From Moraxella sp. (GTDB lineage: Bacteria > Pseudomonadota > Gammaproteobacteria > Pseudomonadales > Moraxellaceae): a stretch of DNA of 64,000 bases. The stretch covers positions 1 through 64,000 of the forward strand of contig NZ_JAUNDY010000008.1 of NCBI RefSeq assembly GCF_030525845.1, in the 5' to 3' direction. The notes below the pieces were generated by a model. The model worked only from the letters and a program-made list of their open reading frames with translations, had not been told where the DNA came from and searched no databases. Of this stretch, positions 1 to 64,000 are shown in pieces (position 1 is the stretch's first letter; each line of letters begins with the position of its first letter). The position numbers were made by a program, and so were the translations under genes.

Positions 1-76
1 GACCGATACGCCCAAAATAAACATAAACCCCAATTGGAAATTCAAAAGTTTTGCCATCAAAGGTAAATGTATTCAT
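1..76 (-). CDS. Small membrane protein paralog, N-terminus only (cut by window edge)
   Basis: The minus strand opens with ATG at 76 and reads MNTFTFDGKTFEFPIGVYVY before running off the window. The first 15 residues nearly match the N-terminus of the gene at 101-577 (MDTFNFDGKTFEFPIAVYA), so these are tandem paralogs 24 bases apart. Only about 25 codons are visible, and no function can be assigned. Confidence 0.6.
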   Translation of the reverse strand, partial: MNTFTFDGKTFEFPIGVYVYFGRIG

Positions 77-100
77 GTCATATTTCCCAATTTAATCTTA

Positions 101-577
101 TTAAAAAATGCTAAGGTTTTTTTGTTGGTCAAAATGATGTTTTTGATTGCCAAAATACGCATTTTTTGGATTAAGATAAACAAGCAGTTTTTCCTTATCT
201 TTATCATTGTTATCAAGGGTATAAAAATACAATAAAGACTGCTTGCCGTTTTGGTTTATTATTGTCTGTTCCAAAAAATGCAAGTCCTGCCAAGCGATAT
301 GGCGTGGCGTGGGTCTTGTTATGACCACCTTGTCGGCGTGTAATATCATGGCAGGCTTTTTTGCGGATAATAATGCCGACGTTATCAATAGTGCAAATAT
401 GGCATATATCGCCAATGTCCATGCGTTTTGAGTAATTATGGCAAACCCCACCGCCACACCAAAGCCGATAAGGTTTATGAGTATGGCGGTTAGTAATAGG
501 GCTTTTTCCGAATGGGGCGTGGCATAGACGGCAATGGGAAATTCAAAAGTTTTGCCGTCAAAATTAAATGTATCCAT
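101..577 (-). CDS. Hypothetical small membrane protein (tandem paralog)
   Basis: This 158-residue protein is not recognised. After the conserved N-terminal motif FNFDGKTFEFPI it has two adjacent hydrophobic segments at about residues 28-70, which suggests two membrane helices. A mixed, Lys/Asn/Gln-rich C-terminal half follows and would sit in the cytoplasm, resembling the bacterial-PH-like architecture of small YcxB/YdbT-type proteins; that comparison is inference only. A paralog begins immediately downstream at 76 on the same strand. The downstream neighbour in the same direction, beyond the paralog, is outside the window. Confidence 0.55.
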   Translation of the reverse strand: MDTFNFDGKTFEFPIAVYATPHSEKALLLTAILINLIGFGVAVGFAIITQNAWTLAIYAIFALLITSALLSAKKPAMILHADKVVITRPTPRHIAWQDLHFLEQTIINQNGKQSLLYFYTLDNNDKDKEKLLVYLNPKNAYFGNQKHHFDQQKNLSIF

Positions 578-611
578 TTGATTTTTTCACATTGTTGTAA
601 CCGTGCTTTAT

Positions 612-1487
612 TTAGGCTTTCTGCCAGTCGTAAATATTCTTTTTATAAGCCAGCACCAACAAAATCACCCCTGCGATAATCATCGGCAGACTATACAGTT
701 GCCCCTTACTCATCCAGCCAAAGATGAGTTCATAGCCCACATCGGGCTGACGGAAAAACTCGGTGGTAAAACGGCTACACCCATAACCCAGCAAAAACAG
801 AGCAGACACGGCATAGCGAGGGCGAGGCTTGCTACTAAACCACCAAAGCAAGATAAACAGTAGCACGCCTTCACTAAATGCCTGATAAAGCTGGCTTGGG
901 TGGCGTGGCAGTAGGTAGTATTCGCCCATTTGGTGTGCAATGGCGTGTAGGCTTTGGTCGGCATTGATGAGGTCGTGGTCGGCAGACACCGCTTGTGGAA
1001 AGTACATAAGGTGTGCATAATCGCCGTGCGAGACACGCCCCCACAGCTCGCCGTTAATAAAGTTACCAATCCGCCCAAACAGCAAGCCTAACGGCACGCA
1101 AGGGGCGACAAAGTCCAGCACGGTAAAGGGTGATTTTTTGTATTTTTTGGCAAAAAAGAACATGGCAACGACCACGCCCATAAAGCCTCCGTGAAAGCTC
1201 ATGCCTCCCTCCCAGACCTTGAACAGATAGGCGGGATTGGCTAAAAATTCACTAAAATTATACAAAATCACATAGCCAATGCGACCACCCAAAATCACGC
1301 CCATTGCCCCAAAAAATATCAAATCCGAGACCGCCTCGCCCGTAAAGTCGCCCCGCTTTTTGCCCCAAAAAGTTGCCAGTAGATAAGCGGATAAAAAAGC
1401 AAGCAAGTACATCAGTCCATACCAATGTACTTGCAAAAAGCCCAAATCAAGGGCGACAGGGTTAAATTGTGGGTGTGTGATTGCCAT
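612..1487 (-). CDS. lgt: Prolipoprotein diacylglyceryl transferase
   Basis: Lgt moves a diacylglyceryl group from phosphatidylglycerol to the lipobox cysteine of prolipoproteins in the inner membrane, the first step of lipoprotein maturation. The 291-residue length is usual. Several membrane helices are visible, with the family motifs HWYGLMYLLAF near residue 21, GGRIGYV near 88, GGMSFHGGFMG near 114 and LFGRIGNFINGELWGR near 155, which holds the conserved Arg and Asn-Gly-Glu cluster. The C-terminal segment FTTEFFRQPD is also typical. Several predicted substrates (lipoproteins at 1612, 13707, 15615, 42080, 55901 and 56793) lie in this same window. The gene appears monocistronic. Confidence 0.95.
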   Translation of the reverse strand: MAITHPQFNPVALDLGFLQVHWYGLMYLLAFLSAYLLATFWGKKRGDFTGEAVSDLIFFGAMGVILGGRIGYVILYNFSEFLANPAYLFKVWEGGMSFHGGFMGVVVAMFFFAKKYKKSPFTVLDFVAPCVPLGLLFGRIGNFINGELWGRVSHGDYAHLMYFPQAVSADHDLINADQSLHAIAHQMGEYYLLPRHPSQLYQAFSEGVLLFILLWWFSSKPRPRYAVSALFLLGYGCSRFTTEFFRQPDVGYELIFGWMSKGQLYSLPMIIAGVILLVLAYKKNIYDWQKA

Positions 1488-1578
1488 AAAATGATGAAAA
1501 TTTGTCGTATAAAATCTGCCTATGATAGCAAATTTTTGGGGATTTTAAAATGGGATTTGGGGGTTGATGATGGGTATT

Positions 1579-1604
1579 AAAAAGGGTATCTTTGCGATAC
1601 CCAT
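1579..1604 (-). terminator. Rho-independent terminator
   Basis: GGGTATC (1584-1590) and GATACCC (1596-1602) form a perfect 7-bp stem with a 5-base loop. On the minus strand it is followed by a T-run, so it ends the lipoprotein gene that stops at 1612. Confidence 0.75.
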
Positions 1605-1611
1605 TTATCAA

Positions 1612-2010
1612 TTACTGTTCGCCATAGATTTTGATGTTTTGGGCGAATGTACAGCCCTTTTGACGACCAGCAATGACCATCGCATCGTGTTCGCCGTAGA
1701 GCTTGGCAAGTGTGTTGGTTTTAGCTTGTCTGGCGTTGCCGTTACCTAGACCTGCCCCCAAGCTAATAGAGGGATAAATACCGCCACGACCACCCACGAT
1801 ACCGATACCAACGCCCGTGCTGGACAATCCGATGTTTTGTTTTTCGGTGGATTTGGCGACATTGCTGATACGAGTCACTTCGCTTTGTAGGGTGGAGCAG
1901 TCATAGCTTTGGTAGTTGGCAGGGTTGATGTATTGGGGTGCAATACTGGTGGTGGCACAGCCTGTTAGTATGGCGGTGGTGGCAGTTAGGGTAAGGATAA
2001 TTTTTTTCAT
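1612..2010 (-). CDS. Small outer-membrane-type lipoprotein, function unknown
   Basis: The 132-residue product begins MKKIILTLTATTAILTGCAT, a clear type II signal peptide with lipobox LTGC, so the mature protein is a lipoprotein starting at Cys18. The middle carries a glycine-rich stretch at about residues 66-90. The C-terminal third holds two further Cys-flanked segments around KLYGEHDAMVIAGRQKGC. The family is not one I can name; small lipoproteins with a metalloprotease-like glycine-zipper middle occur in Acinetobacter and relatives. It has its own terminator and sits between lgt and bolA. Confidence 0.7.
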   Translation of the reverse strand: MKKIILTLTATTAILTGCATTSIAPQYINPANYQSYDCSTLQSEVTRISNVAKSTEKQNIGLSSTGVGIGIVGGRGGIYPSISLGAGLGNGNARQAKTNTLAKLYGEHDAMVIAGRQKGCTFAQNIKIYGEQ

Positions 2011-2051
2011 GATATGGTCCTATTGATGGGATAAAATTTTTAAAAGTGAAA

Positions 2052-2372
2052 TTAGTTTTTATTTTGCCCTGCACAGCGTGGACTGTCAGGAGCAACGGTC
2101 AAATCCGCCCATTCATCAGGCGTATAAGCATGGATAGCAAGTGCATGAACCGTGCCACCGCCATGTGTCAAATAAGGGGCAACCGCCCCATAAACCAGCT
2201 GATGACGGCTGGCAAGACGCTTACCTACAAACTCTGAACTGACGATAACCAGCTTAAAATGACTTTCTTTGCCTTCAAAATACCCTGCGTGCATGTGGCT
2301 TTCGTTATCAAGGCTAAGATGGGTGGGGTTTAGCGTTTGCAAGGCTTGGGTTAGGGCGATTTGTGTTGTCAT
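2052..2372 (-). CDS. bolA: BolA family protein
   Basis: BolA-type proteins bind monothiol glutaredoxins and Fe-S clusters or DNA, and influence cell shape and iron handling. The central motif runs from the conserved Ser-His-Leu of the first strand through the HMHAGYFEGKESHFKLVIVS region to the signature FVGKRLASRHQLVYG (about residues 55-70). The C-terminal helix GGGTVHALAIHAYTPDEW matches the family end. The product is 106 residues from ATG 2372; a TTG 15 bases upstream would add five residues and is less likely. It diverges from the Oxidored-like gene at 2453. Confidence 0.9.
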   Translation of the reverse strand: MTTQIALTQALQTLNPTHLSLDNESHMHAGYFEGKESHFKLVIVSSEFVGKRLASRHQLVYGAVAPYLTHGGGTVHALAIHAYTPDEWADLTVAPDSPRCAGQNKN

Positions 2373-2452
2373 GATAAATATTGCCAAGATGAATAAAACA
2401 CGATTATAATAACACAGTCTGAAAATTTTATCATATTTAGTTGAGTATCATC

Positions 2453-2611
2453 ATGGCAGACGACCAAAATACCGAAATACCGCCACCACCAGAGCCACCA
2501 GAGGACATCGAGTGCTGTCATAATGGCTGTGAGGAGTTGTGCGTGTTTGAGATTTATCGCCAACAAAAAGCAGACTACGAAGCCAAATGGGGTGGTCATT
2601 CCCATGATTGA
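2453..2611 (+). CDS. Oxidored-like domain mini-protein (52 residues)
   Basis: This short ORF encodes MADDQNTEIPPPPEPPEDIE followed by CCHNGCEELCVFEIY and a Tyr-containing tail. The Pro-rich start, then C-C-x3-C-x4-C with CVFEIY, is the signature of the small Oxidored-like family (related to the N-terminal domain of eukaryotic OXLD1), a probable metal- or redox-active mini-protein of unknown role. It is divergent from bolA across 80 bases and about 100 bases upstream of hemH on the same strand. The identification rests on the cysteine pattern only. Confidence 0.75.
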   Translation: MADDQNTEIPPPPEPPEDIECCHNGCEELCVFEIYRQQKADYEAKWGGHSHD

Positions 2612-2712
2612 TGGTGCTGGTTGGTCTTTTAAAAGATAAAATTTCAAAAAATAATTGGGCGGACATCGCCAAAAAATGCTACACTAAGGCAAATTTTAAA
2701 TGATAAATATTC

Positions 2713-3675
2713 ATGAAAACCGCCATTCTCCTTGTCAATTTAGGTACGCCTGATGAACCCACGCAAACGGGGGTTCGCCGTTATTTGCGTGAGTTTTTGT
2801 CCGATACTCGAGTGATTGAGATTCCCCCTTTTATCTGGCAAATCATTCTCAATTTATTTGTGCTAACTACTCGCCCCAAACGGGTTGCCCACGCCTATGA
2901 GAGCGTGTGGACGGATGAGGGGTCGCCCCTTTTGGCGATTTTAAAAAAGCAGGCGAGTTTACTCCAAACCGCCCTTGCCAATGATGGTAAAAATATCCCT
3001 GTATTTCCTGCCACCACCTACGGCAACCCTAACATCAAAGATGTGATGAAAGAGTTACACGACAAAGGTTATGATGATTTGATCGTGTTTTCATTGTACC
3101 CACAGTATTCTGCCACGACCACAGGGGCGGTATTTGATAAAGTGGCAGAGTATTGCATGCGTGAACGCAACATGCCTGCCATACAGTTTACTCGTGAGTA
3201 CCATGACCACCCATTGTACATACAGGCGTTGGTGGAGAGCATTAAAAAGCATTGGGCGGAGCATGGACGAGCCGACCGACTGCTCATGAGTTTTCATGGC
3301 ATTCCCAAGCCCTATGCTGACAAAGGCGACCCCTATGCCGAGCAATGCCGTAAAACTGCCGTACTGGTGGCAAGTGAGCTTGGGCTTGGGGCGAACGAGT
3401 GGGCGGTAAGTTTTCAGTCTCGCTTTGGGGCTCAGGAGTGGCTCAAACCCTATACCGATGAGCTGTTGGGTGAATGGGGGGCTCAGGGCGTGTCCGTGCA
3501 AGTGCTCAGCCCTGCATTCAGTGCCGATTGCTTAGAAACGTTAGAAGAGCTGGCGGTCGAGAACCGTGATAACTTCATCAATGCGGGAGGTAAATCCTAC
3601 GAATATATCCCTGCACTCAACACAGATGATTTGCACATTGAGATGATGAGGCAGATTGTGGGGCGGTATTTGTAA
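2713..3675 (+). CDS. hemH: Ferrochelatase
   Basis: Ferrochelatase inserts Fe2+ into protoporphyrin IX, the last step of haem synthesis. The 320-residue length fits the short bacterial form. It starts MKTAILLVNLGTPDEPT, the family N-terminus. VWTDEGSPLL (near residue 75), LYPQYSATTTGA (near 130), SFHGIPKPYADKGDPY with the metal-binding His (near 194), and SPAFSADCLETLEEL with the catalytic Glu (near 268) are all present. It follows the Oxidored-like mini-protein and precedes zipA on the same strand, with no clear operon link to either. Confidence 0.96.
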   Translation: MKTAILLVNLGTPDEPTQTGVRRYLREFLSDTRVIEIPPFIWQIILNLFVLTTRPKRVAHAYESVWTDEGSPLLAILKKQASLLQTALANDGKNIPVFPATTYGNPNIKDVMKELHDKGYDDLIVFSLYPQYSATTTGAVFDKVAEYCMRERNMPAIQFTREYHDHPLYIQALVESIKKHWAEHGRADRLLMSFHGIPKPYADKGDPYAEQCRKTAVLVASELGLGANEWAVSFQSRFGAQEWLKPYTDELLGEWGAQGVSVQVLSPAFSADCLETLEELAVENRDNFINAGGKSYEYIPALNTDDLHIEMMRQIVGRYL

Positions 3676-3782
3676 GATATTAACCGAAAAATTTTTACCA
3701 AATGTCGCAAAGTTAATGACGAAACAAATGAAGCATGGTAAACTATCAAAATTTTATACGATAATGTTTGGGATTTTGGCTT

Positions 3783-4667
3783 ATGACCACATTTTTTAGT
3801 ATCATTCTTTTACTTGCAGTGATTGTTGGTATCGTGCTGATGGTTCAGGCACTTCGCAGTAAAGAATTTGGTGGCGACGAGAAGACGCTAGCGTACAAGG
3901 ACGATTTGCCGATTTTGCCAAGAGATGAGCGTGAGTCAGCAACCCTAGAAAATAGCGTAGCAACCGAACCAGAATCAGAAAAGCCTACCGAAGAGACAAA
4001 AGCAGACGCTCTATCTAGTCTTGCGATGGTAGCCAGCCAAAACCCAACCGAGACGACCAGCATTCAAGATGACGAGGCAGGTAGCGATATTACTGATGAC
4101 ATCTTTAAGGATGACTTATTCAAAAAAGACGAAACCGCCAAAAGAGAGCGTTTTACTGTACCGTCTAATGATTTCACCCAAAACTCGCCTGTGCTAGACC
4201 GTCATTTGGAACAACAACAAGTCTTTGACCAAAACAACGACCCGCTACTAAACGCCCAAGAGACGGTAACGGTGGTGATCACACCAAAAGACCAATATAA
4301 TGGACTATCTGGCAAGACCGTGCTTGACATCGTACGTGCCTACGGACTTAAATACGGTGTAATGAATATGTATCATCGCTACGAGCGTGAAGACGGTGCA
4401 GGGCATTTGTGGTTTAGTATGCTGGGGGTAACTCACGAGGGTGTAGAGGCGTTTGATTTAAATACTCTGCCAGATGCTCATTTTACAGGCTTATCACTCT
4501 TTTTGTCGCTTCCGCATCCTCATGCCCTGCGAGGTTTTGATAGTATGGTGTCAGTTGCTCAGATGATTGCCAAAGACATCAGTGCAGATGTGCATGATGA
4601 GGAGGGCTATCTGCTTGATGGGGCATATTTGGCAAAACTACGTGCCAGAGTGTCAGATTATCGCTGA
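3783..4667 (+). CDS. zipA: Cell division protein ZipA
   Basis: ZipA tethers FtsZ polymers to the inner membrane at the division septum. From ATG 3783 the protein is 294 residues: a single N-terminal membrane helix (FFSIILLLAVIVGIVLMVQA), an acidic linker of about 130 residues rich in Glu, Asp, Thr and Lys, and a C-terminal FtsZ-binding domain beginning near residue 165 (TVVITPKDQYNGLSGKTVLD) and including GAGHLWFSMLGVTHEGVEAF. A TTG at 3768 would add five residues but lacks support. ligA follows after a terminator; the zipA-ligA pairing is common in this order. Confidence 0.9.
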   Translation: MTTFFSIILLLAVIVGIVLMVQALRSKEFGGDEKTLAYKDDLPILPRDERESATLENSVATEPESEKPTEETKADALSSLAMVASQNPTETTSIQDDEAGSDITDDIFKDDLFKKDETAKRERFTVPSNDFTQNSPVLDRHLEQQQVFDQNNDPLLNAQETVTVVITPKDQYNGLSGKTVLDIVRAYGLKYGVMNMYHRYEREDGAGHLWFSMLGVTHEGVEAFDLNTLPDAHFTGLSLFLSLPHPHALRGFDSMVSVAQMIAKDISADVHDEEGYLLDGAYLAKLRARVSDYR

Positions 4668-4683
4668 TTGATAGACTTTTTTT

Positions 4684-6787
<2,104 letters not shown>

Positions 6788-6799
6788 TGAGTGGTTGAT

Positions 6800-7696
6800 A
6801 TGAATAAGAAAAATGCCAATCCCACCAACCTATTTTCTATGGTGGGGCTGGTGGTCGGCTGTGTGCTGTTTGGGCTTGGCAGTCTGATTGTCGCTCATGT
6901 GGACGGCGTGGGGGCGTATGCCATGGCGTTTTGGCGACTTTTGATTTCGACAGGGATTTTTGCCCTGCTTGCTCTTTTGTGTCGTCAAACTTTTCCAACT
7001 TCACAAAAAGCGATTGTGCTCGCCCTCGTCTCTGGCGGGGCGTTGGGACTGGATTTGGGGTTGTGGCATGAGAGCATTCATGCAGTAGGGCCAGGCATTT
7101 CTACGCTGTTAAACAGTTTACAAATTTTCTTTTTGGCACTCATTGCCTTTGTGTGGTTTGGTGAGCGACAATCTAAACTGCAAATTGGTAGTCTAATCCT
7201 TGCCTCCATTGGTGTCGCATTCATCGCAAGCCCAGAGTTTGCTCACAACTCGTCCGCCTTGTGGGGTTTTGTTTCGGGGATTTTGTCGGGGGCATTTTTG
7301 GCGGTGTCCATGTCCTTTGTCAGACGCACGCACGAAGTGGCGGAAGTGGCGATTTTTCCGATGATGACGCTCGTGGGGGTGGGTGGGGCGTTGGCATTAT
7401 TGCCACTTATGTTGATGTTTAATCAAGGTCAAATCCTACCCGCCACGCTTTCCGAATGGGGCTGGATTTTGGTCTATGGGGCGGTCATGCAATGTATGGC
7501 ATGGGGGCTGATTGCGTATAGCATTCCCAAAATCGCTTTGTCGCTCACAGGGCTTTTGCTCCTAACCGAGCCTGTCGCCACGCTACTCATTGATTATTTT
7601 TGGTTACATAAGCCGATTAACGCCATGCAATGGGGTGGGGCGTTTTTGGTGATGCTTGCCATTTATTTGGGGTCGCTGAGGGTCAAATCTCATTGA
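6800..7696 (+). CDS. DMT/EamA family transporter
   Basis: This inner-membrane protein of about 298 residues has roughly ten hydrophobic segments in two repeats of five, the EamA (DMT superfamily) plan. Motifs such as GPGISTLLNSLQIFFLALIA at the end of the first repeat and the second-repeat LTEPVATLLIDYF are typical. Substrate is unknown; relatives export amino acids or other metabolites. ATG 6800 is preferred, with a GTG at 6791 as alternative. It lies 12 bases after ligA and is probably co-transcribed. Its last seven bases overlap the 3' end of the convergent ABC exporter gene. Confidence 0.85.
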   Translation: MNKKNANPTNLFSMVGLVVGCVLFGLGSLIVAHVDGVGAYAMAFWRLLISTGIFALLALLCRQTFPTSQKAIVLALVSGGALGLDLGLWHESIHAVGPGISTLLNSLQIFFLALIAFVWFGERQSKLQIGSLILASIGVAFIASPEFAHNSSALWGFVSGILSGAFLAVSMSFVRRTHEVAEVAIFPMMTLVGVGGALALLPLMLMFNQGQILPATLSEWGWILVYGAVMQCMAWGLIAYSIPKIALSLTGLLLLTEPVATLLIDYFWLHKPINAMQWGGAFLVMLAIYLGSLRVKSH

Positions 7697-9285
7697 TTTG
7701 ACGTGGCGAGGGCTTGCAAACGTCCTTGTTTGAGTTGTAAAACCCTGTCAGCACACCCAAAAAATCTGTCATCATGGCTGATGACGATGAGTGTTTTGCC
7801 CATGCGTTTCATGATGGGGATGAGCTGTTCATAAAATACAGTGCGATAATGGGGGTCTTGGTCGGCAGCCCATTCATCTAAGAGCAAAATGGGTTTGTCA
7901 TCGGTGATGGCAAGGAGCAGTGCCACTCGCTTTTTTTGACCTGTGGACAGCTCGGTGTTGGTAATGATGTGGTTGTCAATGATGAGTTTGTGCTTCATTT
8001 GCAACAAATCAAGCCACGTATCAACCAACGCCTCATCACTGCTTAAAATTTTATCAAACAAATAAAAATCCCCAAAAATCCCCGCAAATTGAGCTTGATA
8101 TTGTGTACGGTTGTCATCGGTGATGACGGTATCGTCAAGTTTGATGAAGCCTAAATTGGGCTGATACAGCCCTGTGATGAGCTTGGCGAGGGTGGATTTG
8201 CCAGAGCCGTTATCGCCCACCAAAAACACCACTTCACCTTGATGGAGTGTTAAGTTGATGTCATGTAGGGCAAAGGATTGGTTGTCGTATTGATAACTGA
8301 CGTTGTGCAAAGTGAGCGTTTGCCACGCACGAGGACGGAGGATTTTGTGTTTGTCGAATGTTTGCGTAGCAAGGTGAAGTTCGTGGATTTTTTTGAGGGC
8401 GACTTTGGCGGTTTGGTAGACAGGGTAAGCCCCCACTGCTTTGAGTAGGGGTGTTTGTATAAACAGTATGGTCAGGGCAAAGGTGGTTGCTACTGATTTA
8501 TCCGCCAAATCACCAATGCCAGCGAGCACCAAAATCAACCCAACCCCTGCAAACATCATGATGTTTGACCAATTGACCGCTGACAAATGGTAGGTGTCAG
8601 CTTTGATGATGGTTTGGCGATAGTCGCTTGCGTGCGTGTCAAAGGTGTTAAAAAAATCGCAGGCACGTTCGTGGTTGAAATCGAGCTCCTTTTTGCCGTG
8701 AATGGCGGTTTGGTAATTTTGGTAGAGTTTGTCGCCGATTTGTCGTAATTTATCCAAAAAATGATAAACACGATTGACCAAGACCACACTCGCCCAAACC
8801 ACCGCCACGCTCCACAGCCCAATCACCACAAAGAGTGGCAAGGACAAATACGCCAAATAAACGCCAGCACCGCCCACCAAGATGATGCCGTACACAAGCT
8901 CTGGCAGACGCACAAAAGCGATGTTGAGCGTCTGAATGTCCTCAGACAGACTGGCAAGCAGGCGACTGCTACCTGTTTTTTCCAAATCAGCAAAAGGCGT
9001 GGTTAAAATTCGCCCCACCAAATCTGTTCTTAGGCGATATACAAACTGATGACCCAGATAAGTCATGAAAAATTGCGCAGTAAAAGTCATGACGAGCAAT
9101 ATCCCAATCAACCCCAAAAACTGCACCAAACTTCCCCAATCAAGGTGTTGCTGACTCAGTAGGTGCGTGTTGATAAACATGAGTACGCTCACATTGACCA
9201 GCATGCTCATGAGAGTCAATAGCAGGGTCAGGGCGAGTAGTTTGGGGTTGTGGCGAAAAATCAGGGCAATTGGATTGGTTGTCAT
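7690..9285 (-). CDS. ABC exporter, fused permease/ATPase of the SyrD/PvdE/YojI type
   Basis: This 531-residue half-transporter has about six membrane helices in residues 10-300 and an ATPase domain after about 325. Walker A is GDNGSGKST, the signature is LSTGQKKRVALL (the variant seen in the cyclic-peptide exporter family rather than LSGGQ), Walker B is ILLLDEWAADQD, and the H-loop is VISHDDRFF. Family members export siderophores, lipopeptides or microcins. Its position directly downstream of a siderophore receptor suggests a linked export or periplasmic processing role, which is inference. A terminator separates it from the receptor gene, so it probably has its own promoter. Confidence 0.85.
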   Translation of the reverse strand: MTTNPIALIFRHNPKLLALTLLLTLMSMLVNVSVLMFINTHLLSQQHLDWGSLVQFLGLIGILLVMTFTAQFFMTYLGHQFVYRLRTDLVGRILTTPFADLEKTGSSRLLASLSEDIQTLNIAFVRLPELVYGIILVGGAGVYLAYLSLPLFVVIGLWSVAVVWASVVLVNRVYHFLDKLRQIGDKLYQNYQTAIHGKKELDFNHERACDFFNTFDTHASDYRQTIIKADTYHLSAVNWSNIMMFAGVGLILVLAGIGDLADKSVATTFALTILFIQTPLLKAVGAYPVYQTAKVALKKIHELHLATQTFDKHKILRPRAWQTLTLHNVSYQYDNQSFALHDINLTLHQGEVVFLVGDNGSGKSTLAKLITGLYQPNLGFIKLDDTVITDDNRTQYQAQFAGIFGDFYLFDKILSSDEALVDTWLDLLQMKHKLIIDNHIITNTELSTGQKKRVALLLAITDDKPILLLDEWAADQDPHYRTVFYEQLIPIMKRMGKTLIVISHDDRFFGCADRVLQLKQGRLQALATSNQ

Positions 9286-9323
9286 GGCAAACTTTGGACT
9301 TTAGGTGATTTGAAAGTTGATAA

Positions 9324-9348
9324 AAAAGGGCGAACAACTCGCCCTTTT
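9324..9348 (-). terminator. Rho-independent terminator of the TonB receptor gene
   Basis: AAAAGGGCGA and TCGCCCTTTT form a perfect 10-bp stem around a 5-base loop, in the gap after the receptor stop at 9362. The stem is A/T-flanked on both sides, so it could act in either direction. Confidence 0.85.
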
Positions 9349-9361
9349 GTGGTGTTTTTGA

Positions 9362-11542
9362 TTAAAATTTAAAACTCACAGAGGCTTTGACGGTGCGTGG
9401 GTCGCCTGCCACCAAATAGCCTTGTCCAGGATAACCGCCCACCGATGCCCAGTGTTTTTTGTCAGTAACATTATCCACGCCAACACGCAGTGTAACAGGG
9501 GTTGCTCCAACTGAGGTGGCGTATCTTGCTCCAAGATTGAGCAGGGCATAATCAGGCACTTTTAGGGAGTTGTCCGCTTTGGCGTAGCGTGAGCCTGTGT
9601 AAGACAAATCACCTGTGAGCGTCAAGCCTTCTAGGGCGTTTACGTCATATTCCATGCCGATGTTTGAGCGGATTTTAGCAGTACCGATGACTTGTTTGCC
9701 ATCAAAAGCATCGTCAGTGTTTTTCTGTTTGGCATCTAGCAGTGCCACGCCTGTCATCAGACGTAGGTTGTCGGTAGGACGACCAAAGACAAAAACTTCC
9801 AAACCTTGATGAACGTTATCGCCTTTGGTGGTGGCACTGCCATTGGCGAGGGAGGCACGAGGCTCTTTGATTTGGAAGGCGGTGAGGCTTGCCCCAAGAT
9901 TGCCATCGTCATACTTGACACCGATTTCGCTTTGTTTGGAAACGTAGGGTTTGAGCATGAGGTGGTTTTGGTTGATGCTGACTTGTTTGCCTGCGGTGAG
10001 TTTTTCGCTGTAATTACCAAATGCCGACCAGTTGCCAAAACGGTAGTTGATGCCAGCGACAGGTGAGAGCGTTTTGTCTTTGTAAAAGGTGTTCCAAGTT
10101 ACGTCTTGGCTGTCAATCTCTTGGTAACGACCGCCCAACGTGAGTTGGAGGTTGTCATCAAGCACGCCCAATGTGTTTACCAAAGCGACACTGTTTAGGG
10201 TGGTTTTGGCGGTCAAAGCAGGGTTGTCCAAAGAGCCTGTGGGTGTTGCCCATTTTGAGGCTGACCAGCTTGGCATGTCAGCAAAGGTGGGGTTGTGTAG
10301 ATTGCTGTTGTTTGCCCCTGCAAAGTTGTTCCACGAAGAGGGATAATCAGCGATGAAATGGTTTTTTTCTTTGGCTTGATAAGTGTTGGCGACCATGCCC
10401 CAGCGATGAGTGATGTTGCCTGTTTCAAAAAAGCCTTTTAAACCAACCTCGCCTGTATGAATGTCGTCTTGGCGTTTGTTTTTGGTGAGGGTGTAATAAC
10501 CATCGCCTGTGTTGCCATCTGTCACGTAAAAGAACCCACCGCCTAATACGTTGCTTTCTTTGCCTTGACGGACGCCATATGCTCCATAAGCGGTCAGGTT
10601 GTCGGTAATGTCATATTCGCCACGCACCGTCCCAAACACATCTTTGGATTGGGTGTTTGCCCATGTCTGAGACCAGTTGGTTTTGCCGTTGGGGGCGGTA
10701 GGGGTGGCGGTAACAGCATTGACGTCCACACTGCTACGTTTGGCGGTGTCTGTCAAATCTTGATAACCGACATCGGCAGACAAACGGAATTTGTCGCCAC
10801 GATAATCCGCTCCCACCGAGATGAGGCTGACTTCTTTTTCTTCGTTTTTAATCGCACCATCGCCTTTGGTGTACGATAGGTTGGTGCGTACGCCCAGTTT
10901 GTTGTCCAAAAAGCGTTGCCCTACGTCAGCAGATACTTTGGCTCTGCCATCACCTTCATAACCAACGCTCACTTCACGCAAAGGCTGGCTGGTGGCTCGT
11001 TTGGGCAATAGGGTAATTGTGCCACCAGTGTTTGCCCCACCTGGCGAAATACCATTTAGGGCGGTGCTTGCCCCACGCTGAATTTCCACACGTTCAAACA
11101 ACTCGCTTGAAGTGTATTGGCGTGGCAAAATGCCATACAAGCCGTTGTACATGGTGTCGTCAGAATAAGTGACAAAGCCACGCATGACGTAGGCTTCTTG
11201 GAAGTTACCAAATCCACGAGCAACGGTTACGGTTGGGTCTTTTTTAAGGACATCGCCTACGCCATCGGCTTGGGTGTTTTTGATGAATTGCTGGGTGTAG
11301 GCGGTGGTAGAAAATGGCGTGTCCATGTAGTGTTTGTTGCCCAAAATGCCAACACGGCTACCTGATGCCACTTGCCCACCTGCATAACTGCGTGCTAAAC
11401 CTGCTTGGCTGGCGTCAGCACTGACATCAATCACCATCGCTTCGAGCTGGACGTGAGGGGTTTGGTCGTTGGCAAATGCAGTGATGCTAAACGCACTCAA
11501 ACCTGCCACAAACATACATATAAAAAGGGTGGAATAACGCAT
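9362..11542 (-). CDS. TonB-dependent siderophore receptor
   Basis: This 726-residue outer-membrane receptor begins with a cleavable signal peptide (residues 1-24, ending ITAFA). The plug domain covers about residues 60-180 and shows DTPFSTTAYTQQFI, VGDVLKKDPTVTVARGFG, YVMRGF and VEIQRGASTALNGISPGG. A 22-strand barrel follows, ending with the terminal aromatic ...VSFKF. This is the ferric-siderophore class related to FhuE, FcuA and Fiu rather than the haem or transferrin class; the ligand is unknown. No clear TonB box could be fixed by eye near LEAMVIDVSA, though that segment is where it should be. Neighbours are a siderophore-type ABC importer and an ABC exporter. Confidence 0.9.
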   Translation of the reverse strand: MRYSTLFICMFVAGLSAFSITAFANDQTPHVQLEAMVIDVSADASQAGLARSYAGGQVASGSRVGILGNKHYMDTPFSTTAYTQQFIKNTQADGVGDVLKKDPTVTVARGFGNFQEAYVMRGFVTYSDDTMYNGLYGILPRQYTSSELFERVEIQRGASTALNGISPGGANTGGTITLLPKRATSQPLREVSVGYEGDGRAKVSADVGQRFLDNKLGVRTNLSYTKGDGAIKNEEKEVSLISVGADYRGDKFRLSADVGYQDLTDTAKRSSVDVNAVTATPTAPNGKTNWSQTWANTQSKDVFGTVRGEYDITDNLTAYGAYGVRQGKESNVLGGGFFYVTDGNTGDGYYTLTKNKRQDDIHTGEVGLKGFFETGNITHRWGMVANTYQAKEKNHFIADYPSSWNNFAGANNSNLHNPTFADMPSWSASKWATPTGSLDNPALTAKTTLNSVALVNTLGVLDDNLQLTLGGRYQEIDSQDVTWNTFYKDKTLSPVAGINYRFGNWSAFGNYSEKLTAGKQVSINQNHLMLKPYVSKQSEIGVKYDDGNLGASLTAFQIKEPRASLANGSATTKGDNVHQGLEVFVFGRPTDNLRLMTGVALLDAKQKNTDDAFDGKQVIGTAKIRSNIGMEYDVNALEGLTLTGDLSYTGSRYAKADNSLKVPDYALLNLGARYATSVGATPVTLRVGVDNVTDKKHWASVGGYPGQGYLVAGDPRTVKASVSFKF

Positions 11543-11767
11543 GTGAATCCTTAAAAAATAGGGTGGCTAATTCTACATATAATGTGATTAAAAAGCAATA
11601 TAAAGCCACGATTGTTGCAAAATAAATTTCATCAAATCAATCAAATCCATAACCATAATGTATTTGTGATTAAGTATTTGATAATGTTTTAAAAATTTGA
11701 TTTTTGGTATTTGGGTCGGTGATTTATTTTGTGGCGTTTTGAATGATGATGGATATATTGGTTTTGT

Positions 11768-13717
11768 TTATTTTTTACGTAATGTCAAATAAACAAAATA
11801 CCCCGCCCCCACAATTGCCGATAATGTGCCTGCAGGTATTTCATAAGGGAAAATCACATAACGCCCCACATAATCTGCCACCACCAGTAACATCGCCCCT
11901 AGCAGTGCTGACAGGCGTAACTGGGCGGTCAAGGTGGTAGCCCCCATTGATATGGCAAGATGTGGCACAACCAACCCCACAAAGCTCAAAGGTCCCATCG
12001 CCAATGTCGCAATCGCTGACAGTATGGCAATGATAAAAAGTAACAATCCATAAAAAAATCTCACCGACACGCCACGCCCACGAGCAACCTCATCGCCCAA
12101 ACTGATGAGCTGTACGGTTTTTGACAACATGAGCGTGATGATCACAGACATCATCAGACACACGCACAGCATCATCGCTGTGCCCAGATTGAGATGATAA
12201 GTACTGCCAGACAGCCACGTTAGGATGGTTTGTAAGCGAGGGTCGCCACTCAGGCGTAACAGCGTCATGACGCCTGTGGTGAGTGCAGAGATGGCAACTC
12301 CTACAAGTAGTAAGTGTCCATGAGATAGCCGAGATGACAGCCACAAAATCACCCCAAGCACCGCCAATGCCCCAAGCACACCTCCTGCGATGATGAAGGT
12401 GTTTGAATGTACCAAACCAAGCCATGAGCCGATGACAAAAAAGGCAACCACTCCCAACGCAGACCCACCGCTGACACCGAGCACTTCTGGGCTTGCCATC
12501 GGATTTTGGGTGAGGTGTTGCAGTAGAGTGCCTGCGATGGCGAGCATGGCACCGACAGACAACGCACCCAAAGTGCGAGATAGGCGAAATTCACCAATGA
12601 GTGCCATGTCTGCATTAAACCCAAATCCCAAAGCGTGTGGCGTGATGGTCAAAGCTATGATGGTGATGACGACCAAGAGGGCTAAGTACGCCAAAACGTT
12701 AATGGGTTTTCTTTTGGGAATACTGATGGGGGCGTCATCGTTGATGTGCTGATTTTTTTGTTTTAAAATCAAGTAAATAATGATGGGAGCACCCAAAATA
12801 CCACTCATCGCACCTGCAGGAATGATGAGGCTGAATTTGGCTGACAACAAGGCTGAGACGTTGCTGGTAAGCCACAAAAGCAGTCCACCTGCCACAAAGC
12901 CTACTGCCAGTCTGCGTCCCACATGATGAATGGACAGTGCGTTGGCAAGCGTTGCTCCAGCCAGCCCTGCAAAGCTAAGCACGCCCAGCTGACTGACGAC
13001 CGTTGCCACCATGATGGCGACCAACATCACGCTGATGAGGCGGATTTTTTGGACGGACACGCCCAGACTTTTGGCGGTGCTATCATCCAAACCCATGAGT
13101 ATCAAAGGTTTGATGAGTGGCATCAGAGCCAGTGATGAAGCAACGGCAATGATGCCAAGATGGTATGTCGTATCCAGACTGCTTTGGGTAAGAATGCCAC
13201 CACTCCACATCATCACGCCCAGACTCATTTCTGAAAAAAAGATGAGCAGTAGATTGGCAATCGCATACAAAAGAATGTTAATCATTAAGCCACTGAGCAT
13301 GAGCGTGATTGGATTGAAATTTGACCGCAACGACAGCAAAAATGTCGCCCCAATGCTGAGCAGTGCCCCCATCATCGCCACCCAAAAACTGCCATATAAC
13401 CCCAAATTTGGCAAAAACAACGCCACAAGCATCATGGTCATGTTCGCTCCACTACCGACAGCAAGGGTGGTGTCGGAGGCTAGGGTGTTGCCGATGATTT
13501 GTTGTAAAAGCAAACTGGCAACGGACAAAATGCCTCCTGCCAACAGAGCAACCATCATGGTGGCGATGATTTCGTATTGTTTGGCAAGTTGTATCAAGGG
13601 GGTGTCATGGGCAAACAGTTCGTGTACAGGATATGCCCACTGCGTGCTGACGAGTGCCACACTGCTGATGACAACCAATGCCCCAAGCATGCCAAGCACT
13701 GCTGATTTATGAATCAT
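11768..13717 (-). CDS. fhuB: Fused ferric-siderophore ABC permease (double FecCD)
   Basis: The product of about 649 residues contains two tandem FecCD-type permease halves of roughly 320 residues each, about 20 membrane helices in all. The second half starts near residue 340 after the loop ILKQKNQHINDDAPISIPKR. Motifs recur in both halves (GANMTMMLVAL and GGSALGVVAFF; GLAGATLANAL and FVGLVVPHLA). Such fusion is the hallmark of FhuB. It forms the channel for the ATPase at 14624 and the lipoprotein at 13707. ATG 13717 overlaps the upstream gene by 11 bases; an upstream start at 13753 would overlap by 47 and is less likely. Confidence 0.88.
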   Translation of the reverse strand: MIHKSAVLGMLGALVVISSVALVSTQWAYPVHELFAHDTPLIQLAKQYEIIATMMVALLAGGILSVASLLLQQIIGNTLASDTTLAVGSGANMTMMLVALFLPNLGLYGSFWVAMMGALLSIGATFLLSLRSNFNPITLMLSGLMINILLYAIANLLLIFFSEMSLGVMMWSGGILTQSSLDTTYHLGIIAVASSLALMPLIKPLILMGLDDSTAKSLGVSVQKIRLISVMLVAIMVATVVSQLGVLSFAGLAGATLANALSIHHVGRRLAVGFVAGGLLLWLTSNVSALLSAKFSLIIPAGAMSGILGAPIIIYLILKQKNQHINDDAPISIPKRKPINVLAYLALLVVITIIALTITPHALGFGFNADMALIGEFRLSRTLGALSVGAMLAIAGTLLQHLTQNPMASPEVLGVSGGSALGVVAFFVIGSWLGLVHSNTFIIAGGVLGALAVLGVILWLSSRLSHGHLLLVGVAISALTTGVMTLLRLSGDPRLQTILTWLSGSTYHLNLGTAMMLCVCLMMSVIITLMLSKTVQLISLGDEVARGRGVSVRFFYGLLLFIIAILSAIATLAMGPLSFVGLVVPHLAISMGATTLTAQLRLSALLGAMLLVVADYVGRYVIFPYEIPAGTLSAIVGAGYFVYLTLRKK

Positions 13718-14627
13718 GGCGTACCCCCATAACGGTGGCTTGTGATAGGGCATGACTAAGATTCACCAAACTTGGCACGCCTCCAGAAATCCACACAGGT
13801 GGCAAAACCATCATACAGCGATTTTGACCAAACCCCATGTTTTGCCACAGAATGTTTTTGTTAAGTTCGTGTTCGAGCATTTGGCTGAATGGGCGGATGA
13901 TGACCAAACAGACATTGGGTGGTAGCTGTACCAAATCTCCCAAATTTTGGTTGGCAAAACCCCATGCGTTGCCCTGCGTGGGGGCGTGCAGTGTCAAACC
14001 CATCTCTTTGACCGCCACATAAAACAGGCTATTTTTGGTGTACAATCGGTAGTTTTGGGCGTTGGCAAACTGAACGATGGCAAGGGTGTGGATGGTTGGG
14101 TTTTTTTGGCGAAACAAAGCACCGTGATGAGCGATGTCGGTTTTGCTGTGTTTTAGGTATTGTGCTGTTTGTGTTTGTTTGCCAATGAGTTTGCCAATTT
14201 GATGGGTGTAGCTTTCAAAATTTTCCCAGTTTGCTGTCTCATCCAGTGTGAGTGAGACTTCTTGGTGGGGGATATTTTTGTACAAAGGGCGTAGATGTTG
14301 ATAAAAAGCATTATCAATAATCAAATCACCATCAAGCTGAGCAAACAGCTCGGCATTGGGCGAAAATCTGAGCCCCACATCGACCACGTTACGAGGAATG
14401 GTAGGCGTGCTTGCCCAATCAGCGTAGCTGTTGATGTCGCCTGTGGCGATGGGTGGATGTTCTAAGGCGATGAGAGTTTGAGCAATGCTCCAGTCAGGCG
14501 TGATGACTTTTGGGCTGACGTTTTGGGTGTTTGGGGAGCTTTGGTTGGTGGGGCTTTGTGTGCAAGATGACAGCAGGAGTACGGACAACGCACCAAGCAC
14601 CAATAATATAGGGTGGATTGTTTTCAT
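13707..14627 (-). CDS. fhuD: Siderophore-binding lipoprotein (FhuD-like)
   Basis: This 306-residue protein starts MKTIHPILLVLGALSVLLLS and then SC, a lipoprotein signal peptide with lipobox LLSSC. The rest fits a two-lobed type III binding protein: VVDVGLRFSPNAELFAQLDGDLIIDN for the first lobe, a long connecting helix at about 140-165, and a second lobe starting near TIHTLAIVQFAN. FhuD of E. coli is soluble and periplasmic, so anchoring is a difference shared with many other bacteria. The start overlaps the ATPase stop by 4 bases (ATGA) and the end overlaps the permease start, so the three genes form one operon. Confidence 0.85.
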   Translation of the reverse strand: MKTIHPILLVLGALSVLLLSSCTQSPTNQSSPNTQNVSPKVITPDWSIAQTLIALEHPPIATGDINSYADWASTPTIPRNVVDVGLRFSPNAELFAQLDGDLIIDNAFYQHLRPLYKNIPHQEVSLTLDETANWENFESYTHQIGKLIGKQTQTAQYLKHSKTDIAHHGALFRQKNPTIHTLAIVQFANAQNYRLYTKNSLFYVAVKEMGLTLHAPTQGNAWGFANQNLGDLVQLPPNVCLVIIRPFSQMLEHELNKNILWQNMGFGQNRCMMVLPPVWISGGVPSLVNLSHALSQATVMGVRHDS

Positions 14628-15403
14628 ACCACCGCCATATTTCGTGCGTGGATGGGGTGCTTGACCACGTGCAGTTTGATGCCAAAAATGTCTTCTAAAA
14701 CATCCGTCTGCATGATGTCATTGACCGCACCTGTATGGCAGATTTTGCCATGTTTTAGGGCAATGAACTCATCACAAAACCCTACTGCCAGATTTAAATC
14801 ATGAATGATAATCACCACACCCAAATTCATGGTGTCAGCCAGCGTGCGAATCAGTTTTAGCACTTCTACTTGATACAAAACATCGAGTGCCGCCAACGGC
14901 TCATCAAGGAGCAGATATTGACTTTGCTGAGCAAGACACATGGCAAGCCACGCTCTGGCACGTTCTCCGCCAGAGAGGGTGGCAACGCTTTGGGATTTTT
15001 TGTGGGACAGATGCGTTTGGTTTAGGCAGTCAGCCACGATTTGAGCGTCAGATTGACTGGGTTTTTGCAAAAATCCTTGATAGGGGTATCTACCAAGCAT
15101 GACCAGCTCTTCGACAGTAAATGTGGGAGCTAGGGGCAGTTTTTGGGGTAAATAAGCGATGTGGCGAGCGAGTGTTTTGGTACTCATTTGGTGCAGTGGT
15201 GTGTTGTTGAGCGTGATTGAGCCTGTGCTGGGTTTTTGTTCGCCTGCCAACAGTTTGATGAGGGTGGATTTGCCAGAACCGTTGTGCCCAATCAAGCCAT
15301 AGACTTTGCCCGTTTGAAGGGTAAAATTGATGTCATGGAGTAGGGTTTTGTCGCTGATACGAACGCAGACATTGGTTGCATGAATTTGAAAAGTGTTTGT
15401 CAT
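14624..15403 (-). CDS. fhuC: Ferric-siderophore ABC transporter ATPase (FhuC-like)
   Basis: This 259-residue ATPase powers uptake through the FecCD permease. Walker A is GHNGSGKSTL (near residue 36), the Q-loop region is YLPQKLPLAP, the signature is LSGGERARAWLA, Walker B is YLLLDEPLAALD, and the H-loop is IIHDLNLAVGFCDE. It is the first gene of the three-gene import operon and lies about 50 bases downstream of a Fur-like box, so iron repression of the whole operon is likely. Confidence 0.92.
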   Translation of the reverse strand: MTNTFQIHATNVCVRISDKTLLHDINFTLQTGKVYGLIGHNGSGKSTLIKLLAGEQKPSTGSITLNNTPLHQMSTKTLARHIAYLPQKLPLAPTFTVEELVMLGRYPYQGFLQKPSQSDAQIVADCLNQTHLSHKKSQSVATLSGGERARAWLAMCLAQQSQYLLLDEPLAALDVLYQVEVLKLIRTLADTMNLGVVIIIHDLNLAVGFCDEFIALKHGKICHTGAVNDIMQTDVLEDIFGIKLHVVKHPIHARNMAVV

Positions 15404-15454
15404 GGAGGGTTATCAAAAAATAAGCCACCCATTATATCACAAAATTGGTTGATT

Positions 15455-15473
15455 TAAAATGAGAATTATTAGA
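15455..15473 (-). promoter_or_regulatory. Fur-like box upstream of the siderophore importer operon
   Basis: TAAAATGAGAATTATTAGA matches 13 of 19 positions of the classical Fur site GATAATGATAATCATTATC by eye. It lies 52 bases upstream of the fhuC start, a usual position for an iron-repressed promoter. Confidence 0.55.
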
Positions 15474-15513
15474 ATTTTGGGTTTTGGTTTAAAAATATGT
15501 TCAAAAGGAAAAT

Positions 15514-15577
15514 CGTTCGTAGCGAGCTTGTCGAATCACTACTATTTTCCTACCCTTTGACAAGCTCAGGACGAACG
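15514..15577. repeat. Dispersed palindromic intergenic repeat
   Basis: GTTCGTAGCGAGCTTGTC (from 15515) and GACAAGCTCAGGACGAAC (to 15576) are an imperfect inverted repeat with about 17 of 21 positions complementary. Elements built on GTTCGTCCTGAGCTTGTCGA are, as far as I recall, frequent in intergenic DNA of many proteobacteria. It sits between the fhuC promoter and the DUF302 gene. Confidence 0.6.
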
Positions 15578-15614
15578 GAAAATCTCATCAGCATACTTTT
15601 TGAGTGACTACTGA

Positions 15615-16088
15615 TTATTTTACCGTTGCCTGTATCAGCTTTTCGGCATTAGCAAGCGTATTTGCTACGTCCGCAGGCTCAATTTTACTGCCTTTGATGA
15701 GTTCATCAGCAGGCGTGTAAATGACTTGCACTTGACCGTTGATTTCGGTAACGAGCACTTTTAGGGGTAGGCTTAGAGCAAAAGTGGGGTCTTTTTGCAT
15801 GAGTGGCGTGCCTGCTTTGGGGTTGCCATAGACGAGTACGGTGGCAGGTTGCATGGATAAGCCAACATTCTGACCTGCTTGTTTGTGGTCGATGACAGCA
15901 AAGATGGTCATGCCCTTGCTTTCAATGGTGTTTTTTAGGAGACGAACGGTATCATCAAATCCATATGGGCTAGTTAGGGTGGTGGTTTTGGTTGTCATGA
16001 TGCTTGTGGTTTTGGAGGTGGGATTAGTGGTGGCACACGCACCTAGTGATAAAGCGACAGCGATTAGGGGTAAGTAAAGGATTTTCAT
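15615..16088 (-). CDS. DUF302 domain lipoprotein
   Basis: The 157-residue product begins MKILYLPLIAVALSLGACAT, a lipoprotein signal peptide with lipobox SLGAC. The mature part matches the DUF302 pattern: SPYGFDDTVRLLKNTIESKG at about residue 40, then IFAVIDHKQAG, VLVYGNPKAGTPLMQKDP and LPLKVLVTEINGQVQVIYT. DUF302 proteins are small periplasmic or envelope proteins of unknown biochemical role. It appears to be monocistronic, and its promoter would lie between it and tRNA-Trp on the opposite strand. Confidence 0.85.
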   Translation of the reverse strand: MKILYLPLIAVALSLGACATTNPTSKTTSIMTTKTTTLTSPYGFDDTVRLLKNTIESKGMTIFAVIDHKQAGQNVGLSMQPATVLVYGNPKAGTPLMQKDPTFALSLPLKVLVTEINGQVQVIYTPADELIKGSKIEPADVANTLANAEKLIQATVK

Positions 16089-16170
16089 GGTATTTTTCCA
16101 AATAAAAATATCTTAACATCAAATCCACCCAAAATAAAGTCAAAAATTTTATTAATTTTGCAAAAAGTAC

Positions 16171-16198
16171 TTGCAAAAATCAAAATTAAGTATATAAT
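16171..16198 (+). promoter_or_regulatory. Sigma-70 promoter for tRNA-Trp and probably secE-nusG
   Basis: TTGCAA (16171-16176), a 16-base spacer and a perfect TATAAT (16193-16198) lie 20 bases before the tRNA. Confidence 0.7.
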
Positions 16199-16218
16199 AG
16201 CAGTCCTTAACACCTTAC

Positions 16219-16294
16219 AGGCGATTGGCTCAATTGGTAGAGCAGCGGACTCCAAATCCGCAGGTTGAGGGTTCGAGTCCTTCATCGCCTGCCA
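16219..16294 (+). tRNA. trnW: tRNA-Trp (CCA anticodon)
   Basis: A 76-base cloverleaf: acceptor arms AGGCGAT and ATCGCCT, D-loop with TTGGTAGAGC, anticodon stem GCGGA/TCCGC enclosing loop CTCCAAA (anticodon CCA), T-arm GAGGGTTCGAGTCCTTC, and an encoded CCA end. It sits directly upstream of secE, as tRNA-Trp does in many gammaproteobacteria. Confidence 0.97.
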
Positions 16295-16353
16295 TCTTTT
16301 CTATCACTTCCCTTTTTTAATTAGCCATTCCTTATTTTAAGGAAATCTTTTGC

Positions 16354-16854
16354 ATGAGCGATAATAAAAACAACCCCAAAAACGATTTAGAAAATCGACT
16401 GGCGGACGCAAAAGCCACCGCCGAAAAAATGCTAAATCAGAAAAAAGCTGTTGTGGTATCCAAAGAAAACGTGGTTGATGTCGCTACCACCCGCTCTGGC
16501 GTGGACATTGTGCTTTGGCTGATTGCAATCATGGCATTGATTGGCTCAACGCTGATCTCCACTTATTTGCCTCGTTATTGGGCACCTGCCACCAGCGAGA
16601 TTAATCAGCTGATGATTACCGCAGGATTGGTGGTGTTGGCGGTCATTTGCTTGGCGTTTACTCATCAAGGACGTGCCTTTAAGGTTTTGTTAAAAGACGC
16701 TGGCATTGAACTTCGTCGTGTAACATGGCCCACCAAAAACGAAACTGTCAAATACACTTGGCAAGTCATTGTGGTTATGATTATTGTTGGGTTTATTGTG
16801 TGGCTATTGGATAACTTTTTTAATTATCTTTTGGGTTTTGTTCTGTATTCATAA
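16354..16854 (+). CDS. secE: Preprotein translocase subunit SecE
   Basis: SecE stabilises the SecY channel of the inner-membrane protein translocase. The 166-residue length is longer than the E. coli protein (127): a hydrophilic N-terminal extension of about 45 residues precedes two membrane helices (about 52-70 and 85-105). The conserved C-terminal SecE region follows, with ELRRVTWPTKNETVKYTWQVIVV, then the third helix. It is the first protein gene after tRNA-Trp and is followed by nusG after 31 bases, the conserved secE-nusG pair. Confidence 0.95.
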   Translation: MSDNKNNPKNDLENRLADAKATAEKMLNQKKAVVVSKENVVDVATTRSGVDIVLWLIAIMALIGSTLISTYLPRYWAPATSEINQLMITAGLVVLAVICLAFTHQGRAFKVLLKDAGIELRRVTWPTKNETVKYTWQVIVVMIIVGFIVWLLDNFFNYLLGFVLYS

Positions 16855-16885
16855 TTTCTACTTTGTAACAATTTAGGAAGCTATC

Positions 16886-17416
16886 ATGCGTTGGTATATT
16901 ATTCAAGCGTTTTCAGGTTATGAAAAACAAGTTCAGCGTGCGTTGATTGAGCGTATTAAACGTAGCGAATTGACCGAATTTTTTGGCGATGTACTTGTGC
17001 CAACCGAAGAAGTCATTGAAATGCGTGATGGCAAAAAACGTACCGTTGAGCATAAGTTGTTCCCTGGTTATGTGATGATTAACATGGAGATGCGTGAGGA
17101 CACTTGGCATGTTGTTAAAGACTGTCCTAACATCTCAGGATTTATTGGCGGTACCAAAGACCAGCCAGCTCCCATCACTCAGGTAGAAGCTGACCGTATC
17201 CTAAATCGTATTAATAAAGGTGCTGACGCCCCTCGTCCCAAGACGTTATTTGAGCCAGGTGAAGAGGTGCTTATCATTGACGGCCCATTTGCCGACTTTA
17301 AAGGTCAGGTTAAAAAAGTGGATTATGAAAAATCTAAGCTTTATTTGACAGTAAGTGTGTTTAGCCGTCCAACTGATGTGGAAATTGAGTTTGCAAAAGT
17401 TGAAAAAATAGTCTAA
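16886..17416 (+). CDS. nusG: Transcription termination/antitermination protein NusG
   Basis: NusG binds RNA polymerase, increases processivity and links it to Rho or ribosomal protein S10. The 176 residues hold the N-terminal NGN domain (MRWYIIQAFSGYEKQVQRAL through LFPGYVMINMEM) and a C-terminal KOW domain with EEVLIIDGPFADFKGQVKKVD from about residue 125. The length is typical for gammaproteobacteria. It forms a unit with secE; a hairpin with a T-run lies between it and rplK. Confidence 0.97.
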   Translation: MRWYIIQAFSGYEKQVQRALIERIKRSELTEFFGDVLVPTEEVIEMRDGKKRTVEHKLFPGYVMINMEMREDTWHVVKDCPNISGFIGGTKDQPAPITQVEADRILNRINKGADAPRPKTLFEPGEEVLIIDGPFADFKGQVKKVDYEKSKLYLTVSVFSRPTDVEIEFAKVEKIV

Positions 17417-17486
17417 GTATGTTATAATTCAAAGTTAGCTTTGAGGGGTTGTTAGACTCAATATCAAGGCTGATTTTAATTTTGGT

Positions 17487-17513
17487 AAACTTAGAATGGT
17501 TTATTCTAAGTTT
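17487..17513 (+). terminator. Perfect 11-bp hairpin between nusG and rplK
   Basis: AAACTTAGAAT and ATTCTAAGTTT are exact complements around the loop GGTTT, ending in a short T-run. It probably terminates or attenuates secE-nusG transcription before the rplK promoter. Confidence 0.55.
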
Positions 17514-17571
17514 TAGTATCATGGGGAGCTATTTTATTTAGCGTTATTACCCACCATTTGGAGAAATTCTC

Positions 17572-18003
17572 ATGGCAAAGAAGATTGATGGTTACATCAA
17601 GCTACAAGTGCCTGCTGGTAAGGCAAACCCATCACCACCTATTGGTCCAGCTTTGGGTCAAAAAGGTGTAAACATCATGGCATTCTGTAAAGAGTTCAAC
17701 GCAGCTTCTGCGAACTTTGAACCAGGTTTGCCAATTCCTGTTGTTATCACTGTATTTAACGACAAGTCATTTACCTTTATCATGAAATCACCACCTGCGG
17801 CAGTATTGCTACGCAAAGCAGCTGGTATTGCTAAAGGTTCAAGCACTCCGCACAGTGCAAAAGTTGGTTCAGTAACTCGTGCTCAACTTGAAGAAATCGT
17901 AAAAACCAAGCAAGCAGACCTAACTGCTGCTGACCTAGAAGCGGCTGTTCGCACCATCGCTGGTACTGCTCGCTCAATGGGTATCACTGTGGAGGGTGTA
18001 TAA
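17572..18003 (+). CDS. rplK: 50S ribosomal protein L11
   Basis: L11 binds 23S rRNA at the GTPase centre and is needed for RelA activation. The 143-residue protein opens with [20 protein letters not shown] and continues with [19 protein letters not shown], the family's proline-rich N-terminal domain. The C-terminal RNA-binding domain ends [14 protein letters not shown]. Its last base overlaps the first base of rplA (TAATG junction), so the two are translationally linked. Confidence 0.98.
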
Positions 18004-18704
18004 TGGCTAAGCTAACTAAGCGTCAAAAGCTAATCAAAGACCGTGTAGACAGCAACAAGCTATACACCATTGAAGAAGCGGTTGCAATCTTGAATGATTT
18101 GCCAGCAGCAAAATTCAAAGAGTCTATTGATATCGCAGTAAACTTGGGCGTGGACCCTCGTAAATCTGACCAAGTGGTTCGTGGTGCAACCAATCTACCT
18201 GCTGGTACTGGTAAAACCAAGCGTGTTGCTGTATTTGCACAAGGTGCAGCAGCTGATGCAGCCAAAGAAGCTGGTGCAGATGTGGTTGGTTTTGAAGACC
18301 TAGCAGACAGCATCAAAGCTGGCAACATGGATTTTGATGTTGTTATCGCTTCTCCTGATGCAATGCGTATCGTTGGTCAGTTGGGTACTATCCTAGGCCC
18401 TCGTGGTTTGATGCCAAACCCAAAAGTTGGCACAGTAACCGCTGATGTTGCAACTGCTGTTAAAAATACCAAAGCAGGTCAGGCTCAATATCGTGTTGAT
18501 AAAGCTGGTATTATCCATGCTTCTATCGGTCAAGTAGGCTTTACCGCTGAACAAATTGAGCAAAACGCTACTGCTCTACTAAATGACTTGAAGCGTGCAA
18601 AACCTGCCACTTCAAAAGGCATTTACATCAAGAAAATTACTCTATCTAGCACCATGGGTCCTGGTATCGTTATTGACCCAGTACCACACCGTGTGAATAA
18701 GTAA
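18003..18704 (+). CDS. rplA: 50S ribosomal protein L1
   Basis: L1 forms the mobile L1 stalk at the ribosomal E site and, in the best-studied relatives, represses its own operon by binding the L11 leader. The 233 residues contain the family motif region [20 protein letters not shown] (near residue 124) and the end [19 protein letters not shown]. Overlaps rplK by one base. A terminator-like hairpin and the L10 leader follow before rplJ. Confidence 0.98.
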
Positions 18705-18757
18705 TTTTGTAATTTGACTTGATTTAATCTTATTTTGGATTATAATAAGTTGGATTT

Positions 18758-18783
18758 GTGGCTGAAACATTTTTTTCAGCCAC
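18758..18783 (+). terminator. Hairpin after rplA
   Basis: GTGGCTGAAA and TTTCAGCCAC form a perfect 10-bp stem. It probably terminates or attenuates the L11-L1 unit. Confidence 0.7.
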
Positions 18784-18795
18784 ATAAAACACTAT

Positions 18796-18955
18796 TAGTT
18801 CAGCACACGGGTTGTGCTGTCTAAGACCGTAGGTTTCTTATCATAAGATTTAAAAGGGCAACCTGCCTACGCAGACGGTGAGCAAAGTCGCCGTAAATGG
18901 TGCAGATACTTTTGTATTTGTGAAATTGACTTATCACTTTGTGATAAATATGGAG
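18796..18955 (+). promoter_or_regulatory. Ribosomal protein L10 mRNA leader
   Basis: The 160 bases before rplJ contain the hairpin CAGCACACGGGTTGTGCTG and the downstream segments GGCAACCTGCCTACGCAGAC and AGTCGCCGTAAATGGTGCAG, which resemble the kink-turn-containing L10(L12)4-binding leader that autoregulates rplJ-rplL. Assignment is by position and motif, not by a covariance search. Confidence 0.7.
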
Positions 18956-18962
18956 ACAACCC

Positions 18963-19466
18963 ATGGCACTAAATCTTCAAGACAAACAAGCAATTGTTGC
19001 TGAAGTAAATGAAGCTGCCAAAGTTGCCCTATCTGCTGTTGTTGCCGATTCTCGCGGTGTAACAGTGGGTCAGATGACTGAACTTCGCAAACAAGCTCGT
19101 GCAGCTGGTGTGGATATGCGTATTGTACGTAACACGCTATTGCGTCGTGCCTTAGAAGGTACTGACTACGCTTGCATGAATGATGTTTTTGTGGGTCCTA
19201 CCTTAATCGCGTTCTCAAACGAACACCCTGGTGCAGCTGCCCGTTTGTTCAAAGAGTTTGCCAAAGGTAACGACAAGTTCGAAATCAAGGGCGCAGCTTT
19301 TGAAGGCGAATTTATCGATGCAAAATCTATTGATAAACTTGCGACTCTACCTACTTACGACGAAGCAATTGCGCGTCTAATGGGTACTATGAAAGAAGCA
19401 GCAGCGGGCAAATTGGCTCGTACTCTTGCAGCTCTTCGCGACAAAATGCAAGCAGAAGCCGCTTAA
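18963..19466 (+). CDS. rplJ: 50S ribosomal protein L10
   Basis: L10 anchors the L7/L12 dimers to the ribosomal stalk. The 167-residue protein has the family start [20 protein letters not shown], the motif [20 protein letters not shown] near residue 30, [15 protein letters not shown] near 57, and the C-terminal helix that binds L7/L12. It is cotranscribed with rplL, and its translation is probably controlled through the leader just upstream. Confidence 0.98.
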
Positions 19467-19528
19467 TATATCGGTTTTTGTATATTTAACTAAATATCTT
19501 CAATTTTTATTTCATAGGAATAATTGCT

Positions 19529-19900
19529 ATGTCATTGACTAACGAACAAATCTTAGATGCTATCGCAGCTAAATCAGTTATGGAAATCGTTGAGCTTATC
19601 TCTGCGATGGAAGAGAAATTCGGTGTATCTGCTGCTGCCCTAGCTGCTGCTCCTGCTGCTGGTGGTGACGCCCCTGCTGCTGAAGAAAAAGACGACTTTA
19701 ACGTTGTTATTACTAACGGCGGTGACAAGAAAGTTGCTGTTATTAAGGTGGTACGTGAAGTAACTGGTCTAGGTCTTAAAGAAGCTAAAGACTTAGTTGA
19801 AGGTGCACCTCAAACTGTTAAAGAAGGTGCTTCTAAAGCAGAAGCTGAAGAGCTTAAAAAGAAACTTGAAGAAGCTGGTGCTACCGTTGAGCTTAAATAA
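19529..19900 (+). CDS. rplL: 50S ribosomal protein L7/L12
   Basis: L7/L12 is the multi-copy stalk protein that recruits translation factors. In 123 residues it shows the N-terminal dimerisation helix pair ([20 protein letters not shown]), an Ala/Pro-rich hinge at about 36-52, and the factor-binding C-terminal domain with [20 protein letters not shown] and a final GATVELK. Codon usage is strongly biased, as expected for high expression. Followed by an attenuator-like terminator before rpoB. Confidence 0.98.
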
Positions 19901-19949
19901 TAGCTTATATCTAGTGTCTGCTTGAATAAAATAAGTTTATTTAAGTTGA

Positions 19950-19987
19950 AAAACTCCATTTTGCGTATTGCATTATGGAGTTTTTTT
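19950..19987 (+). terminator. Terminator/attenuator between rplL and rpoB
   Basis: AAAACTCCAT (19950-19959) and ATGGAGTTTT (19975-19984) are exact complements with a 15-base loop and a long T-run. In related bacteria a partial terminator here lowers rpoBC relative to the stalk genes. Confidence 0.75.
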
Positions 19988-20220
19988 CTGTATAATAACG
20001 CACTTGACCTTTTGTGTTAACACGGTCTTTTAAGTTAGTGTCGGCACACTTCAAAAAGGACAACTGCTTCCTATGCACATTGCCATATTTTTAGAGTTTT
20101 AATGTCAAGCTAAATGCGTTAACGTGTTTGGCCTGTTTTTGCTTGTAATTTAGCTCTAATAAATTGGTGTTTTCTTGGTACTTTCTTGGTGCTTTTTTAA
20201 GTTTAACGTAAGGATTCTTA
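19988..20220 (+). other. rplL-rpoB intergenic spacer
   Basis: The gap between rplL and rpoB is 320 bases in total. After the hairpin at 19950-19987 I see no gene. A TATAAT lies at about 19992 without a convincing -35 element at the right distance. The stretch may hold an rpoB-specific promoter or an RNase III processing site, but neither can be placed by eye. Confidence 0.4.
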
Positions 20221-24327
<4,107 letters not shown>

Positions 24328-24404
24328 TTGCTGTTAAATGACAGCTCATCAGGTGTGGTGGGCTGTCGTTGAAACGATGAAATAAAACTAAGCGGAGAAC
24401 TCAT

Positions 24405-27400
24405 TTGAAAGATTTATTAGACATCATGAAAGGCCCGACCGATGGTGGGGTAAAAGAATTTGACAGCATTCAAATCTCTTTGGCAAGCCCTGACACCATC
24501 AAATCATGGTCGCATGGCGAAGTCAAAAAGCCTGAAACCATCAACTACCGCACCTTTAAGCCTGAGCGTGATGGTCTGTTTTGTGCAAAAATCTTTGGAC
24601 CTGTCAAAGATTTTGAATGTTTGTGCGGTAAATATAAACGCCGTAAATTTCAGGGCATCATCTGCGAAAAATGTGGCGTAGAAGTAACTGCTGCCAAAGT
24701 TCGCCGTGAACGCATGGGGCATATTGAGCTTGCCTCGCCTGTTGCTCACATCTGGTTTTTAAAATCCTTACCAAGCCGTATCGGTCTTTTGCTTGACATC
24801 ACTTTGCGTGATATTGAGCGTGTGCTTTATTTTGAAAGCTACATCGTAACCGACCCTGGCATGACAGGCCTTGAAAAATATCAGCTTTTGGACGATGAAC
24901 AATACTTTAACGCCTTAGAGCAATATGGCGATGAATTTATTGCTAAAATGGGTGCAGAAGCCGTTCAAGATTTGTTAAAAGACATTGATGTCGATGGCGA
25001 AATTGATGAGCTTCGTGCCAGCATTCCACAAACCAGCTCTGAGACCAAGCTTAAAAAAATGTCCAAACGCTTACAGCTTTTGGAGGCTTTCCGTGATTCT
25101 GGCAACAAACCAGAATGGATGGTAATGACAGTATTGCCTGTGTTGCCACCTGATTTGCGTCCACTTGTACCGCTTGAAGGTGGTCGTTTTGCCACGTCTG
25201 ATTTGAACGACTTGTATCGTCGTGTTATCAACCGTAACAACCGTTTAAAGCGTCTATTGGAACTAAACGCCCCTGACATTATCGTGCGTAACGAAAAACG
25301 CATGCTCCAAGAAGCGGTGGATGCTCTGCTTGATAACGGTCGTCGTGGTCGTGCCATCACTGGCTCTAACAAACGTCCGCTAAAATCTTTGGCAGACATG
25401 ATTAAGGGCAAACAAGGCCGTTTCCGTCAAAACCTTTTGGGTAAACGTGTCGACTACTCAGGTCGTTCGGTCATCGTGGTTGGTCCTACGTTACGTCTAC
25501 ATCAATGCGGACTGCCTAAGAAAATGGCGCTTGAACTCTTTAAGCCATTTACCTATGCCAAACTGCTACAAAACAACATTGCCCAAACCATCAAAGCTGC
25601 CAAAAAAATGGTAGAGCGTGAAGAACCTGTGGTTTGGGACATGCTCGCTAGCGTGATTCGCGAACACCCTGTTCTACTTAACCGTGCACCGACCTTGCAC
25701 CGTTTGGGTTTGCAAGCCTTTGAACCTGTGCTGATTGAAGGTAAAGCGATTCAGCTTCATCCGCTGGTCTGTGCGGCATTTAACGCTGACTTTGACGGCG
25801 ACCAAATGGCGGTACACGTACCATTGACCCTAGAAGCACAGCTTGAAGCTCGCGCCCTCATGATGTCTACCAATAACATCTTGTCGCCAGCGAACGGTGA
25901 GCCGATTATTGTGCCATCACAAGACGTTGTTTTGGGTCTGTATTACATCAGTCGTAGCCACATTACTGCCAAAGGTGAGGGCATGGCGTTTAGTACGGTT
26001 AATGAAGCTTTGCGTGCGATTGGTTCGGACGATTTGTCTGTCAATGCCAAAATCAAAGTGCGTGTTACCGAGACGATTTTGGATGAAAAAACTGGCGAAA
26101 AAACCACTAAAACCGAAATCAAAGACACGGTTGCTGGTCGTCTTTTGATTTGGAATATCATGCCAGAGGGCATGGCGTTTGAAGAGTGCAACAAAGAGAT
26201 GACCAAGAAAAACATCTCTAAACTCTTAAACTCTTGCTATCGTAAACTGGGCGTTAAAGAATCAGTATTGTTTGCCGACCATTTGATGTATCTGGGCTTT
26301 GCCCAAGCAACCTTGTCAGGTATCTCGATTGGTATGGAAGACATGGTGATTCCGCCAAACAAAAAAGACATTGTAGAGAGTGCTGATAGTGAGGTTCGTG
26401 AGATTGAACAGCAGTTTGAAAAAGGTTTTGTAACCGCAGGCGAACGCTATAACAAAGTTGTTGATATCTGGTCTCGCACCTCTGACAAAATTGCCAATGC
26501 GATGATGGATAACTTATCTACCGATAATGTTGTTAATAGCAAAGGCGAACTTGAAAAAGAAAAATCCTTTAATTCCATCTACATGATGGCAGACTCAGGG
26601 GCTCGTGGTAGTGCCACCCAGATTCGTCAGCTTGCAGGTATGCGAGGCCTTATGGCAAAACCAGACGGCTCGATTATTGAAACGCCGATTAAAGCAAACT
26701 TCCGTGAAGGTTTGTCGGTATTGCAGTACTTTATCTCAACGCACGGTGCTCGTAAAGGTTTGGCGGATACCGCCCTTAAAACCGCAAACTCAGGTTATCT
26801 GACCCGTCGTTTGGTGGATGTGGCACAGGATTTAGTGATCACCCATGATGACTGTGGTACTGATGCTGGACAACGCATGACGCCCATCATTGACGGTGGA
26901 GAGATTGTTGAGCGTTTGGGCGACCGTGTCTTGGGTCGTGTAACTGCCAAAGACGTGGTTAATGCCGATGGCGAAGTCGTTATTGCCAAAAATACCTTGA
27001 TTGATGAACGTTTGGTAGAGGTGCTGGACAATCAAGCCATTGATGAAGTCTACGTGCGTTCAGTGATTACCTGCGAAGCAACGCAAGGTGTGTGTGCTAA
27101 GTGCTATGGTCGTGATTTGGCTCGTGGTCATTTGGTAAATATTGGCGAGTCTGTTGGCGTAATGGCGGCTCAGTCGATTGGCGAACCAGGTACACAGCTT
27201 ACCATGCGTACTTTCCACGTGGGTGGTGCCGCCTCTGCTACTTCTGTGGATAACAGTGTTTCAGTAGGCAATAACGGTTTGGTGCGTTTCCATAACATGA
27301 AAACCGTTGAGCATGTTGATGGTCATTTGGTGGTGGTGTCTCGCTCGGCAGAGATTGGTGTGGCAGATACACAAGGTCGTGAGCGTGAACGCTATAAAGT

Positions 27401-28637
27401 GCCTTATGGCTCTAACGTTTTGGTACGTGATGGCTCAGAAGTGAATGCTGGCGATACCATTGCTAAGTGGGATCCACATACCCACCCAATTATTACCGAA
27501 TTTGCAGGTACGGTGCGTTTTAGTGATATCGCTGATGGCATGACCGCTACTGTCAAGATAGATGAAACCACTGGTATGAGTTCTTTTGAGATTTTAGCGA
27601 CAAAAGACCGCCCAAGTCTATCCAAGGATTTGCGTCCCGCCATCGTTTTAGATACCGTAGATGGCAAAGAAGTGGTGTATTTCTTGCCTGCCGAGACTGT
27701 GATTCGTGTTACAGAGGGTGAGCAAGTAACCGCAGGTACGGTGCTAGGTCGTGTACCGCAAGCCACTTCGGGTACCAAAGACATTACAGGCGGTCTACCA
27801 CGTGTGGCTGACCTCTTTGAAGCCCGTAAACCAAAAGACCATGCCATCATGGCAGAAGTCAGTGGTGTCGTGTCATTTGGTAAAGAAACCAAAGGCAAAA
27901 ACCGCTTTATCATTACTGATGAGGAGGGCAATGAACATGAAGAGCTTATTCCAAAATGGCGTCAAATCAACGTCTTTGAGGGCGAGCATGTAGAGCGTGG
28001 CGAAATTGTCTCTGACGGCCCACTAAATCCGCATGATATCTTGCGTCTAAAAGGTGAAACCGCACTCGCCAACTACGTAGTGAATGAGGTGCAGGAAGTT
28101 TATCGCTTACAAGGTGTTAAGATTAATGACAAACACATTGAAGTGATTGTACGTCAAATGCTTCGCAAGGTTGAGGTTATCGATGGTGGTGATTCTAGTT
28201 ACTTTAAAGGCGACCAAGTGGAATATGCCAAAGTGCGTATCCTTAATGAGGAATTGATTGCCAACAATAAATTCCCAGTGGTGTACGAACGTCAGTTATT
28301 GGGTATTACCAAAGCGTCTTTGGCAACCGAATCGTTCATCTCGGCAGCGTCTTTCCAAGAGACTACCCGTGTCTTGACGGCAGCGGCTACGATGGGCAAA
28401 GTGGACGACTTGTCAGGTCTCAAAGAAAACGTCGTTGTGGGTCGCCTGATTCCAGCAGGTACAGGTTTGGCTTATCATCAAAACCGACAACGCCTTGCAG
28501 AGCGTGGTTTGGAGCCTGTTATTACGGTAACAGAAGACCCTTATACTAAGCCAGCCACTGACCCATTGTTTGGCGGTGTCGACGCAAAAGATGACTTTGC
28601 AGCTGCTTTTGCCAGCGAATTTGGTCAAAGTGAATAA
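24405..28637 (+). CDS. rpoC: RNA polymerase beta' subunit
   Basis: RpoC carries the RNA polymerase active site. It is 1410 residues long. The zinc-finger motif [20 protein letters not shown] is near residue 70 and the catalytic [12 protein letters not shown] near 460. The bridge and trigger regions and the second zinc cluster ([19 protein letters not shown]) are all present. The start codon is TTG at 24405: the following LLDIMK segment is the normal family N-terminus, a GCGGAG ribosome site lies about eight bases upstream, and there is no in-frame ATG nearby. It ends the transcription unit before a strong terminator. Confidence 0.98.
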
Positions 28638-28651
28638 ATTGCCCATCAAAT

Positions 28652-28677
28652 AAAAAGCTCACTTCGGTGGGCTTTTA
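28652..28677 (+). terminator. Rho-independent terminator after rpoC
   Basis: AAAAGCTCAC and GTGGGCTTTT close around a stable TTCG tetraloop (one G-U pair) and run into T's. Confidence 0.85.
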
Positions 28678-28751
28678 TTGTATTTGGCAATGTCTTGGAG
28701 ACTTGTGTTTAATGCCGTCAATTATTTTTTTAACCAATAAAGGAGGTGTAT

Positions 28752-29350
28752 GTGAACGAGAAATTGGCTTGGAAGATTTTTTGGGTAATGATTATTGTGC
28801 TATTATTAATGTCAATCATCATCACGATAATATCCTGTTATTTGTCTGCCTCTTGGCATGATTCTGCTGTTTTGGAGGCAATAAAAATGTTCCTGCTGTG
28901 TATTGGAGGTACTGGCGTTATTGCATCCATCTATTTTTTTCTGGGCTTAATATTTACTTGCAAAGAAAATTTAGTATCATGGAAAATACTTTTCATCTGC
29001 TGTTGCGTTGGGATGACGAGCATTATTTAAATGCTAGGCAGTTAACCAGAGACATTAAAAAAGAACAAAACGATTTATCATCTAATGAATTGATTGAAAA
29101 AATTGAACAAAATCCAGAATTGGAGCAATCAGTGATTTTGGTGTTAAATTATTTGGAGCATGTTAGGGTTTCTTTGATAAATGGGAGGATAGATAAAGAG
29201 GTATTTCGTCATTCGTTGGGAGAAACCTTGATTGGCATTGCTCAAAGATTTAAGCCATATGCGGTTACACTCAATCAGATAAACCAAGAGCATTTGGAGC
29301 AACTGATTGATGAATTAAAAATCAAATCGCAATTAACTCAAAATACTTAA
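28752..29350 (+). CDS. DUF4760-like membrane protein split over two frames (possible -1 frameshift)
   Basis: Frame one starts at GTG 28752 behind an excellent AGGAGG site (28741) and encodes two hydrophobic helices (WKIFWVMIIVLLLMSIIITI and MFLLCIGGTGVIASIYFFLG) before stopping at 29030. Frame two, lying one base back, continues from about 28973 to 29350 with a soluble helical part (RWDDEHYLNARQLTRDIKKE through YLEHVRVSLINGRIDKEVF). Together they match the plan of DUF4760-type proteins: two helices, then a helical cytosolic domain. ATG 28979 in frame two has no ribosome site. Either a programmed or mutational frameshift joins them, or these are two overlapping genes. A related protein lies at 63104. 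Confidence 0.6.
28967..28973 (+). other. Slippery heptamer in the overlap of the two frames
   Basis: In frame one the codons read A AAT TTA, an X XXY YYZ heptamer (AAATTTA). A -1 slip here leads exactly into the long downstream frame (AGT ATC ATG GAA). No strong stem was recognised directly downstream. Confidence 0.45.
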
Positions 29351-29390
29351 AGATTGTCATTAGAGCGTTTAAAAATCATACGATTTTGAT

Positions 29391-29424
29391 AAAAAAGCCG
29401 TCAATTTATCATTAACGGCTTTAT
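29391..29424 (-). terminator. Rho-independent terminator of nadE
   Basis: AAAGCCGT and ACGGCTTT pair around a 13-base loop, with T's on the minus-strand side. Confidence 0.7.
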
Positions 29425-29433
29425 GATTGATGG

Positions 29434-31104
29434 TTAAAACTCGCCAGTTACTGACCAACCATTGACCAGTGGATAGCGACGTTCACGCCCAAAGGATTTT
29501 TTGGTAATTTTGGTGCCGATAGCCCCTTGACGGCGTTTATGTTCGGCTTTATCCACCATAGTGAGTACCCGTTCAACTACTTTGGGGTCAAGTCCTGTCT
29601 CACAAATGGCCTTATAGCCTAAATCTTCGTCGATATACATTCTTAAAATAGTATCGAGTAGGGGGTAGTCAGGCAGACTGTCTTGGTCGGTTTGGTTTGG
29701 GCGAAGCTCTGCTGATGGTGGGCGTGAAATGACACGCTCAGGAATAACAGGCTCATCTTCTAGGCGATTGCGATAGTTGGCTAGGCGATACACGTCTGTT
29801 TTGTAGACATCTTTTAGGACATCAAAACCGCCGACCATGTCGCCGTAGAGTGTAGAATAACCAACCGCATTTTCGGATTTATTGCCTGTGCTGATGACCA
29901 TATGTCCAAATTTATTGGATAATGCCATTAAAATCACGCCTCTTGCCCGAGCTTGTAGATTCTCTTCGGTAACATCAGGGGCTGCCCCTGCAAAGAGGGG
30001 GGCGAGGGTGGATTTTAGTCCTGCAACGGCATCGTGAATAGGGCAGATGGTGTAGGAGACATTAAGTCTTGCAGCTTGTGCAGCAGCATCATCTAGGCTG
30101 ATTTGGGAAGTGTATTCGTACGGCATCATGACGGCATAGACTTTATCAGCACCGAGTGCATCTACGGCGATGGCAAGCGTCAATGCACTGTCGATACCAC
30201 CTGATAAGCCCAAAATTACCCCCTTAAACCCAGAGCGATTGACATAATCACGCAGTCCCACCACGAGGGCTTGGTAAATTTGGGATTCTTCGGATAAATC
30301 AAGCGGTGCTTTGGCTTGCGTATCAAAGCATTTATTGGCGACATCAAATTTTGCCATGATGAGCTGATTTAAAAATCTTGCCCCCTCGTGAGCAATCTCG
30401 CCATTTGATTGAGTGATGAGTGAGCCACCATCAAAGACGATGTCGTCTTGGGCTCCAACCGTATTGACATAGACGATGGGTAGACCATGTGTGGCAGACT
30501 GACGTGTGATGAGTGCTTTGCGTTCGTCTTGTTTGCCAATCTCAAAGGGCGAGGCGTTTAGTACGATGACAAGCTCTGCCCCTGATTCTTTTAGGGCGGC
30601 AATGGGAGCGTCATGCCAAATGTCTTCGCAGATGAGCAGTCCGATGGTCAAGCCCTTATAGTCAAATAAGACTTGGTTGCGACCTTTCTTGAAGTAGCGT
30701 AACTCATCAAACACGCCATAATTAGGCAGACATTGTTTGTGATAAAAGCCTTTTTGAGTGCCACCTTGCAAGATGGCGGCTGAGTTAAATGTGCCGTGAG
30801 AGTCCACGTGTGGATAGCCCAAGATGGTAACGATGCCATCTACTTTTGCTAGCTCATTCATGGCGATTTTGACACGTTCGGCAAGCGTGGGTCTTAGTAG
30901 CAAATCCTCTGGGGGGTAGCCCACCAGTGCCAGCTCTGGAAAAATAACAATATCTGCACCACGTGCTTTTGCATCTAGGGCAAGGGCTTTCATTTTGTTG
31001 ACGTTGCCCTTAATATCCCCCACCCAAAAATTCGTCTGCATGAGTGCAAAGGTAATCGTGCCATTGGGGGTGCTGATTTCGCTCAAATTTTCTTGTATTG
31101 ACAT
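29434..31104 (-). CDS. nadE: Glutamine-dependent NAD+ synthase
   Basis: This enzyme amidates nicotinic acid adenine dinucleotide to NAD+. The 556 residues contain an N-terminal nitrilase-type glutaminase domain with the Glu (IFPELALVGYPPEDLLL, near 57), Lys (FYHKQCLPNYGVFDE) and Cys (IGLLICEDIWHD) catalytic triad, and a C-terminal synthetase with the P-loop LGLSGGIDSALTLAIAVDAL near 305, GNKSENAVGYSTLYGD and GGFDVLKDVYKTDVY. The two-domain form uses glutamine rather than free ammonia. It is a single gene with its own terminator. Confidence 0.96.
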   Translation of the reverse strand: MSIQENLSEISTPNGTITFALMQTNFWVGDIKGNVNKMKALALDAKARGADIVIFPELALVGYPPEDLLLRPTLAERVKIAMNELAKVDGIVTILGYPHVDSHGTFNSAAILQGGTQKGFYHKQCLPNYGVFDELRYFKKGRNQVLFDYKGLTIGLLICEDIWHDAPIAALKESGAELVIVLNASPFEIGKQDERKALITRQSATHGLPIVYVNTVGAQDDIVFDGGSLITQSNGEIAHEGARFLNQLIMAKFDVANKCFDTQAKAPLDLSEESQIYQALVVGLRDYVNRSGFKGVILGLSGGIDSALTLAIAVDALGADKVYAVMMPYEYTSQISLDDAAAQAARLNVSYTICPIHDAVAGLKSTLAPLFAGAAPDVTEENLQARARGVILMALSNKFGHMVISTGNKSENAVGYSTLYGDMVGGFDVLKDVYKTDVYRLANYRNRLEDEPVIPERVISRPPSAELRPNQTDQDSLPDYPLLDTILRMYIDEDLGYKAICETGLDPKVVERVLTMVDKAEHKRRQGAIGTKITKKSFGRERRYPLVNGWSVTGEF

Positions 31105-31257
31105 TTGTAATTATCCTAAATGGTCAGCTGTAAATTATCCATGATTTACAAGGCTGAGGTTGTCTGTTGTGATTTGTCAAGCAAATCACCTGTTAGTATA
31201 TCACACTCTGCCTAGTTTTTGTGATATAGTATGGCATTATTTTGTGTGGTTTATGAT

Positions 31258-31497
31258 ATGTTTGCTTTTATTTTAAATGTGATTATCATCGCAATTGTGA
31301 TGAAGGTGTTTTTTAAGTTCATGTACCCAAAGCCCCCCAAGCACTTTTTTGCACAAGAGGGCGATGATACCACAGTTCGGACATGCAGTTATTGTGGCCA
31401 TTCGTTGGCGACTTATCGGGGGATTTTGCGGGACGATGGGTTGTTTTTTTGTAATGATGACCATCAAGCGTCTTTTTTAAAGGGTAAGACTTATTAA
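31258..31497 (+). CDS. PP0621-like small membrane protein with zinc ribbon
   Basis: The 79-residue product (88 if the ATG at 31231 is used) begins with one membrane helix (FAFILNVIIIAIVMKVFFKF). A short cytosolic tail follows with CSYCGHSLATY and FFCNDDHQASFL, which together make a C-x2-C plus C/H zinc site. This matches the small proteins annotated PP0621 family, of unknown function. A TATAGT-like -10 lies just before 31231, which favours the later start. No operon partner is evident. Confidence 0.65.
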   Translation: MFAFILNVIIIAIVMKVFFKFMYPKPPKHFFAQEGDDTTVRTCSYCGHSLATYRGILRDDGLFFCNDDHQASFLKGKTY

Positions 31498-31568
31498 GCT
31501 GGCGAGTATGATTTTTTTGAGGATAAAAAGGGTTGCGATAAATGACTAAATGTTCCCCAATCTAGGTA

Positions 31569-32102
31569 TCAAGCTAGTGCTTTGATAATGACGCTCTCCA
31601 TTTCCGAGGCACCTACCGTAGGAGCAAAGCGTGCCACCACCTCGCCGTGCCTGTTGATGAGAAATTTGGTAAAATTCCACTTAATGTCGCTTCCTGTGCG
31701 TGCCAAGCCCATCTCAGCGACAACTTCAAGCAATACATCGTATTTTTTGTTGGTAATTTCATCATGCCGATGTGCTTTTAGGTAAGTGTATAATGGGTGG
31801 GCATTATCATCATTGACATCAATCTTGGCAAATAATGGAAAACTTACAGGATAATTTGCTTGCAAAAATTCGAGGATTTTTGGTTCGGTTTCAGAGGTCT
31901 CTCCAAATCCGTTGCTTGGAAATCCTAATATGATAAAATCTTGGTTTTTATATTTTTGATAAAGCTCTTCTAATTCTTCGTGTTGAGGTGTGAGACTACA
32001 ACTGGTAGCGGTATTAACTATCAGTAGGGTTTTATTTTTAAATTGCTCAAAACTGACCATATTGCCATGAATGTCTTTGGCATGAAATTGATAAATTGAC
32101 AT
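31569..32102 (-). CDS. Glutathione peroxidase family protein
   Basis: This thiol peroxidase has 177 residues. The active-site loop reads LLIVNTATSCSLTPQHEELEEL with the peroxidatic Cys (residue 36) in place of selenocysteine. The Gln of the triad falls in the expected FNG/FPSN region (FIILGFPSNGFGE), and the WNFTKFLINRHGEVVARF signature with its Trp and Asn is near residue 143. Family members reduce hydroperoxides using glutathione or, more often in bacteria with Cys, thioredoxin. It lies between the zinc-ribbon protein and ruvB with no clear operon link. Confidence 0.92.
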   Translation of the reverse strand: MSIYQFHAKDIHGNMVSFEQFKNKTLLIVNTATSCSLTPQHEELEELYQKYKNQDFIILGFPSNGFGETSETEPKILEFLQANYPVSFPLFAKIDVNDDNAHPLYTYLKAHRHDEITNKKYDVLLEVVAEMGLARTGSDIKWNFTKFLINRHGEVVARFAPTVGASEMESVIIKALA

Positions 32103-32239
32103 TGCAAATCTCCGTCAATCCAAACTAACAAGACTGGTTTACAGTACACTTGTTATTATATCGCATTTTGGGAGTGGCGTGTGAATTTTTATGTATTGTT
32201 TGGTTATTTTTAAGTGATATTAAATAATCAAAGATGGGT

Positions 32240-33232
32240 TTAGGTTGATAGCTGAGCAGCAAGCACGCCTTTTTCGAGTAAGGCACGACCTTTTGGGGTA
32301 CGTTGGATATAGCCTTGTTGGATAAGATAAGGCTCAATCACATCTTCAAGTGTGCCTCTGTCTTCTGCCATCGCAGCGGCGATTGCTTCTACGCCAGCAG
32401 GTCTGCCATCAAAACGTTCAGCAAGCATGGATAAATAGCGTCTGTCTAGATGATCCAGTCCTCGCTTATCTACCGAAAGCATGTCAAGGGCAAGAGAGGC
32501 GATGTCTGCACTAACCACGCCATCGCCTTTGACCTCAGCATAATCACGTACACGGCGAAGTAGGCGGTTGGCAATGCGAGGCGTACCGCGTGAGCGTCTG
32601 GCAATCTCCAACGCACCCGTATCGTGCATGGCAATACCCAAAAGTCGTGCCGAGCGTTTGATGATGGTGGTAAGGTCTGACACCTCATAAAATTCAAGTC
32701 GTTGCACAATCCCAAATCTATCACGTAGCGGAGAGGTCAAAAGCCCTGCTCGTGTGGTCGCCGCCACCAGCGTAAAGGGGGGTAGGTCAAGCTTGATGGA
32801 GCGTGCCGCAGGGCCTTCGCCTATCATGATGTCAAGCTGAAAATCTTCCATGGCAGGGTAGAGGATTTCCTCAATGATGGGGCTAAGCCTATGAATTTCA
32901 TCGATGAACAGCACATCGCCCGCCTCTAAGTTGGTTAGCATGGCTGCCAAATCGCCTGCACGCTCCAATACAGGACCACTGGTGGAGCGAAGATTGCCTC
33001 CCATCTCACGAGCGATGATGTTGGCGAGGGTGGTCTTACCCAGTCCAGGCGGTCCAAAAATCAAGGTATGGTCTAGGGCTTCGCTTCGCCCACGAGCAGC
33101 ACCGATGAATACTTCCATTTGCTCACGTACTTTGGGCTGACCAATGTAATCAGCTAAGGAAGTGGGGCGAATGGCACGGTCAAGGTTATCGTCTTTTTTT
33201 AGGTTTGGGTCGATGATGCGGTTATGGTTCAT
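32240..33232 (-). CDS. ruvB: Holliday junction branch migration helicase RuvB
   Basis: RuvB is the hexameric AAA+ motor that migrates Holliday junctions with RuvA. In 330 residues it shows [20 protein letters not shown] near the N-terminus, Walker [19 protein letters not shown], Walker [13 protein letters not shown], sensor 1 [20 protein letters not shown], and the C-terminal winged-helix region with DLDRRYL-type [19 protein letters not shown]. ruvA and ruvC are not adjacent, so it is separated from its usual operon. Confidence 0.97.
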
Positions 33233-33486
33233 GGTGGATTTAGATAGATGGGTTTGGTGTGGTATTATAAAGAAATTTGGGGGAATATCCCCACATGGAT
33301 AATATTATTTACAATTTAGCAATATTATAGAAACATAAAAATCAGCTTCAAATATAGCACCATGCGAGACATTGAGAGCGTGGGAGTGTTTAGGGGGTTT
33401 GTGTTGCTGTTTGGTTACTGCAAGTGATTTTTTAAAACAATTATTCTACATTTTTTGTCAAATTTGAGATATTATTTTAAAGTTTT

Positions 33487-34023
33487 GTGGGTATTATAGT
33501 CAAATTAAAATCGTCCATGAATCTTGATACGATGATACCAAATACACCAAAACTGCCTGCCATGCCTGCCAAATTTATCGTTGGCAGAACATCTCTTGTG
33601 GTGCGTGCCAAAAAAATAACGCTCATGTTGGCGTTGTTCGCCAATGTCGCCCTGTCAGCATACGCCCAAACTACCACACAGCACTCCATAAAAATTACCA
33701 CACGCTCATCAGCCATTAACGTGAGTGAGCTTGCCAATATTCGTGTTACCAAATACGAGCTGGCATTGGTACAAGTGATGGCAGAGATATGTCCCCAAAT
33801 GCTCAACGAACGCCAAAAGAAGCGATTTTTTGAGGCTTATGAAAATCAGCTACGAGTGTTTATTCCCAATGCAAACAATCCTAGACAAGTCCTAGACTAT
33901 CTTGGCAGTCAGCGAGATTATCGTGCAGTCTTACAGAGTGTGCGTGCGTGGACGGCAAGTTTTCCTGCCAGCGAGAACCGTGAGCTTTGTGTGGATTTTG
34001 CTAACATTGGGCGGACATTTTAA
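33487..34023 (+). CDS. Hypothetical secreted protein
   Basis: Not recognised. Up to 178 residues; residues 43-61 (KITLMLALFANVALSAYA) look like a signal peptide ending in Ala-x-Ala, so the real start may be one of the later in-frame ATG codons (33517 or 33532). The mature part, about 115 residues, is helical with conserved-looking motifs VMAEICPQMLNERQKKRFF, QVLDYLGSQRDYRAVLQSVR and FPASENRELCVDFANIG. The two Cys could form a disulfide. It lies between ruvB and a penicillin-binding protein; function is unknown. Confidence 0.6.
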   Translation: MGIIVKLKSSMNLDTMIPNTPKLPAMPAKFIVGRTSLVVRAKKITLMLALFANVALSAYAQTTTQHSIKITTRSSAINVSELANIRVTKYELALVQVMAEICPQMLNERQKKRFFEAYENQLRVFIPNANNPRQVLDYLGSQRDYRAVLQSVRAWTASFPASENRELCVDFANIGRTF

Positions 34024-34282
34024 GTGGATTGATGGATGTTGGATGGGGGTGGCATTGTCTTTGTTTTGGAGTATGTCTGATAATGTCAAAGCGATGTGTT
34101 TTGAGTGTGTTAAATTTACCCTGATGGGTTTGATGTCAAAACTTGGGATGGTCTAATCTTTCTAAAATCTTGCTTATTTGCAAATAATGTTGTCAATATG
34201 ATATACACCCCAAAAAACCATTTATATTTTGTGTAAATTTTGGTATAGTGATTGCTTTTTATTTTAGTGTGAAAAATTTGGT

Positions 34283-35440
34283 ATGATGAGCCTTTTAAAA
34301 AAAACAACCCTGACGATGGCACTTTTGGCGGTCTCGGTTGTCAGTTTTGCTGATAACGGCATTAGCCCGCCCAAGCAAGATAACTCCGCCTATGTGCTGA
34401 TGGATTATGACACAGGCACGATACTCGCCCAGAGTAATGCTGATACGCCTTTGCCACCAGCTTCTCTGACTAAGATGATGACGAGTTATATCCTTGAACA
34501 AAAGCTTCTATCGGGCGAGCTGTCTGAGACAACTCCCATTAAGATGAGTGAGACGGCGTGGTGTCGTGGTTCTAGCAGGGAGTCATGCATGTATGTACCG
34601 CTAGGCGAGAGTGCTACTGCCATCGACATGCTACGTGGCATCATCATTCAATCAGGTAACGATGCCTCCGCTGCGGTGGCGGAGCATATCTCGGGGTCGC
34701 AGTCAGCTTTTGCGGTTATCATGAATGATGAAGCGGCAAAACTTGGCATGAACAGCACGCATTTTGTGAACGCTACGGGCATGCCAGCAGAGGGACATCG
34801 TTCAAGTGCGAGGGATTTGGCGGTGCTTGCTCGTACCATCATCAAGAATTCTGCCCAATATTATGTACTGTATAGTGAAAAAGAATTTACCTACAACAAC
34901 ATCAAACAAGGTAACCGCAATGCCTTGCTATTTACCGACGCGACTGTGGACGGTCTAAAAACAGGACATACCTCAGAATCTGGCTACTCTTTGGCGGTGT
35001 CTAGTCAAAAAGACAACATGCGACTCATCGCCATCGTATTAGGAGCGAAGAGCGAGCAGGCGAGAGCCAAGCAAGCACGTGAGTTACTAGATTTTGGGTT
35101 TGGACATTTTGAAAATGTAGTCATCTCGCCACAAGGTAGTGATGTAGGTACGGTTTCTGTGAAGTTTGGCAAGGTGGGTAGTGTGCATGCCAGCACGCTA
35201 AATGACCTAAAAGTACTGACCGCCAAAAACCAAAAAAGCAACTTTACCACCGCCATTAAACTCAATGATAATATTACCGCTCCTATCAGAAAAGGGCAGG
35301 AGCTTGGTCAGATGATGGCGATGATGGACGGCAACGCAGTCGCCAGCACACCGATTATCGCCAGTGAGGACGTGGAGCAGGCTGGTTTTGTCGGTCGGAT
35401 GTGGCAGAGCTTGACAGCATGGATTAAGGGATTGTTTTAA
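34283..35440 (+). CDS. dacC: D-alanyl-D-alanine carboxypeptidase (PBP5/6 type)
   Basis: This periplasmic enzyme trims the terminal D-Ala from peptidoglycan pentapeptides. The 385-residue protein has a signal peptide (MMSLLKKTTLTMALLAVSVV ... FADN) and the three serine-protease-like motifs of the family: SLTKMM (SxxK, catalytic Ser near residue 63), SGNDASAAVAEH (SxN) and KTGHTSESGYS (KTG). A C-terminal amphipathic segment (GFVGRMWQSLTAWIKGLF) should anchor it to the inner membrane. Symbol could equally be dacA. A terminator follows. Confidence 0.95.
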   Translation: MMSLLKKTTLTMALLAVSVVSFADNGISPPKQDNSAYVLMDYDTGTILAQSNADTPLPPASLTKMMTSYILEQKLLSGELSETTPIKMSETAWCRGSSRESCMYVPLGESATAIDMLRGIIIQSGNDASAAVAEHISGSQSAFAVIMNDEAAKLGMNSTHFVNATGMPAEGHRSSARDLAVLARTIIKNSAQYYVLYSEKEFTYNNIKQGNRNALLFTDATVDGLKTGHTSESGYSLAVSSQKDNMRLIAIVLGAKSEQARAKQARELLDFGFGHFENVVISPQGSDVGTVSVKFGKVGSVHASTLNDLKVLTAKNQKSNFTTAIKLNDNITAPIRKGQELGQMMAMMDGNAVASTPIIASEDVEQAGFVGRMWQSLTAWIKGLF

Positions 35441-35456
35441 TCTGATTTTTTGATAC

Positions 35457-35483
35457 AAAGGCGTGCTGTGGCACGTCTTTTTT
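35457..35483 (+). terminator. Rho-independent terminator of the carboxypeptidase gene
   Basis: AAAGGCGTGC and GCACGTCTTT pair (one G-U) around TGTG and continue into a T-run. Confidence 0.8.
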
Positions 35484-35585
35484 GCGATTTAAGTTTTTGT
35501 GAATTCAAAAATTCTGGTGTGCAAATCGTGAGGCAAAGTGGGTTTTTATCTGTCAAATTGCACAGAAAACAAGGTGTTTGTGTTA

Positions 35586-35865
35586 TTAAGCTGTACTAAT
35601 CAACTCAGGGTTTTTATCCAAAATTCTCATAAGCGTGATGGCGGGACCTGTTGGGGTTCGTGTGCCCTGTTCCCAATTTTGCAGGGTTTTGGGGCTGATA
35701 TTGAGTTTTTTAGCAAACTGGATTTGTGATAACCCTGTTTTTGCCCTAATTTCTTTGATGTTTGGGCGGTTCGTAGGTGAAAACACGGCTCGGAGCTTGT
35801 TCGCCCTTTGTGATTGCTGCCTCATTCATGGAAGCTACAATATCATTAAAGAGTTGTTTGTCCAT
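35586..35865 (-). pseudogene. HigA/NadS-like antitoxin, frameshifted
   Basis: From ATG 35865 the first frame reads MDKQLFNDIVASMNEAAITK and then GEQAPSRVFTYEPP before breaking; the family continues in another frame with IKEIRAKTGLSQIQFAKKLN and KTLQNWEQGTRTPTGPA, a complete XRE helix-turn-helix. The intact form of this family is about 95 residues and spans both parts, so one base has been lost or gained near 35765-35790 (around the CGCCCAAACATC segment on the minus strand). The alternative is that an internal ATG at 35825 produces a short DNA-binding part. It overlaps the toxin end by 20 bases. Confidence 0.75.
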
Positions 35866-36195
35866 TTTTTAGCTCCTGTTTTAGGATTGAAATTAAGGTT
35901 TTAAATACTTGCTTTTCGGCATTGGTAATGTTGTCTTTGACTGATTTTGGATAGACGGCAAACATATAAATGCGTCCATATTCATCAGTATAATAATGCA
36001 AGACTCTAACACCGCTACTCTTGCCACTATTACGACCAAAACGGATTTTTCTAAGTCCGCCAGTGCCTTGTATTAAGTCGCCTCTTTTGGGGTTGTTTAA
36101 CAGTTCCTTTGTATCTGTTGATATTCATCATCGGTAAATAATTCTTTGATGGCTTTTGTAGAAAAGCTGGTTTCAATGAATGTTAATAACTTCAC
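35846..36195 (-). pseudogene. RelE/HigB-like toxin, frameshifted
   Basis: The gene starts at GTG 36195 behind GGAGG and reads MKLLTFIETSFSTKAIKELF then TDDEYQQIQ. It then hits a stop (TGTTAA), while the rest of the family continues one frame over: KELLNNPKRGDLIQGTGGLR, KIRFGRNSGKSSGVRVLHYY and IYMFAVYPKSVKDNI. These are the hallmark segments of RelE-type mRNA interferases of the HigB-2 kind (inhibition of translation by mRNA cleavage). The break lies near 36100-36120. With both toxin and antitoxin broken, the pair is probably inactive or the assembly has indel errors here. Confidence 0.75.
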
Positions 36196-36343
36196 GAAAA
36201 TACCTCCAATCTCGATAGATTGTATACTTCATTAGAGTGGTTGTCAAGGATATTCAGTGGTGGCAAAAATAAGGCTCCCTGACGACATCACAGAAAATTA
36301 AACTTGGAGATGATGGGGCGTAGTTTTATGTGCAATATAAAAA

Positions 36344-36374
36344 ACAAAAGCCCACCATTGAGGCAGGCTTTTGT
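36344..36374 (-). terminator. Rho-independent terminator of the porin gene
   Basis: ACAAAAGCC and GGCTTTTGT are exact complements around a 13-base loop, directly after the porin stop at 36388. Confidence 0.75.
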
Positions 36375-36387
36375 GGTTGGGTATGGA

Positions 36388-37350
36388 TTAGAACTTGTAT
36401 TCAATACCAGTACCGATGCCATAGGCTTTGGCGGTTTCTACGCCTTCACCTTTGTTGGTTAGGTAAGCACCATAGATGTGACCTGTGGTAGCTTTGTTAA
36501 ATGCGTATTTACCACCAGCAGCCACACGGAATACTTCGTCATCTTTGATGCCAGCTGCGTTGTCTACGAAATCAAGCTGACCATAAGCAGTCCATGGGGT
36601 TTGAGCAAGCTTTTGGGTAGCACTCACAGTAAAGGCATTTTCTTTTTTGAGGTCGCCACCAAACTGAGTGTTTTGATATAGAGCACCGATGGTGGTCGCA
36701 TCAGTTAGGTCATAAGCACCGCTTACACGAGTTGCTTTGAAGTTGCCAGCTTGGATGTAGGTAGCACCTGCACGGTATGCTGCACCGTTTGGTTCGTACT
36801 GAGCACCTACGCCCCATGCATCGCGACCTAGGCTGTCAGTGCTGTTGTTCTCATCAAGTACATACATGCCTAGGAAGTTTAGACCGTTGTAGCTTGGAGA
36901 TACATAAGCAAATGCGTTGTTAGCACGTGGTGCATCAAAAGAAGCTAGAACGTTATCGCCACCTACTACGCCACCTTCGGTAACGTTAGCGTAGTCTACC
37001 ATGCCGTCAATGGCAGTTAGACGACCAGCAAGTAGCGTACCGTATTGTTCGTTAGATAGACCCAAATAGCTGTCACGAGCTTCGAAAGTACGAGTGTTGT
37101 CGTCTACTTCTACACGGTATTCTAGTTGATAGATAAGGTTGGTGTTAGCAGTTAGGGCTTCTGCACCCTTAAAGCCGATACGTGAAGCATTAGAGTTAAG
37201 TTGGGTGCGAGTGTCAAGACCAGCTTCCTTAGCAACGTTATTACCGTCTTGTAGGTCAAGAGTAAGGAATGCTTTACCGTACACTTGTGGGGCAGCTTGT
37301 GCAGAGATAGACAAAGCAGCAACAGCTGACGCTAAAAGTAGTTTTTTCAT
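36388..37350 (-). CDS. Gram-negative porin
   Basis: This outer-membrane trimeric porin lets small solutes diffuse across. From ATG 37350 it has 320 residues, with a signal peptide MKKLLLASAVAALSISAQA and mature start APQVYGKAFLTLD. The body is strand-rich with the usual pattern (GFKGAEALTANTNLIYQLEY, DNTRTFEARDSYLGLSNEQ) and ends in the aromatic GTGIEYKF expected for BAM recognition. A start at 37419 would add 23 residues before the signal peptide, but GGAGAAACCC directly before ATG 37350 decides for the latter. Resembles the M. catarrhalis M35/CpmA-size class, by inference only. Confidence 0.88.
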   Translation of the reverse strand: MKKLLLASAVAALSISAQAAPQVYGKAFLTLDLQDGNNVAKEAGLDTRTQLNSNASRIGFKGAEALTANTNLIYQLEYRVEVDDNTRTFEARDSYLGLSNEQYGTLLAGRLTAIDGMVDYANVTEGGVVGGDNVLASFDAPRANNAFAYVSPSYNGLNFLGMYVLDENNSTDSLGRDAWGVGAQYEPNGAAYRAGATYIQAGNFKATRVSGAYDLTDATTIGALYQNTQFGGDLKKENAFTVSATQKLAQTPWTAYGQLDFVDNAAGIKDDEVFRVAAGGKYAFNKATTGHIYGAYLTNKGEGVETAKAYGIGTGIEYKF

Positions 37351-37472
37351 GGGTTTCTCCACTGACATTTTTAGTGATGGGGCTGCTGTACGCTTGCACC
37401 CAGTGTGATAGGCTGTCAATCACTTGATGGCTTATCACGGTTATTAAAATTGTTACTAGGGTAGATAGTATG

Positions 37473-37499
37473 CTTTGTGTTTATGATATAGACACAAAG
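37473..37499 (-). promoter_or_regulatory. Dyad symmetry in the porin upstream region
   Basis: CTTTGTGT and ACACAAAG (8-bp perfect arms, 11-base spacer) lie about 125 bases upstream of the porin ATG. It could be an operator or a 5'-UTR hairpin. The 376-base gap between porin and miaE holds no gene I can see. Confidence 0.4.
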
Positions 37500-37795
37500 G
37501 GCATATAAAATCATACCGCACATATAGAATACCAATTTTGACATATTTTGCAACACCTTTTATTAAAAAAATTCACATTTTTTTAAGGGTTTTTTGAAAT
37601 ACTGATATTTTTCAATGAGTTATTATGTTAAGTTTTGTAAAGATTTTTGTAAAAATTGAGAATGTTTATTAGTTACTTGGTGGGTTTTTGGGGAATGGGT
37701 TGGGTTCTTTTGGCTATTTTGGATAAATTTGACAAATCCATGCTAAAATATCAAATACAAAACTGCCAAAATAAGCGTGATTTTAGGAGAATATC

Positions 37796-38470
37796 ATGAC
37801 TGATGTAACGATTTTGAACGACGATGATTTGAATGTGATTGCAAGCCGTGCCAAAGCCAAAACGGATATCAGCCACATTCATGTGTTTTTGGGGGCAAAA
37901 ACTTCCCAAAAATGGCTAGAAGTTGCCAAAAAAAATCTACCACTGCTCATGCTCGACCACGCCAACTGCGAAAAAAAGGCGGCGGGGACAGCGATGAATT
38001 TGATTTTTCGTTATGAATTTCATCGAGATTTACAGCATAAACTCGCCCAACTGGTGCGTGAAGAAATGCTCCACTATGAACAAGTGTTAGAACTCATGGA
38101 CGAGCGTGGCATCGCATGGTCGCACTTGCCAGCAGGTCGCTATGCTAAGGGACTACTCAAACACAAACGCACGTGGGAGCCTGCGGGCATGGTCGATGTG
38201 CTAATTATCGGAGCGTTTATCGAAGCACGGTCGTGTGAGCGATTCTCGGCACTCGCTGATGTGATTGATGATGAAAAACTGTCTAAATATTATAAATACT
38301 TACTCAAATCTGAAAGCCGTCATTATGAAGATTATCTGGCTCTTGCTCAGTCGGTGTCTGATGAGCCGATAGATGAGCGAGTGGCGTTTTTTAGGGAGGT
38401 GGAAGCAGAGCTTATCGATAGCCCTGATGGCGAACTGCGTTTTCATAGCGGTGTGCCTGATTTTGCCTGA
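37796..38470 (+). CDS. miaE: tRNA-(ms2io6A)-hydroxylase
   Basis: MiaE is a non-haem diiron enzyme that hydroxylates the isopentenyl group of ms2i6A37 in tRNA. The 224 residues show the ferritin-like four-helix pattern of iron ligands: DHANCEKKAAG (near residue 53), REEMLHYEQVLELMDERGI with the E-x2-H (near 90), GAFIEARSCERFSALADVI (near 140) and the ESRHYEDYLALA second E-x2-H (near 173). The nnr gene starts 15 bases downstream, so they are probably cotranscribed. Confidence 0.92.
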   Translation: MTDVTILNDDDLNVIASRAKAKTDISHIHVFLGAKTSQKWLEVAKKNLPLLMLDHANCEKKAAGTAMNLIFRYEFHRDLQHKLAQLVREEMLHYEQVLELMDERGIAWSHLPAGRYAKGLLKHKRTWEPAGMVDVLIIGAFIEARSCERFSALADVIDDEKLSKYYKYLLKSESRHYEDYLALAQSVSDEPIDERVAFFREVEAELIDSPDGELRFHSGVPDFA

Positions 38471-38485
38471 TGGTGTGGGGGTGTG

Positions 38486-39928
38486 ATGAAAACGCCGATT
38501 TATACCGCCAAAGCCATCAGAGATTGGGAGAGACGCTGGTTTAATGAAGGTAACAGCTCGTTTGGCTTGATGAAGCAAGCAAGCCTAGCGATGGCATTAC
38601 AAATCACTGATTTTATGGATAAAAACCATATTGCCCAAGCCGACATCGTCGTCTGGTGTGGAACGGGCAATAACGGTGGCGATGGCTATTTGACCGCCAA
38701 ATATTTATCCCATCATTTATCCAATGATGGTTTTCATGTACAAATCATCGCCCCTGATTTGCCCAGAAGTCTTGATTGTACCCGTGCAAAAAGTGAGTGT
38801 ACTGACATATATATTTGTGATAATGTAACCAAGATAAAACGTCATTTTGAAAAAATAATACACATAGATGCGTTATTTGGTAATGGGCTAGACAGAAATC
38901 TTGATAAGCATGCTTGGCACATCATTGATCAATTCAACGCCCAAAGCGGCACAAAAATTGCCATTGACCTACCCAGTGGTCTGCACCCTGACACAGGCAC
39001 GCCCCTGCCTGTCTGCACCAAGGTGGATTTGACGCTGTGTGTGATGGGGCTAAAAATCGGACTGTTTACAGGTGTGGCAAAGGAGTTTGTCGGTCAAGTG
39101 ATAAATCTACCCCTGATACCGCCTGATGATGGGTTGTCGGCGGTGGCATATTTGCCCGATAAGCCTGTGCCTAAACCCAGAAAACTTACCGCTCACAAGG
39201 GCGATTTTGGCACGGTGGTGGTGGTGGGCGGTCATGAGCGTATGGGTGGAGCGGTCATCATGGCAAGCGAGATGGCGATGAGCATGGGGGCAGGGCGAGT
39301 AACGGCGGTTTGCCATGCCAAGCACCACACCGCCATGCTCGCTCGCTCGCCCAATGTGATGGTGGCGGATATTGAATATGATGTGGATTTGGGGGCATTT
39401 GACCGTGTGGCGTTTGGCATGGGGCTTGGGCGTGATGACTGGGCGGAGGCGGTTTATAAAAAGATGATGTCGGTTGTTTTGGCACATGCTTTTGATAGAG
39501 TGGTGCTGGACGCTGATGCTTTGTATTTTTTGGCAAAAAACCCCGTCAAACTACCAAGTCATGTTATTTGCACCCCTCACTCGGCAGAGTCGGCACGGCT
39601 ACTGGGCGTGAGTGTGGCGGACGTGGATAGGGATAAGTTGACGGCTTTACACAACCTGCATGCCAAATATGGTGGGGGGTGGGTCATCAAGGGAGCAAAT
39701 ACGCTTAGTTTTGATGGCAAAACGGTGTGCGTATGTCCTTTTGGTAATCCGATGATGGCGACAGCAGGCATGGGCGATGTGCTGGCTGGCATGATGGTAG
39801 GGCTAGATGCTGATGTGCATGAAGTTGTGGCATGGCATGGGGTGCTGGGCGATGAGCTGGCAGGGCGAAGTGTGTTTGGGATAAATGCTCATGACATGGC
39901 AGGCGTGGCAAAGGCGATGATGGAGTGA
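38486..39928 (+). CDS. nnr: Bifunctional NAD(P)H-hydrate epimerase / ADP-dependent dehydratase
   Basis: The enzyme repairs damaged NAD(P)H hydrates. The N-terminal epimerase (YjeF_N, residues 1-220) contains WCGTGNNGGDGYLTAKYLSH near residue 52, HIDALFGNGLDR, and DLPSGLHPDTGTPL. The C-terminal ADP-dependent dehydratase (residues 230-480) contains GDFGTVVVVGGHERMGGAVI, CTPHSAESARLLG, VIKGANTLSF and NPMMATAGMGDVLAGMM. About 480 residues is normal for the fused form. ATG 38486 is preferred to the overlapping GTG at 38483. It likely shares a transcript with miaE. Confidence 0.95.
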   Translation: MKTPIYTAKAIRDWERRWFNEGNSSFGLMKQASLAMALQITDFMDKNHIAQADIVVWCGTGNNGGDGYLTAKYLSHHLSNDGFHVQIIAPDLPRSLDCTRAKSECTDIYICDNVTKIKRHFEKIIHIDALFGNGLDRNLDKHAWHIIDQFNAQSGTKIAIDLPSGLHPDTGTPLPVCTKVDLTLCVMGLKIGLFTGVAKEFVGQVINLPLIPPDDGLSAVAYLPDKPVPKPRKLTAHKGDFGTVVVVGGHERMGGAVIMASEMAMSMGAGRVTAVCHAKHHTAMLARSPNVMVADIEYDVDLGAFDRVAFGMGLGRDDWAEAVYKKMMSVVLAHAFDRVVLDADALYFLAKNPVKLPSHVICTPHSAESARLLGVSVADVDRDKLTALHNLHAKYGGGWVIKGANTLSFDGKTVCVCPFGNPMMATAGMGDVLAGMMVGLDADVHEVVAWHGVLGDELAGRSVFGINAHDMAGVAKAMME

Positions 39929-40117
39929 ATGTACATTTGTTTAATGTCAGAAAATTTTGTATAATGGTTGTGGATTTGGGGTGTGTCCCATTTTTAATGC
40001 AAACATGATGACGTTAATTTGTCAATTATTTTTCATCTGTAAAGAATATTATAAATGCTCAACACGCACTAATGTTGAAATTCTAATTCCAATACAAATC
40101 AATCAAGAGAGATGATT

Positions 40118-40867
40118 ATGGCATTTAAAGATATGGTAGGGCAGCACGTCCCAAGCGTAACTTTTCGTACCCGTCAGGGCGATAACTGGGTGGATGTAAC
40201 CACTGATGAGCTATTTAACGGCAAAAAAGTCGTATTGTTTAGCTTGCCTGGTGCGTTTACACCCACTTGTTCGTCAACGCACCTGCCACGCTATAACGAG
40301 CTTGCAGGCGAGTTTAAGAAGCTTGGTGTGGACGACATTATTTGTCTGTCGGTCAATGATACTTTTGTAATGAATGCATGGAGGGCCGACCAAGAATGTG
40401 CCAACATCACTGTCATTCCTGATGGTAATGGCGAGTTTACCGATGGTATGGGTAGATTGGTGGGCAAAGAAAATTTAGGCTTTGGTAAGCGTTCATGGCG
40501 TTACTCGATGCTTGTGGATAATGGCGTGATTGTCAAAATTTTTGACGAACCAGAAAAAGACGGCGACCCCTTTGAAGTGTCGGACGCTGATACCATGATT
40601 AAGTATCTTGACCCAACATGGACGGATAAACCATCGGTGGCGGTGATTTCTAAGGCGGGTTGCCCGTTTTGTATCAAAGCCAAAGAAGCTCTGACGGCTC
40701 GTGGCGTCTCATTTGAGGAGCTTGTGCTTGGTCGTGATATTACCATGACGGCGGTGCGTGCCATGACGGGGCGTGAGACTGCACCACAGATTTTTGTGGG
40801 TGGCAAGCATATCGGCGGCTTCGATGATTTGGAGGCGTATCTTAGTGGCGGCGAGTGCCTACTGTAA
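40118..40867 (+). CDS. Peroxiredoxin-glutaredoxin fusion (hybrid Prx5)
   Basis: This thiol peroxidase carries its own reductant. Residues 1-160 are a Prx5 domain with FSLPGAFTPTCSSTHLPRYN, holding the peroxidatic Cys, and the SVNDTFVMNAWRADQ segment. Residues 170-249 are a glutaredoxin domain with the CxxC site AGCPFCIKAKEAL and the glutathione-binding end TAPQIFVGGKHIGGFDDLEA. The fusion is known from Haemophilus, Neisseria and other pathogens, where glutathione reduces it directly. ATG 40118 follows a GAGAGATG-type site; an ATG at 40112 would add two residues. A terminator follows, then an insertion sequence. Confidence 0.95.
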   Translation: MAFKDMVGQHVPSVTFRTRQGDNWVDVTTDELFNGKKVVLFSLPGAFTPTCSSTHLPRYNELAGEFKKLGVDDIICLSVNDTFVMNAWRADQECANITVIPDGNGEFTDGMGRLVGKENLGFGKRSWRYSMLVDNGVIVKIFDEPEKDGDPFEVSDADTMIKYLDPTWTDKPSVAVISKAGCPFCIKAKEALTARGVSFEELVLGRDITMTAVRAMTGRETAPQIFVGGKHIGGFDDLEAYLSGGECLL

Positions 40868-40884
40868 TTATTAGCTACCATTTT

Positions 40885-40916
40885 AACCACTATCTCATTA
40901 GATGGTGGTTTTTTAA
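40885..40916 (+). terminator. Rho-independent terminator after the Prx-Grx gene
   Basis: AACCACTATCT and AGATGGTGGTT form an 11-bp stem (one G-U) with a T-run. The insertion element landed four bases past this T-run. Confidence 0.8.
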
Positions 40917-40920
40917 ATTT

Positions 40921-41699
40921 GGCATTATTCACAAACCATACATAACTCAACCTACCATTCCACTTAGCAAACAGCAAGTTCAGTGAGTTTTCTATCATCT
41001 TTTGGCATTTGGAATAACACTTGGTTTTGCGTTTAAACCTTGCAAGATAGTGGCGAATTCTACCATTATGACTTTCTATTGTAAAAGTCTCTTTCTTGCT
41101 GTGTCGGTGTTTGTGGCTTGGAATAACTTCCTGATAAGTTTTCCAGTAATCGCTACAAAACAAAGTAATGTTATGTCTGTTTGGCTGACCGTACAATCTT
41201 TTAAAGGTTTTACTGTCTCGTTTGCCACAACAAAACCTAAGACTTGCTTGGTGTCTGTCTTGATGGCAATCCATGTCCAGCAGTAGTTTTTTAAACTTGC
41301 TGTAACTGTGAATTTCATCAAGCTCTACAATGTCAATGGGTTCATTGTGTTGGGTTAAATTGGCATTGTAGATGTCTTGATGTTTAATGCCTGAGTTTTT
41401 AACCCAATATATGTCCAATACCCAGCACACGACCAATGGCACGAAAGCCTAAAACTTCAAGATACATGTCAATGGCTAGCTTTCTAACACTTTCATCTTT
41501 TTTGTTACTCTTATAAAGCACGGTAAAGTGATATTTACAGTCTTTACATCGATGTCTTTGTTTGCCGTAGGCAAAGCCTGCCTTAACAATGTGATTGGAT
41601 TGACATTTTGGACAATAATCTAAGAGTATCATGGATTGCTTGGTCTTTGGTTGTTGTGGATTGGGTATTATAGCCTAGGTATAGGGGTTGAATAATGCC
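40921..41699 (-). mobile_element. IS1-family insertion sequence, 779 bp, with inverted ends and 8-bp target duplication
   Basis: The left end GGCATTATTCA (40921-40931) and right end TGAATAATGCC (41689-41699) are an exact 11-bp inverted repeat. The element is bracketed by the direct repeat TTAAATTT at 40913-40920 and 41700-41707. An 8-bp duplication and a size near 770 bp fit the IS1 family. The transposase inside is damaged (next entry), so this copy should not move by itself. Confidence 0.88.
40924..41632 (-). pseudogene. IS1-family transposase, multiply frameshifted
   Basis: The N-terminal InsA-like part (41632 down to about 41410) has a zinc finger CPKCQSNHIVKAG...HRCKDCKYHF and a helix-turn-helix GFRAIGRVLGIGH. 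The frame then shifts, with residues missing compared with the usual helix end, into WVKNSGIKHQDIYNANLTQ and the DDE part EPIDIVELDEIHSY. A one-base gain in an A-run near 41288 puts NYCWTWIAIKTDTKQVLGFV in another frame, and a one-base loss near 41216 returns to KRDSKTFKRLYGQ ... FCSDYWKTYQEVIP ... FTIESHNGRIRHYLARFKRK. The frame reads out through the left end into host DNA. Confidence 0.82.
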
Positions 41700-41758
41700 T
41701 TAAATTTATAAAATACCATGTTTGTACCCAAATCAATATTTTGAAACTTATCCGCTCT

Positions 41759-41991
41759 TTATCCACAAATCCTGTGGATAACTATGTGGATAACTTTATG
41801 ATTATTCGCCAAAAACCCCAATTTATCAATGCAGTAAGTTAATTGGTTAAAAATTATACAAATATTAATGTGAAAATAATACCAACAAAATCAATAAGTT
41901 AATATATGGCGTTTTTATTTATTTCTTGGGTATTCCTGTGATGTCATTAACGGTATTTGACTTATGCCATATCGGCGGGTTTTGTGGATAA
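41759..41991. promoter_or_regulatory. Cluster of four perfect DnaA boxes flanking an AT-rich stretch
   Basis: TTATCCACA occurs forward at 41759-41767 and, as TGTGGATAA, at 41773-41781, 41785-41793 and 41983-41991. The first three are packed 12-14 bases apart. Between them and the fourth is about 190 bases of very AT-rich DNA without a gene. This 380-base gap between the IS and the binding-protein gene otherwise holds only the terminator at 42031. It looks like a DnaA-binding locus (titration, reactivation or origin type). Confidence 0.65.
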
Positions 41992-42030
41992 TTTTGAGTG
42001 TTATGCATGATTTGTGAGGTATTTTATAAT

Positions 42031-42056
42031 AAAAATTCCCCAAATAATGGGGAATT
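42031..42056 (-). terminator. Rho-independent terminator of the binding-protein gene
   Basis: AATTCCCC and GGGGAATT are exact complements around a 7-base loop; on the minus strand a T-rich tail follows. Confidence 0.75.
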
Positions 42057-42079
42057 GTGGTCAAATGACGCTAAGGGAT

Positions 42080-42907
42080 TTATTTGGCTTCGGTGGCATC
42101 TGAGATTTCGTTGTTGGTAGCGGCAACGTCATTACCGAACCATTTGGTATAAATTTGGTCGTATGTGCCATCAGCACGGATTTGTTTCATGCCGTCATTT
42201 AGAATGTCTAGTAATGCTGTGTCGTCTTTTTTGACTGCCATGGCAATCATATCTGGCTCGCCCTCATCAGGCAATGCGTCTATCTTGCTGTCTGGATATT
42301 TGCCATGAAAGTGCATGATTACACCTTTATCGCCGATAAAGACATCTTGCTCGCCTGTAAATACCGCTTTTAATGCCAAATAAGGCGTATCATAAGTAGT
42401 GTGATTGATGTTATATTTACCAGCCAATTCTTGTTGAAGTGTGTCAAATTGTACTGCTACTTGTTTATTAGCCAAATCTTTCCAGTTGGTGATGGCAGTG
42501 TTTGTGGTGTGCAGGGCGTAGGTGGCTGATTGAAAATGCGGTGTTACAAAGTTATATTTTTGCTGACGCTCTGGGGTAACTGAGATATTGGAAGTGATGA
42601 TATCAGCTTCCCCTGACTCTAAGCTGGCAAACATGCCGTCCCACGTCTTTGAGATGAAGTCTAGGTTAAAGCCTTTTTTCTGGGCGATGGCTTGAAGTAA
42701 GTCGTGCTCAAATCCTGAAACCCGACCTTTTTCATCACGGACGATGAATGGTGCAGATTCGTTTTCGGTAACCACCAAATAAGTCTTACCAGTGTTTTGG
42801 GTGGAAGGTGTCTCGCTTGGTGCGGTGGTGGCTTGGGCTGGCTTATCTTCACTACCACAGGCACCAAGTAATAGAGATAACCCTAAGATGGATAATGGTT
42901 TTTTCAT
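42080..42907 (-). CDS. Amino-acid-type ABC solute-binding lipoprotein (family 3), phase-variable promoter
   Basis: The 275-residue product starts MKKPLSILGLSLLLGACGSE, a lipoprotein signal with lipobox LLGAC. The body is a family 3 binding protein: YLVVTENESAPFIVRDEKGR, VSGFEHDLLQAIAQKKGFNL, FASLESGEADIITSNISVTP, NKQVAVQFDTLQQELAGKYN and the C-terminal IRADGTYDQIYTKWFGNDVA. Such proteins bind amino acids for an ABC importer, but no permease or ATPase gene is beside it. ATG 42907 is preferred to 42955 because the signal peptide starts there. Expression should depend on the G14-spaced promoter at 43098-43126. Confidence 0.9.
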   Translation of the reverse strand: MKKPLSILGLSLLLGACGSEDKPAQATTAPSETPSTQNTGKTYLVVTENESAPFIVRDEKGRVSGFEHDLLQAIAQKKGFNLDFISKTWDGMFASLESGEADIITSNISVTPERQQKYNFVTPHFQSATYALHTTNTAITNWKDLANKQVAVQFDTLQQELAGKYNINHTTYDTPYLALKAVFTGEQDVFIGDKGVIMHFHGKYPDSKIDALPDEGEPDMIAMAVKKDDTALLDILNDGMKQIRADGTYDQIYTKWFGNDVAATNNEISDATEAK

Positions 42908-42948
42908 AACATGACCTCGTATTGTAGATGACATGGCATTCATGGTAA

Positions 42949-43032
42949 GGGGCATACCCCACTTAATGACACTTTATCGCCTGAGAGAATTGGCGATGGT
43001 CGGTGTTTTTTTATCAATACCGAAGTGGGGTG
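42949..43032 (-). promoter_or_regulatory. Structured 5' leader with mutually exclusive stems, function unknown
   Basis: Within the 5' UTR of the binding-protein gene, ACCCCACTT (42956-42964) and AAGTGGGGT (43023-43031) form a 9-bp outer stem. It encloses the hairpin ATCGCC/GGCGAT (42976-42981 with 42992-42997). The CCCC used in the outer stem (42957-42960) can instead pair with GGGG at 42949-42952 to make a short hairpin just before the start codon. This is the logic of a riboswitch or attenuator, but I could not match it to a known class. Confidence 0.5.
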
Positions 43033-43097
43033 GTACACCTTATTTACGGTGCTTTGAGTAATGTGAAAATACCTAAACAGTCCATGAAGTTGTGCTG

Positions 43098-43126
43098 ATT
43101 TTACCCCCCCCCCCCCCATTTGTCAA
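43098..43126 (-). promoter_or_regulatory. Phase-variable sigma-70 promoter with G14 spacer
   Basis: Read on the minus strand: a consensus -35 TTGACA (43126-43121), then AAT plus 14 G (43104-43117 on the plus strand are all C), then -10 TAAAAT (43103-43098). The spacer is exactly 17 bases, the optimum. Slippage in the G-run would change the spacing and so the promoter strength. Start site would be near 43090, giving a 5' UTR of about 180 bases. Confidence 0.8.
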
Positions 43127-43244
43127 GCAAAAATGAGCCAACATAAAACAACCAAACCCATAAATCGAGCAGATGGATCAGTCAAATATCCAAAAAAATC
43201 CCCCAAACCATCGGCTTGGAGGACTTTGAGGATTGTATGGAGGA

Positions 43245-44897
<1,653 letters not shown>

Positions 44898-44934
44898 TTA
44901 AATTTCGGTAAGGTGGTTTGGGTTTTGGGGCAAA

Positions 44935-45222
44935 TTATTCAAGTACGCCCAAAACATCGCTCTCTTTCATAATGAGTAGTTCTTCGCCATCCACTTTGAC
45001 GGTTTGACCTGCGTATTGACCGAACAACACTTTGTCGCCCACTTTGACATCTAGGGGACGCACCTCGCCATTATCACGAATTTGACCTTTGCCCACTGCG
45101 ATGATTTCGCCTTGTTGGGGTTTTTCTTGGGCAGAACCTGGCAGAATGATACCGCCTGCGGTTTTTTGCTCTTCTTCGGTACGGCGAACCACGATACGGT
45201 CGTGTAGGGGACGAATTGACAT
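44935..45222 (-). CDS. groS: Co-chaperonin GroES
   Basis: GroES caps the GroEL chamber. From ATG 45222 it has 95 residues, with [20 protein letters not shown], the mobile loop [20 protein letters not shown], and [24 protein letters not shown] lies upstream of this ATG; a start at 45234 would add four residues and is disfavoured. First gene of the operon with groEL, behind a heat-shock-like promoter. Confidence 0.98.
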
Positions 45223-45272
45223 AAATTTCTCCATTAAATGATAAAAGACTGGTTAATCCAGATTGCTTGTAA

Positions 45273-45300
45273 AAATAGGGTTTGGGTGGAAATTTTCAAG
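45273..45300 (-). promoter_or_regulatory. Sigma-32-like heat-shock promoter of groES-groEL
   Basis: On the minus strand CTTGAAA (45300-45294), 13 bases, then CCCTATTT (45280-45273) resembles the sigma-32 consensus CTTGAAA and CCCCATNT. It lies about 50 bases upstream of groES. Confidence 0.6.
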
Positions 45301-45408
45301 GCAAACGATGATGTTGTGTTGATAATTTGATTTTAATTTATTGATTTTATTAAAAAAATTATATTTATTTTGATTGATTTACCCACTATGAAAACGCATG
45401 AAAATTTA

Positions 45409-45417
45409 TGCTATAAT
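45409..45417 (+). promoter_or_regulatory. Extended -10 promoter for der
   Basis: TGCTATAAT is an extended -10 element (TGN plus perfect TATAAT), 40 bases before the der start. The -35 region is poor, as often with extended -10 promoters. Confidence 0.55.
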
Positions 45418-45456
45418 AACGAGTTTAATCAATTTAAATAAAATCTCGAGAAAACC

Positions 45457-46875
45457 ATGTCCCTAAAACCTGTTGTCGCCCTTGTCGGTCGTCCCAATGT
45501 CGGCAAATCCACGCTGTTTAATCAGCTGACCAAATCCCGCCAAGCCCTAGTCGCAGACTTGGCAGGCTTAACCCGAGACCGTCAGTATGGCGATGTCTAT
45601 TTTGAGGAAAAATCGTTCATCGTGGTTGACACGGGGGGCATTGGCGAGGCAGATGACGGCACGGGCAACATTGATGATTATATGGCGACACAGTCATACA
45701 CCGCCATGCATGAGGCGGACATCGTGGTGTTTGTGGTGGACGCACGGGCAGGACTGACCCCAAGTGATGAGCAGATTGCCAAGTTTTTGCATACGCTTGG
45801 TAAACCTGTGTTTTTGGTCGCCAACAAAACGGACGGCGTGCATGAGGCGAGCGTGGCAGAATTTTTTGGGCTTGGGCTTGGTGAGCCTATCCCCACGAGT
45901 GCCAGTCATGGTAAGGGGGTAACAAGCCTACTTGAAATCATCACGGCAGACATGCCAGCCATAGAAAGTGTGGACGAGACAGCGGACGCGCTAAAACTTG
46001 CCATCATCGGTCGCCCCAATGTCGGCAAATCCACGCTGGTGAATCGCCTTTTGGGTGAGGAGCGTGTGGTGGTGTTTGATATGCCCGGCACAACGAGGGA
46101 TAGTATTTATATTCCTTTTGAGCGGGAAGGTTATCAGTATACACTCATTGACACAGCGGGCGTGAGACGGCGTGGACGCATTGATGAAAAAGTAGAAAAG
46201 TTTAGCGTTATCAAGACCTTACAAGCCATTAAAGATGCCAATGTCGTGGTGCTTGTGGTGGACGCTCACGAGGGGATTGTTGACCAAGATTTGCACATGC
46301 TGGGCTATGCTCTGGACGCTGGGCGGGCGATTGTGATTGCCATTAACAAATGGGATAATCTCACCCAAGAGCAAAAAGACATCGTCAAAATTGAAATGGA
46401 CAGACGTTTTAACTTCATTCCTTGGGTAAAAATTCACCTGATTTCTGCCCTATATGGCAATGGCGTGGGTAATCTGTATCCGTCCATTCATAAGGCGTAC
46501 GATGCGTCTATGTTTAAGGTGTCCACCTCTCGCCTGACGCAAATTCTCCAAGATGCGGTGGAAAATCATCAACCACCAATGGTGGGTGGTCGCCGTATCA
46601 AACTTCGCTACGCCCATTTGGGTGGGCATAATCCGCCCGTGATTGTCATTCACGGTAACCAAACTTCGGCTTTGCCTAAATCTTATCAGCGTTATTTGGA
46701 AAATGTTTATCGCAATGTGTTTAAACTCGAAGGTACGCCTTTGCACATTGAATTTAAACAAAATGACAACCCTTATAAAGATAAGAAAAATCCCAAAGTG
46801 GTCAATAAAGCCAAAGCCATGCGTGAGAAAAAACGTATTGCTGAGTTTAAGAAAAGAGAGAAAAAGAGAAAGTAA
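45457..46875 (+). CDS. der: Ribosome-biogenesis GTPase Der (EngA)
   Basis: Der is an essential GTPase of 50S subunit assembly with two tandem G domains. The 472 residues show [20 protein letters not shown] and [11 protein letters not shown] in the first domain and a second [20 protein letters not shown] with [12 protein letters not shown] from about residue 185. INKWDN is the second G4 motif. The C-terminal KH-like domain contains [20 protein letters not shown], and a Lys/Arg-rich tail ends the protein. The stop codon overlaps the next ATG (TAATG). Confidence 0.97.
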
Positions 46876-47177
46876 TGCCAACGCTATTTAAAAATGGTGT
46901 TTATTTTTATTGGAATGACAATAAATTTAAATTGGTGTATGATAATAGAGAAGTCAGCTTTGATGAGGTAATTTCGGTATTTGATGACCCCTATCAATTA
47001 ACCAATATTGATAACCGTTTTGATTATGATGAACTTCGTATGAGAACGGTCGGTATGTCCAATCAAGGTAGATTATTGGTGATAGCGTGGGTACAAACTT
47101 CTGATGATGAAATTACCATTATTACTGTATTTAAACCTGCTCACACACAATTAAAGGAGTATCAACATGCAAGATAA
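46875..47177 (+). CDS. brnT: BrnT-family toxin (putative)
   Basis: The 100-residue protein fits the DUF497/BrnT ribonuclease-toxin pattern: FKNGVYFYWNDNKFKLVYDN in place of the WDxxKxxxNxxKHG strand, then VSFDEVISVFDDPYQLTNID, DYDELRMRTVGMSNQGRLLV and the C-terminal ITIITVFKPAHTQLKEY. BrnT toxins fold like RelE and cleave RNA. The KHG motif is weak here (LVYDNREVSF), so activity is uncertain. It starts inside the der stop codon, so it is translationally coupled, and it overlaps the next gene by 11 bases, a toxin-antitoxin arrangement. Confidence 0.65.
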   Translation: MPTLFKNGVYFYWNDNKFKLVYDNREVSFDEVISVFDDPYQLTNIDNRFDYDELRMRTVGMSNQGRLLVIAWVQTSDDEITIITVFKPAHTQLKEYQHAR

Positions 47178-47415
47178 ACCAGTAAAAGAAATTGAAGTGG
47201 CGGATTTTGTGGTAACTGCCAAAGATAATGTCATGCCAAGTGTATTGGTACGTTATAACGCCAATAAAAATACAGAACCTGCACAAAGCAAAATGCAGAA
47301 TGATAAAATTGGTGATTGGTTTGATGATGATGTGCTAAACATTTTATTAAATTTACCCAAAACCAGTAAAGATAGACAAATTATCAATGGTCTTATTCGG
47401 GCGGTTTACGCTTAA
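47167..47415 (+). CDS. Putative antitoxin paired with the BrnT-like toxin
   Basis: This 82-residue acidic protein begins 11 bases inside the BrnT-like gene. It does not show a clear BrnA signature, but the size, the overlap, the disordered N-terminal half (VKEIEVADFVVTAKDNVMPS) and a C-terminal helical region (DWFDDDVLNILLNLPKTSKD) fit an antitoxin whose N-terminus wraps the toxin. Function is inferred from position only. Confidence 0.45.
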   Translation: MQDKPVKEIEVADFVVTAKDNVMPSVLVRYNANKNTEPAQSKMQNDKIGDWFDDDVLNILLNLPKTSKDRQIINGLIRAVYA

Positions 47416-47421
47416 AATCCC

Positions 47422-48180
47422 ATGTTTAAAAAAATCCGTATTCTTATCCTGCTTTGTATTTTGCTTATCGTAGCGGTAAATAGTATCCGTGATAAAAGCC
47501 ATGATTGGAAAAAACCCGTCTATGTCGCTATTTATCCAATTAACATCGATAATTCGCCTGTGGTGGATAATTATATAAAAACTTTATCCAATGATGATTT
47601 TAAGGAAATTGACGATTATTTAAATGCCGAAAGTAAAAAATACGGTAAAACGGCAAACATCTATTATCGTCTGGGGGCAACCGTCAGCGAATTGCCCCCT
47701 GTTGTGCCTAGAAATGGCGGTATCATGGATGCAATGATTTGGAGTTTGAAATTTCGCTATTATGCCTATAAAAATGGGAGCGATGTGGGCGTGCCGACCA
47801 ATTTACGGTTATTTTTGCAATTTCACAACCCTGACAAAAAAATCATTACCGAAACTTCCACCGCCCTACAAAATGGGCGGATTGGCGTGGTCAATCTATT
47901 TGGCATGACTCAAAAAACCGCCAATAACAATGTTGTCATTGCTCACGAAACCCTCCACGCCTTTGGAGCAAGTGATAAATATGATGTGTCAAATGGCATT
48001 CCCATTTATCCGCAGGGCTATGCCAATCCCAATCAAAATCCCCTGCACCCCCAAAAGCAAGCTGAACTTATGGCGATGCACATTCCGACTACTCAAACGC
48101 AATTTGAAATGGCACGAGAGTTAAAACAAACCGTTATTGGGGAAATGACCGCCCAAGAAATTGGCTGGGTGGAAAAATGA
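47422..48180 (+). CDS. Membrane-anchored metalloprotease-like protein (HETLH motif)
   Basis: The 252-residue protein has one N-terminal hydrophobic segment (RILILLCILLIVAVNSI) acting as anchor or signal, then a periplasmic domain. The motif VVIAHETLHAFGASDKYD (near residue 175) contains HETLH, the zinc-binding HExxH signature, followed by a His/Asp-Tyr-rich region as in many gluzincin-like proteins. Family unknown to me; homologs of this size occur in Acinetobacter-like genomes as hypothetical proteins. It lies 6 bases after the antitoxin-like gene, and its stop overlaps the next start, so it is in the same operon as der and what follows. Confidence 0.6.
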   Translation: MFKKIRILILLCILLIVAVNSIRDKSHDWKKPVYVAIYPINIDNSPVVDNYIKTLSNDDFKEIDDYLNAESKKYGKTANIYYRLGATVSELPPVVPRNGGIMDAMIWSLKFRYYAYKNGSDVGVPTNLRLFLQFHNPDKKIITETSTALQNGRIGVVNLFGMTQKTANNNVVIAHETLHAFGASDKYDVSNGIPIYPQGYANPNQNPLHPQKQAELMAMHIPTTQTQFEMARELKQTVIGEMTAQEIGWVEK

Positions 48181-48794
48181 CAATCACGCTATTTGAAACC
48201 TTAGCCATTAAAAACAAGCAAATTTTAAACTTATCTTATCATAACGACCGTTTTAAAAAGGGGCAAGTTTTTTTAAATTGTAAAAATCTTATTGATGATA
48301 TTGCGACTTTAATTAACATTCCCACACATTTTGATAACGATAAGTTAATCCGTGTACGAGTTACTTATAATAAAAGTGATATTAAAGTAGAATATTTTGA
48401 TTATACACCAAAATCCATTTATTCTTTTAAAGTGATAGAATGTAATGACATTGACTATTATTATAAATATGATGATAGAAGTGTATTAAATACATTATTA
48501 TCCCAAAAAGAAACTTGTGATGAAATTATCATTATAAAAAATGGTTTTGTTACTGATTGCTCTATTGGTAATTTATTATTTTTAAAAAATGGCATTTGGT
48601 ATACGCCTGATACGCCTTTATTAAACGGCACACAAAGGGCGTATTTATTGGATAATAATAAAATTAAGCTGGCAAGCATTAAAAAAGACGATATCTGCCA
48701 TTATGAAAAAGTGATGATGATAAACGCCCTAAATCCTTTTGATGAGTGTGGGGCGGTAGACGTTGCTCATGTTATTCACGATGATTTATCATAA
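48177..48794 (+). CDS. Class IV aminotransferase-like protein (aminodeoxychorismate lyase-like)
   Basis: This 205-residue protein resembles fold-type IV PLP enzymes. It opens LFETLAIKNKQILNLSYHND, the usual start of the family, and continues with RVRVTYNKSDIKVEYFDYTP. The region YYKYDDRSVLNTLLSQ should hold the PLP Lys, and DEIIIIKNGFVTDCSIGNLL with LNGTQRAYLL form the E-x-S-x-x-N type active-site loop. Such small forms are found in Haemophilus and Campylobacter and may act as 4-amino-4-deoxychorismate lyase for folate; the assignment is uncertain. The start overlaps the previous gene by 4 bases (ATGA). Confidence 0.6.
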   Translation: MTITLFETLAIKNKQILNLSYHNDRFKKGQVFLNCKNLIDDIATLINIPTHFDNDKLIRVRVTYNKSDIKVEYFDYTPKSIYSFKVIECNDIDYYYKYDDRSVLNTLLSQKETCDEIIIIKNGFVTDCSIGNLLFLKNGIWYTPDTPLLNGTQRAYLLDNNKIKLASIKKDDICHYEKVMMINALNPFDECGAVDVAHVIHDDLS

Positions 48795-48869
48795 AAATAA
48801 GTTATTTATTTATAAATTATGATAACTTATTTTCATTTATAAAAATCGCCATTTTTATTTAAAAACTGC

Positions 48870-48897
48870 TTGACTTTTTATTTTAAACATTTATCAT
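48870..48897 (+). promoter_or_regulatory. Sigma-70 promoter upstream of the rtcB leader
   Basis: TTGACT (48870-48875) and TATCAT (48892-48897) with a 16-base spacer (or TCATAT with 18). It lies inside the 507-base gap that precedes rtcB. Confidence 0.45.
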
Positions 48898-48956
48898 ATA
48901 CACATTCATCGTGCTAAGGCACATTTTATCCACCCAAACAGCAATAGGAGTAAAAG

Positions 48957-49022
48957 ATGTCTGTATTTTCTTACACACTAACAAGACAAGCCGTTTTGAC
49001 TGTTTGGGCAATTCGTTTGTGA
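48957..49022 (+). CDS. 21-residue leader-type ORF before rtcB
   Basis: ATG 48957 follows AGGAG at 48946-48950 with perfect spacing. The product starts MSVFSYTLTRQAV and ends TVWAIRL. Its last codons lie in the 5' arm of a 10-bp inverted repeat that encloses a terminator, the geometry of a translated attenuator leader. No amino acid is strongly repeated, so the effector cannot be guessed. Confidence 0.45.
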   Translation: MSVFSYTLTRQAVLTVWAIRL

Positions 49023-49101
49023 TTTTTATTTAATTTCACACCCACTTTCAGACGGTGAAAGCCTTTATTATCAAGGCTTACGCCGTTTTTTATTGCCCAA
49101 A
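49003..49101 (+). terminator. Nested stem and terminator/attenuator before rtcB
   Basis: TTTGGGCAAT (49003-49012) and ATTGCCCAAA (49092-49101) are exact complements. Inside them AAAGCCT/AGGCTT plus flanking ACGG/CCGT (49052-49087) make a terminator hairpin ending in T6. The 200 bases from here to rtcB show no further gene. Confidence 0.6.
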
Positions 49102-49301
49102 TTTCATCTCTTAAAGTCCTTTTCGGCTTTGCTTTTCCAATTCATTGATTTATGTCATTTTTATGATTAAAAATGATTGGGGAAGTGTTGTCTTTTAATT
49201 ATTAAAATACCAAAAATTCATATTTATGGTAATGGGATTTTATTGTCTGTTGATTTTTATTTTTTTTAAAATCCCAAATACCAAAACAAGAGATTTTTAT
49301 T

Positions 49302-50513
49302 ATGCCAATCCAACTAACTTTAAACAAAAATGCCAAAATCGGTAAAGGCGTTCCTGTCAAAATTTTTACAAACGACATTGAAGACGATGCCATTCGCCAA
49401 CTGCGAACGCTGTCGCAAATTCCCTTTATTCATTCGCACATTGCCGTAATGCCCGATGTGCATATCGGCAAAGGGGCGACCGTGGGGAGCGTGATTCCTA
49501 CCAAAAACGCCATTATCCCGTCCGCCGTTGGTGTGGACATTGGCTGTGGTATGAATGCGGTGCGGTTGTCTATCAAAGGCTCGCAACTGCCTGATAATCT
49601 TAGCAAAATCCGCTCGGCAATTGAACAAAAAGTCCCTGTCGGCTTTAATCAGCACCAAAGCATTTCGGTCAAAATGAGCACCCTTGACCCGCTCGCCATT
49701 CGCCTGAAAAAAATCACCGACAAGCACAAAGGCTTATTAAAAATGCTCCGTAATTTTGACCGCACTTGGGCAAAACAGCTTGGCACGCTGGGTGGGGGCA
49801 ACCATTTTATTGAGCTGTGCGTGGACGAAAATGACGATGTCTGGGTAATGCTCCATTCGGGCAGTCGGGGCATTGGGGCGTGCATTGGCGAGTATTTTAT
49901 CACCCTTGCCAAAAAAGAATGCGAGACCCGTCTGGGCTATGTGCCTGATAGGGAGCTTTCGTATTTTGCGATGGGCTCGGACAGTTTTGATGACTATATT
50001 GAAGCCCTAGGGTGGGCTCAGGATTATGCCTATGAGAACCGCAAGGAGATGATGAGACTTATTTTAAATGTCTTAAAAAATGAATTGCCCCATTTTGTGC
50101 CGACCCGCGAGGCGATAAATTGTCATCATAATTATGTCAACCAAGAGACGCATTTTGGCGAACAAGTGTTCATCACCAGAAAAGGGGCGATTAGTGCCTA
50201 TGACGGCGAGCTTGGCATTATCCCCGGCTCTATGGGAGCGAAGTCGTATATCGTGCGGGGTAAGGGCAACAGCGAGAGCTTTTGCTCGTGTTCGCACGGG
50301 GCGGGGCGTCGGCTGAGTCGGGGCAAGGCGATTCGGTCGTTTACGATTGATGATTTAAAAGCTCAAACCGCAGGCATTGAATGCCGAAAAGATAAAGGCG
50401 TAATGGACGAAATTCCAATGGCGTATAAAGACATTGATACGGTAATGGCAAATCAAAATGATTTGGTGGAAGTGGTGCATACGCTAAAACAAGTGATGTG
50501 TATTAAGGGGTGA
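49302..50513 (+). CDS. rtcB: RNA-splicing ligase RtcB
   Basis: RtcB is a GTP- and Mn-dependent ligase that joins 2',3'-cyclic phosphate and 5'-OH RNA ends, repairing cleaved tRNA or rRNA. The 403 residues show IAVMPDVHIGKGATVGSVIP near 48, the metal-ligand GVDIGCGMNAVRL with Asp and Cys (near 75), GTLGGGNHFIELC (near 164), LHSGSRGIGACIG (near 188), the guanylylation His in CSCSHGAGRRLSR (near 330) and AYKDIDTVM near the end. It may repair damage from toxins such as those in this window, which is speculation. Followed at once by two small genes. Confidence 0.96.
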   Translation: MPIQLTLNKNAKIGKGVPVKIFTNDIEDDAIRQLRTLSQIPFIHSHIAVMPDVHIGKGATVGSVIPTKNAIIPSAVGVDIGCGMNAVRLSIKGSQLPDNLSKIRSAIEQKVPVGFNQHQSISVKMSTLDPLAIRLKKITDKHKGLLKMLRNFDRTWAKQLGTLGGGNHFIELCVDENDDVWVMLHSGSRGIGACIGEYFITLAKKECETRLGYVPDRELSYFAMGSDSFDDYIEALGWAQDYAYENRKEMMRLILNVLKNELPHFVPTREAINCHHNYVNQETHFGEQVFITRKGAISAYDGELGIIPGSMGAKSYIVRGKGNSESFCSCSHGAGRRLSRGKAIRSFTIDDLKAQTAGIECRKDKGVMDEIPMAYKDIDTVMANQNDLVEVVHTLKQVMCIKG

Positions 50514-50516
50514 ACT

Positions 50517-50960
50517 ATGGTAATTCAATTTGTAGAAGCGTCTAAACCATTATTGCAAAAAGAAAGCACTTATATATTTTCTAAGTATTTTGATGCTTAT
50601 ACAGATATGTTGCAAAGTGTTGAATTTTGTTATAAACAAAATAATGATACTTATTATTTTATTTGTGCAACTTATTATATTGAGCTGTTATTGAATGGTT
50701 TGGCGGAAATTTCTCCAATAAATCCGTGTCAATTATTGTCAGATTATCTTGATAATTGTCGTGATTTGGATTTTGAAAATCCTGAACAATCAATTATTTA
50801 TGATAAGGATAATTTTATGCAAAACATTCAATTATTTTTGGATAGCGAGAAAATCTATCAAGATTTTTGGTGTAAAGATAATTTGATTGCAGTTTGCAAC
50901 GATTTGATTGAATTTGTGCAATTAAGTAAAAATTATACATTGATTGTGCAGTATGGTTAA
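50517..50960 (+). CDS. Hypothetical protein downstream of rtcB
   Basis: Not recognised. The 147-residue protein is acidic and helical, rich in aromatic residues (YIFSKYFDAYTDMLQSVEFC, YYFICATYYIELLLNGLAEI). No signal peptide and no metal motif are seen. It begins 3 bases after the rtcB stop, so it is very likely cotranscribed and perhaps functionally linked. Its base composition is more AT-rich than rtcB, hinting at later acquisition. Confidence 0.55.
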   Translation: MVIQFVEASKPLLQKESTYIFSKYFDAYTDMLQSVEFCYKQNNDTYYFICATYYIELLLNGLAEISPINPCQLLSDYLDNCRDLDFENPEQSIIYDKDNFMQNIQLFLDSEKIYQDFWCKDNLIAVCNDLIEFVQLSKNYTLIVQYG

Positions 50961-50976
50961 TTTAAAGGAAAATGTT

Positions 50977-51219
50977 ATGAAACCTAAAACCCAAAAATCT
51001 CTAATTAAACTTGGCGAACAATTAGAAAAAAATCCTAATTTAATCGCCCAGTCGCAAAAACCCATTAAACCCAGAAATTATCTTGCCCTAAATCCGCTAT
51101 TACAAAAAGGCGGATTGCACGATAAAGACGATGTCGCCCTTGCCCGCAAAAAACAAAGACGGCAATGTAAGCAAGATTTAAGGCGAACGGATTGGTTGAA
51201 GGGGGTGGAGTTGGATTGA
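50977..51219 (+). CDS. Small basic hypothetical protein
   Basis: The product has 80 residues from ATG 50977, which follows AAGGA; earlier starts would overlap the previous gene. It is Lys/Arg-rich (KPKTQKSLIKLGEQLEKNPN and a C-terminal ALARKKQRRQCKQDLRRTDW). No family recognised. It would close the rtcB unit. A palindromic repeat follows 23 bases after the stop. Confidence 0.5.
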   Translation: MKPKTQKSLIKLGEQLEKNPNLIAQSQKPIKPRNYLALNPLLQKGGLHDKDDVALARKKQRRQCKQDLRRTDWLKGVELD

Positions 51220-51241
51220 ATTTTGAAGTCAAGGGCAAGCG

Positions 51242-51304
51242 TAAGGTGTGTATTACGCACTGTTTGGGGCTTAGGCTTTTAAATGGTGCGTGGTACGCAC
51301 CTTA
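51242..51304. repeat. Palindromic intergenic repeat (GGTGCGTA-type)
   Basis: TAAGGTGTGTATTACGCACT (51242-51261) and GGTGCGTGGTACGCACCTTA (51285-51304) are inverted copies, differing by transitions only. Each arm is itself nearly palindromic. Elements built on GGTGCGTANTACGCACC are dispersed in many bacterial genomes, as I recall. It may also serve as the bidirectional end between the rtcB unit and rnhB. Confidence 0.55.
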
Positions 51305-51350
51305 CTGATGTTTATTTAAAGATTAAAAAGTTAAATTATTTTGATAATGA

Positions 51351-52091
51351 TTAAAACAACTCCCCCTGCCCATTTTCTAACATCGTCCGCATGGGGTTAA
51401 AACTTTTGCGGTGTTCTTTTAATATGCCATATTGCATAATCGCATCACGATGAGTTTTGCTGGCATAGCCTTTATGTTTATCTATCTGATAATCAGGATA
51501 GATTTTGGCAAATTCATTCATGGCATTATCACGATGTACTTTTGCCAATATGCTGGCACAAGAAATGGCGGTGTGAATACTATCGCCTTTTATGAGTGTT
51601 TGGATATTGTTTTGATATGTTTTAAAATCATCTGATAATATTGGCGTGGCATTACCATCAATTAAAATGGTCAAATCATGATTGGCGGTAATTTGATTGA
51701 GAGTGATGAGTTTTTCAATCGCCAAACGCATGCCTAATAAAGTCGCTTGATAAATGTCAATCTCATCAATAACAAAAGCAGGAATATCAACGATGACATA
51801 ACTTTGACAATGCTGTTTAATGGGGTCAAATAATTGGGTTCGTTTTTTCTCAGATAATTTTTTACTATCATTGATGAATGAAAGGGGAGTATGAGTTAAA
51901 TCAATTTGTCCAAATTCGCCCGTCAGATGATTGTCCAAAATCACCGCCCCCACCGTCATTTGTCCAAATAATGACCCCCGCCCCACTTCATCAATACCAA
52001 TCACAATGGTATCGCTGTTTAATTCATGATTTTTATGGCAGATGATAGAACAGTCATGGGTGTGAGTATTTTGGGTATGGGCTTTTGTCAT
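51351..52091 (-). CDS. rnhB: Ribonuclease HII
   Basis: RNase HII removes ribonucleotides and RNA primers from DNA. The catalytic motif VIGIDEVGRGSLFGQMTVGA sits near residue 33, followed by INDSKKLSEKKRTQLFD, TILIDGNATPIL, HTAISCASILAKVHRDN and DYQIDKHKGYASKTHRDAIM. From ATG 52091 the length is 246 residues, with about 25 extra N-terminal residues compared with E. coli. A TTG at 52124 would add eleven more. It is the last gene of the operon that includes mnmC, which ends 17 bases upstream. Confidence 0.92.
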   Translation of the reverse strand: MTKAHTQNTHTHDCSIICHKNHELNSDTIVIGIDEVGRGSLFGQMTVGAVILDNHLTGEFGQIDLTHTPLSFINDSKKLSEKKRTQLFDPIKQHCQSYVIVDIPAFVIDEIDIYQATLLGMRLAIEKLITLNQITANHDLTILIDGNATPILSDDFKTYQNNIQTLIKGDSIHTAISCASILAKVHRDNAMNEFAKIYPDYQIDKHKGYASKTHRDAIMQYGILKEHRKSFNPMRTMLENGQGELF

Positions 52092-52107
52092 GGTGTAGTT
52101 ATGGTAT

Positions 52108-54000
52108 CTAATGATTTTGGTCAATGGGTGTTTGTAATCTTGGACGGTGTGGATTTAATTTATTAAGTAGATTTTGAGAAATGGGTAGTGGCTCATCAAA
52201 TATTTGGGCAACCAAAATATCTGCACACAATGGAGCAAAACAAAAGCCCTTTGAACCCATGCCATACAGGCTATAAATTCGGCTATTTTGTTCGCCAGTT
52301 TTACCCGCAACTTTTCCGACTAGGGGGTGATAATCAGGCGTTTGGGCTCGAATGCTGGCACGCCCCTCTAAATCATTGATGTTGATATTTAATTGCGTGG
52401 AGATGTTGGGCAAACTTTGGGCTAATTTATCCAAATTAAACTGATGTTCATCAGCTCGTACGCTCATGTCCGTATCATTACGCACAAAACTTGCCCCCAT
52501 TAAAAATACCGTATTATTATTTTGGGTGAAAGTGGCACAATAACCGTCATATTTAATGGGCGTTTTTAAGGATTGGGTTAATTCGGCGGATTTGTCGTTG
52601 ATATTCAGCCATGAAACTTGTCCACGAATTTTTCTGGGATTAAATAACTCATCATGCAATAAATAACTTTCAAACCCTGCACAAATCACCACGATGTCTG
52701 ATGAATGTTGTTCGGTGTCATTGCCGATAATGACTTTATCATCATCTTGATAAATGCTTTTTACATTAAATTGTTTAAAGTTTATCAAAGGGTGTTTTAA
52801 TATACAATTTGCCAATTTTGCCGTATCAATCAGCCCTGCTTTGGCAATAAAAGTATTGATGATTTGCTGATTAAAATCCTCATTATCCGAATTAAACTCA
52901 CCATTAAAAAGCTGAATAAGTTCATCAGGATAATCTTTAACCAAACTTGCCAATTTCTCATGGGATTTTTGGGTGGGGAGCATAAAATCGACCACGCCCG
53001 TTTGTGTAAAAATCTCATCATCAGCAAGGGTGTTTAGCGTGCGATAAATCCGCTCACTGTACAAAAAACTTATCGTGGATAAATGGTGGGCGACTTCGCT
53101 GATTTGCGTGAGCTTGGGGGCGAACAGGGCTTTGGGGTTGCCTGACGCACCTGCGAGCGGGGCGGTTTTGTCCACGAGTGTAACAGCAACGCCACGACTG
53201 GCAAGGGCATGGGCGGTAAATAGTCCTGACACGCCAGCCCCGATGACGGTGGCGGTTTTGGGCGTGGGTGTGGGGGCGAAGTCGCCTGTAAAATGGGCGG
53301 TTATCATTTCTCGCTTACGCCCAAAGCCTTTGATTTTTTGGACATTCATGCCAATACCTTGTAAGGCACGGCGAACCGCTCCGCTACTGGTAAAAGTGGC
53401 AAGGGTGGCGTTGGGCTTGGATAAGTATTTGATTTGATTAAAAATATCATCAGACCACAGCTCGCCATTTTTGGCAGGGGCAAAACCGTCCAAAAACCAC
53501 GCATCGGCTTTGGCGTGCATGAGCTTAAAACTTTCCAAAGCGTCCCCAAACCACAAATCCAGCACGATGTTGCCAAAATGCAAACGATGACAACCTGCCA
53601 ACGCCAAAGGGTAGTTTTGGATTAACGCATGGATAATGTGAGCGTTATCGTCATTTTGCCAGACGGCTAGGGCTTGGCGTAAATCATCTTTGGTGAGTGG
53701 GTATTTTTCTGTACTGACAAAGTATAGGCGAGCGGACGGCGGAGCAACTCTTTGCCAAAGCTGACAGGTAGCAAGAAAATTGAGCCCCGTGCCAAAGCCT
53801 GTTTCCATGATGATAAAGGATTGATTGGGTTGCAAATTGGCAAATCGCTCGGGCAAATGATTGCTCTGTAAAAAGACATAATCCGTCTCGGCAAGTCCGC
53901 CCGTTTTTGAAAAATAGACATCGTCAAAGAGGGTTGAGATGGGCGTAATGTTACCCAGCTCGTCTGTTTGCCATGTGATGTCAGCATTTGTTAAGCTCAT
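52108..54000 (-). CDS. mnmC: Bifunctional tRNA mnm5s2U biosynthesis protein MnmC
   Basis: MnmC completes the mnm5s2U modification of wobble U34. The N-terminal methyltransferase (residues 1-240) contains IMETGFGTGLNFLATCQLWQ and AWFLDGFAPAKNGELWSDDI, the SAM-binding and catalytic motifs. The C-terminal FAD oxidoreductase (from about 250) begins TATVIGAGVSGLFTAHALAS, the dinucleotide-binding fold, and includes GASGNPKALFAPKL. The ATG at 54000 is preferred; 54024 would add eight residues and overlap the upstream gene. It starts 5 bases after the 146-residue gene's stop. Confidence 0.95.
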   Translation of the reverse strand: MSLTNADITWQTDELGNITPISTLFDDVYFSKTGGLAETDYVFLQSNHLPERFANLQPNQSFIIMETGFGTGLNFLATCQLWQRVAPPSARLYFVSTEKYPLTKDDLRQALAVWQNDDNAHIIHALIQNYPLALAGCHRLHFGNIVLDLWFGDALESFKLMHAKADAWFLDGFAPAKNGELWSDDIFNQIKYLSKPNATLATFTSSGAVRRALQGIGMNVQKIKGFGRKREMITAHFTGDFAPTPTPKTATVIGAGVSGLFTAHALASRGVAVTLVDKTAPLAGASGNPKALFAPKLTQISEVAHHLSTISFLYSERIYRTLNTLADDEIFTQTGVVDFMLPTQKSHEKLASLVKDYPDELIQLFNGEFNSDNEDFNQQIINTFIAKAGLIDTAKLANCILKHPLINFKQFNVKSIYQDDDKVIIGNDTEQHSSDIVVICAGFESYLLHDELFNPRKIRGQVSWLNINDKSAELTQSLKTPIKYDGYCATFTQNNNTVFLMGASFVRNDTDMSVRADEHQFNLDKLAQSLPNISTQLNININDLEGRASIRAQTPDYHPLVGKVAGKTGEQNSRIYSLYGMGSKGFCFAPLCADILVAQIFDEPLPISQNLLNKLNPHRPRLQTPIDQNH

Positions 54001-54004
54001 GATT

Positions 54005-54445
54005 TTACTGCTTTTTGTTGGCAAGAATCCATGCTAAACCAAATCCTGCTACAAACGACATAAAGGTACTGACCGCCCCATAGAGAAACAATTGCCCGCT
54101 TCTTTCGTTGACTAGGACGTTTACCTGTGTGGTTAGCTCATCAATACGCCCTTGAAGTTCAGAATTTTTGGCGAGCAAATCCATGTTGGCTTGGGAAAGT
54201 TCGCTCTCATTAGGGTCTTGTAGATCTGCCAATGTGGGAGCGTCGGTGTCGTGAGGATTTTTGGGAATGGGCTGGGCAGGAGCTTCTTGGTCTGCATCCT
54301 CTTGGTTGGTTGTCTCTTGGCTTGTGGCGTCTTGTTTTTTTGGTTCTTGGGCGGTATTTTGGGCGTACGCACCAGTTGCCATACACAAGCACAACAAGGA
54401 AGCCATCAAGGTGGTTTTCGGAAAATACTTGGTTTGATTATTCAT
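54005..54445 (-). CDS. Hypothetical exported membrane protein
   Basis: This 146-residue protein has a signal peptide (LMASLLCLCMATGAYA), then a long Gln/Glu/Pro-rich low-complexity region (about residues 30-70). A short coiled coil follows (ANMDLLAKNSELQGRIDELT, about 88-115), then a C-terminal membrane helix (LYGAVSTFMSFVAGFGLAWI). Topology resembles a small SH3-less TigR-type envelope protein, but I cannot name a family. Its ATG overlaps the yciI stop by 4 bases, so it belongs to the yciB-yciI-mnmC-rnhB operon. Confidence 0.6.
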   Translation of the reverse strand: MNNQTKYFPKTTLMASLLCLCMATGAYAQNTAQEPKKQDATSQETTNQEDADQEAPAQPIPKNPHDTDAPTLADLQDPNESELSQANMDLLAKNSELQGRIDELTTQVNVLVNERSGQLFLYGAVSTFMSFVAGFGLAWILANKKQ

Positions 54446-54744
54446 GATGATGTTTGGGGTAGGGCTTGAATAAAAGGTTTGATGTCCACATGGCTATACA
54501 CACCACCGTGCAAATATGGCTCATCAGCGACCCACGCTCTTGCTTGTTCAATGTCATCAAAATGAGCGATGACAAGACTACCGCTCATGGCAGGCTCGCC
54601 ATGATTGATGGGGGTAGGACCTGCGATGACAAGGCGGTTTTGGGCATCTAAGGCGGTCAATCGCTCTAAATGAGCAGGGCGAATCTCAGCTCGTTTGGCG
54701 GTGCTGTCCGCCACGTCATGTCCGATGATGGCAAATAAAGGCAT
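54442..54744 (-). CDS. yciI: YciI family protein
   Basis: The 100-residue protein matches the YciI fold: MPLFAIIGHDVADSTAKRAE, AHLERLTALDAQNRLVIAGP, then GSLVIAHFDDIEQARAWVAD and EPYLHGGVYSHVDIKPF. The conserved His and Asp of this ferredoxin-like family, thought to be catalytic in relatives, are present. It is frequently paired with yciB and yciA, as here with yciB. Confidence 0.9.
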   Translation of the reverse strand: MPLFAIIGHDVADSTAKRAEIRPAHLERLTALDAQNRLVIAGPTPINHGEPAMSGSLVIAHFDDIEQARAWVADEPYLHGGVYSHVDIKPFIQALPQTSS

Positions 54745-54767
54745 AAAGTTTCCTCAACATAGTGGGG

Positions 54768-55394
54768 TTATTTTTTAGCGGCGTTTTCGTCTAATTTTAG
54801 GTGCTTTCTTAAAACGACAAACATCGCAATCATAAAAGTTATCATCACAATCATATCGCCAAAAGCGGTAAACTCGCCCCAGTATTCGCCCCCCATAAAG
54901 ACAAAGGCAAAAAAGGCGTGCAAACTTGCCATGAGTACAAAAAATCCTGACCACGTCCAGTTGAGTTTTTTCCAACCTGATGGCGAAAGCTCAAAAATGG
55001 GGGCAAATAACTTTTGAATGGCGGATTCTTTGTTGCTTAAAAATAAGGGCGATAAAAAAAGTGCGATGGCAAAACCAAGATTAATCAGTACCGCTTTTAG
55101 GCGGATATAAAAGTCGTCTCTTAGTGCCAGCGTCAGACCGCCAAATATTACCGTCATGGCAAGTACAAAAATTTGCTGTTTTTCTAGGCGAAATTTTTGA
55201 TTGATGAATAAAAATCCATAAACCGCCAGTGTTGCCAGCGTAAGCCCTGCGGTGGCAACGATGATGTGATTATTGCTGTCCCCCCCTGTGAGACCAAAAA
55301 ATGCCAGCAGGGGGTGGTTTGGGTCGGTCTTATTTGTGGTCTTGTACAGATAAAAAAACACAATCAGTGGTATGTAATCAAGCAGGGCTTTCAT
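54768..55394 (-). CDS. yciB: Septation/intermembrane transport protein YciB (IspZ)
   Basis: This inner-membrane protein of 208 residues has five or six membrane helices. The start MKALLDYIPLIVFFYLYKTT is the family signature, and KKLNWTWSGFFVLMASLHAF is the conserved late helix with the WxxxW motif. Family members are linked to envelope integrity and septation. The first residue used is ATG 55394; an ATG at 55403 is possible. First gene of its operon. Confidence 0.9.
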   Translation of the reverse strand: MKALLDYIPLIVFFYLYKTTNKTDPNHPLLAFFGLTGGDSNNHIIVATAGLTLATLAVYGFLFINQKFRLEKQQIFVLAMTVIFGGLTLALRDDFYIRLKAVLINLGFAIALFLSPLFLSNKESAIQKLFAPIFELSPSGWKKLNWTWSGFFVLMASLHAFFAFVFMGGEYWGEFTAFGDMIVMITFMIAMFVVLRKHLKLDENAAKK

Positions 55395-55403
55395 GATGTT
55401 CAA

Positions 55404-55873
55404 ACATAATAAAATCTGCCTATTTTACACGTTTTTGGCATAAAAAGCAAAATTTGCCAAACCACACATGAAAGTTTGACCGTTGTTTTTTGATTTATTG
55501 CAATTTGTTTACAACCATTCATAATAAATTGGATGTTATTTAAATGAAATGGCATTATTTTTTAAAATTATATTTGTTAAATCCATAAAATGATTATTGA
55601 ATTATTTTTTATATGTATTAAAAAGTTATTTTAATAAAAACAAAGAAACATATTTTTATTAAAATATACTAAACAGTGAATTAATCAAATTATAAAAAAT
55701 GTAATATTTTCAATGAGTTATAAAAAAATTCCATAATTTTATTAATAGATTTTTTTTGTAAAAATTTTTAATTTATTGTATTGATAATTTAAATTTTTTG
55801 AGGTATGATTATTGGCGATTATAGATATGTGTGGTTTATAAAAACCATCTTTCATTTATAACAAAATTAACAT
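55404..55873. other. AT-rich intergenic region without genes
   Basis: 470 bases between the divergent yciB and binding-protein genes. It is extremely AT-rich from 55500 to 55870, with many A- and T-runs. No ORF of note, tRNA or repeat recognised. It must hold the promoters of both flanking genes; H-NS-type silencing is a possibility, by inference. Confidence 0.5.
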
Positions 55874-55900
55874 ATGCTTAATAAAACATTGAGAAATTTT

Positions 55901-56722
55901 ATGAAATGCTCTACTAAAAAATACACTTCACTGGTAAAATTTGGTGCTGTGATTGGCATGGTTACTCTAACGTCTGTACTGTCTGCCTGTGGTAATGAGG
56001 CGGCTGCCAAATCCGATGATGCACAACTTGAAAACAAAACTTTAAAGGTTGCGGTAGGTGGCAACATGCCTCCCTTTACGTTCATTGATAATAAGGGCTT
56101 ACCTATCGGCTTCGATGTTGATGTTATCACACACATCGCCACCAAAAATGGCTATGAGGTCAAATTCAACATTTTGCCATGGCAGGATTTATTTTCATCG
56201 GTAGAAAAGGGCGATAGTGATGTGGCTTTGTCGGCGATTTCTTACTCTGTTGAGCGTGAGGGTAAGTATCTACTAAGTAACCCTTATGTGTACATGCCTG
56301 CTGGTATCTTGTCGTTGGAGCAAACAGGTGTTACGTCAGTGGCAGACCTAAAACCCTTGCGTTTGGGTATGATGCCAAGCTCGGTATTTATGGAATTTGC
56401 AACTACGCACGGCATCAACCAAACTGTGGTCAAGGAACGGATATTTTTGAGTTTCAAAGACTTGGTGCGTGGCGATGTCGATGCCATCATTTCTGACAAA
56501 CAGATTGTTGGTTATATTGCTAATAATTATCCTGATTATAAATTTAATATTTTAGAGCATGGCGATGTCAATGACAAAGGGTCTTATGCAGTGGCACTTA
56601 CCTCAAAAAATCAAACGGCACTCATACAGATGTTCAATACAGGCATTGCCGACATGAAAGCCTCAGGCGAGCTTGCTCGTCTTGAAAAGAAATGGTTTGG
56701 AGATACCACAAAGGTTCAGTAA
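55901..56722 (+). CDS. Amino-acid-type solute-binding lipoprotein, tandem copy 1
   Basis: From ATG 55901 the protein has 273 residues. The signal KYTSLVKFGAVIGMVTLTSV ends in lipobox VLSAC, so it is membrane-anchored. The body is a family 3 binding protein: LKVAVGGNMPPFTFIDNKGL, PIGFDVDVITHIATKNGYEV, DLFSSVEKGDSDVALSAISY, SFKDLVRGDVDAIISDKQIV and the end MKASGELARLEKKWFGDTTK. ATG 55874 would add nine residues; the parallel with copy 2 favours 55901. No permease or ATPase is adjacent. Copy 2 lies 70 bases downstream and shares long identical DNA stretches. Confidence 0.88.
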   Translation: MKCSTKKYTSLVKFGAVIGMVTLTSVLSACGNEAAAKSDDAQLENKTLKVAVGGNMPPFTFIDNKGLPIGFDVDVITHIATKNGYEVKFNILPWQDLFSSVEKGDSDVALSAISYSVEREGKYLLSNPYVYMPAGILSLEQTGVTSVADLKPLRLGMMPSSVFMEFATTHGINQTVVKERIFLSFKDLVRGDVDAIISDKQIVGYIANNYPDYKFNILEHGDVNDKGSYAVALTSKNQTALIQMFNTGIADMKASGELARLEKKWFGDTTKVQ

Positions 56723-56792
56723 AATTAATGAGCATGAATGTGGGCTTGGTTTGCCCAAGTCCATAAATTTTAATCAAGTATAAGGAGATATG

Positions 56793-57620
56793 ATGAAATC
56801 CTCTCGTGCAAAGTATGCGTCGTTTTTAAAATTCGGTGCTGTGATGGGTGTTGTTGGTATGGCAGTTCTTTTATCTGCCTGTGGCGATGAGGCAGACACC
56901 AAAGACAGAGTGGCACAACCTGAAAATAAAACCTTAAAGGTTGCGGTAACTGGCAATAGAGCCCCCTTTACATTTGTGGATAACAAGGGCTTACCTATCG
57001 GCTTCGATGTTGATGTTATCACACACATCGCCACCAAAAATGGCTATGAGGTCAAATTCAACATTTTGCCATGGCAGGATTTATTCCCATCGGTGGAAAG
57101 TGGTGGTAGTGATATGGCGATTTCTGCCATCTTATATTCTGTCGAGCGTGAGGGTAAGTACCTACTATCCAATCCTTATACGTACATGCCTGCTAGCATT
57201 TTATCACTAGAAAAAACAGGGATCTCTTCGGTGGAGGATTTAAAGCCCTTGCGTTTGGGTATGTTATCGGGTTCTATTTTTCAAAATTTTGCCAACGCTC
57301 ATGGTATTGACCAAGTGGTATTTCAAAGTAAAAACTTCTTGACTTTTAAAGACTTGGTGCGTGGTGATGTCGATGCCATCATTGCTGGTAAGCAGATTGT
57401 TGGACATATGGCGGATAATTATCCTGACTATCAGTTTAATCTTTTGGAGGCTGGCGATATTAACGATAAAGGCTCATACACAGTGGCACTTGCCTCAAAA
57501 AATCAAACGGCACTCATACAGATGTTCAATACAGGCATTGCCGACATGAAAGCCTCAGGCGAGCTTGCTCGTCTTGAAAAGAAATGGTTTGATAATAGCA
57601 ATAATGCTCAAACCCAATAA
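56793..57620 (+). CDS. Amino-acid-type solute-binding lipoprotein, tandem copy 2
   Basis: The 275-residue product begins MKSSRAKYASFLKFGAVMGV with lipobox LLSAC. ATG 56793 sits five bases after AAGGAG; the ATG at 56790 is too close. The first-lobe segment NKGLPIGFDVDVITHIATKN and the last 35 residues before the tail are identical to copy 1 at DNA level, while ligand-facing parts differ (SVESGGSDMAISAILYSVER, LLSGSIFQNFANAH). This suggests recent duplication with partial gene conversion and possible divergence of specificity. Orphan of its transporter in this window. Confidence 0.88.
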   Translation: MKSSRAKYASFLKFGAVMGVVGMAVLLSACGDEADTKDRVAQPENKTLKVAVTGNRAPFTFVDNKGLPIGFDVDVITHIATKNGYEVKFNILPWQDLFPSVESGGSDMAISAILYSVEREGKYLLSNPYTYMPASILSLEKTGISSVEDLKPLRLGMLSGSIFQNFANAHGIDQVVFQSKNFLTFKDLVRGDVDAIIAGKQIVGHMADNYPDYQFNLLEAGDINDKGSYTVALASKNQTALIQMFNTGIADMKASGELARLEKKWFDNSNNAQTQ

Positions 57621-57632
57621 AAGTAGATGGAC

Positions 57633-57661
57633 TTGATTTTTGTAATAAAATTTGCTAAAAT
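57633..57661 (+). promoter_or_regulatory. Sigma-70 promoter of ssrA
   Basis: TTGATT (57633-57638), 17 bases, TAAAAT (57656-57661), ten bases before the tmRNA 5' end. Confidence 0.7.
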
Positions 57662-57670
57662 CAAGTCTCT

Positions 57671-58028
57671 GGGGATGTTCTGGCTTCGACGCTGGTAATG
57701 AAACCTAGTAGTGCATGTCAAGAGCGTATGTCTCTTGTAAATCAACGTACATTTAAAATAGTCGCAAACGACGAAACTTACGCACTAGCAGCCTAAGGGC
57801 TACTTGGGTCGGTACAGATTGCCTTTGGTCTGGTTACTCACCCCGATGCGAACGCACAAAGGATAGCTTGATTTAGCGTTGCGATGAATTAGGCGAACTT
57901 TTAGCAAATCGTCCAAGCCTACCTGACTGTCGGTTCGGTGCGGATTAAAGCCATAGACAGATTCTAAGCATGTAGAGCCATGAGCGTAGTGCTGGCGGAC
58001 GCGGGTTCAACTCCCGCCATCTCCACCA
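57671..58028 (+). ncRNA. ssrA: Transfer-messenger RNA
   Basis: tmRNA rescues stalled ribosomes and tags the peptide for proteolysis. The 5' end GGGGATGTTCTGGCTTCGAC and 3' end GGGTTCAACTCCCGCCATCT followed by CCACCA form the alanine-tRNA-like domain. The resume codon is GCA at 57764 and the tag reads ANDETYALAA, then TAA (57794-57796). The tag is that expected for Moraxellaceae, and this supports the taxonomic placement. The 3' end is the attachment site of the element that follows. Confidence 0.97.
58015..58028 (+). repeat. Left attachment site (attL) in the ssrA 3' end
   Basis: CGCCATCTCCACCA at the ssrA 3' end is repeated exactly at 62812-62825 in the same orientation. Confidence 0.75.
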
Positions 58029-58080
58029 CCTATCAAAATCACTAAAAATCATCAAGTATTTTTAAGCGTCATAAACCATC

Positions 58081-58109
58081 AAAAAAGCCTTGTAAATCAA
58101 GGCTTTTTT
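58081..58109 (+). terminator. Rho-independent terminator after ssrA
   Basis: AAAAAAGCCTTG and CAAGGCTTTTTT are exact complements around TAAAT, 53 bases past the tmRNA, inside the element. Confidence 0.85.
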
Positions 58110-58218
58110 ATTGTCTTATTGTATCTCATAAAGTCATCGTGTATCATAGTAAATCAACGAACATCAAACGATTTTACACACACGGCGACACACAGCCACA
58201 CACGAGATACACACACCA

Positions 58219-58473
58219 ATGCTCACCGATAACAAAATCAAAGGGCTAAAACCCACCGAAAAACGCTACTCGCTATCAGCAGGCGAAGGCTTATCCATTG
58301 ATGTCATGCCAACAGGTCGTAAGTCTTGGGTACTAGAATACACCGCCCTTGGCAAACGAAAACGCAAAAAGTTAGGCGAATACCCCGCCGTCAGTCTCAA
58401 ACAAGCCCGAGAGCTTGCCAATAAAATCAAAGGCAATGCAGGACTAACGCCCCAATCCAACTTACACGCTTGA
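58219..58473 (+). pseudogene. Tyrosine recombinase, N-terminal arm-binding domain only
   Basis: The 84-residue ORF reads MLTDNKIKGLKPTEKRYSLS and continues with DVMPTGRKSWVLEYTALGKR and KKLGEYPAVSLKQARELANK, the DUF4102 arm-DNA-binding domain of P4-type integrases, normally about 400 residues. The core-binding and catalytic domains are missing, and a stop follows the unrelated tail GNAGLTPQSN. Its place next to the ssrA 3' end fits an integrase that used tmRNA as target. It is a deletion remnant and cannot act. Confidence 0.85.
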
Positions 58474-58477
58474 TTAT

Positions 58478-59018
58478 TTGTTGGATAATTTCGCCCAAAT
58501 CAAAGACATTGGCAAAATCACCAACAAAATCTATGACATTACCAACGCCATAGAGATGACCAAGACCCATTTTATCGGCATGGTTGGTAAAGAGCTTGCC
58601 AATGCGTGGCTGTTTAGCGGTAAGCAAAAGACGATAGACCGCAAAATCGTCCGCACCGAACAAGCCGAAGTAACCGCCAAAGAGTACAAAGACATCTTTG
58701 AGCAGTACTGGTACATCCAAGGCACCAAAGAAGTGTTTAATTTTAAGACAGGCAAACGCCAGCCGATAGAGACACTTCGCCTAGAATACCCCAATGAGTT
58801 CGACATCTGGAACAAATCCGAAAAACGCCAAAAAGTAGAATCGCATAATATTTGGTTTGACCCCACCAAACGCCGTGTCGCCCAGCCGTCGCCAGTATTA
58901 TCGTCTGCCATTTGATACTGCCATTACCAACATCATCAATCACATCACCGCCATTGCCAAAGTCGTCGCTGGTAAAGTCCAAGCCCAGCTCGGAAAAAAC
59001 TTTCAAGCAGGCTATTGA
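58478..59018 (+). pseudogene. Phage/plasmid primase-like fragment, frameshifted
   Basis: The open frame from 58454 (TTG 58478) reads LDNFAQIKDIGKITNKIYDI then GKELANAWLFSGKQKTIDRK and EVFNFKTGKRQPIETLRLEY with HNIWFDPTKRR, which resembles the region before the helicase domain of phage primases (DUF5906 type). It stops at 58915 after a frame change; RRQYYRLPFDTAITNIINHI then continues in another frame to the stop at 59018. Neither a real start nor the catalytic domains are present. The family call is a guess from pattern. Confidence 0.4.
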
Positions 59019-60061
59019 CAGAGCCGCCAGCAGGCGTTTTCAAAGAAAAATTAGACTACGCAAGGGGCGTACGAGACGGCAAGATTGACGACCCAAGATT
59101 TTTGCCTGTATTGTACGAGTTTCCCCAAAGCTATATTGAGTCTGGCGAGTATATCCAGCCTGAAAATTGGTATATTACCAACCCCAATCTTGGGGCGAGC
59201 GTTGGCGTTGATGAACTTAGCGACATTCTAAGAAAAGCTAAAGAATCCCACGACAAAAACACCCTACAAACCGCCCTTGCCAAACATTTAAATGTGGAAA
59301 TTGGTATCAGTTTGCGGGCAAACCGCTGGGCAGGAGCAGAATTTTGGGAAAAGGCAGGATGGGCATTTACGCTTGATGAACTCATTGAAAAATCGGAAGT
59401 GATTACAATAGGCGGAGACGGTGGCGGTCTCGATGACTTGCTTGGCTGTGCGGTAGTTGGACGGTTGCCCACGCCCAAATACATTTACACCGATGACGGC
59501 GGTATTCGCCACGAAGTCAAGCAATGGTGGGTGTGGGTCAAAGCGTGGTGCCACCCGATTGCGTTGGAACGTAGAAAGCAAGACGAGCCTCGTTATCGTG
59601 ATTTTGAAAAAGATGGCGATTTGGTGGTGGTGGAGAATGTCGGCGATGATGTGGCAGAATTTGCCGACATTGCCAAAAAGATTTTTGACAGCGGTAAACT
59701 TGACCGCATTGGGCTTGACCCAGCAGGAGCGGACGATATTGTCATCGCCCTAGAATCCATCGGCATTCCCAAAGACCCCAAAATCACAGGCGTATCACAA
59801 GGCTGGAGGCTGGGCGGTTATCAAAAAGTGTGTGAACGCAAAATCGCAAGTGGCGACCTGCTCCACGCAAATCAGCCGTTAATGGCGTGGTGTGTGGGCA
59901 ATGCACAGGTAAAAACAACGGGTTCTGGCGTGATGATGAGTAAATCAGAAAGTGGCAATGGCAAGATTGACCCTGTCATTGCAATGCTAAACGCTGTGGC
60001 ATTGATGAGCCAAAACCCCACACCACCAAAGTCGGCTGATGATGTGGGGATTTATTTTTGA
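59015..60061 (+). pseudogene. Phage terminase large subunit, C-terminal part
   Basis: 348 codons encode the nuclease half of an HK97-type large terminase: PPAGVFKEKLDYARGVRDGK, DLDAxTxD-like metal site VITIGGDGGGLDDLLGCAVV, then LDRIGLDPAGADDIVIALES and the final Asp region GKIDPVIAMLNAVALM. Full proteins are about 550 residues and start with an ATPase (Walker A and B), which is absent here. The ORF opens directly after the primase-like remnant, so a deletion fused the two. It is non-functional as a packaging motor. Confidence 0.8.
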
Positions 60062-60156
60062 CTGGCTATACAAAAATGGCTTGATAAAAGGTGTATTGAA
60101 CTATATAATTATACCGATACACTGATTTATTTTTATTAAAAACAAAAGGAGCGATT

Positions 60157-60336
60157 ATGAATAATCGCACTACCCAAAATACCGAACAAAACCATGCTCA
60201 TAAACTTGCACAGTTATTTGTAGATTTTGCCCAACATTTACAAACTGATGCCAAACGATTTAATGAAGAGCATAAAGAGACCAAAGAGAGGCTAAAAAAT
60301 GGCACAAAGCTTACCAAACACCGAATTACTCTTTGA
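60157..60336 (+). CDS. 59-residue protein upstream of the cargo gene
   Basis: ATG 60157 lies after AAAAGGAG with good spacing. The product is hydrophilic and helical (NTEQNHAHKLAQLFVDFAQH, EEHKETKERLKNGTK). It overlaps the start of the 60299 gene by 38 bases in another frame, so the two are translationally coupled. It is not recognised; a small partner or regulator is possible. Confidence 0.5.
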   Translation: MNNRTTQNTEQNHAHKLAQLFVDFAQHLQTDAKRFNEEHKETKERLKNGTKLTKHRITL

Positions 60337-61123
60337 TTTTCTGTATGTGGACACTGACCGCATTAAATCCTATTACGCTCAGCTAACAGGCTTTGGGTCT
60401 TTATCCAGTTTAAAAATGTCAGACAATACTGTTATGACTCAGCTGAAAGAAGCAACGGTTGGTGTACCTACGGTCACAGGCGGTAAACTATCTCACGCCA
60501 AGATGATGACAAATACTGGGGAACGCTACTATGACCCCACACCATCCATGCCAACCGATGTCATCAATCGCCTAGATGAACTTGGGTTTATTAAGCGTGA
60601 ATTGAGTCGGGATAATTTAGGTAATTTAGTACTACTTTCTGGCGAACTTGGAATTTCAGACATTAGTTTGTTAAAAGACACAATAGACATTATTCTAAGA
60701 CAAGCCGCTGAAGAAAAAGCACAAGCGGAGCCAAACCCTAAAAAACGCAAACAAATTTACGAACAAGAAGTCAAAGACAATAAACATATTGCCGAATTTT
60801 TAAAACATATTCCCTACTCATTAGAAGCACGGCTAATACTTGGTAATGATGAAGTGTGGATGACTCTAAATCGTGATGAAATCATCGGCAACGCTTATGA
60901 AATCAACTTTAAACATGGTGATTTTTTGTTGGGTGATTATTATGTGCTCGGCATATTAGATGCAATGCCGAATGATGATTACAGCAACCATCAACACCAA
61001 AATGAGTTTAGAGTCGCCATGTCTACCATGCTCCAAGAACTAAAAGCACTCATGGGGAGACCTAATACTTGCTACGGCGTAACACCAATTGCAATATTTA
61101 GAACAATTAAGCCAAATAATTAA
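60299..61123 (+). CDS. DUF6414-like protein, prophage cargo
   Basis: The 274-residue protein opens TELLFDFLYVDTDRIKSYYA followed by QLTGFGSLSSLK. A beginning with a strand, then YxD-x-D-R-I-x-S-x-Y-x-Q is how DUF6414-family proteins start; these are of unknown function and often lie in mobile or defence regions. Two further parts are seen: a helical middle (EEKAQAEPNPKKRKQIYEQE) and a beta-rich end (HGDFLLGDYYVLGILDAMPN). It sits between terminase and protease, where no phage structural gene of this kind belongs, and its frame is intact while neighbours are broken. The family call is by resemblance. Confidence 0.55.
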   Translation: MAQSLPNTELLFDFLYVDTDRIKSYYAQLTGFGSLSSLKMSDNTVMTQLKEATVGVPTVTGGKLSHAKMMTNTGERYYDPTPSMPTDVINRLDELGFIKRELSRDNLGNLVLLSGELGISDISLLKDTIDIILRQAAEEKAQAEPNPKKRKQIYEQEVKDNKHIAEFLKHIPYSLEARLILGNDEVWMTLNRDEIIGNAYEINFKHGDFLLGDYYVLGILDAMPNDDYSNHQHQNEFRVAMSTMLQELKALMGRPNTCYGVTPIAIFRTIKPNN

Positions 61124-61190
61124 TTTTTTTAACTCATGAATCAATCCGCCCTTGTTTAGCAAGTTGGCGGTTTTTTATTGGAAAAAAATA

Positions 61191-61823
61191 ATGACCAAAG
61201 CCTACTCAACCCTACAAATCAAATCCGTAACCGATACGGACGATGAACGCCTTATCACAGGTATTGCCACCACCCCTAGCACCGACCGAGATGATGACAT
61301 TTTAGAGCCGACAGGGGCAAAATTTGCCTTACCAATCCCGCTACTATGGCAACACAATCATAATCAGCCCATTGGCGAAGTGATTTCGGCAACAGTAACA
61401 GACAAAGGCATTGAAATTGTTGCCAAAATTGCCAAAATCGCTGATGACGGCAAATTAAAAGAACGCATTGACGAAGCGTGGCAAAGCATTAAATCTGGAC
61501 TGGTTAAATGCTTATCCGTTGGCTTTAAAATCAAAGAATATAATTATTTGGAAAGCTCGTGGGGACTGCATATCAAAGAATGGGAATGGTACGAACTCTC
61601 AGTCGTTACCGTCCCTGCCAATGCGGACGCTGTGATTATCAGTGTTAAGCAAATCAAAGACGCCTTTGATTTACAAAAACAGTGTCTACCGTTACAACCA
61701 ACCCCAAATCCACCGATTAACCCCATTGCACCACCACCCACCCCAACCCAAACCCAAAAAAGCAACTCGTTAAATGGCGGTGTTGCTTTAATTTTACCCA
61801 AAAACGGAGTGAAACTTGTATGA
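61191..61823 (+). CDS. HK97-family prohead protease
   Basis: This capsid maturation protease (210 residues from ATG 61191) shows LITGIATTPSTDRDDDILEP, LLWQHNHNQPIGEVISATVT with the catalytic His, and LVKCLSVGFKIKEYNY with the catalytic Ser, followed by WEWYELSVVTVPANADAVII. A proline-rich C-terminal tail (about residues 165-200) is typical. It appears intact. Its stop overlaps the capsid start by 4 bases, the usual protease-capsid coupling. The portal gene, normally upstream, is missing, replaced by the cargo gene. Confidence 0.85.
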   Translation: MTKAYSTLQIKSVTDTDDERLITGIATTPSTDRDDDILEPTGAKFALPIPLLWQHNHNQPIGEVISATVTDKGIEIVAKIAKIADDGKLKERIDEAWQSIKSGLVKCLSVGFKIKEYNYLESSWGLHIKEWEWYELSVVTVPANADAVIISVKQIKDAFDLQKQCLPLQPTPNPPINPIAPPPTPTQTQKSNSLNGGVALILPKNGVKLV

Positions 61824-62335
61824 ATTACAAAGCACAACTGGCTCAAATCTTAGCCACAATCGCCGCCAAACAAAAGCAAATTGGCGATATTATGACAAAA
61901 TCAGTCGCAAACGGACACACGCCAAGTGATGATGACGAAGCCACCATCACGGCACTAGAAGGCGAAATCGCTCGCCTTGAAAAGAATGCCGAACGCTTGC
62001 AAAAGTTAATCAAATCAGTGGAAACCGCCCCAAATCTGACCGAAATTGGCGGTGAAAATCCAGAACAAGCGGCGGCAAGTGCGACTGGCGAGCGTATCCC
62101 CAAAGAGAGTAAAAGCGTGAAAGTAGAATCCAATTTACCAAAAGGCATCGGCTTTGCACAAATGGCTCGTGCCAAAGCCCTATCTAGCAAACTGGCAAGC
62201 AAAGGCGACTTTGTGAGTGCTGTGGAAATCGCCAAATCCGCAGGAATGCACCCTGCCGTCATTGCCGAGCTAGAAAAATCGGCGACCGTCACCAAGCCAA
62301 TTTGGATTTTTAGAATTGGCAAAAATGAGTTTTAG
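61820..62335 (+). pseudogene. Major capsid protein, N-terminal part only
   Basis: Codons 1-157 follow the HK97-type capsid delta domain: a coiled coil (EATITALEGEIARLEKNAER) and the start of the mature region (KGIGFAQMARAKALSSKLAS then AKSAGMHPAVIAELEKSATV). Normal length is about 400 residues. After this the sequence changes into unrelated residues and overlaps the endolysin fragment, so everything from the capsid core through lysis genes was deleted at about 62290-62310. Confidence 0.75.
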
Positions 62336-62630
62336 TGGTGTAAATGCAAATAGTCCCTGTACGTTAAAGGCGTGTTCATGGGGGCTAGGGCAAATTATGG
62401 GCTTTAATCACAAATTGGTGGGGTTTGACAGTTTACAAACGTTTATCAATGCAATGTATGACAGCGAAAAAGCCCAACTGCAAGCAATGATTAACTTTTT
62501 AAAGTCGGCAGGACTTAAAAAAGCGATGAAAAACAAAAACTGGCGAGCGATAGCAAGGAGGTATAATGGCGTGGATTATGAGAAGTTTGATTATCATAAT
62601 AAATTGGCTCGTGCGTATGAGCGTGCTTAA
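62316..62630 (+). pseudogene. Phage endolysin (N-acetylmuramidase), C-terminal part only
   Basis: The ORF reads CTLKACSWGLGQIMGFNHKL then GFDSLQTFINAMYDSEKAQL and IARRYNGVDYEKFDYHNKLA, the C-terminal part of the DUF3380 muramidase domain that cleaves peptidoglycan glycan chains. The SWGLGQIMG motif is conserved, but the region with the catalytic Glu is upstream and lost. The visible start (62316) is an accident of the fusion. It marks the right part of the prophage remnant. Confidence 0.75.
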
Positions 62631-62669
62631 AAGTGATGGGCGAGTGAGTCGGAATGAGACTTAAAATAT

Positions 62670-62698
62670 TTGTCAATCCCTGTTTTACTTGCTATAAT
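62670..62698 (+). promoter_or_regulatory. Strong sigma-70 promoter near the right attachment site
   Basis: TTGTCA (62670-62675), a 17-base spacer, and a perfect TATAAT (62693-62698). No ORF of note follows before the right att site; it reads toward the flanking DNA. Confidence 0.6.
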
Positions 62699-62811
62699 AG
62701 CAGGCATATAGTTTAGTGATTGATGGCAACCACACACAGAACCCACACAAAATCAGATGATTTTTAAAAATATCTATAAAAATCAATGATTTATATAAAA
62801 TAATCAGTGGT

Positions 62812-62825
62812 CGCCATCTCCACCA
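62812..62825 (+). repeat. Right attachment site (attR)
   Basis: Second exact copy of CGCCATCTCCACCA, as in the ssrA 3' end. Confidence 0.75.
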
Positions 62826-62869
62826 TACTTTTTCTTTGCAATCAAATATTTAACAGATAACTTAACCTT

Positions 62870-62893
62870 AGAATTTTACATATGTAAAATTCT
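62870..62893. promoter_or_regulatory. Perfect 24-bp palindrome, candidate operator
   Basis: AGAATTTTACAT and ATGTAAAATTCT join into an exact 24-bp palindrome. TTGTCA at 62901 with TATACA (62922) or TACATA (62924) follows 8 bases later, so the site lies just upstream of a plausible promoter for the 63012-63793 genes. This fits a dimeric regulator's binding site. Confidence 0.55.
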
Positions 62894-63011
62894 GTTTACT
62901 TTGTCAAGTTGGTTATGTTAGTATACATACACCATTACATAATAAGAAATGCTCTACATGATAGATGTTAGGGCATTTCTTTCCATCAATCATCTTGTTT
63001 TGGAGTTTATT

Positions 63012-63107
63012 ATGGTGATTAGAACTGCTCTAACATTCAAATTTTCAGAAGGTTGGTATGGTAAGTTTCCTGTCATGCCCTCATGCTTTATTGCTTATCC
63101 AATATGA
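63012..63107 (+). CDS. 31-residue ORF overlapping the next start
   Basis: ATG 63012 follows TGGAG; the product reads MVIRTALTFKFSEGWYGKFP and ends at TGA 63107, sharing the ATGA with ATG 63104. Such overlap implies translational coupling. Function unknown. Confidence 0.4.
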   Translation: MVIRTALTFKFSEGWYGKFPVMPSCFIAYPI

Positions 63108-63793
63108 AGTACTGGTCGTTTAAACGGTTTGTTGCAATTTGGTTAACTATACTAACTGTGGCAATTCTTATGCCACTACCCAAAAAATTGTACGTTCTAC
63201 TCAATGTTGAGCAGTGGTCTATTGGCGATTACATTATCGCTATACAGACATTTATTATTGGAATCTCTGCTATTGTTGCCGTTTTCACTATTGTATCAGC
63301 TAGGTCTGTCTCTAGAGAAAAGGCAACTTTGGAGATTATTCTTGCAGACAATAAAGATAGAGACTTGATTGAATCCCATTCAGATTTATTGTTGTTTTTA
63401 AAAAGCCCAAAAAAATTTTATAAAGAATACAATGATAAAAATGATTTACCTCAATCAGAAGATGTTGACATTATAGACTTGCCTGCAATTTTAAAAAAAG
63501 ATAAAGACGCCCTAACGCCCGCACAAGAAAACATCATGAGAAAAATGTTAACCGTTCTCAGTCGCCATGAATTTTATGCCATCGGCATTAATAATGGTCT
63601 GTTAGATGAGCGTCTTTTTAAGAGAATGAGTTGTTCTAATTTTATCCAGCTTTGGGAACAAGTTAGCCCTGCTGTCAATCAAATGCGTACCCAAAATAAT
63701 AAAGATACTTTATTTAAAGATTTTGAACTTCTTGCAACAAGATGGAAAGCAAACCCACTTCGTGTGGAGGATATCATTAAAGCCAGTAAGTAG
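63104..63793 (+). CDS. DUF4760-like membrane protein
   Basis: This 229-residue protein from ATG 63104 has two hydrophobic helices (FVAIWLTILTVAILMPL and YIIAIQTFIIGISAIVAVFT). A cytosolic helical domain follows with SREKATLEIILADNKDRDLI, AQENIMRKMLTVLSRHEFYA and GINNGLLDERLFKRMSCSNF, a pattern I associate with the DUF4760 family (function unknown). It resembles the plan of the split gene at 28752. It lies just outside the right prophage attachment site with a palindrome and promoter upstream. Confidence 0.65.
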   Translation: MKYWSFKRFVAIWLTILTVAILMPLPKKLYVLLNVEQWSIGDYIIAIQTFIIGISAIVAVFTIVSARSVSREKATLEIILADNKDRDLIESHSDLLLFLKSPKKFYKEYNDKNDLPQSEDVDIIDLPAILKKDKDALTPAQENIMRKMLTVLSRHEFYAIGINNGLLDERLFKRMSCSNFIQLWEQVSPAVNQMRTQNNKDTLFKDFELLATRWKANPLRVEDIIKASK

Positions 63794-63810
63794 CTTTATG
63801 TTTGATATGT

Positions 63811-63838
63811 AAACACCCACTACATCTAGTGGGTGTTT
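63811..63838. terminator. Bidirectional terminator
   Basis: AAACACCCACTA and TAGTGGGTGTTT are exact complements around CATC, placed between convergent genes ending at 63793 and 63844. Confidence 0.85.
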
Positions 63839-63843
63839 TGCCA

Positions 63844-64000
63844 TTAAAACGGATTTGTTATCACAGAACCAACTGCATCAGGAAGTAAGAATACACTACC
63901 GTCTAAAGGATTGCCCAATCTATTTAATACAAATGGGTCATACACACCTTGTCCACCTGCATATTCTACTGCATAATGCCCCATCACAGAGGATACAGGT
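63844..64000 (-). CDS. C-terminus of an unidentified protein (cut by window edge)
   Basis: One minus-strand frame is open from the window edge to TAA at 63844, ending GHYAVEYAGGQGVYDPFVLN then GSVFLLPDAVGSVITNPF. The convergent layout with a shared terminator supports a real gene. The family cannot be told from 51 residues. Confidence 0.5.
   Translation of the reverse strand, partial: PVSSVMGHYAVEYAGGQGVYDPFVLNRLGNPLDGSVFLLPDAVGSVITNPF

Follow-up and report, generated by a model that had tools for sequence, protein, structure and literature searches.

Slippage-switched genes known so far encode mostly surface antigens, LOS enzymes and DNA methylases. In the opc promoter of Neisseria meningitidis, a poly-C tract within the promoter is said to set the expression level. 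For the meningococcal surface protein gene porA, the excerpted text of PMC3639595 gives high expression with 11 G residues, two-fold lower expression with 10 and 13-fold lower expression with 9. In the genus Moraxella, the phase-variable loci of M. catarrhalis named in the excerpted text of PMC7302503 are uspA1, uspA2, mid/hag and mod, with a poly-G tract at mid/hag.

The locus described here lies in a 64,000-nucleotide stretch of Moraxella sp. DNA (the window, meaning the whole stretch that was analysed) from the genome that we denote G000. As at porA in the same excerpt (PMC3639595), a G tract forms most of the spacer between the −35 and −10 elements, and graded expression levels would be expected. 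The window site differs from porA in its perfect −35 TTGACA, its G14 tract and its target, which is an SBP_bac_3 lipoprotein gene and not a porin gene, and it is known here from sequence. It is like the opc promoter in that a promoter homopolymer would set the level, with another base on the coding strand and another target. It shares its genus with the M. catarrhalis loci and a poly-G tract with mid/hag, whereas those loci are adhesins and methylases in the excerpted text (PMC7302503).

The preliminary description of this DNA had placed a consensus TTGACA and a TAAAAT on the minus strand, 17 bases apart, with 14 of those bases an uninterrupted run of G. Direct reading of that strand returns exactly this arrangement, TTGACA-aat-G14-TAAAAT from 43126 to 43098 (Table 1). 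The homopolymer makes up most of the spacer and the spacing is 17, both as in the porA-type layout. In a consensus scan of positions 40000-46000, the G14 promoter scores 11/12 and ranks first among 16 promoter-like sites, a number that is itself unremarkable because shuffled sequence yields 12.5; it is also the sole promoter-like site in 43090-43260. A weaker site (9/12) at 42948-42921 is nearer the SBP gene. In the window, the second-longest homopolymer of G or C measures 7, and dinucleotide frequencies predict 0.00016 runs of 14 or more per window. When a G14 was placed at random points in 152,664 bases of the same genome (300,000 trials), sites of at least 11/12 with a spacer of 16-18 arose at a frequency of 5.7e-5, or of 1.4e-4 at a GC content of 36% or less, so that an insertion gives so good a promoter in about one case per 7,000-18,000; none of the 300,000 insertions combined such a score with a spacer of exactly 17. 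The presence of the G14 tract in a promoter is not due to chance. The site is best read as a PorA-type promoter that slippage would tune, and as assembled it is predicted to be near its optimum. Of the PorA-like phase-variable interpretation proposed at the outset, the arrangement itself, its assignment to this gene and a predicted high state at spacer 17 stood on the sequence; slippage and its effect on expression are inferred from a single assembly.

Table 1. Features of the window promoter and its gene, G/C tracts at SBP genes of the same genome, and sites of similar promoter layout in the genome and genus
Feature	Location	Strand	Description or basis
−35 hexamer TTGACA	43121..43126	(-)	direct read, promoter scan
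aat, first three spacer bases	43118..43120	(-)	direct read
G14 tract; with aat, the 17-base spacer	43104..43117	(-)	direct read; chance estimates
−10 hexamer TAAAAT	43098..43103	(-)	direct read, promoter scan
Predicted leader	42908..43091	(-)	predicted transcription start; distance from −10 box
SBP_bac_3 lipoprotein gene, 275 aa, without adjacent transporter genes	42080..42907	(-)	Pfam, neighbourhood
Terminator-like hairpin and U run, on the groEL side of the promoter	43195..43227	(-)	−20.8 kcal/mol, z −3.78
Terminator-like hairpin 3' of SBP gene	42034..42056	(-)	scan
SBP tract 1	window G14		promoter spacer
SBP tract 2	C9:21471		C14 in probable leader, 70 nt 5' of ATG, then 8-pair hairpin
SBP tract 3	C19:8584		G9 within signal peptide, in frame
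SBP tract 4	C8:85577		C11 behind lipobox cysteine, out of frame as sequenced
SBP tract 5	C19:63676		C9 behind lipobox cysteine, out of frame as sequenced
SBP site 6	C9:30970		TTGACA-aca-G7-ttgtt-TATAAT, spacer 15
Promoter-like site	C32:5255 (G000; L098 1490-1805)		TTGACA-aaaat-G12-TAGAAT, spacer 17
Two tandem Opa-like porin genes	C30 of G000, 27104-30112 (L096)		TTGCAA and a G tract before both
Promoter-like site	C35 of G000	C strand	TTGAAA-20-TATAAT, near contig end
Congener site	G003:C16		spacer 16, before Opa-like porin
Congener site	G003:C10		G7, spacer 15, before small exported protein
Congener site	G006:C1:1654077 (L173, G006:C1:1652500-1668000, tract 1592-1601)		TTGACA-aaatatgc-G10-TAAAAT, spacer 18, directly before zorA-zorB-zorE
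Congener site	G006:C1:1885388 (L174, G006:C1:1871000-1887500, tract 14396-14405)		TTGACG-aaatcgca-G10-t-TACAAT, spacer 19, after groEL, before dndC
Congener site	G017:C20		spacer 19, before DUF4407 protein, without PADLOC match
Congener site	G016:C20		spacer 15, before small exported protein

The gene behind the promoter had been described as encoding an amino-acid-type binding lipoprotein, and this assignment is borne out. Its product combines a signal peptide and a lipobox, LLGAC (by eye), with a full-length Pfam SBP_bac_3 domain (E 2.1e-37, 128.3 bits against a curated cut-off of 26.4). In sequence, the protein has relatives among structurally solved amino-acid binders, and its TPER segment aligns with the TPER region of those binders, the arginine of which we take to hold the ligand carboxylate. 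In its full-length domain and its solved-binder relatives it is like other SBP_bac_3 amino-acid-binding lipoproteins; it differs in having no adjacent transporter and in belonging to a genome with 18 matches per one permease pair. All 14 of its NCBIfam matches fall under their cut-offs, and none gives a named transport function (equivalog). The closest congener match is at 35%, in G008, and the closest match outside the genus, in a scan of genome contigs (8 loci), is at 38%, in Stenoxybacter acetivorans. Matching plasmid records number 1920, every one below 60%, and among contigs and plasmid records no close relative is informative on tract variation.

The −10 box lies 190 nt from the ATG, which gives a long predicted leader; an alternative in-frame ATG at 42955 would shorten the leader, but the lipobox would then be internal to the protein. 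Within the leader, a stem CCCCAC/GUGGGG encloses two hairpins. Its hairpin pattern resembled a small riboswitch. The fold as a whole has a z of −1.65, a modest gain over shuffled sequence, with 11 of 200 shuffles as good; none of 10 Rfam matches (E up to 10) reaches the gathering score, and in the genus the leader has no relatives beyond short words (best E 0.006). A riboswitch was rejected on these three results. The predicted upstream hairpin, which is absent from the list of the consensus scan, separates the G14 promoter from groEL. Given hairpins on both sides, the SBP gene seems to form a single-gene unit with a promoter to itself and a predicted transcription start. Inheritance of the promoter in its place after groEL was considered and rejected. 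Downstream of its groEL, G008 has TGACAAATGGGGG in a comparable position, which is too weak for descent because terminator T runs share such words; 13-base words are also common to two other genomes (L134, L139) via these runs.

The SBP family of this genome is large. One genus-wide search gives 18 SBP_bac_3 matches in G000, one of them a fragment. Polar amino-acid permease genes (TIGR01726) number two, a single pair, both on contig C1 beside three tandem SBP genes, and BPD_transp_1 matches number six in all. Within the window, two further SBP_bac_3 genes, 77% identical, stand in tandem beside a tmRNA gene (55900-57620). Five of the 18 SBP genes have a G/C tract of at least 8, and a sixth has a G7 in a promoter spacer (Table 1). 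The initial view of a single promoter is thereby widened, as the window tract is one of several on SBP paralogues of the same genome, each with its own slippery tract, as in a contingency-locus gene family. G tracts of at least 8 number 33 in the genome, and five of them are at SBP genes, as against 0.39 expected (P of at least five, 6e-5); with the window tract left out, the count is 4 of 32 (P 6e-4). Two of the genes, at C8:85577 and C19:63676, stop after 34 and 37 codons, the remainder being open, and the members in frame and out of frame are different genes of one draft genome. As assembled, the predicted states are high for the window gene, low for C9:30970, on for C19:8639 and off for C8 and C19:62946, all provisional because a draft assembly may be wrong by one base per tract. 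Orphan SBP genes carry tracts in six of 15 cases and transporter-linked ones in none of three, a difference that is not significant (P 0.5). Together, the tracts suggest that orphan binding lipoproteins form a phase-variable repertoire here. A G14 tract also lies 5' of a Peripla_BP_4 lipoprotein gene (L085).

A real and slippery promoter could also have been acquired by chance, the SBP genes being accessory and their tracts tolerated, with no selected repertoire. This is unlikely, although part of the evidence fits it. In a comparison of 48 proteins (18/18 of the SBPs of this genome, 11/11 of those of G008 and 19/92 of the other congener rows), the three C1 SBPs have best relatives at 76-85%, and five of the six tract-bearing SBPs have best relatives at only 32-45%. 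The exception is C19:62946, at 65% to a G002 relative that has no G/C run of at least 6 within 300 bases upstream of the aligned region. The divergence of most tract-bearing SBPs, the two genes that are out of frame and the occurrence of poly-G promoters before other genes are all compatible with chance acquisition. However, both out-of-frame genes are open for 225 and 229 codons past the tract, unlike decaying genes, and the excess of tracts at SBP genes over expectation is spread over four kinds of position.

The tract-bearing SBP genes can be set against the genus. SBP_bac_3 matches in 21 congeners total 103, with 0 to 14 in each. G007 gave no match in any genus search and is probably unreadable, because even GroEL gives none; the informative congeners number 20. 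Between −350 and +900 of the inferred SBP starts, none of the 230 congener tracts is found, a count made by script for 99 of the 103 SBP rows and by eye for the other four, which are fragments with no listed tract nearby. The difference from G000 is significant by Fisher's test both for tracts at SBP genes (5/33 vs 0/230, P 2e-5) and, with the four extra rows taken by eye, for SBP genes with a tract (5/18 vs 0/103, P 4e-5). One near miss falls outside the 350-base limit. In AT-rich DNA of G015, a G13 tract (L032 1070-1082, G015:C46) ends 394 bases before an SBP ATG, with no convincing intervening gene and no clear promoter boxes; with this tract counted, the congeners stand at 1/230 (P 1.3e-4). 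By eye, other tracts lie upstream of SBP genes at about 770 bases (G005) and about 1200 bases (G019). Tracts at SBP genes are strongly enriched in G000 and not strictly confined there. The notion of one species only is weakened by the near miss in G015 and by the probably unreadable G007; the switch itself is not.

An assembly artefact or an unused site, with an incorrectly assembled tract length or with another promoter in the leader driving the gene, is very unlikely. The assembly is a draft (93.65% complete) with N runs, one of them beside a G tract, and the leader is long, with the 9/12 site as a candidate within it. Against this, the G14 tract sits inside a 77.9 kb contig, the G14 promoter is much nearer consensus than the leader site, and four of five single-contig congeners also carry tracts of at least 8 (G004 10, G006 7, G012 15, G013 5; none in G007, which is probably unreadable).

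The promoter layout of the window site has counterparts elsewhere in the genome and genus. A genus-wide pattern search gave 12 matches in six of 22 genomes, compared with two for the reversed pattern. Among the 33 tracts of G000, 11/12 promoters at spacer 17 are found at the window site and at C32:5255. The tandem Opa-like porin genes of C30 have promoters with a G9 and spacer 16 (TATAAT) and with a G15 and spacer 21 (TAGAAT), and from these spacers the two genes are predicted to be in different states. The remaining tracts of this genome, C35 apart (Table 1), have no promoter pair, or weaker, badly spaced pairs. In G006, the genes directly behind one tract match zorA, zorB and zorE in PADLOC (E 4e-117, 2e-91 and 1e-85; Zorya type II by PADLOC names), and those behind the other are dndC (4e-128), a PbeC/DndD-type gene (2e-107) and an FtsK/SspH-type gene; Zorya phage defence in G006 is possibly phase-variable. 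Weak or doubtful among the 12 matches are G002:C8, G003:C30 and C13:104888 of this genome. The nine better sites, three from this genome and six from congeners, have spacers of 17, 17, 15, 16, 15, 18, 19, 19 and 15. That the tract works by structure, as stiff or G-quadruplex DNA or a protein-binding site, with its exact length hardly mattering, is highly improbable: a G14 run is able in principle to form a quadruplex and the nine sites keep to no single length, but slippage alone would also give their spread of 15 to 19, and the two longest-tract TTGACA sites of G000 (G14 and G12), with different flanks, both have spacer 17. By eye, an apparent outer-membrane protein gene remnant lies 3' of the C32:5255 promoter, upstream of a polA-like gene. 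Two further tracts of this genome are at genes of the usual phase-variable classes, a G13 before a YadA/ESPR-type autotransporter gene (L094, C29) and a G11 where an Eco57I-type restriction-modification gene passes from one frame to another (L076, C13).

The window site is probably a slippage-set sigma-70-type promoter, and its SBP gene one of five or six tract-controlled, mostly orphan members of the family. The layout, the tracts, the two out-of-frame genes, the one permease pair and the rarity of congener tracts come from the sequence; slippage, its effect on transcription and any advantage we infer. Gain or loss of a single G at replication would move the −35/−10 spacing off 17 or restore it. 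Transcription would peak near 17 and drop on both sides, so that expression of the lipoprotein would be stepped between levels, as with meningococcal porA. With each tract setting its SBP gene separately, a population would come to hold many combinations. The advantage may lie in selecting the substrate that a single shared importer receives, or exposed lipoproteins may in this way evade antibodies or phages.

A broader reading, possible rather than probable, is that the species keeps a combinatorial set of slippage-switched orphan amino-acid-binding lipoproteins, serving a shared importer or acting as surface antigens or sensors, as a form of bet-hedging in nutrient binding, and that the same layout before anti-phage genes in the genus makes defence phase-variable at transcription. 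If so, contingency loci would extend to nutrient capture, or 'transport' lipoproteins would face the host. The relatives suggest anti-phage genes behind spacer-length promoters, which would give defended and undefended cells in a clonal population. This type of promoter is already described; the novelty seems to lie in its cargo. Among the matches listed from the open-access literature, no title reports phase-variable solute- or substrate-binding proteins as a family switched one by one, nor phase-variable Zorya, phosphorothioation or anti-phage promoters with poly-G spacers, and in the matches listed for Moraxella phase variation and porA-type promoters neither finding is reported by title. 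Term searches found no 'substrate-binding' in PMC5953494, PMC5084427 or PMC7302503, and the terms 'abc transporter', 'phage defence' and 'Zorya' are absent from the review PMC11868660. PMC8713573 pairs phase variation with phosphorothioation, which in the excerpted text of that article occurs only in the reference list.

The window also holds mobile DNA. Just 3' of the SBP gene lies an IS1-like transposase split over two ORFs (40501-41632, minus strand), one of which runs antisense into a peroxiredoxin-type gene; this region has no match among plasmid records. After the tandem SBP genes at 55900-57620 come an integrase-like ORF (by eye) and DNA of a prophage (57671-63900). The prophage segment 58200-63900 is in keeping with the genus Moraxella and speaks against M. 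catarrhalis itself: it matches 10 phage records, all of M. catarrhalis, and the top match is at 79%, covering 36% of the query.
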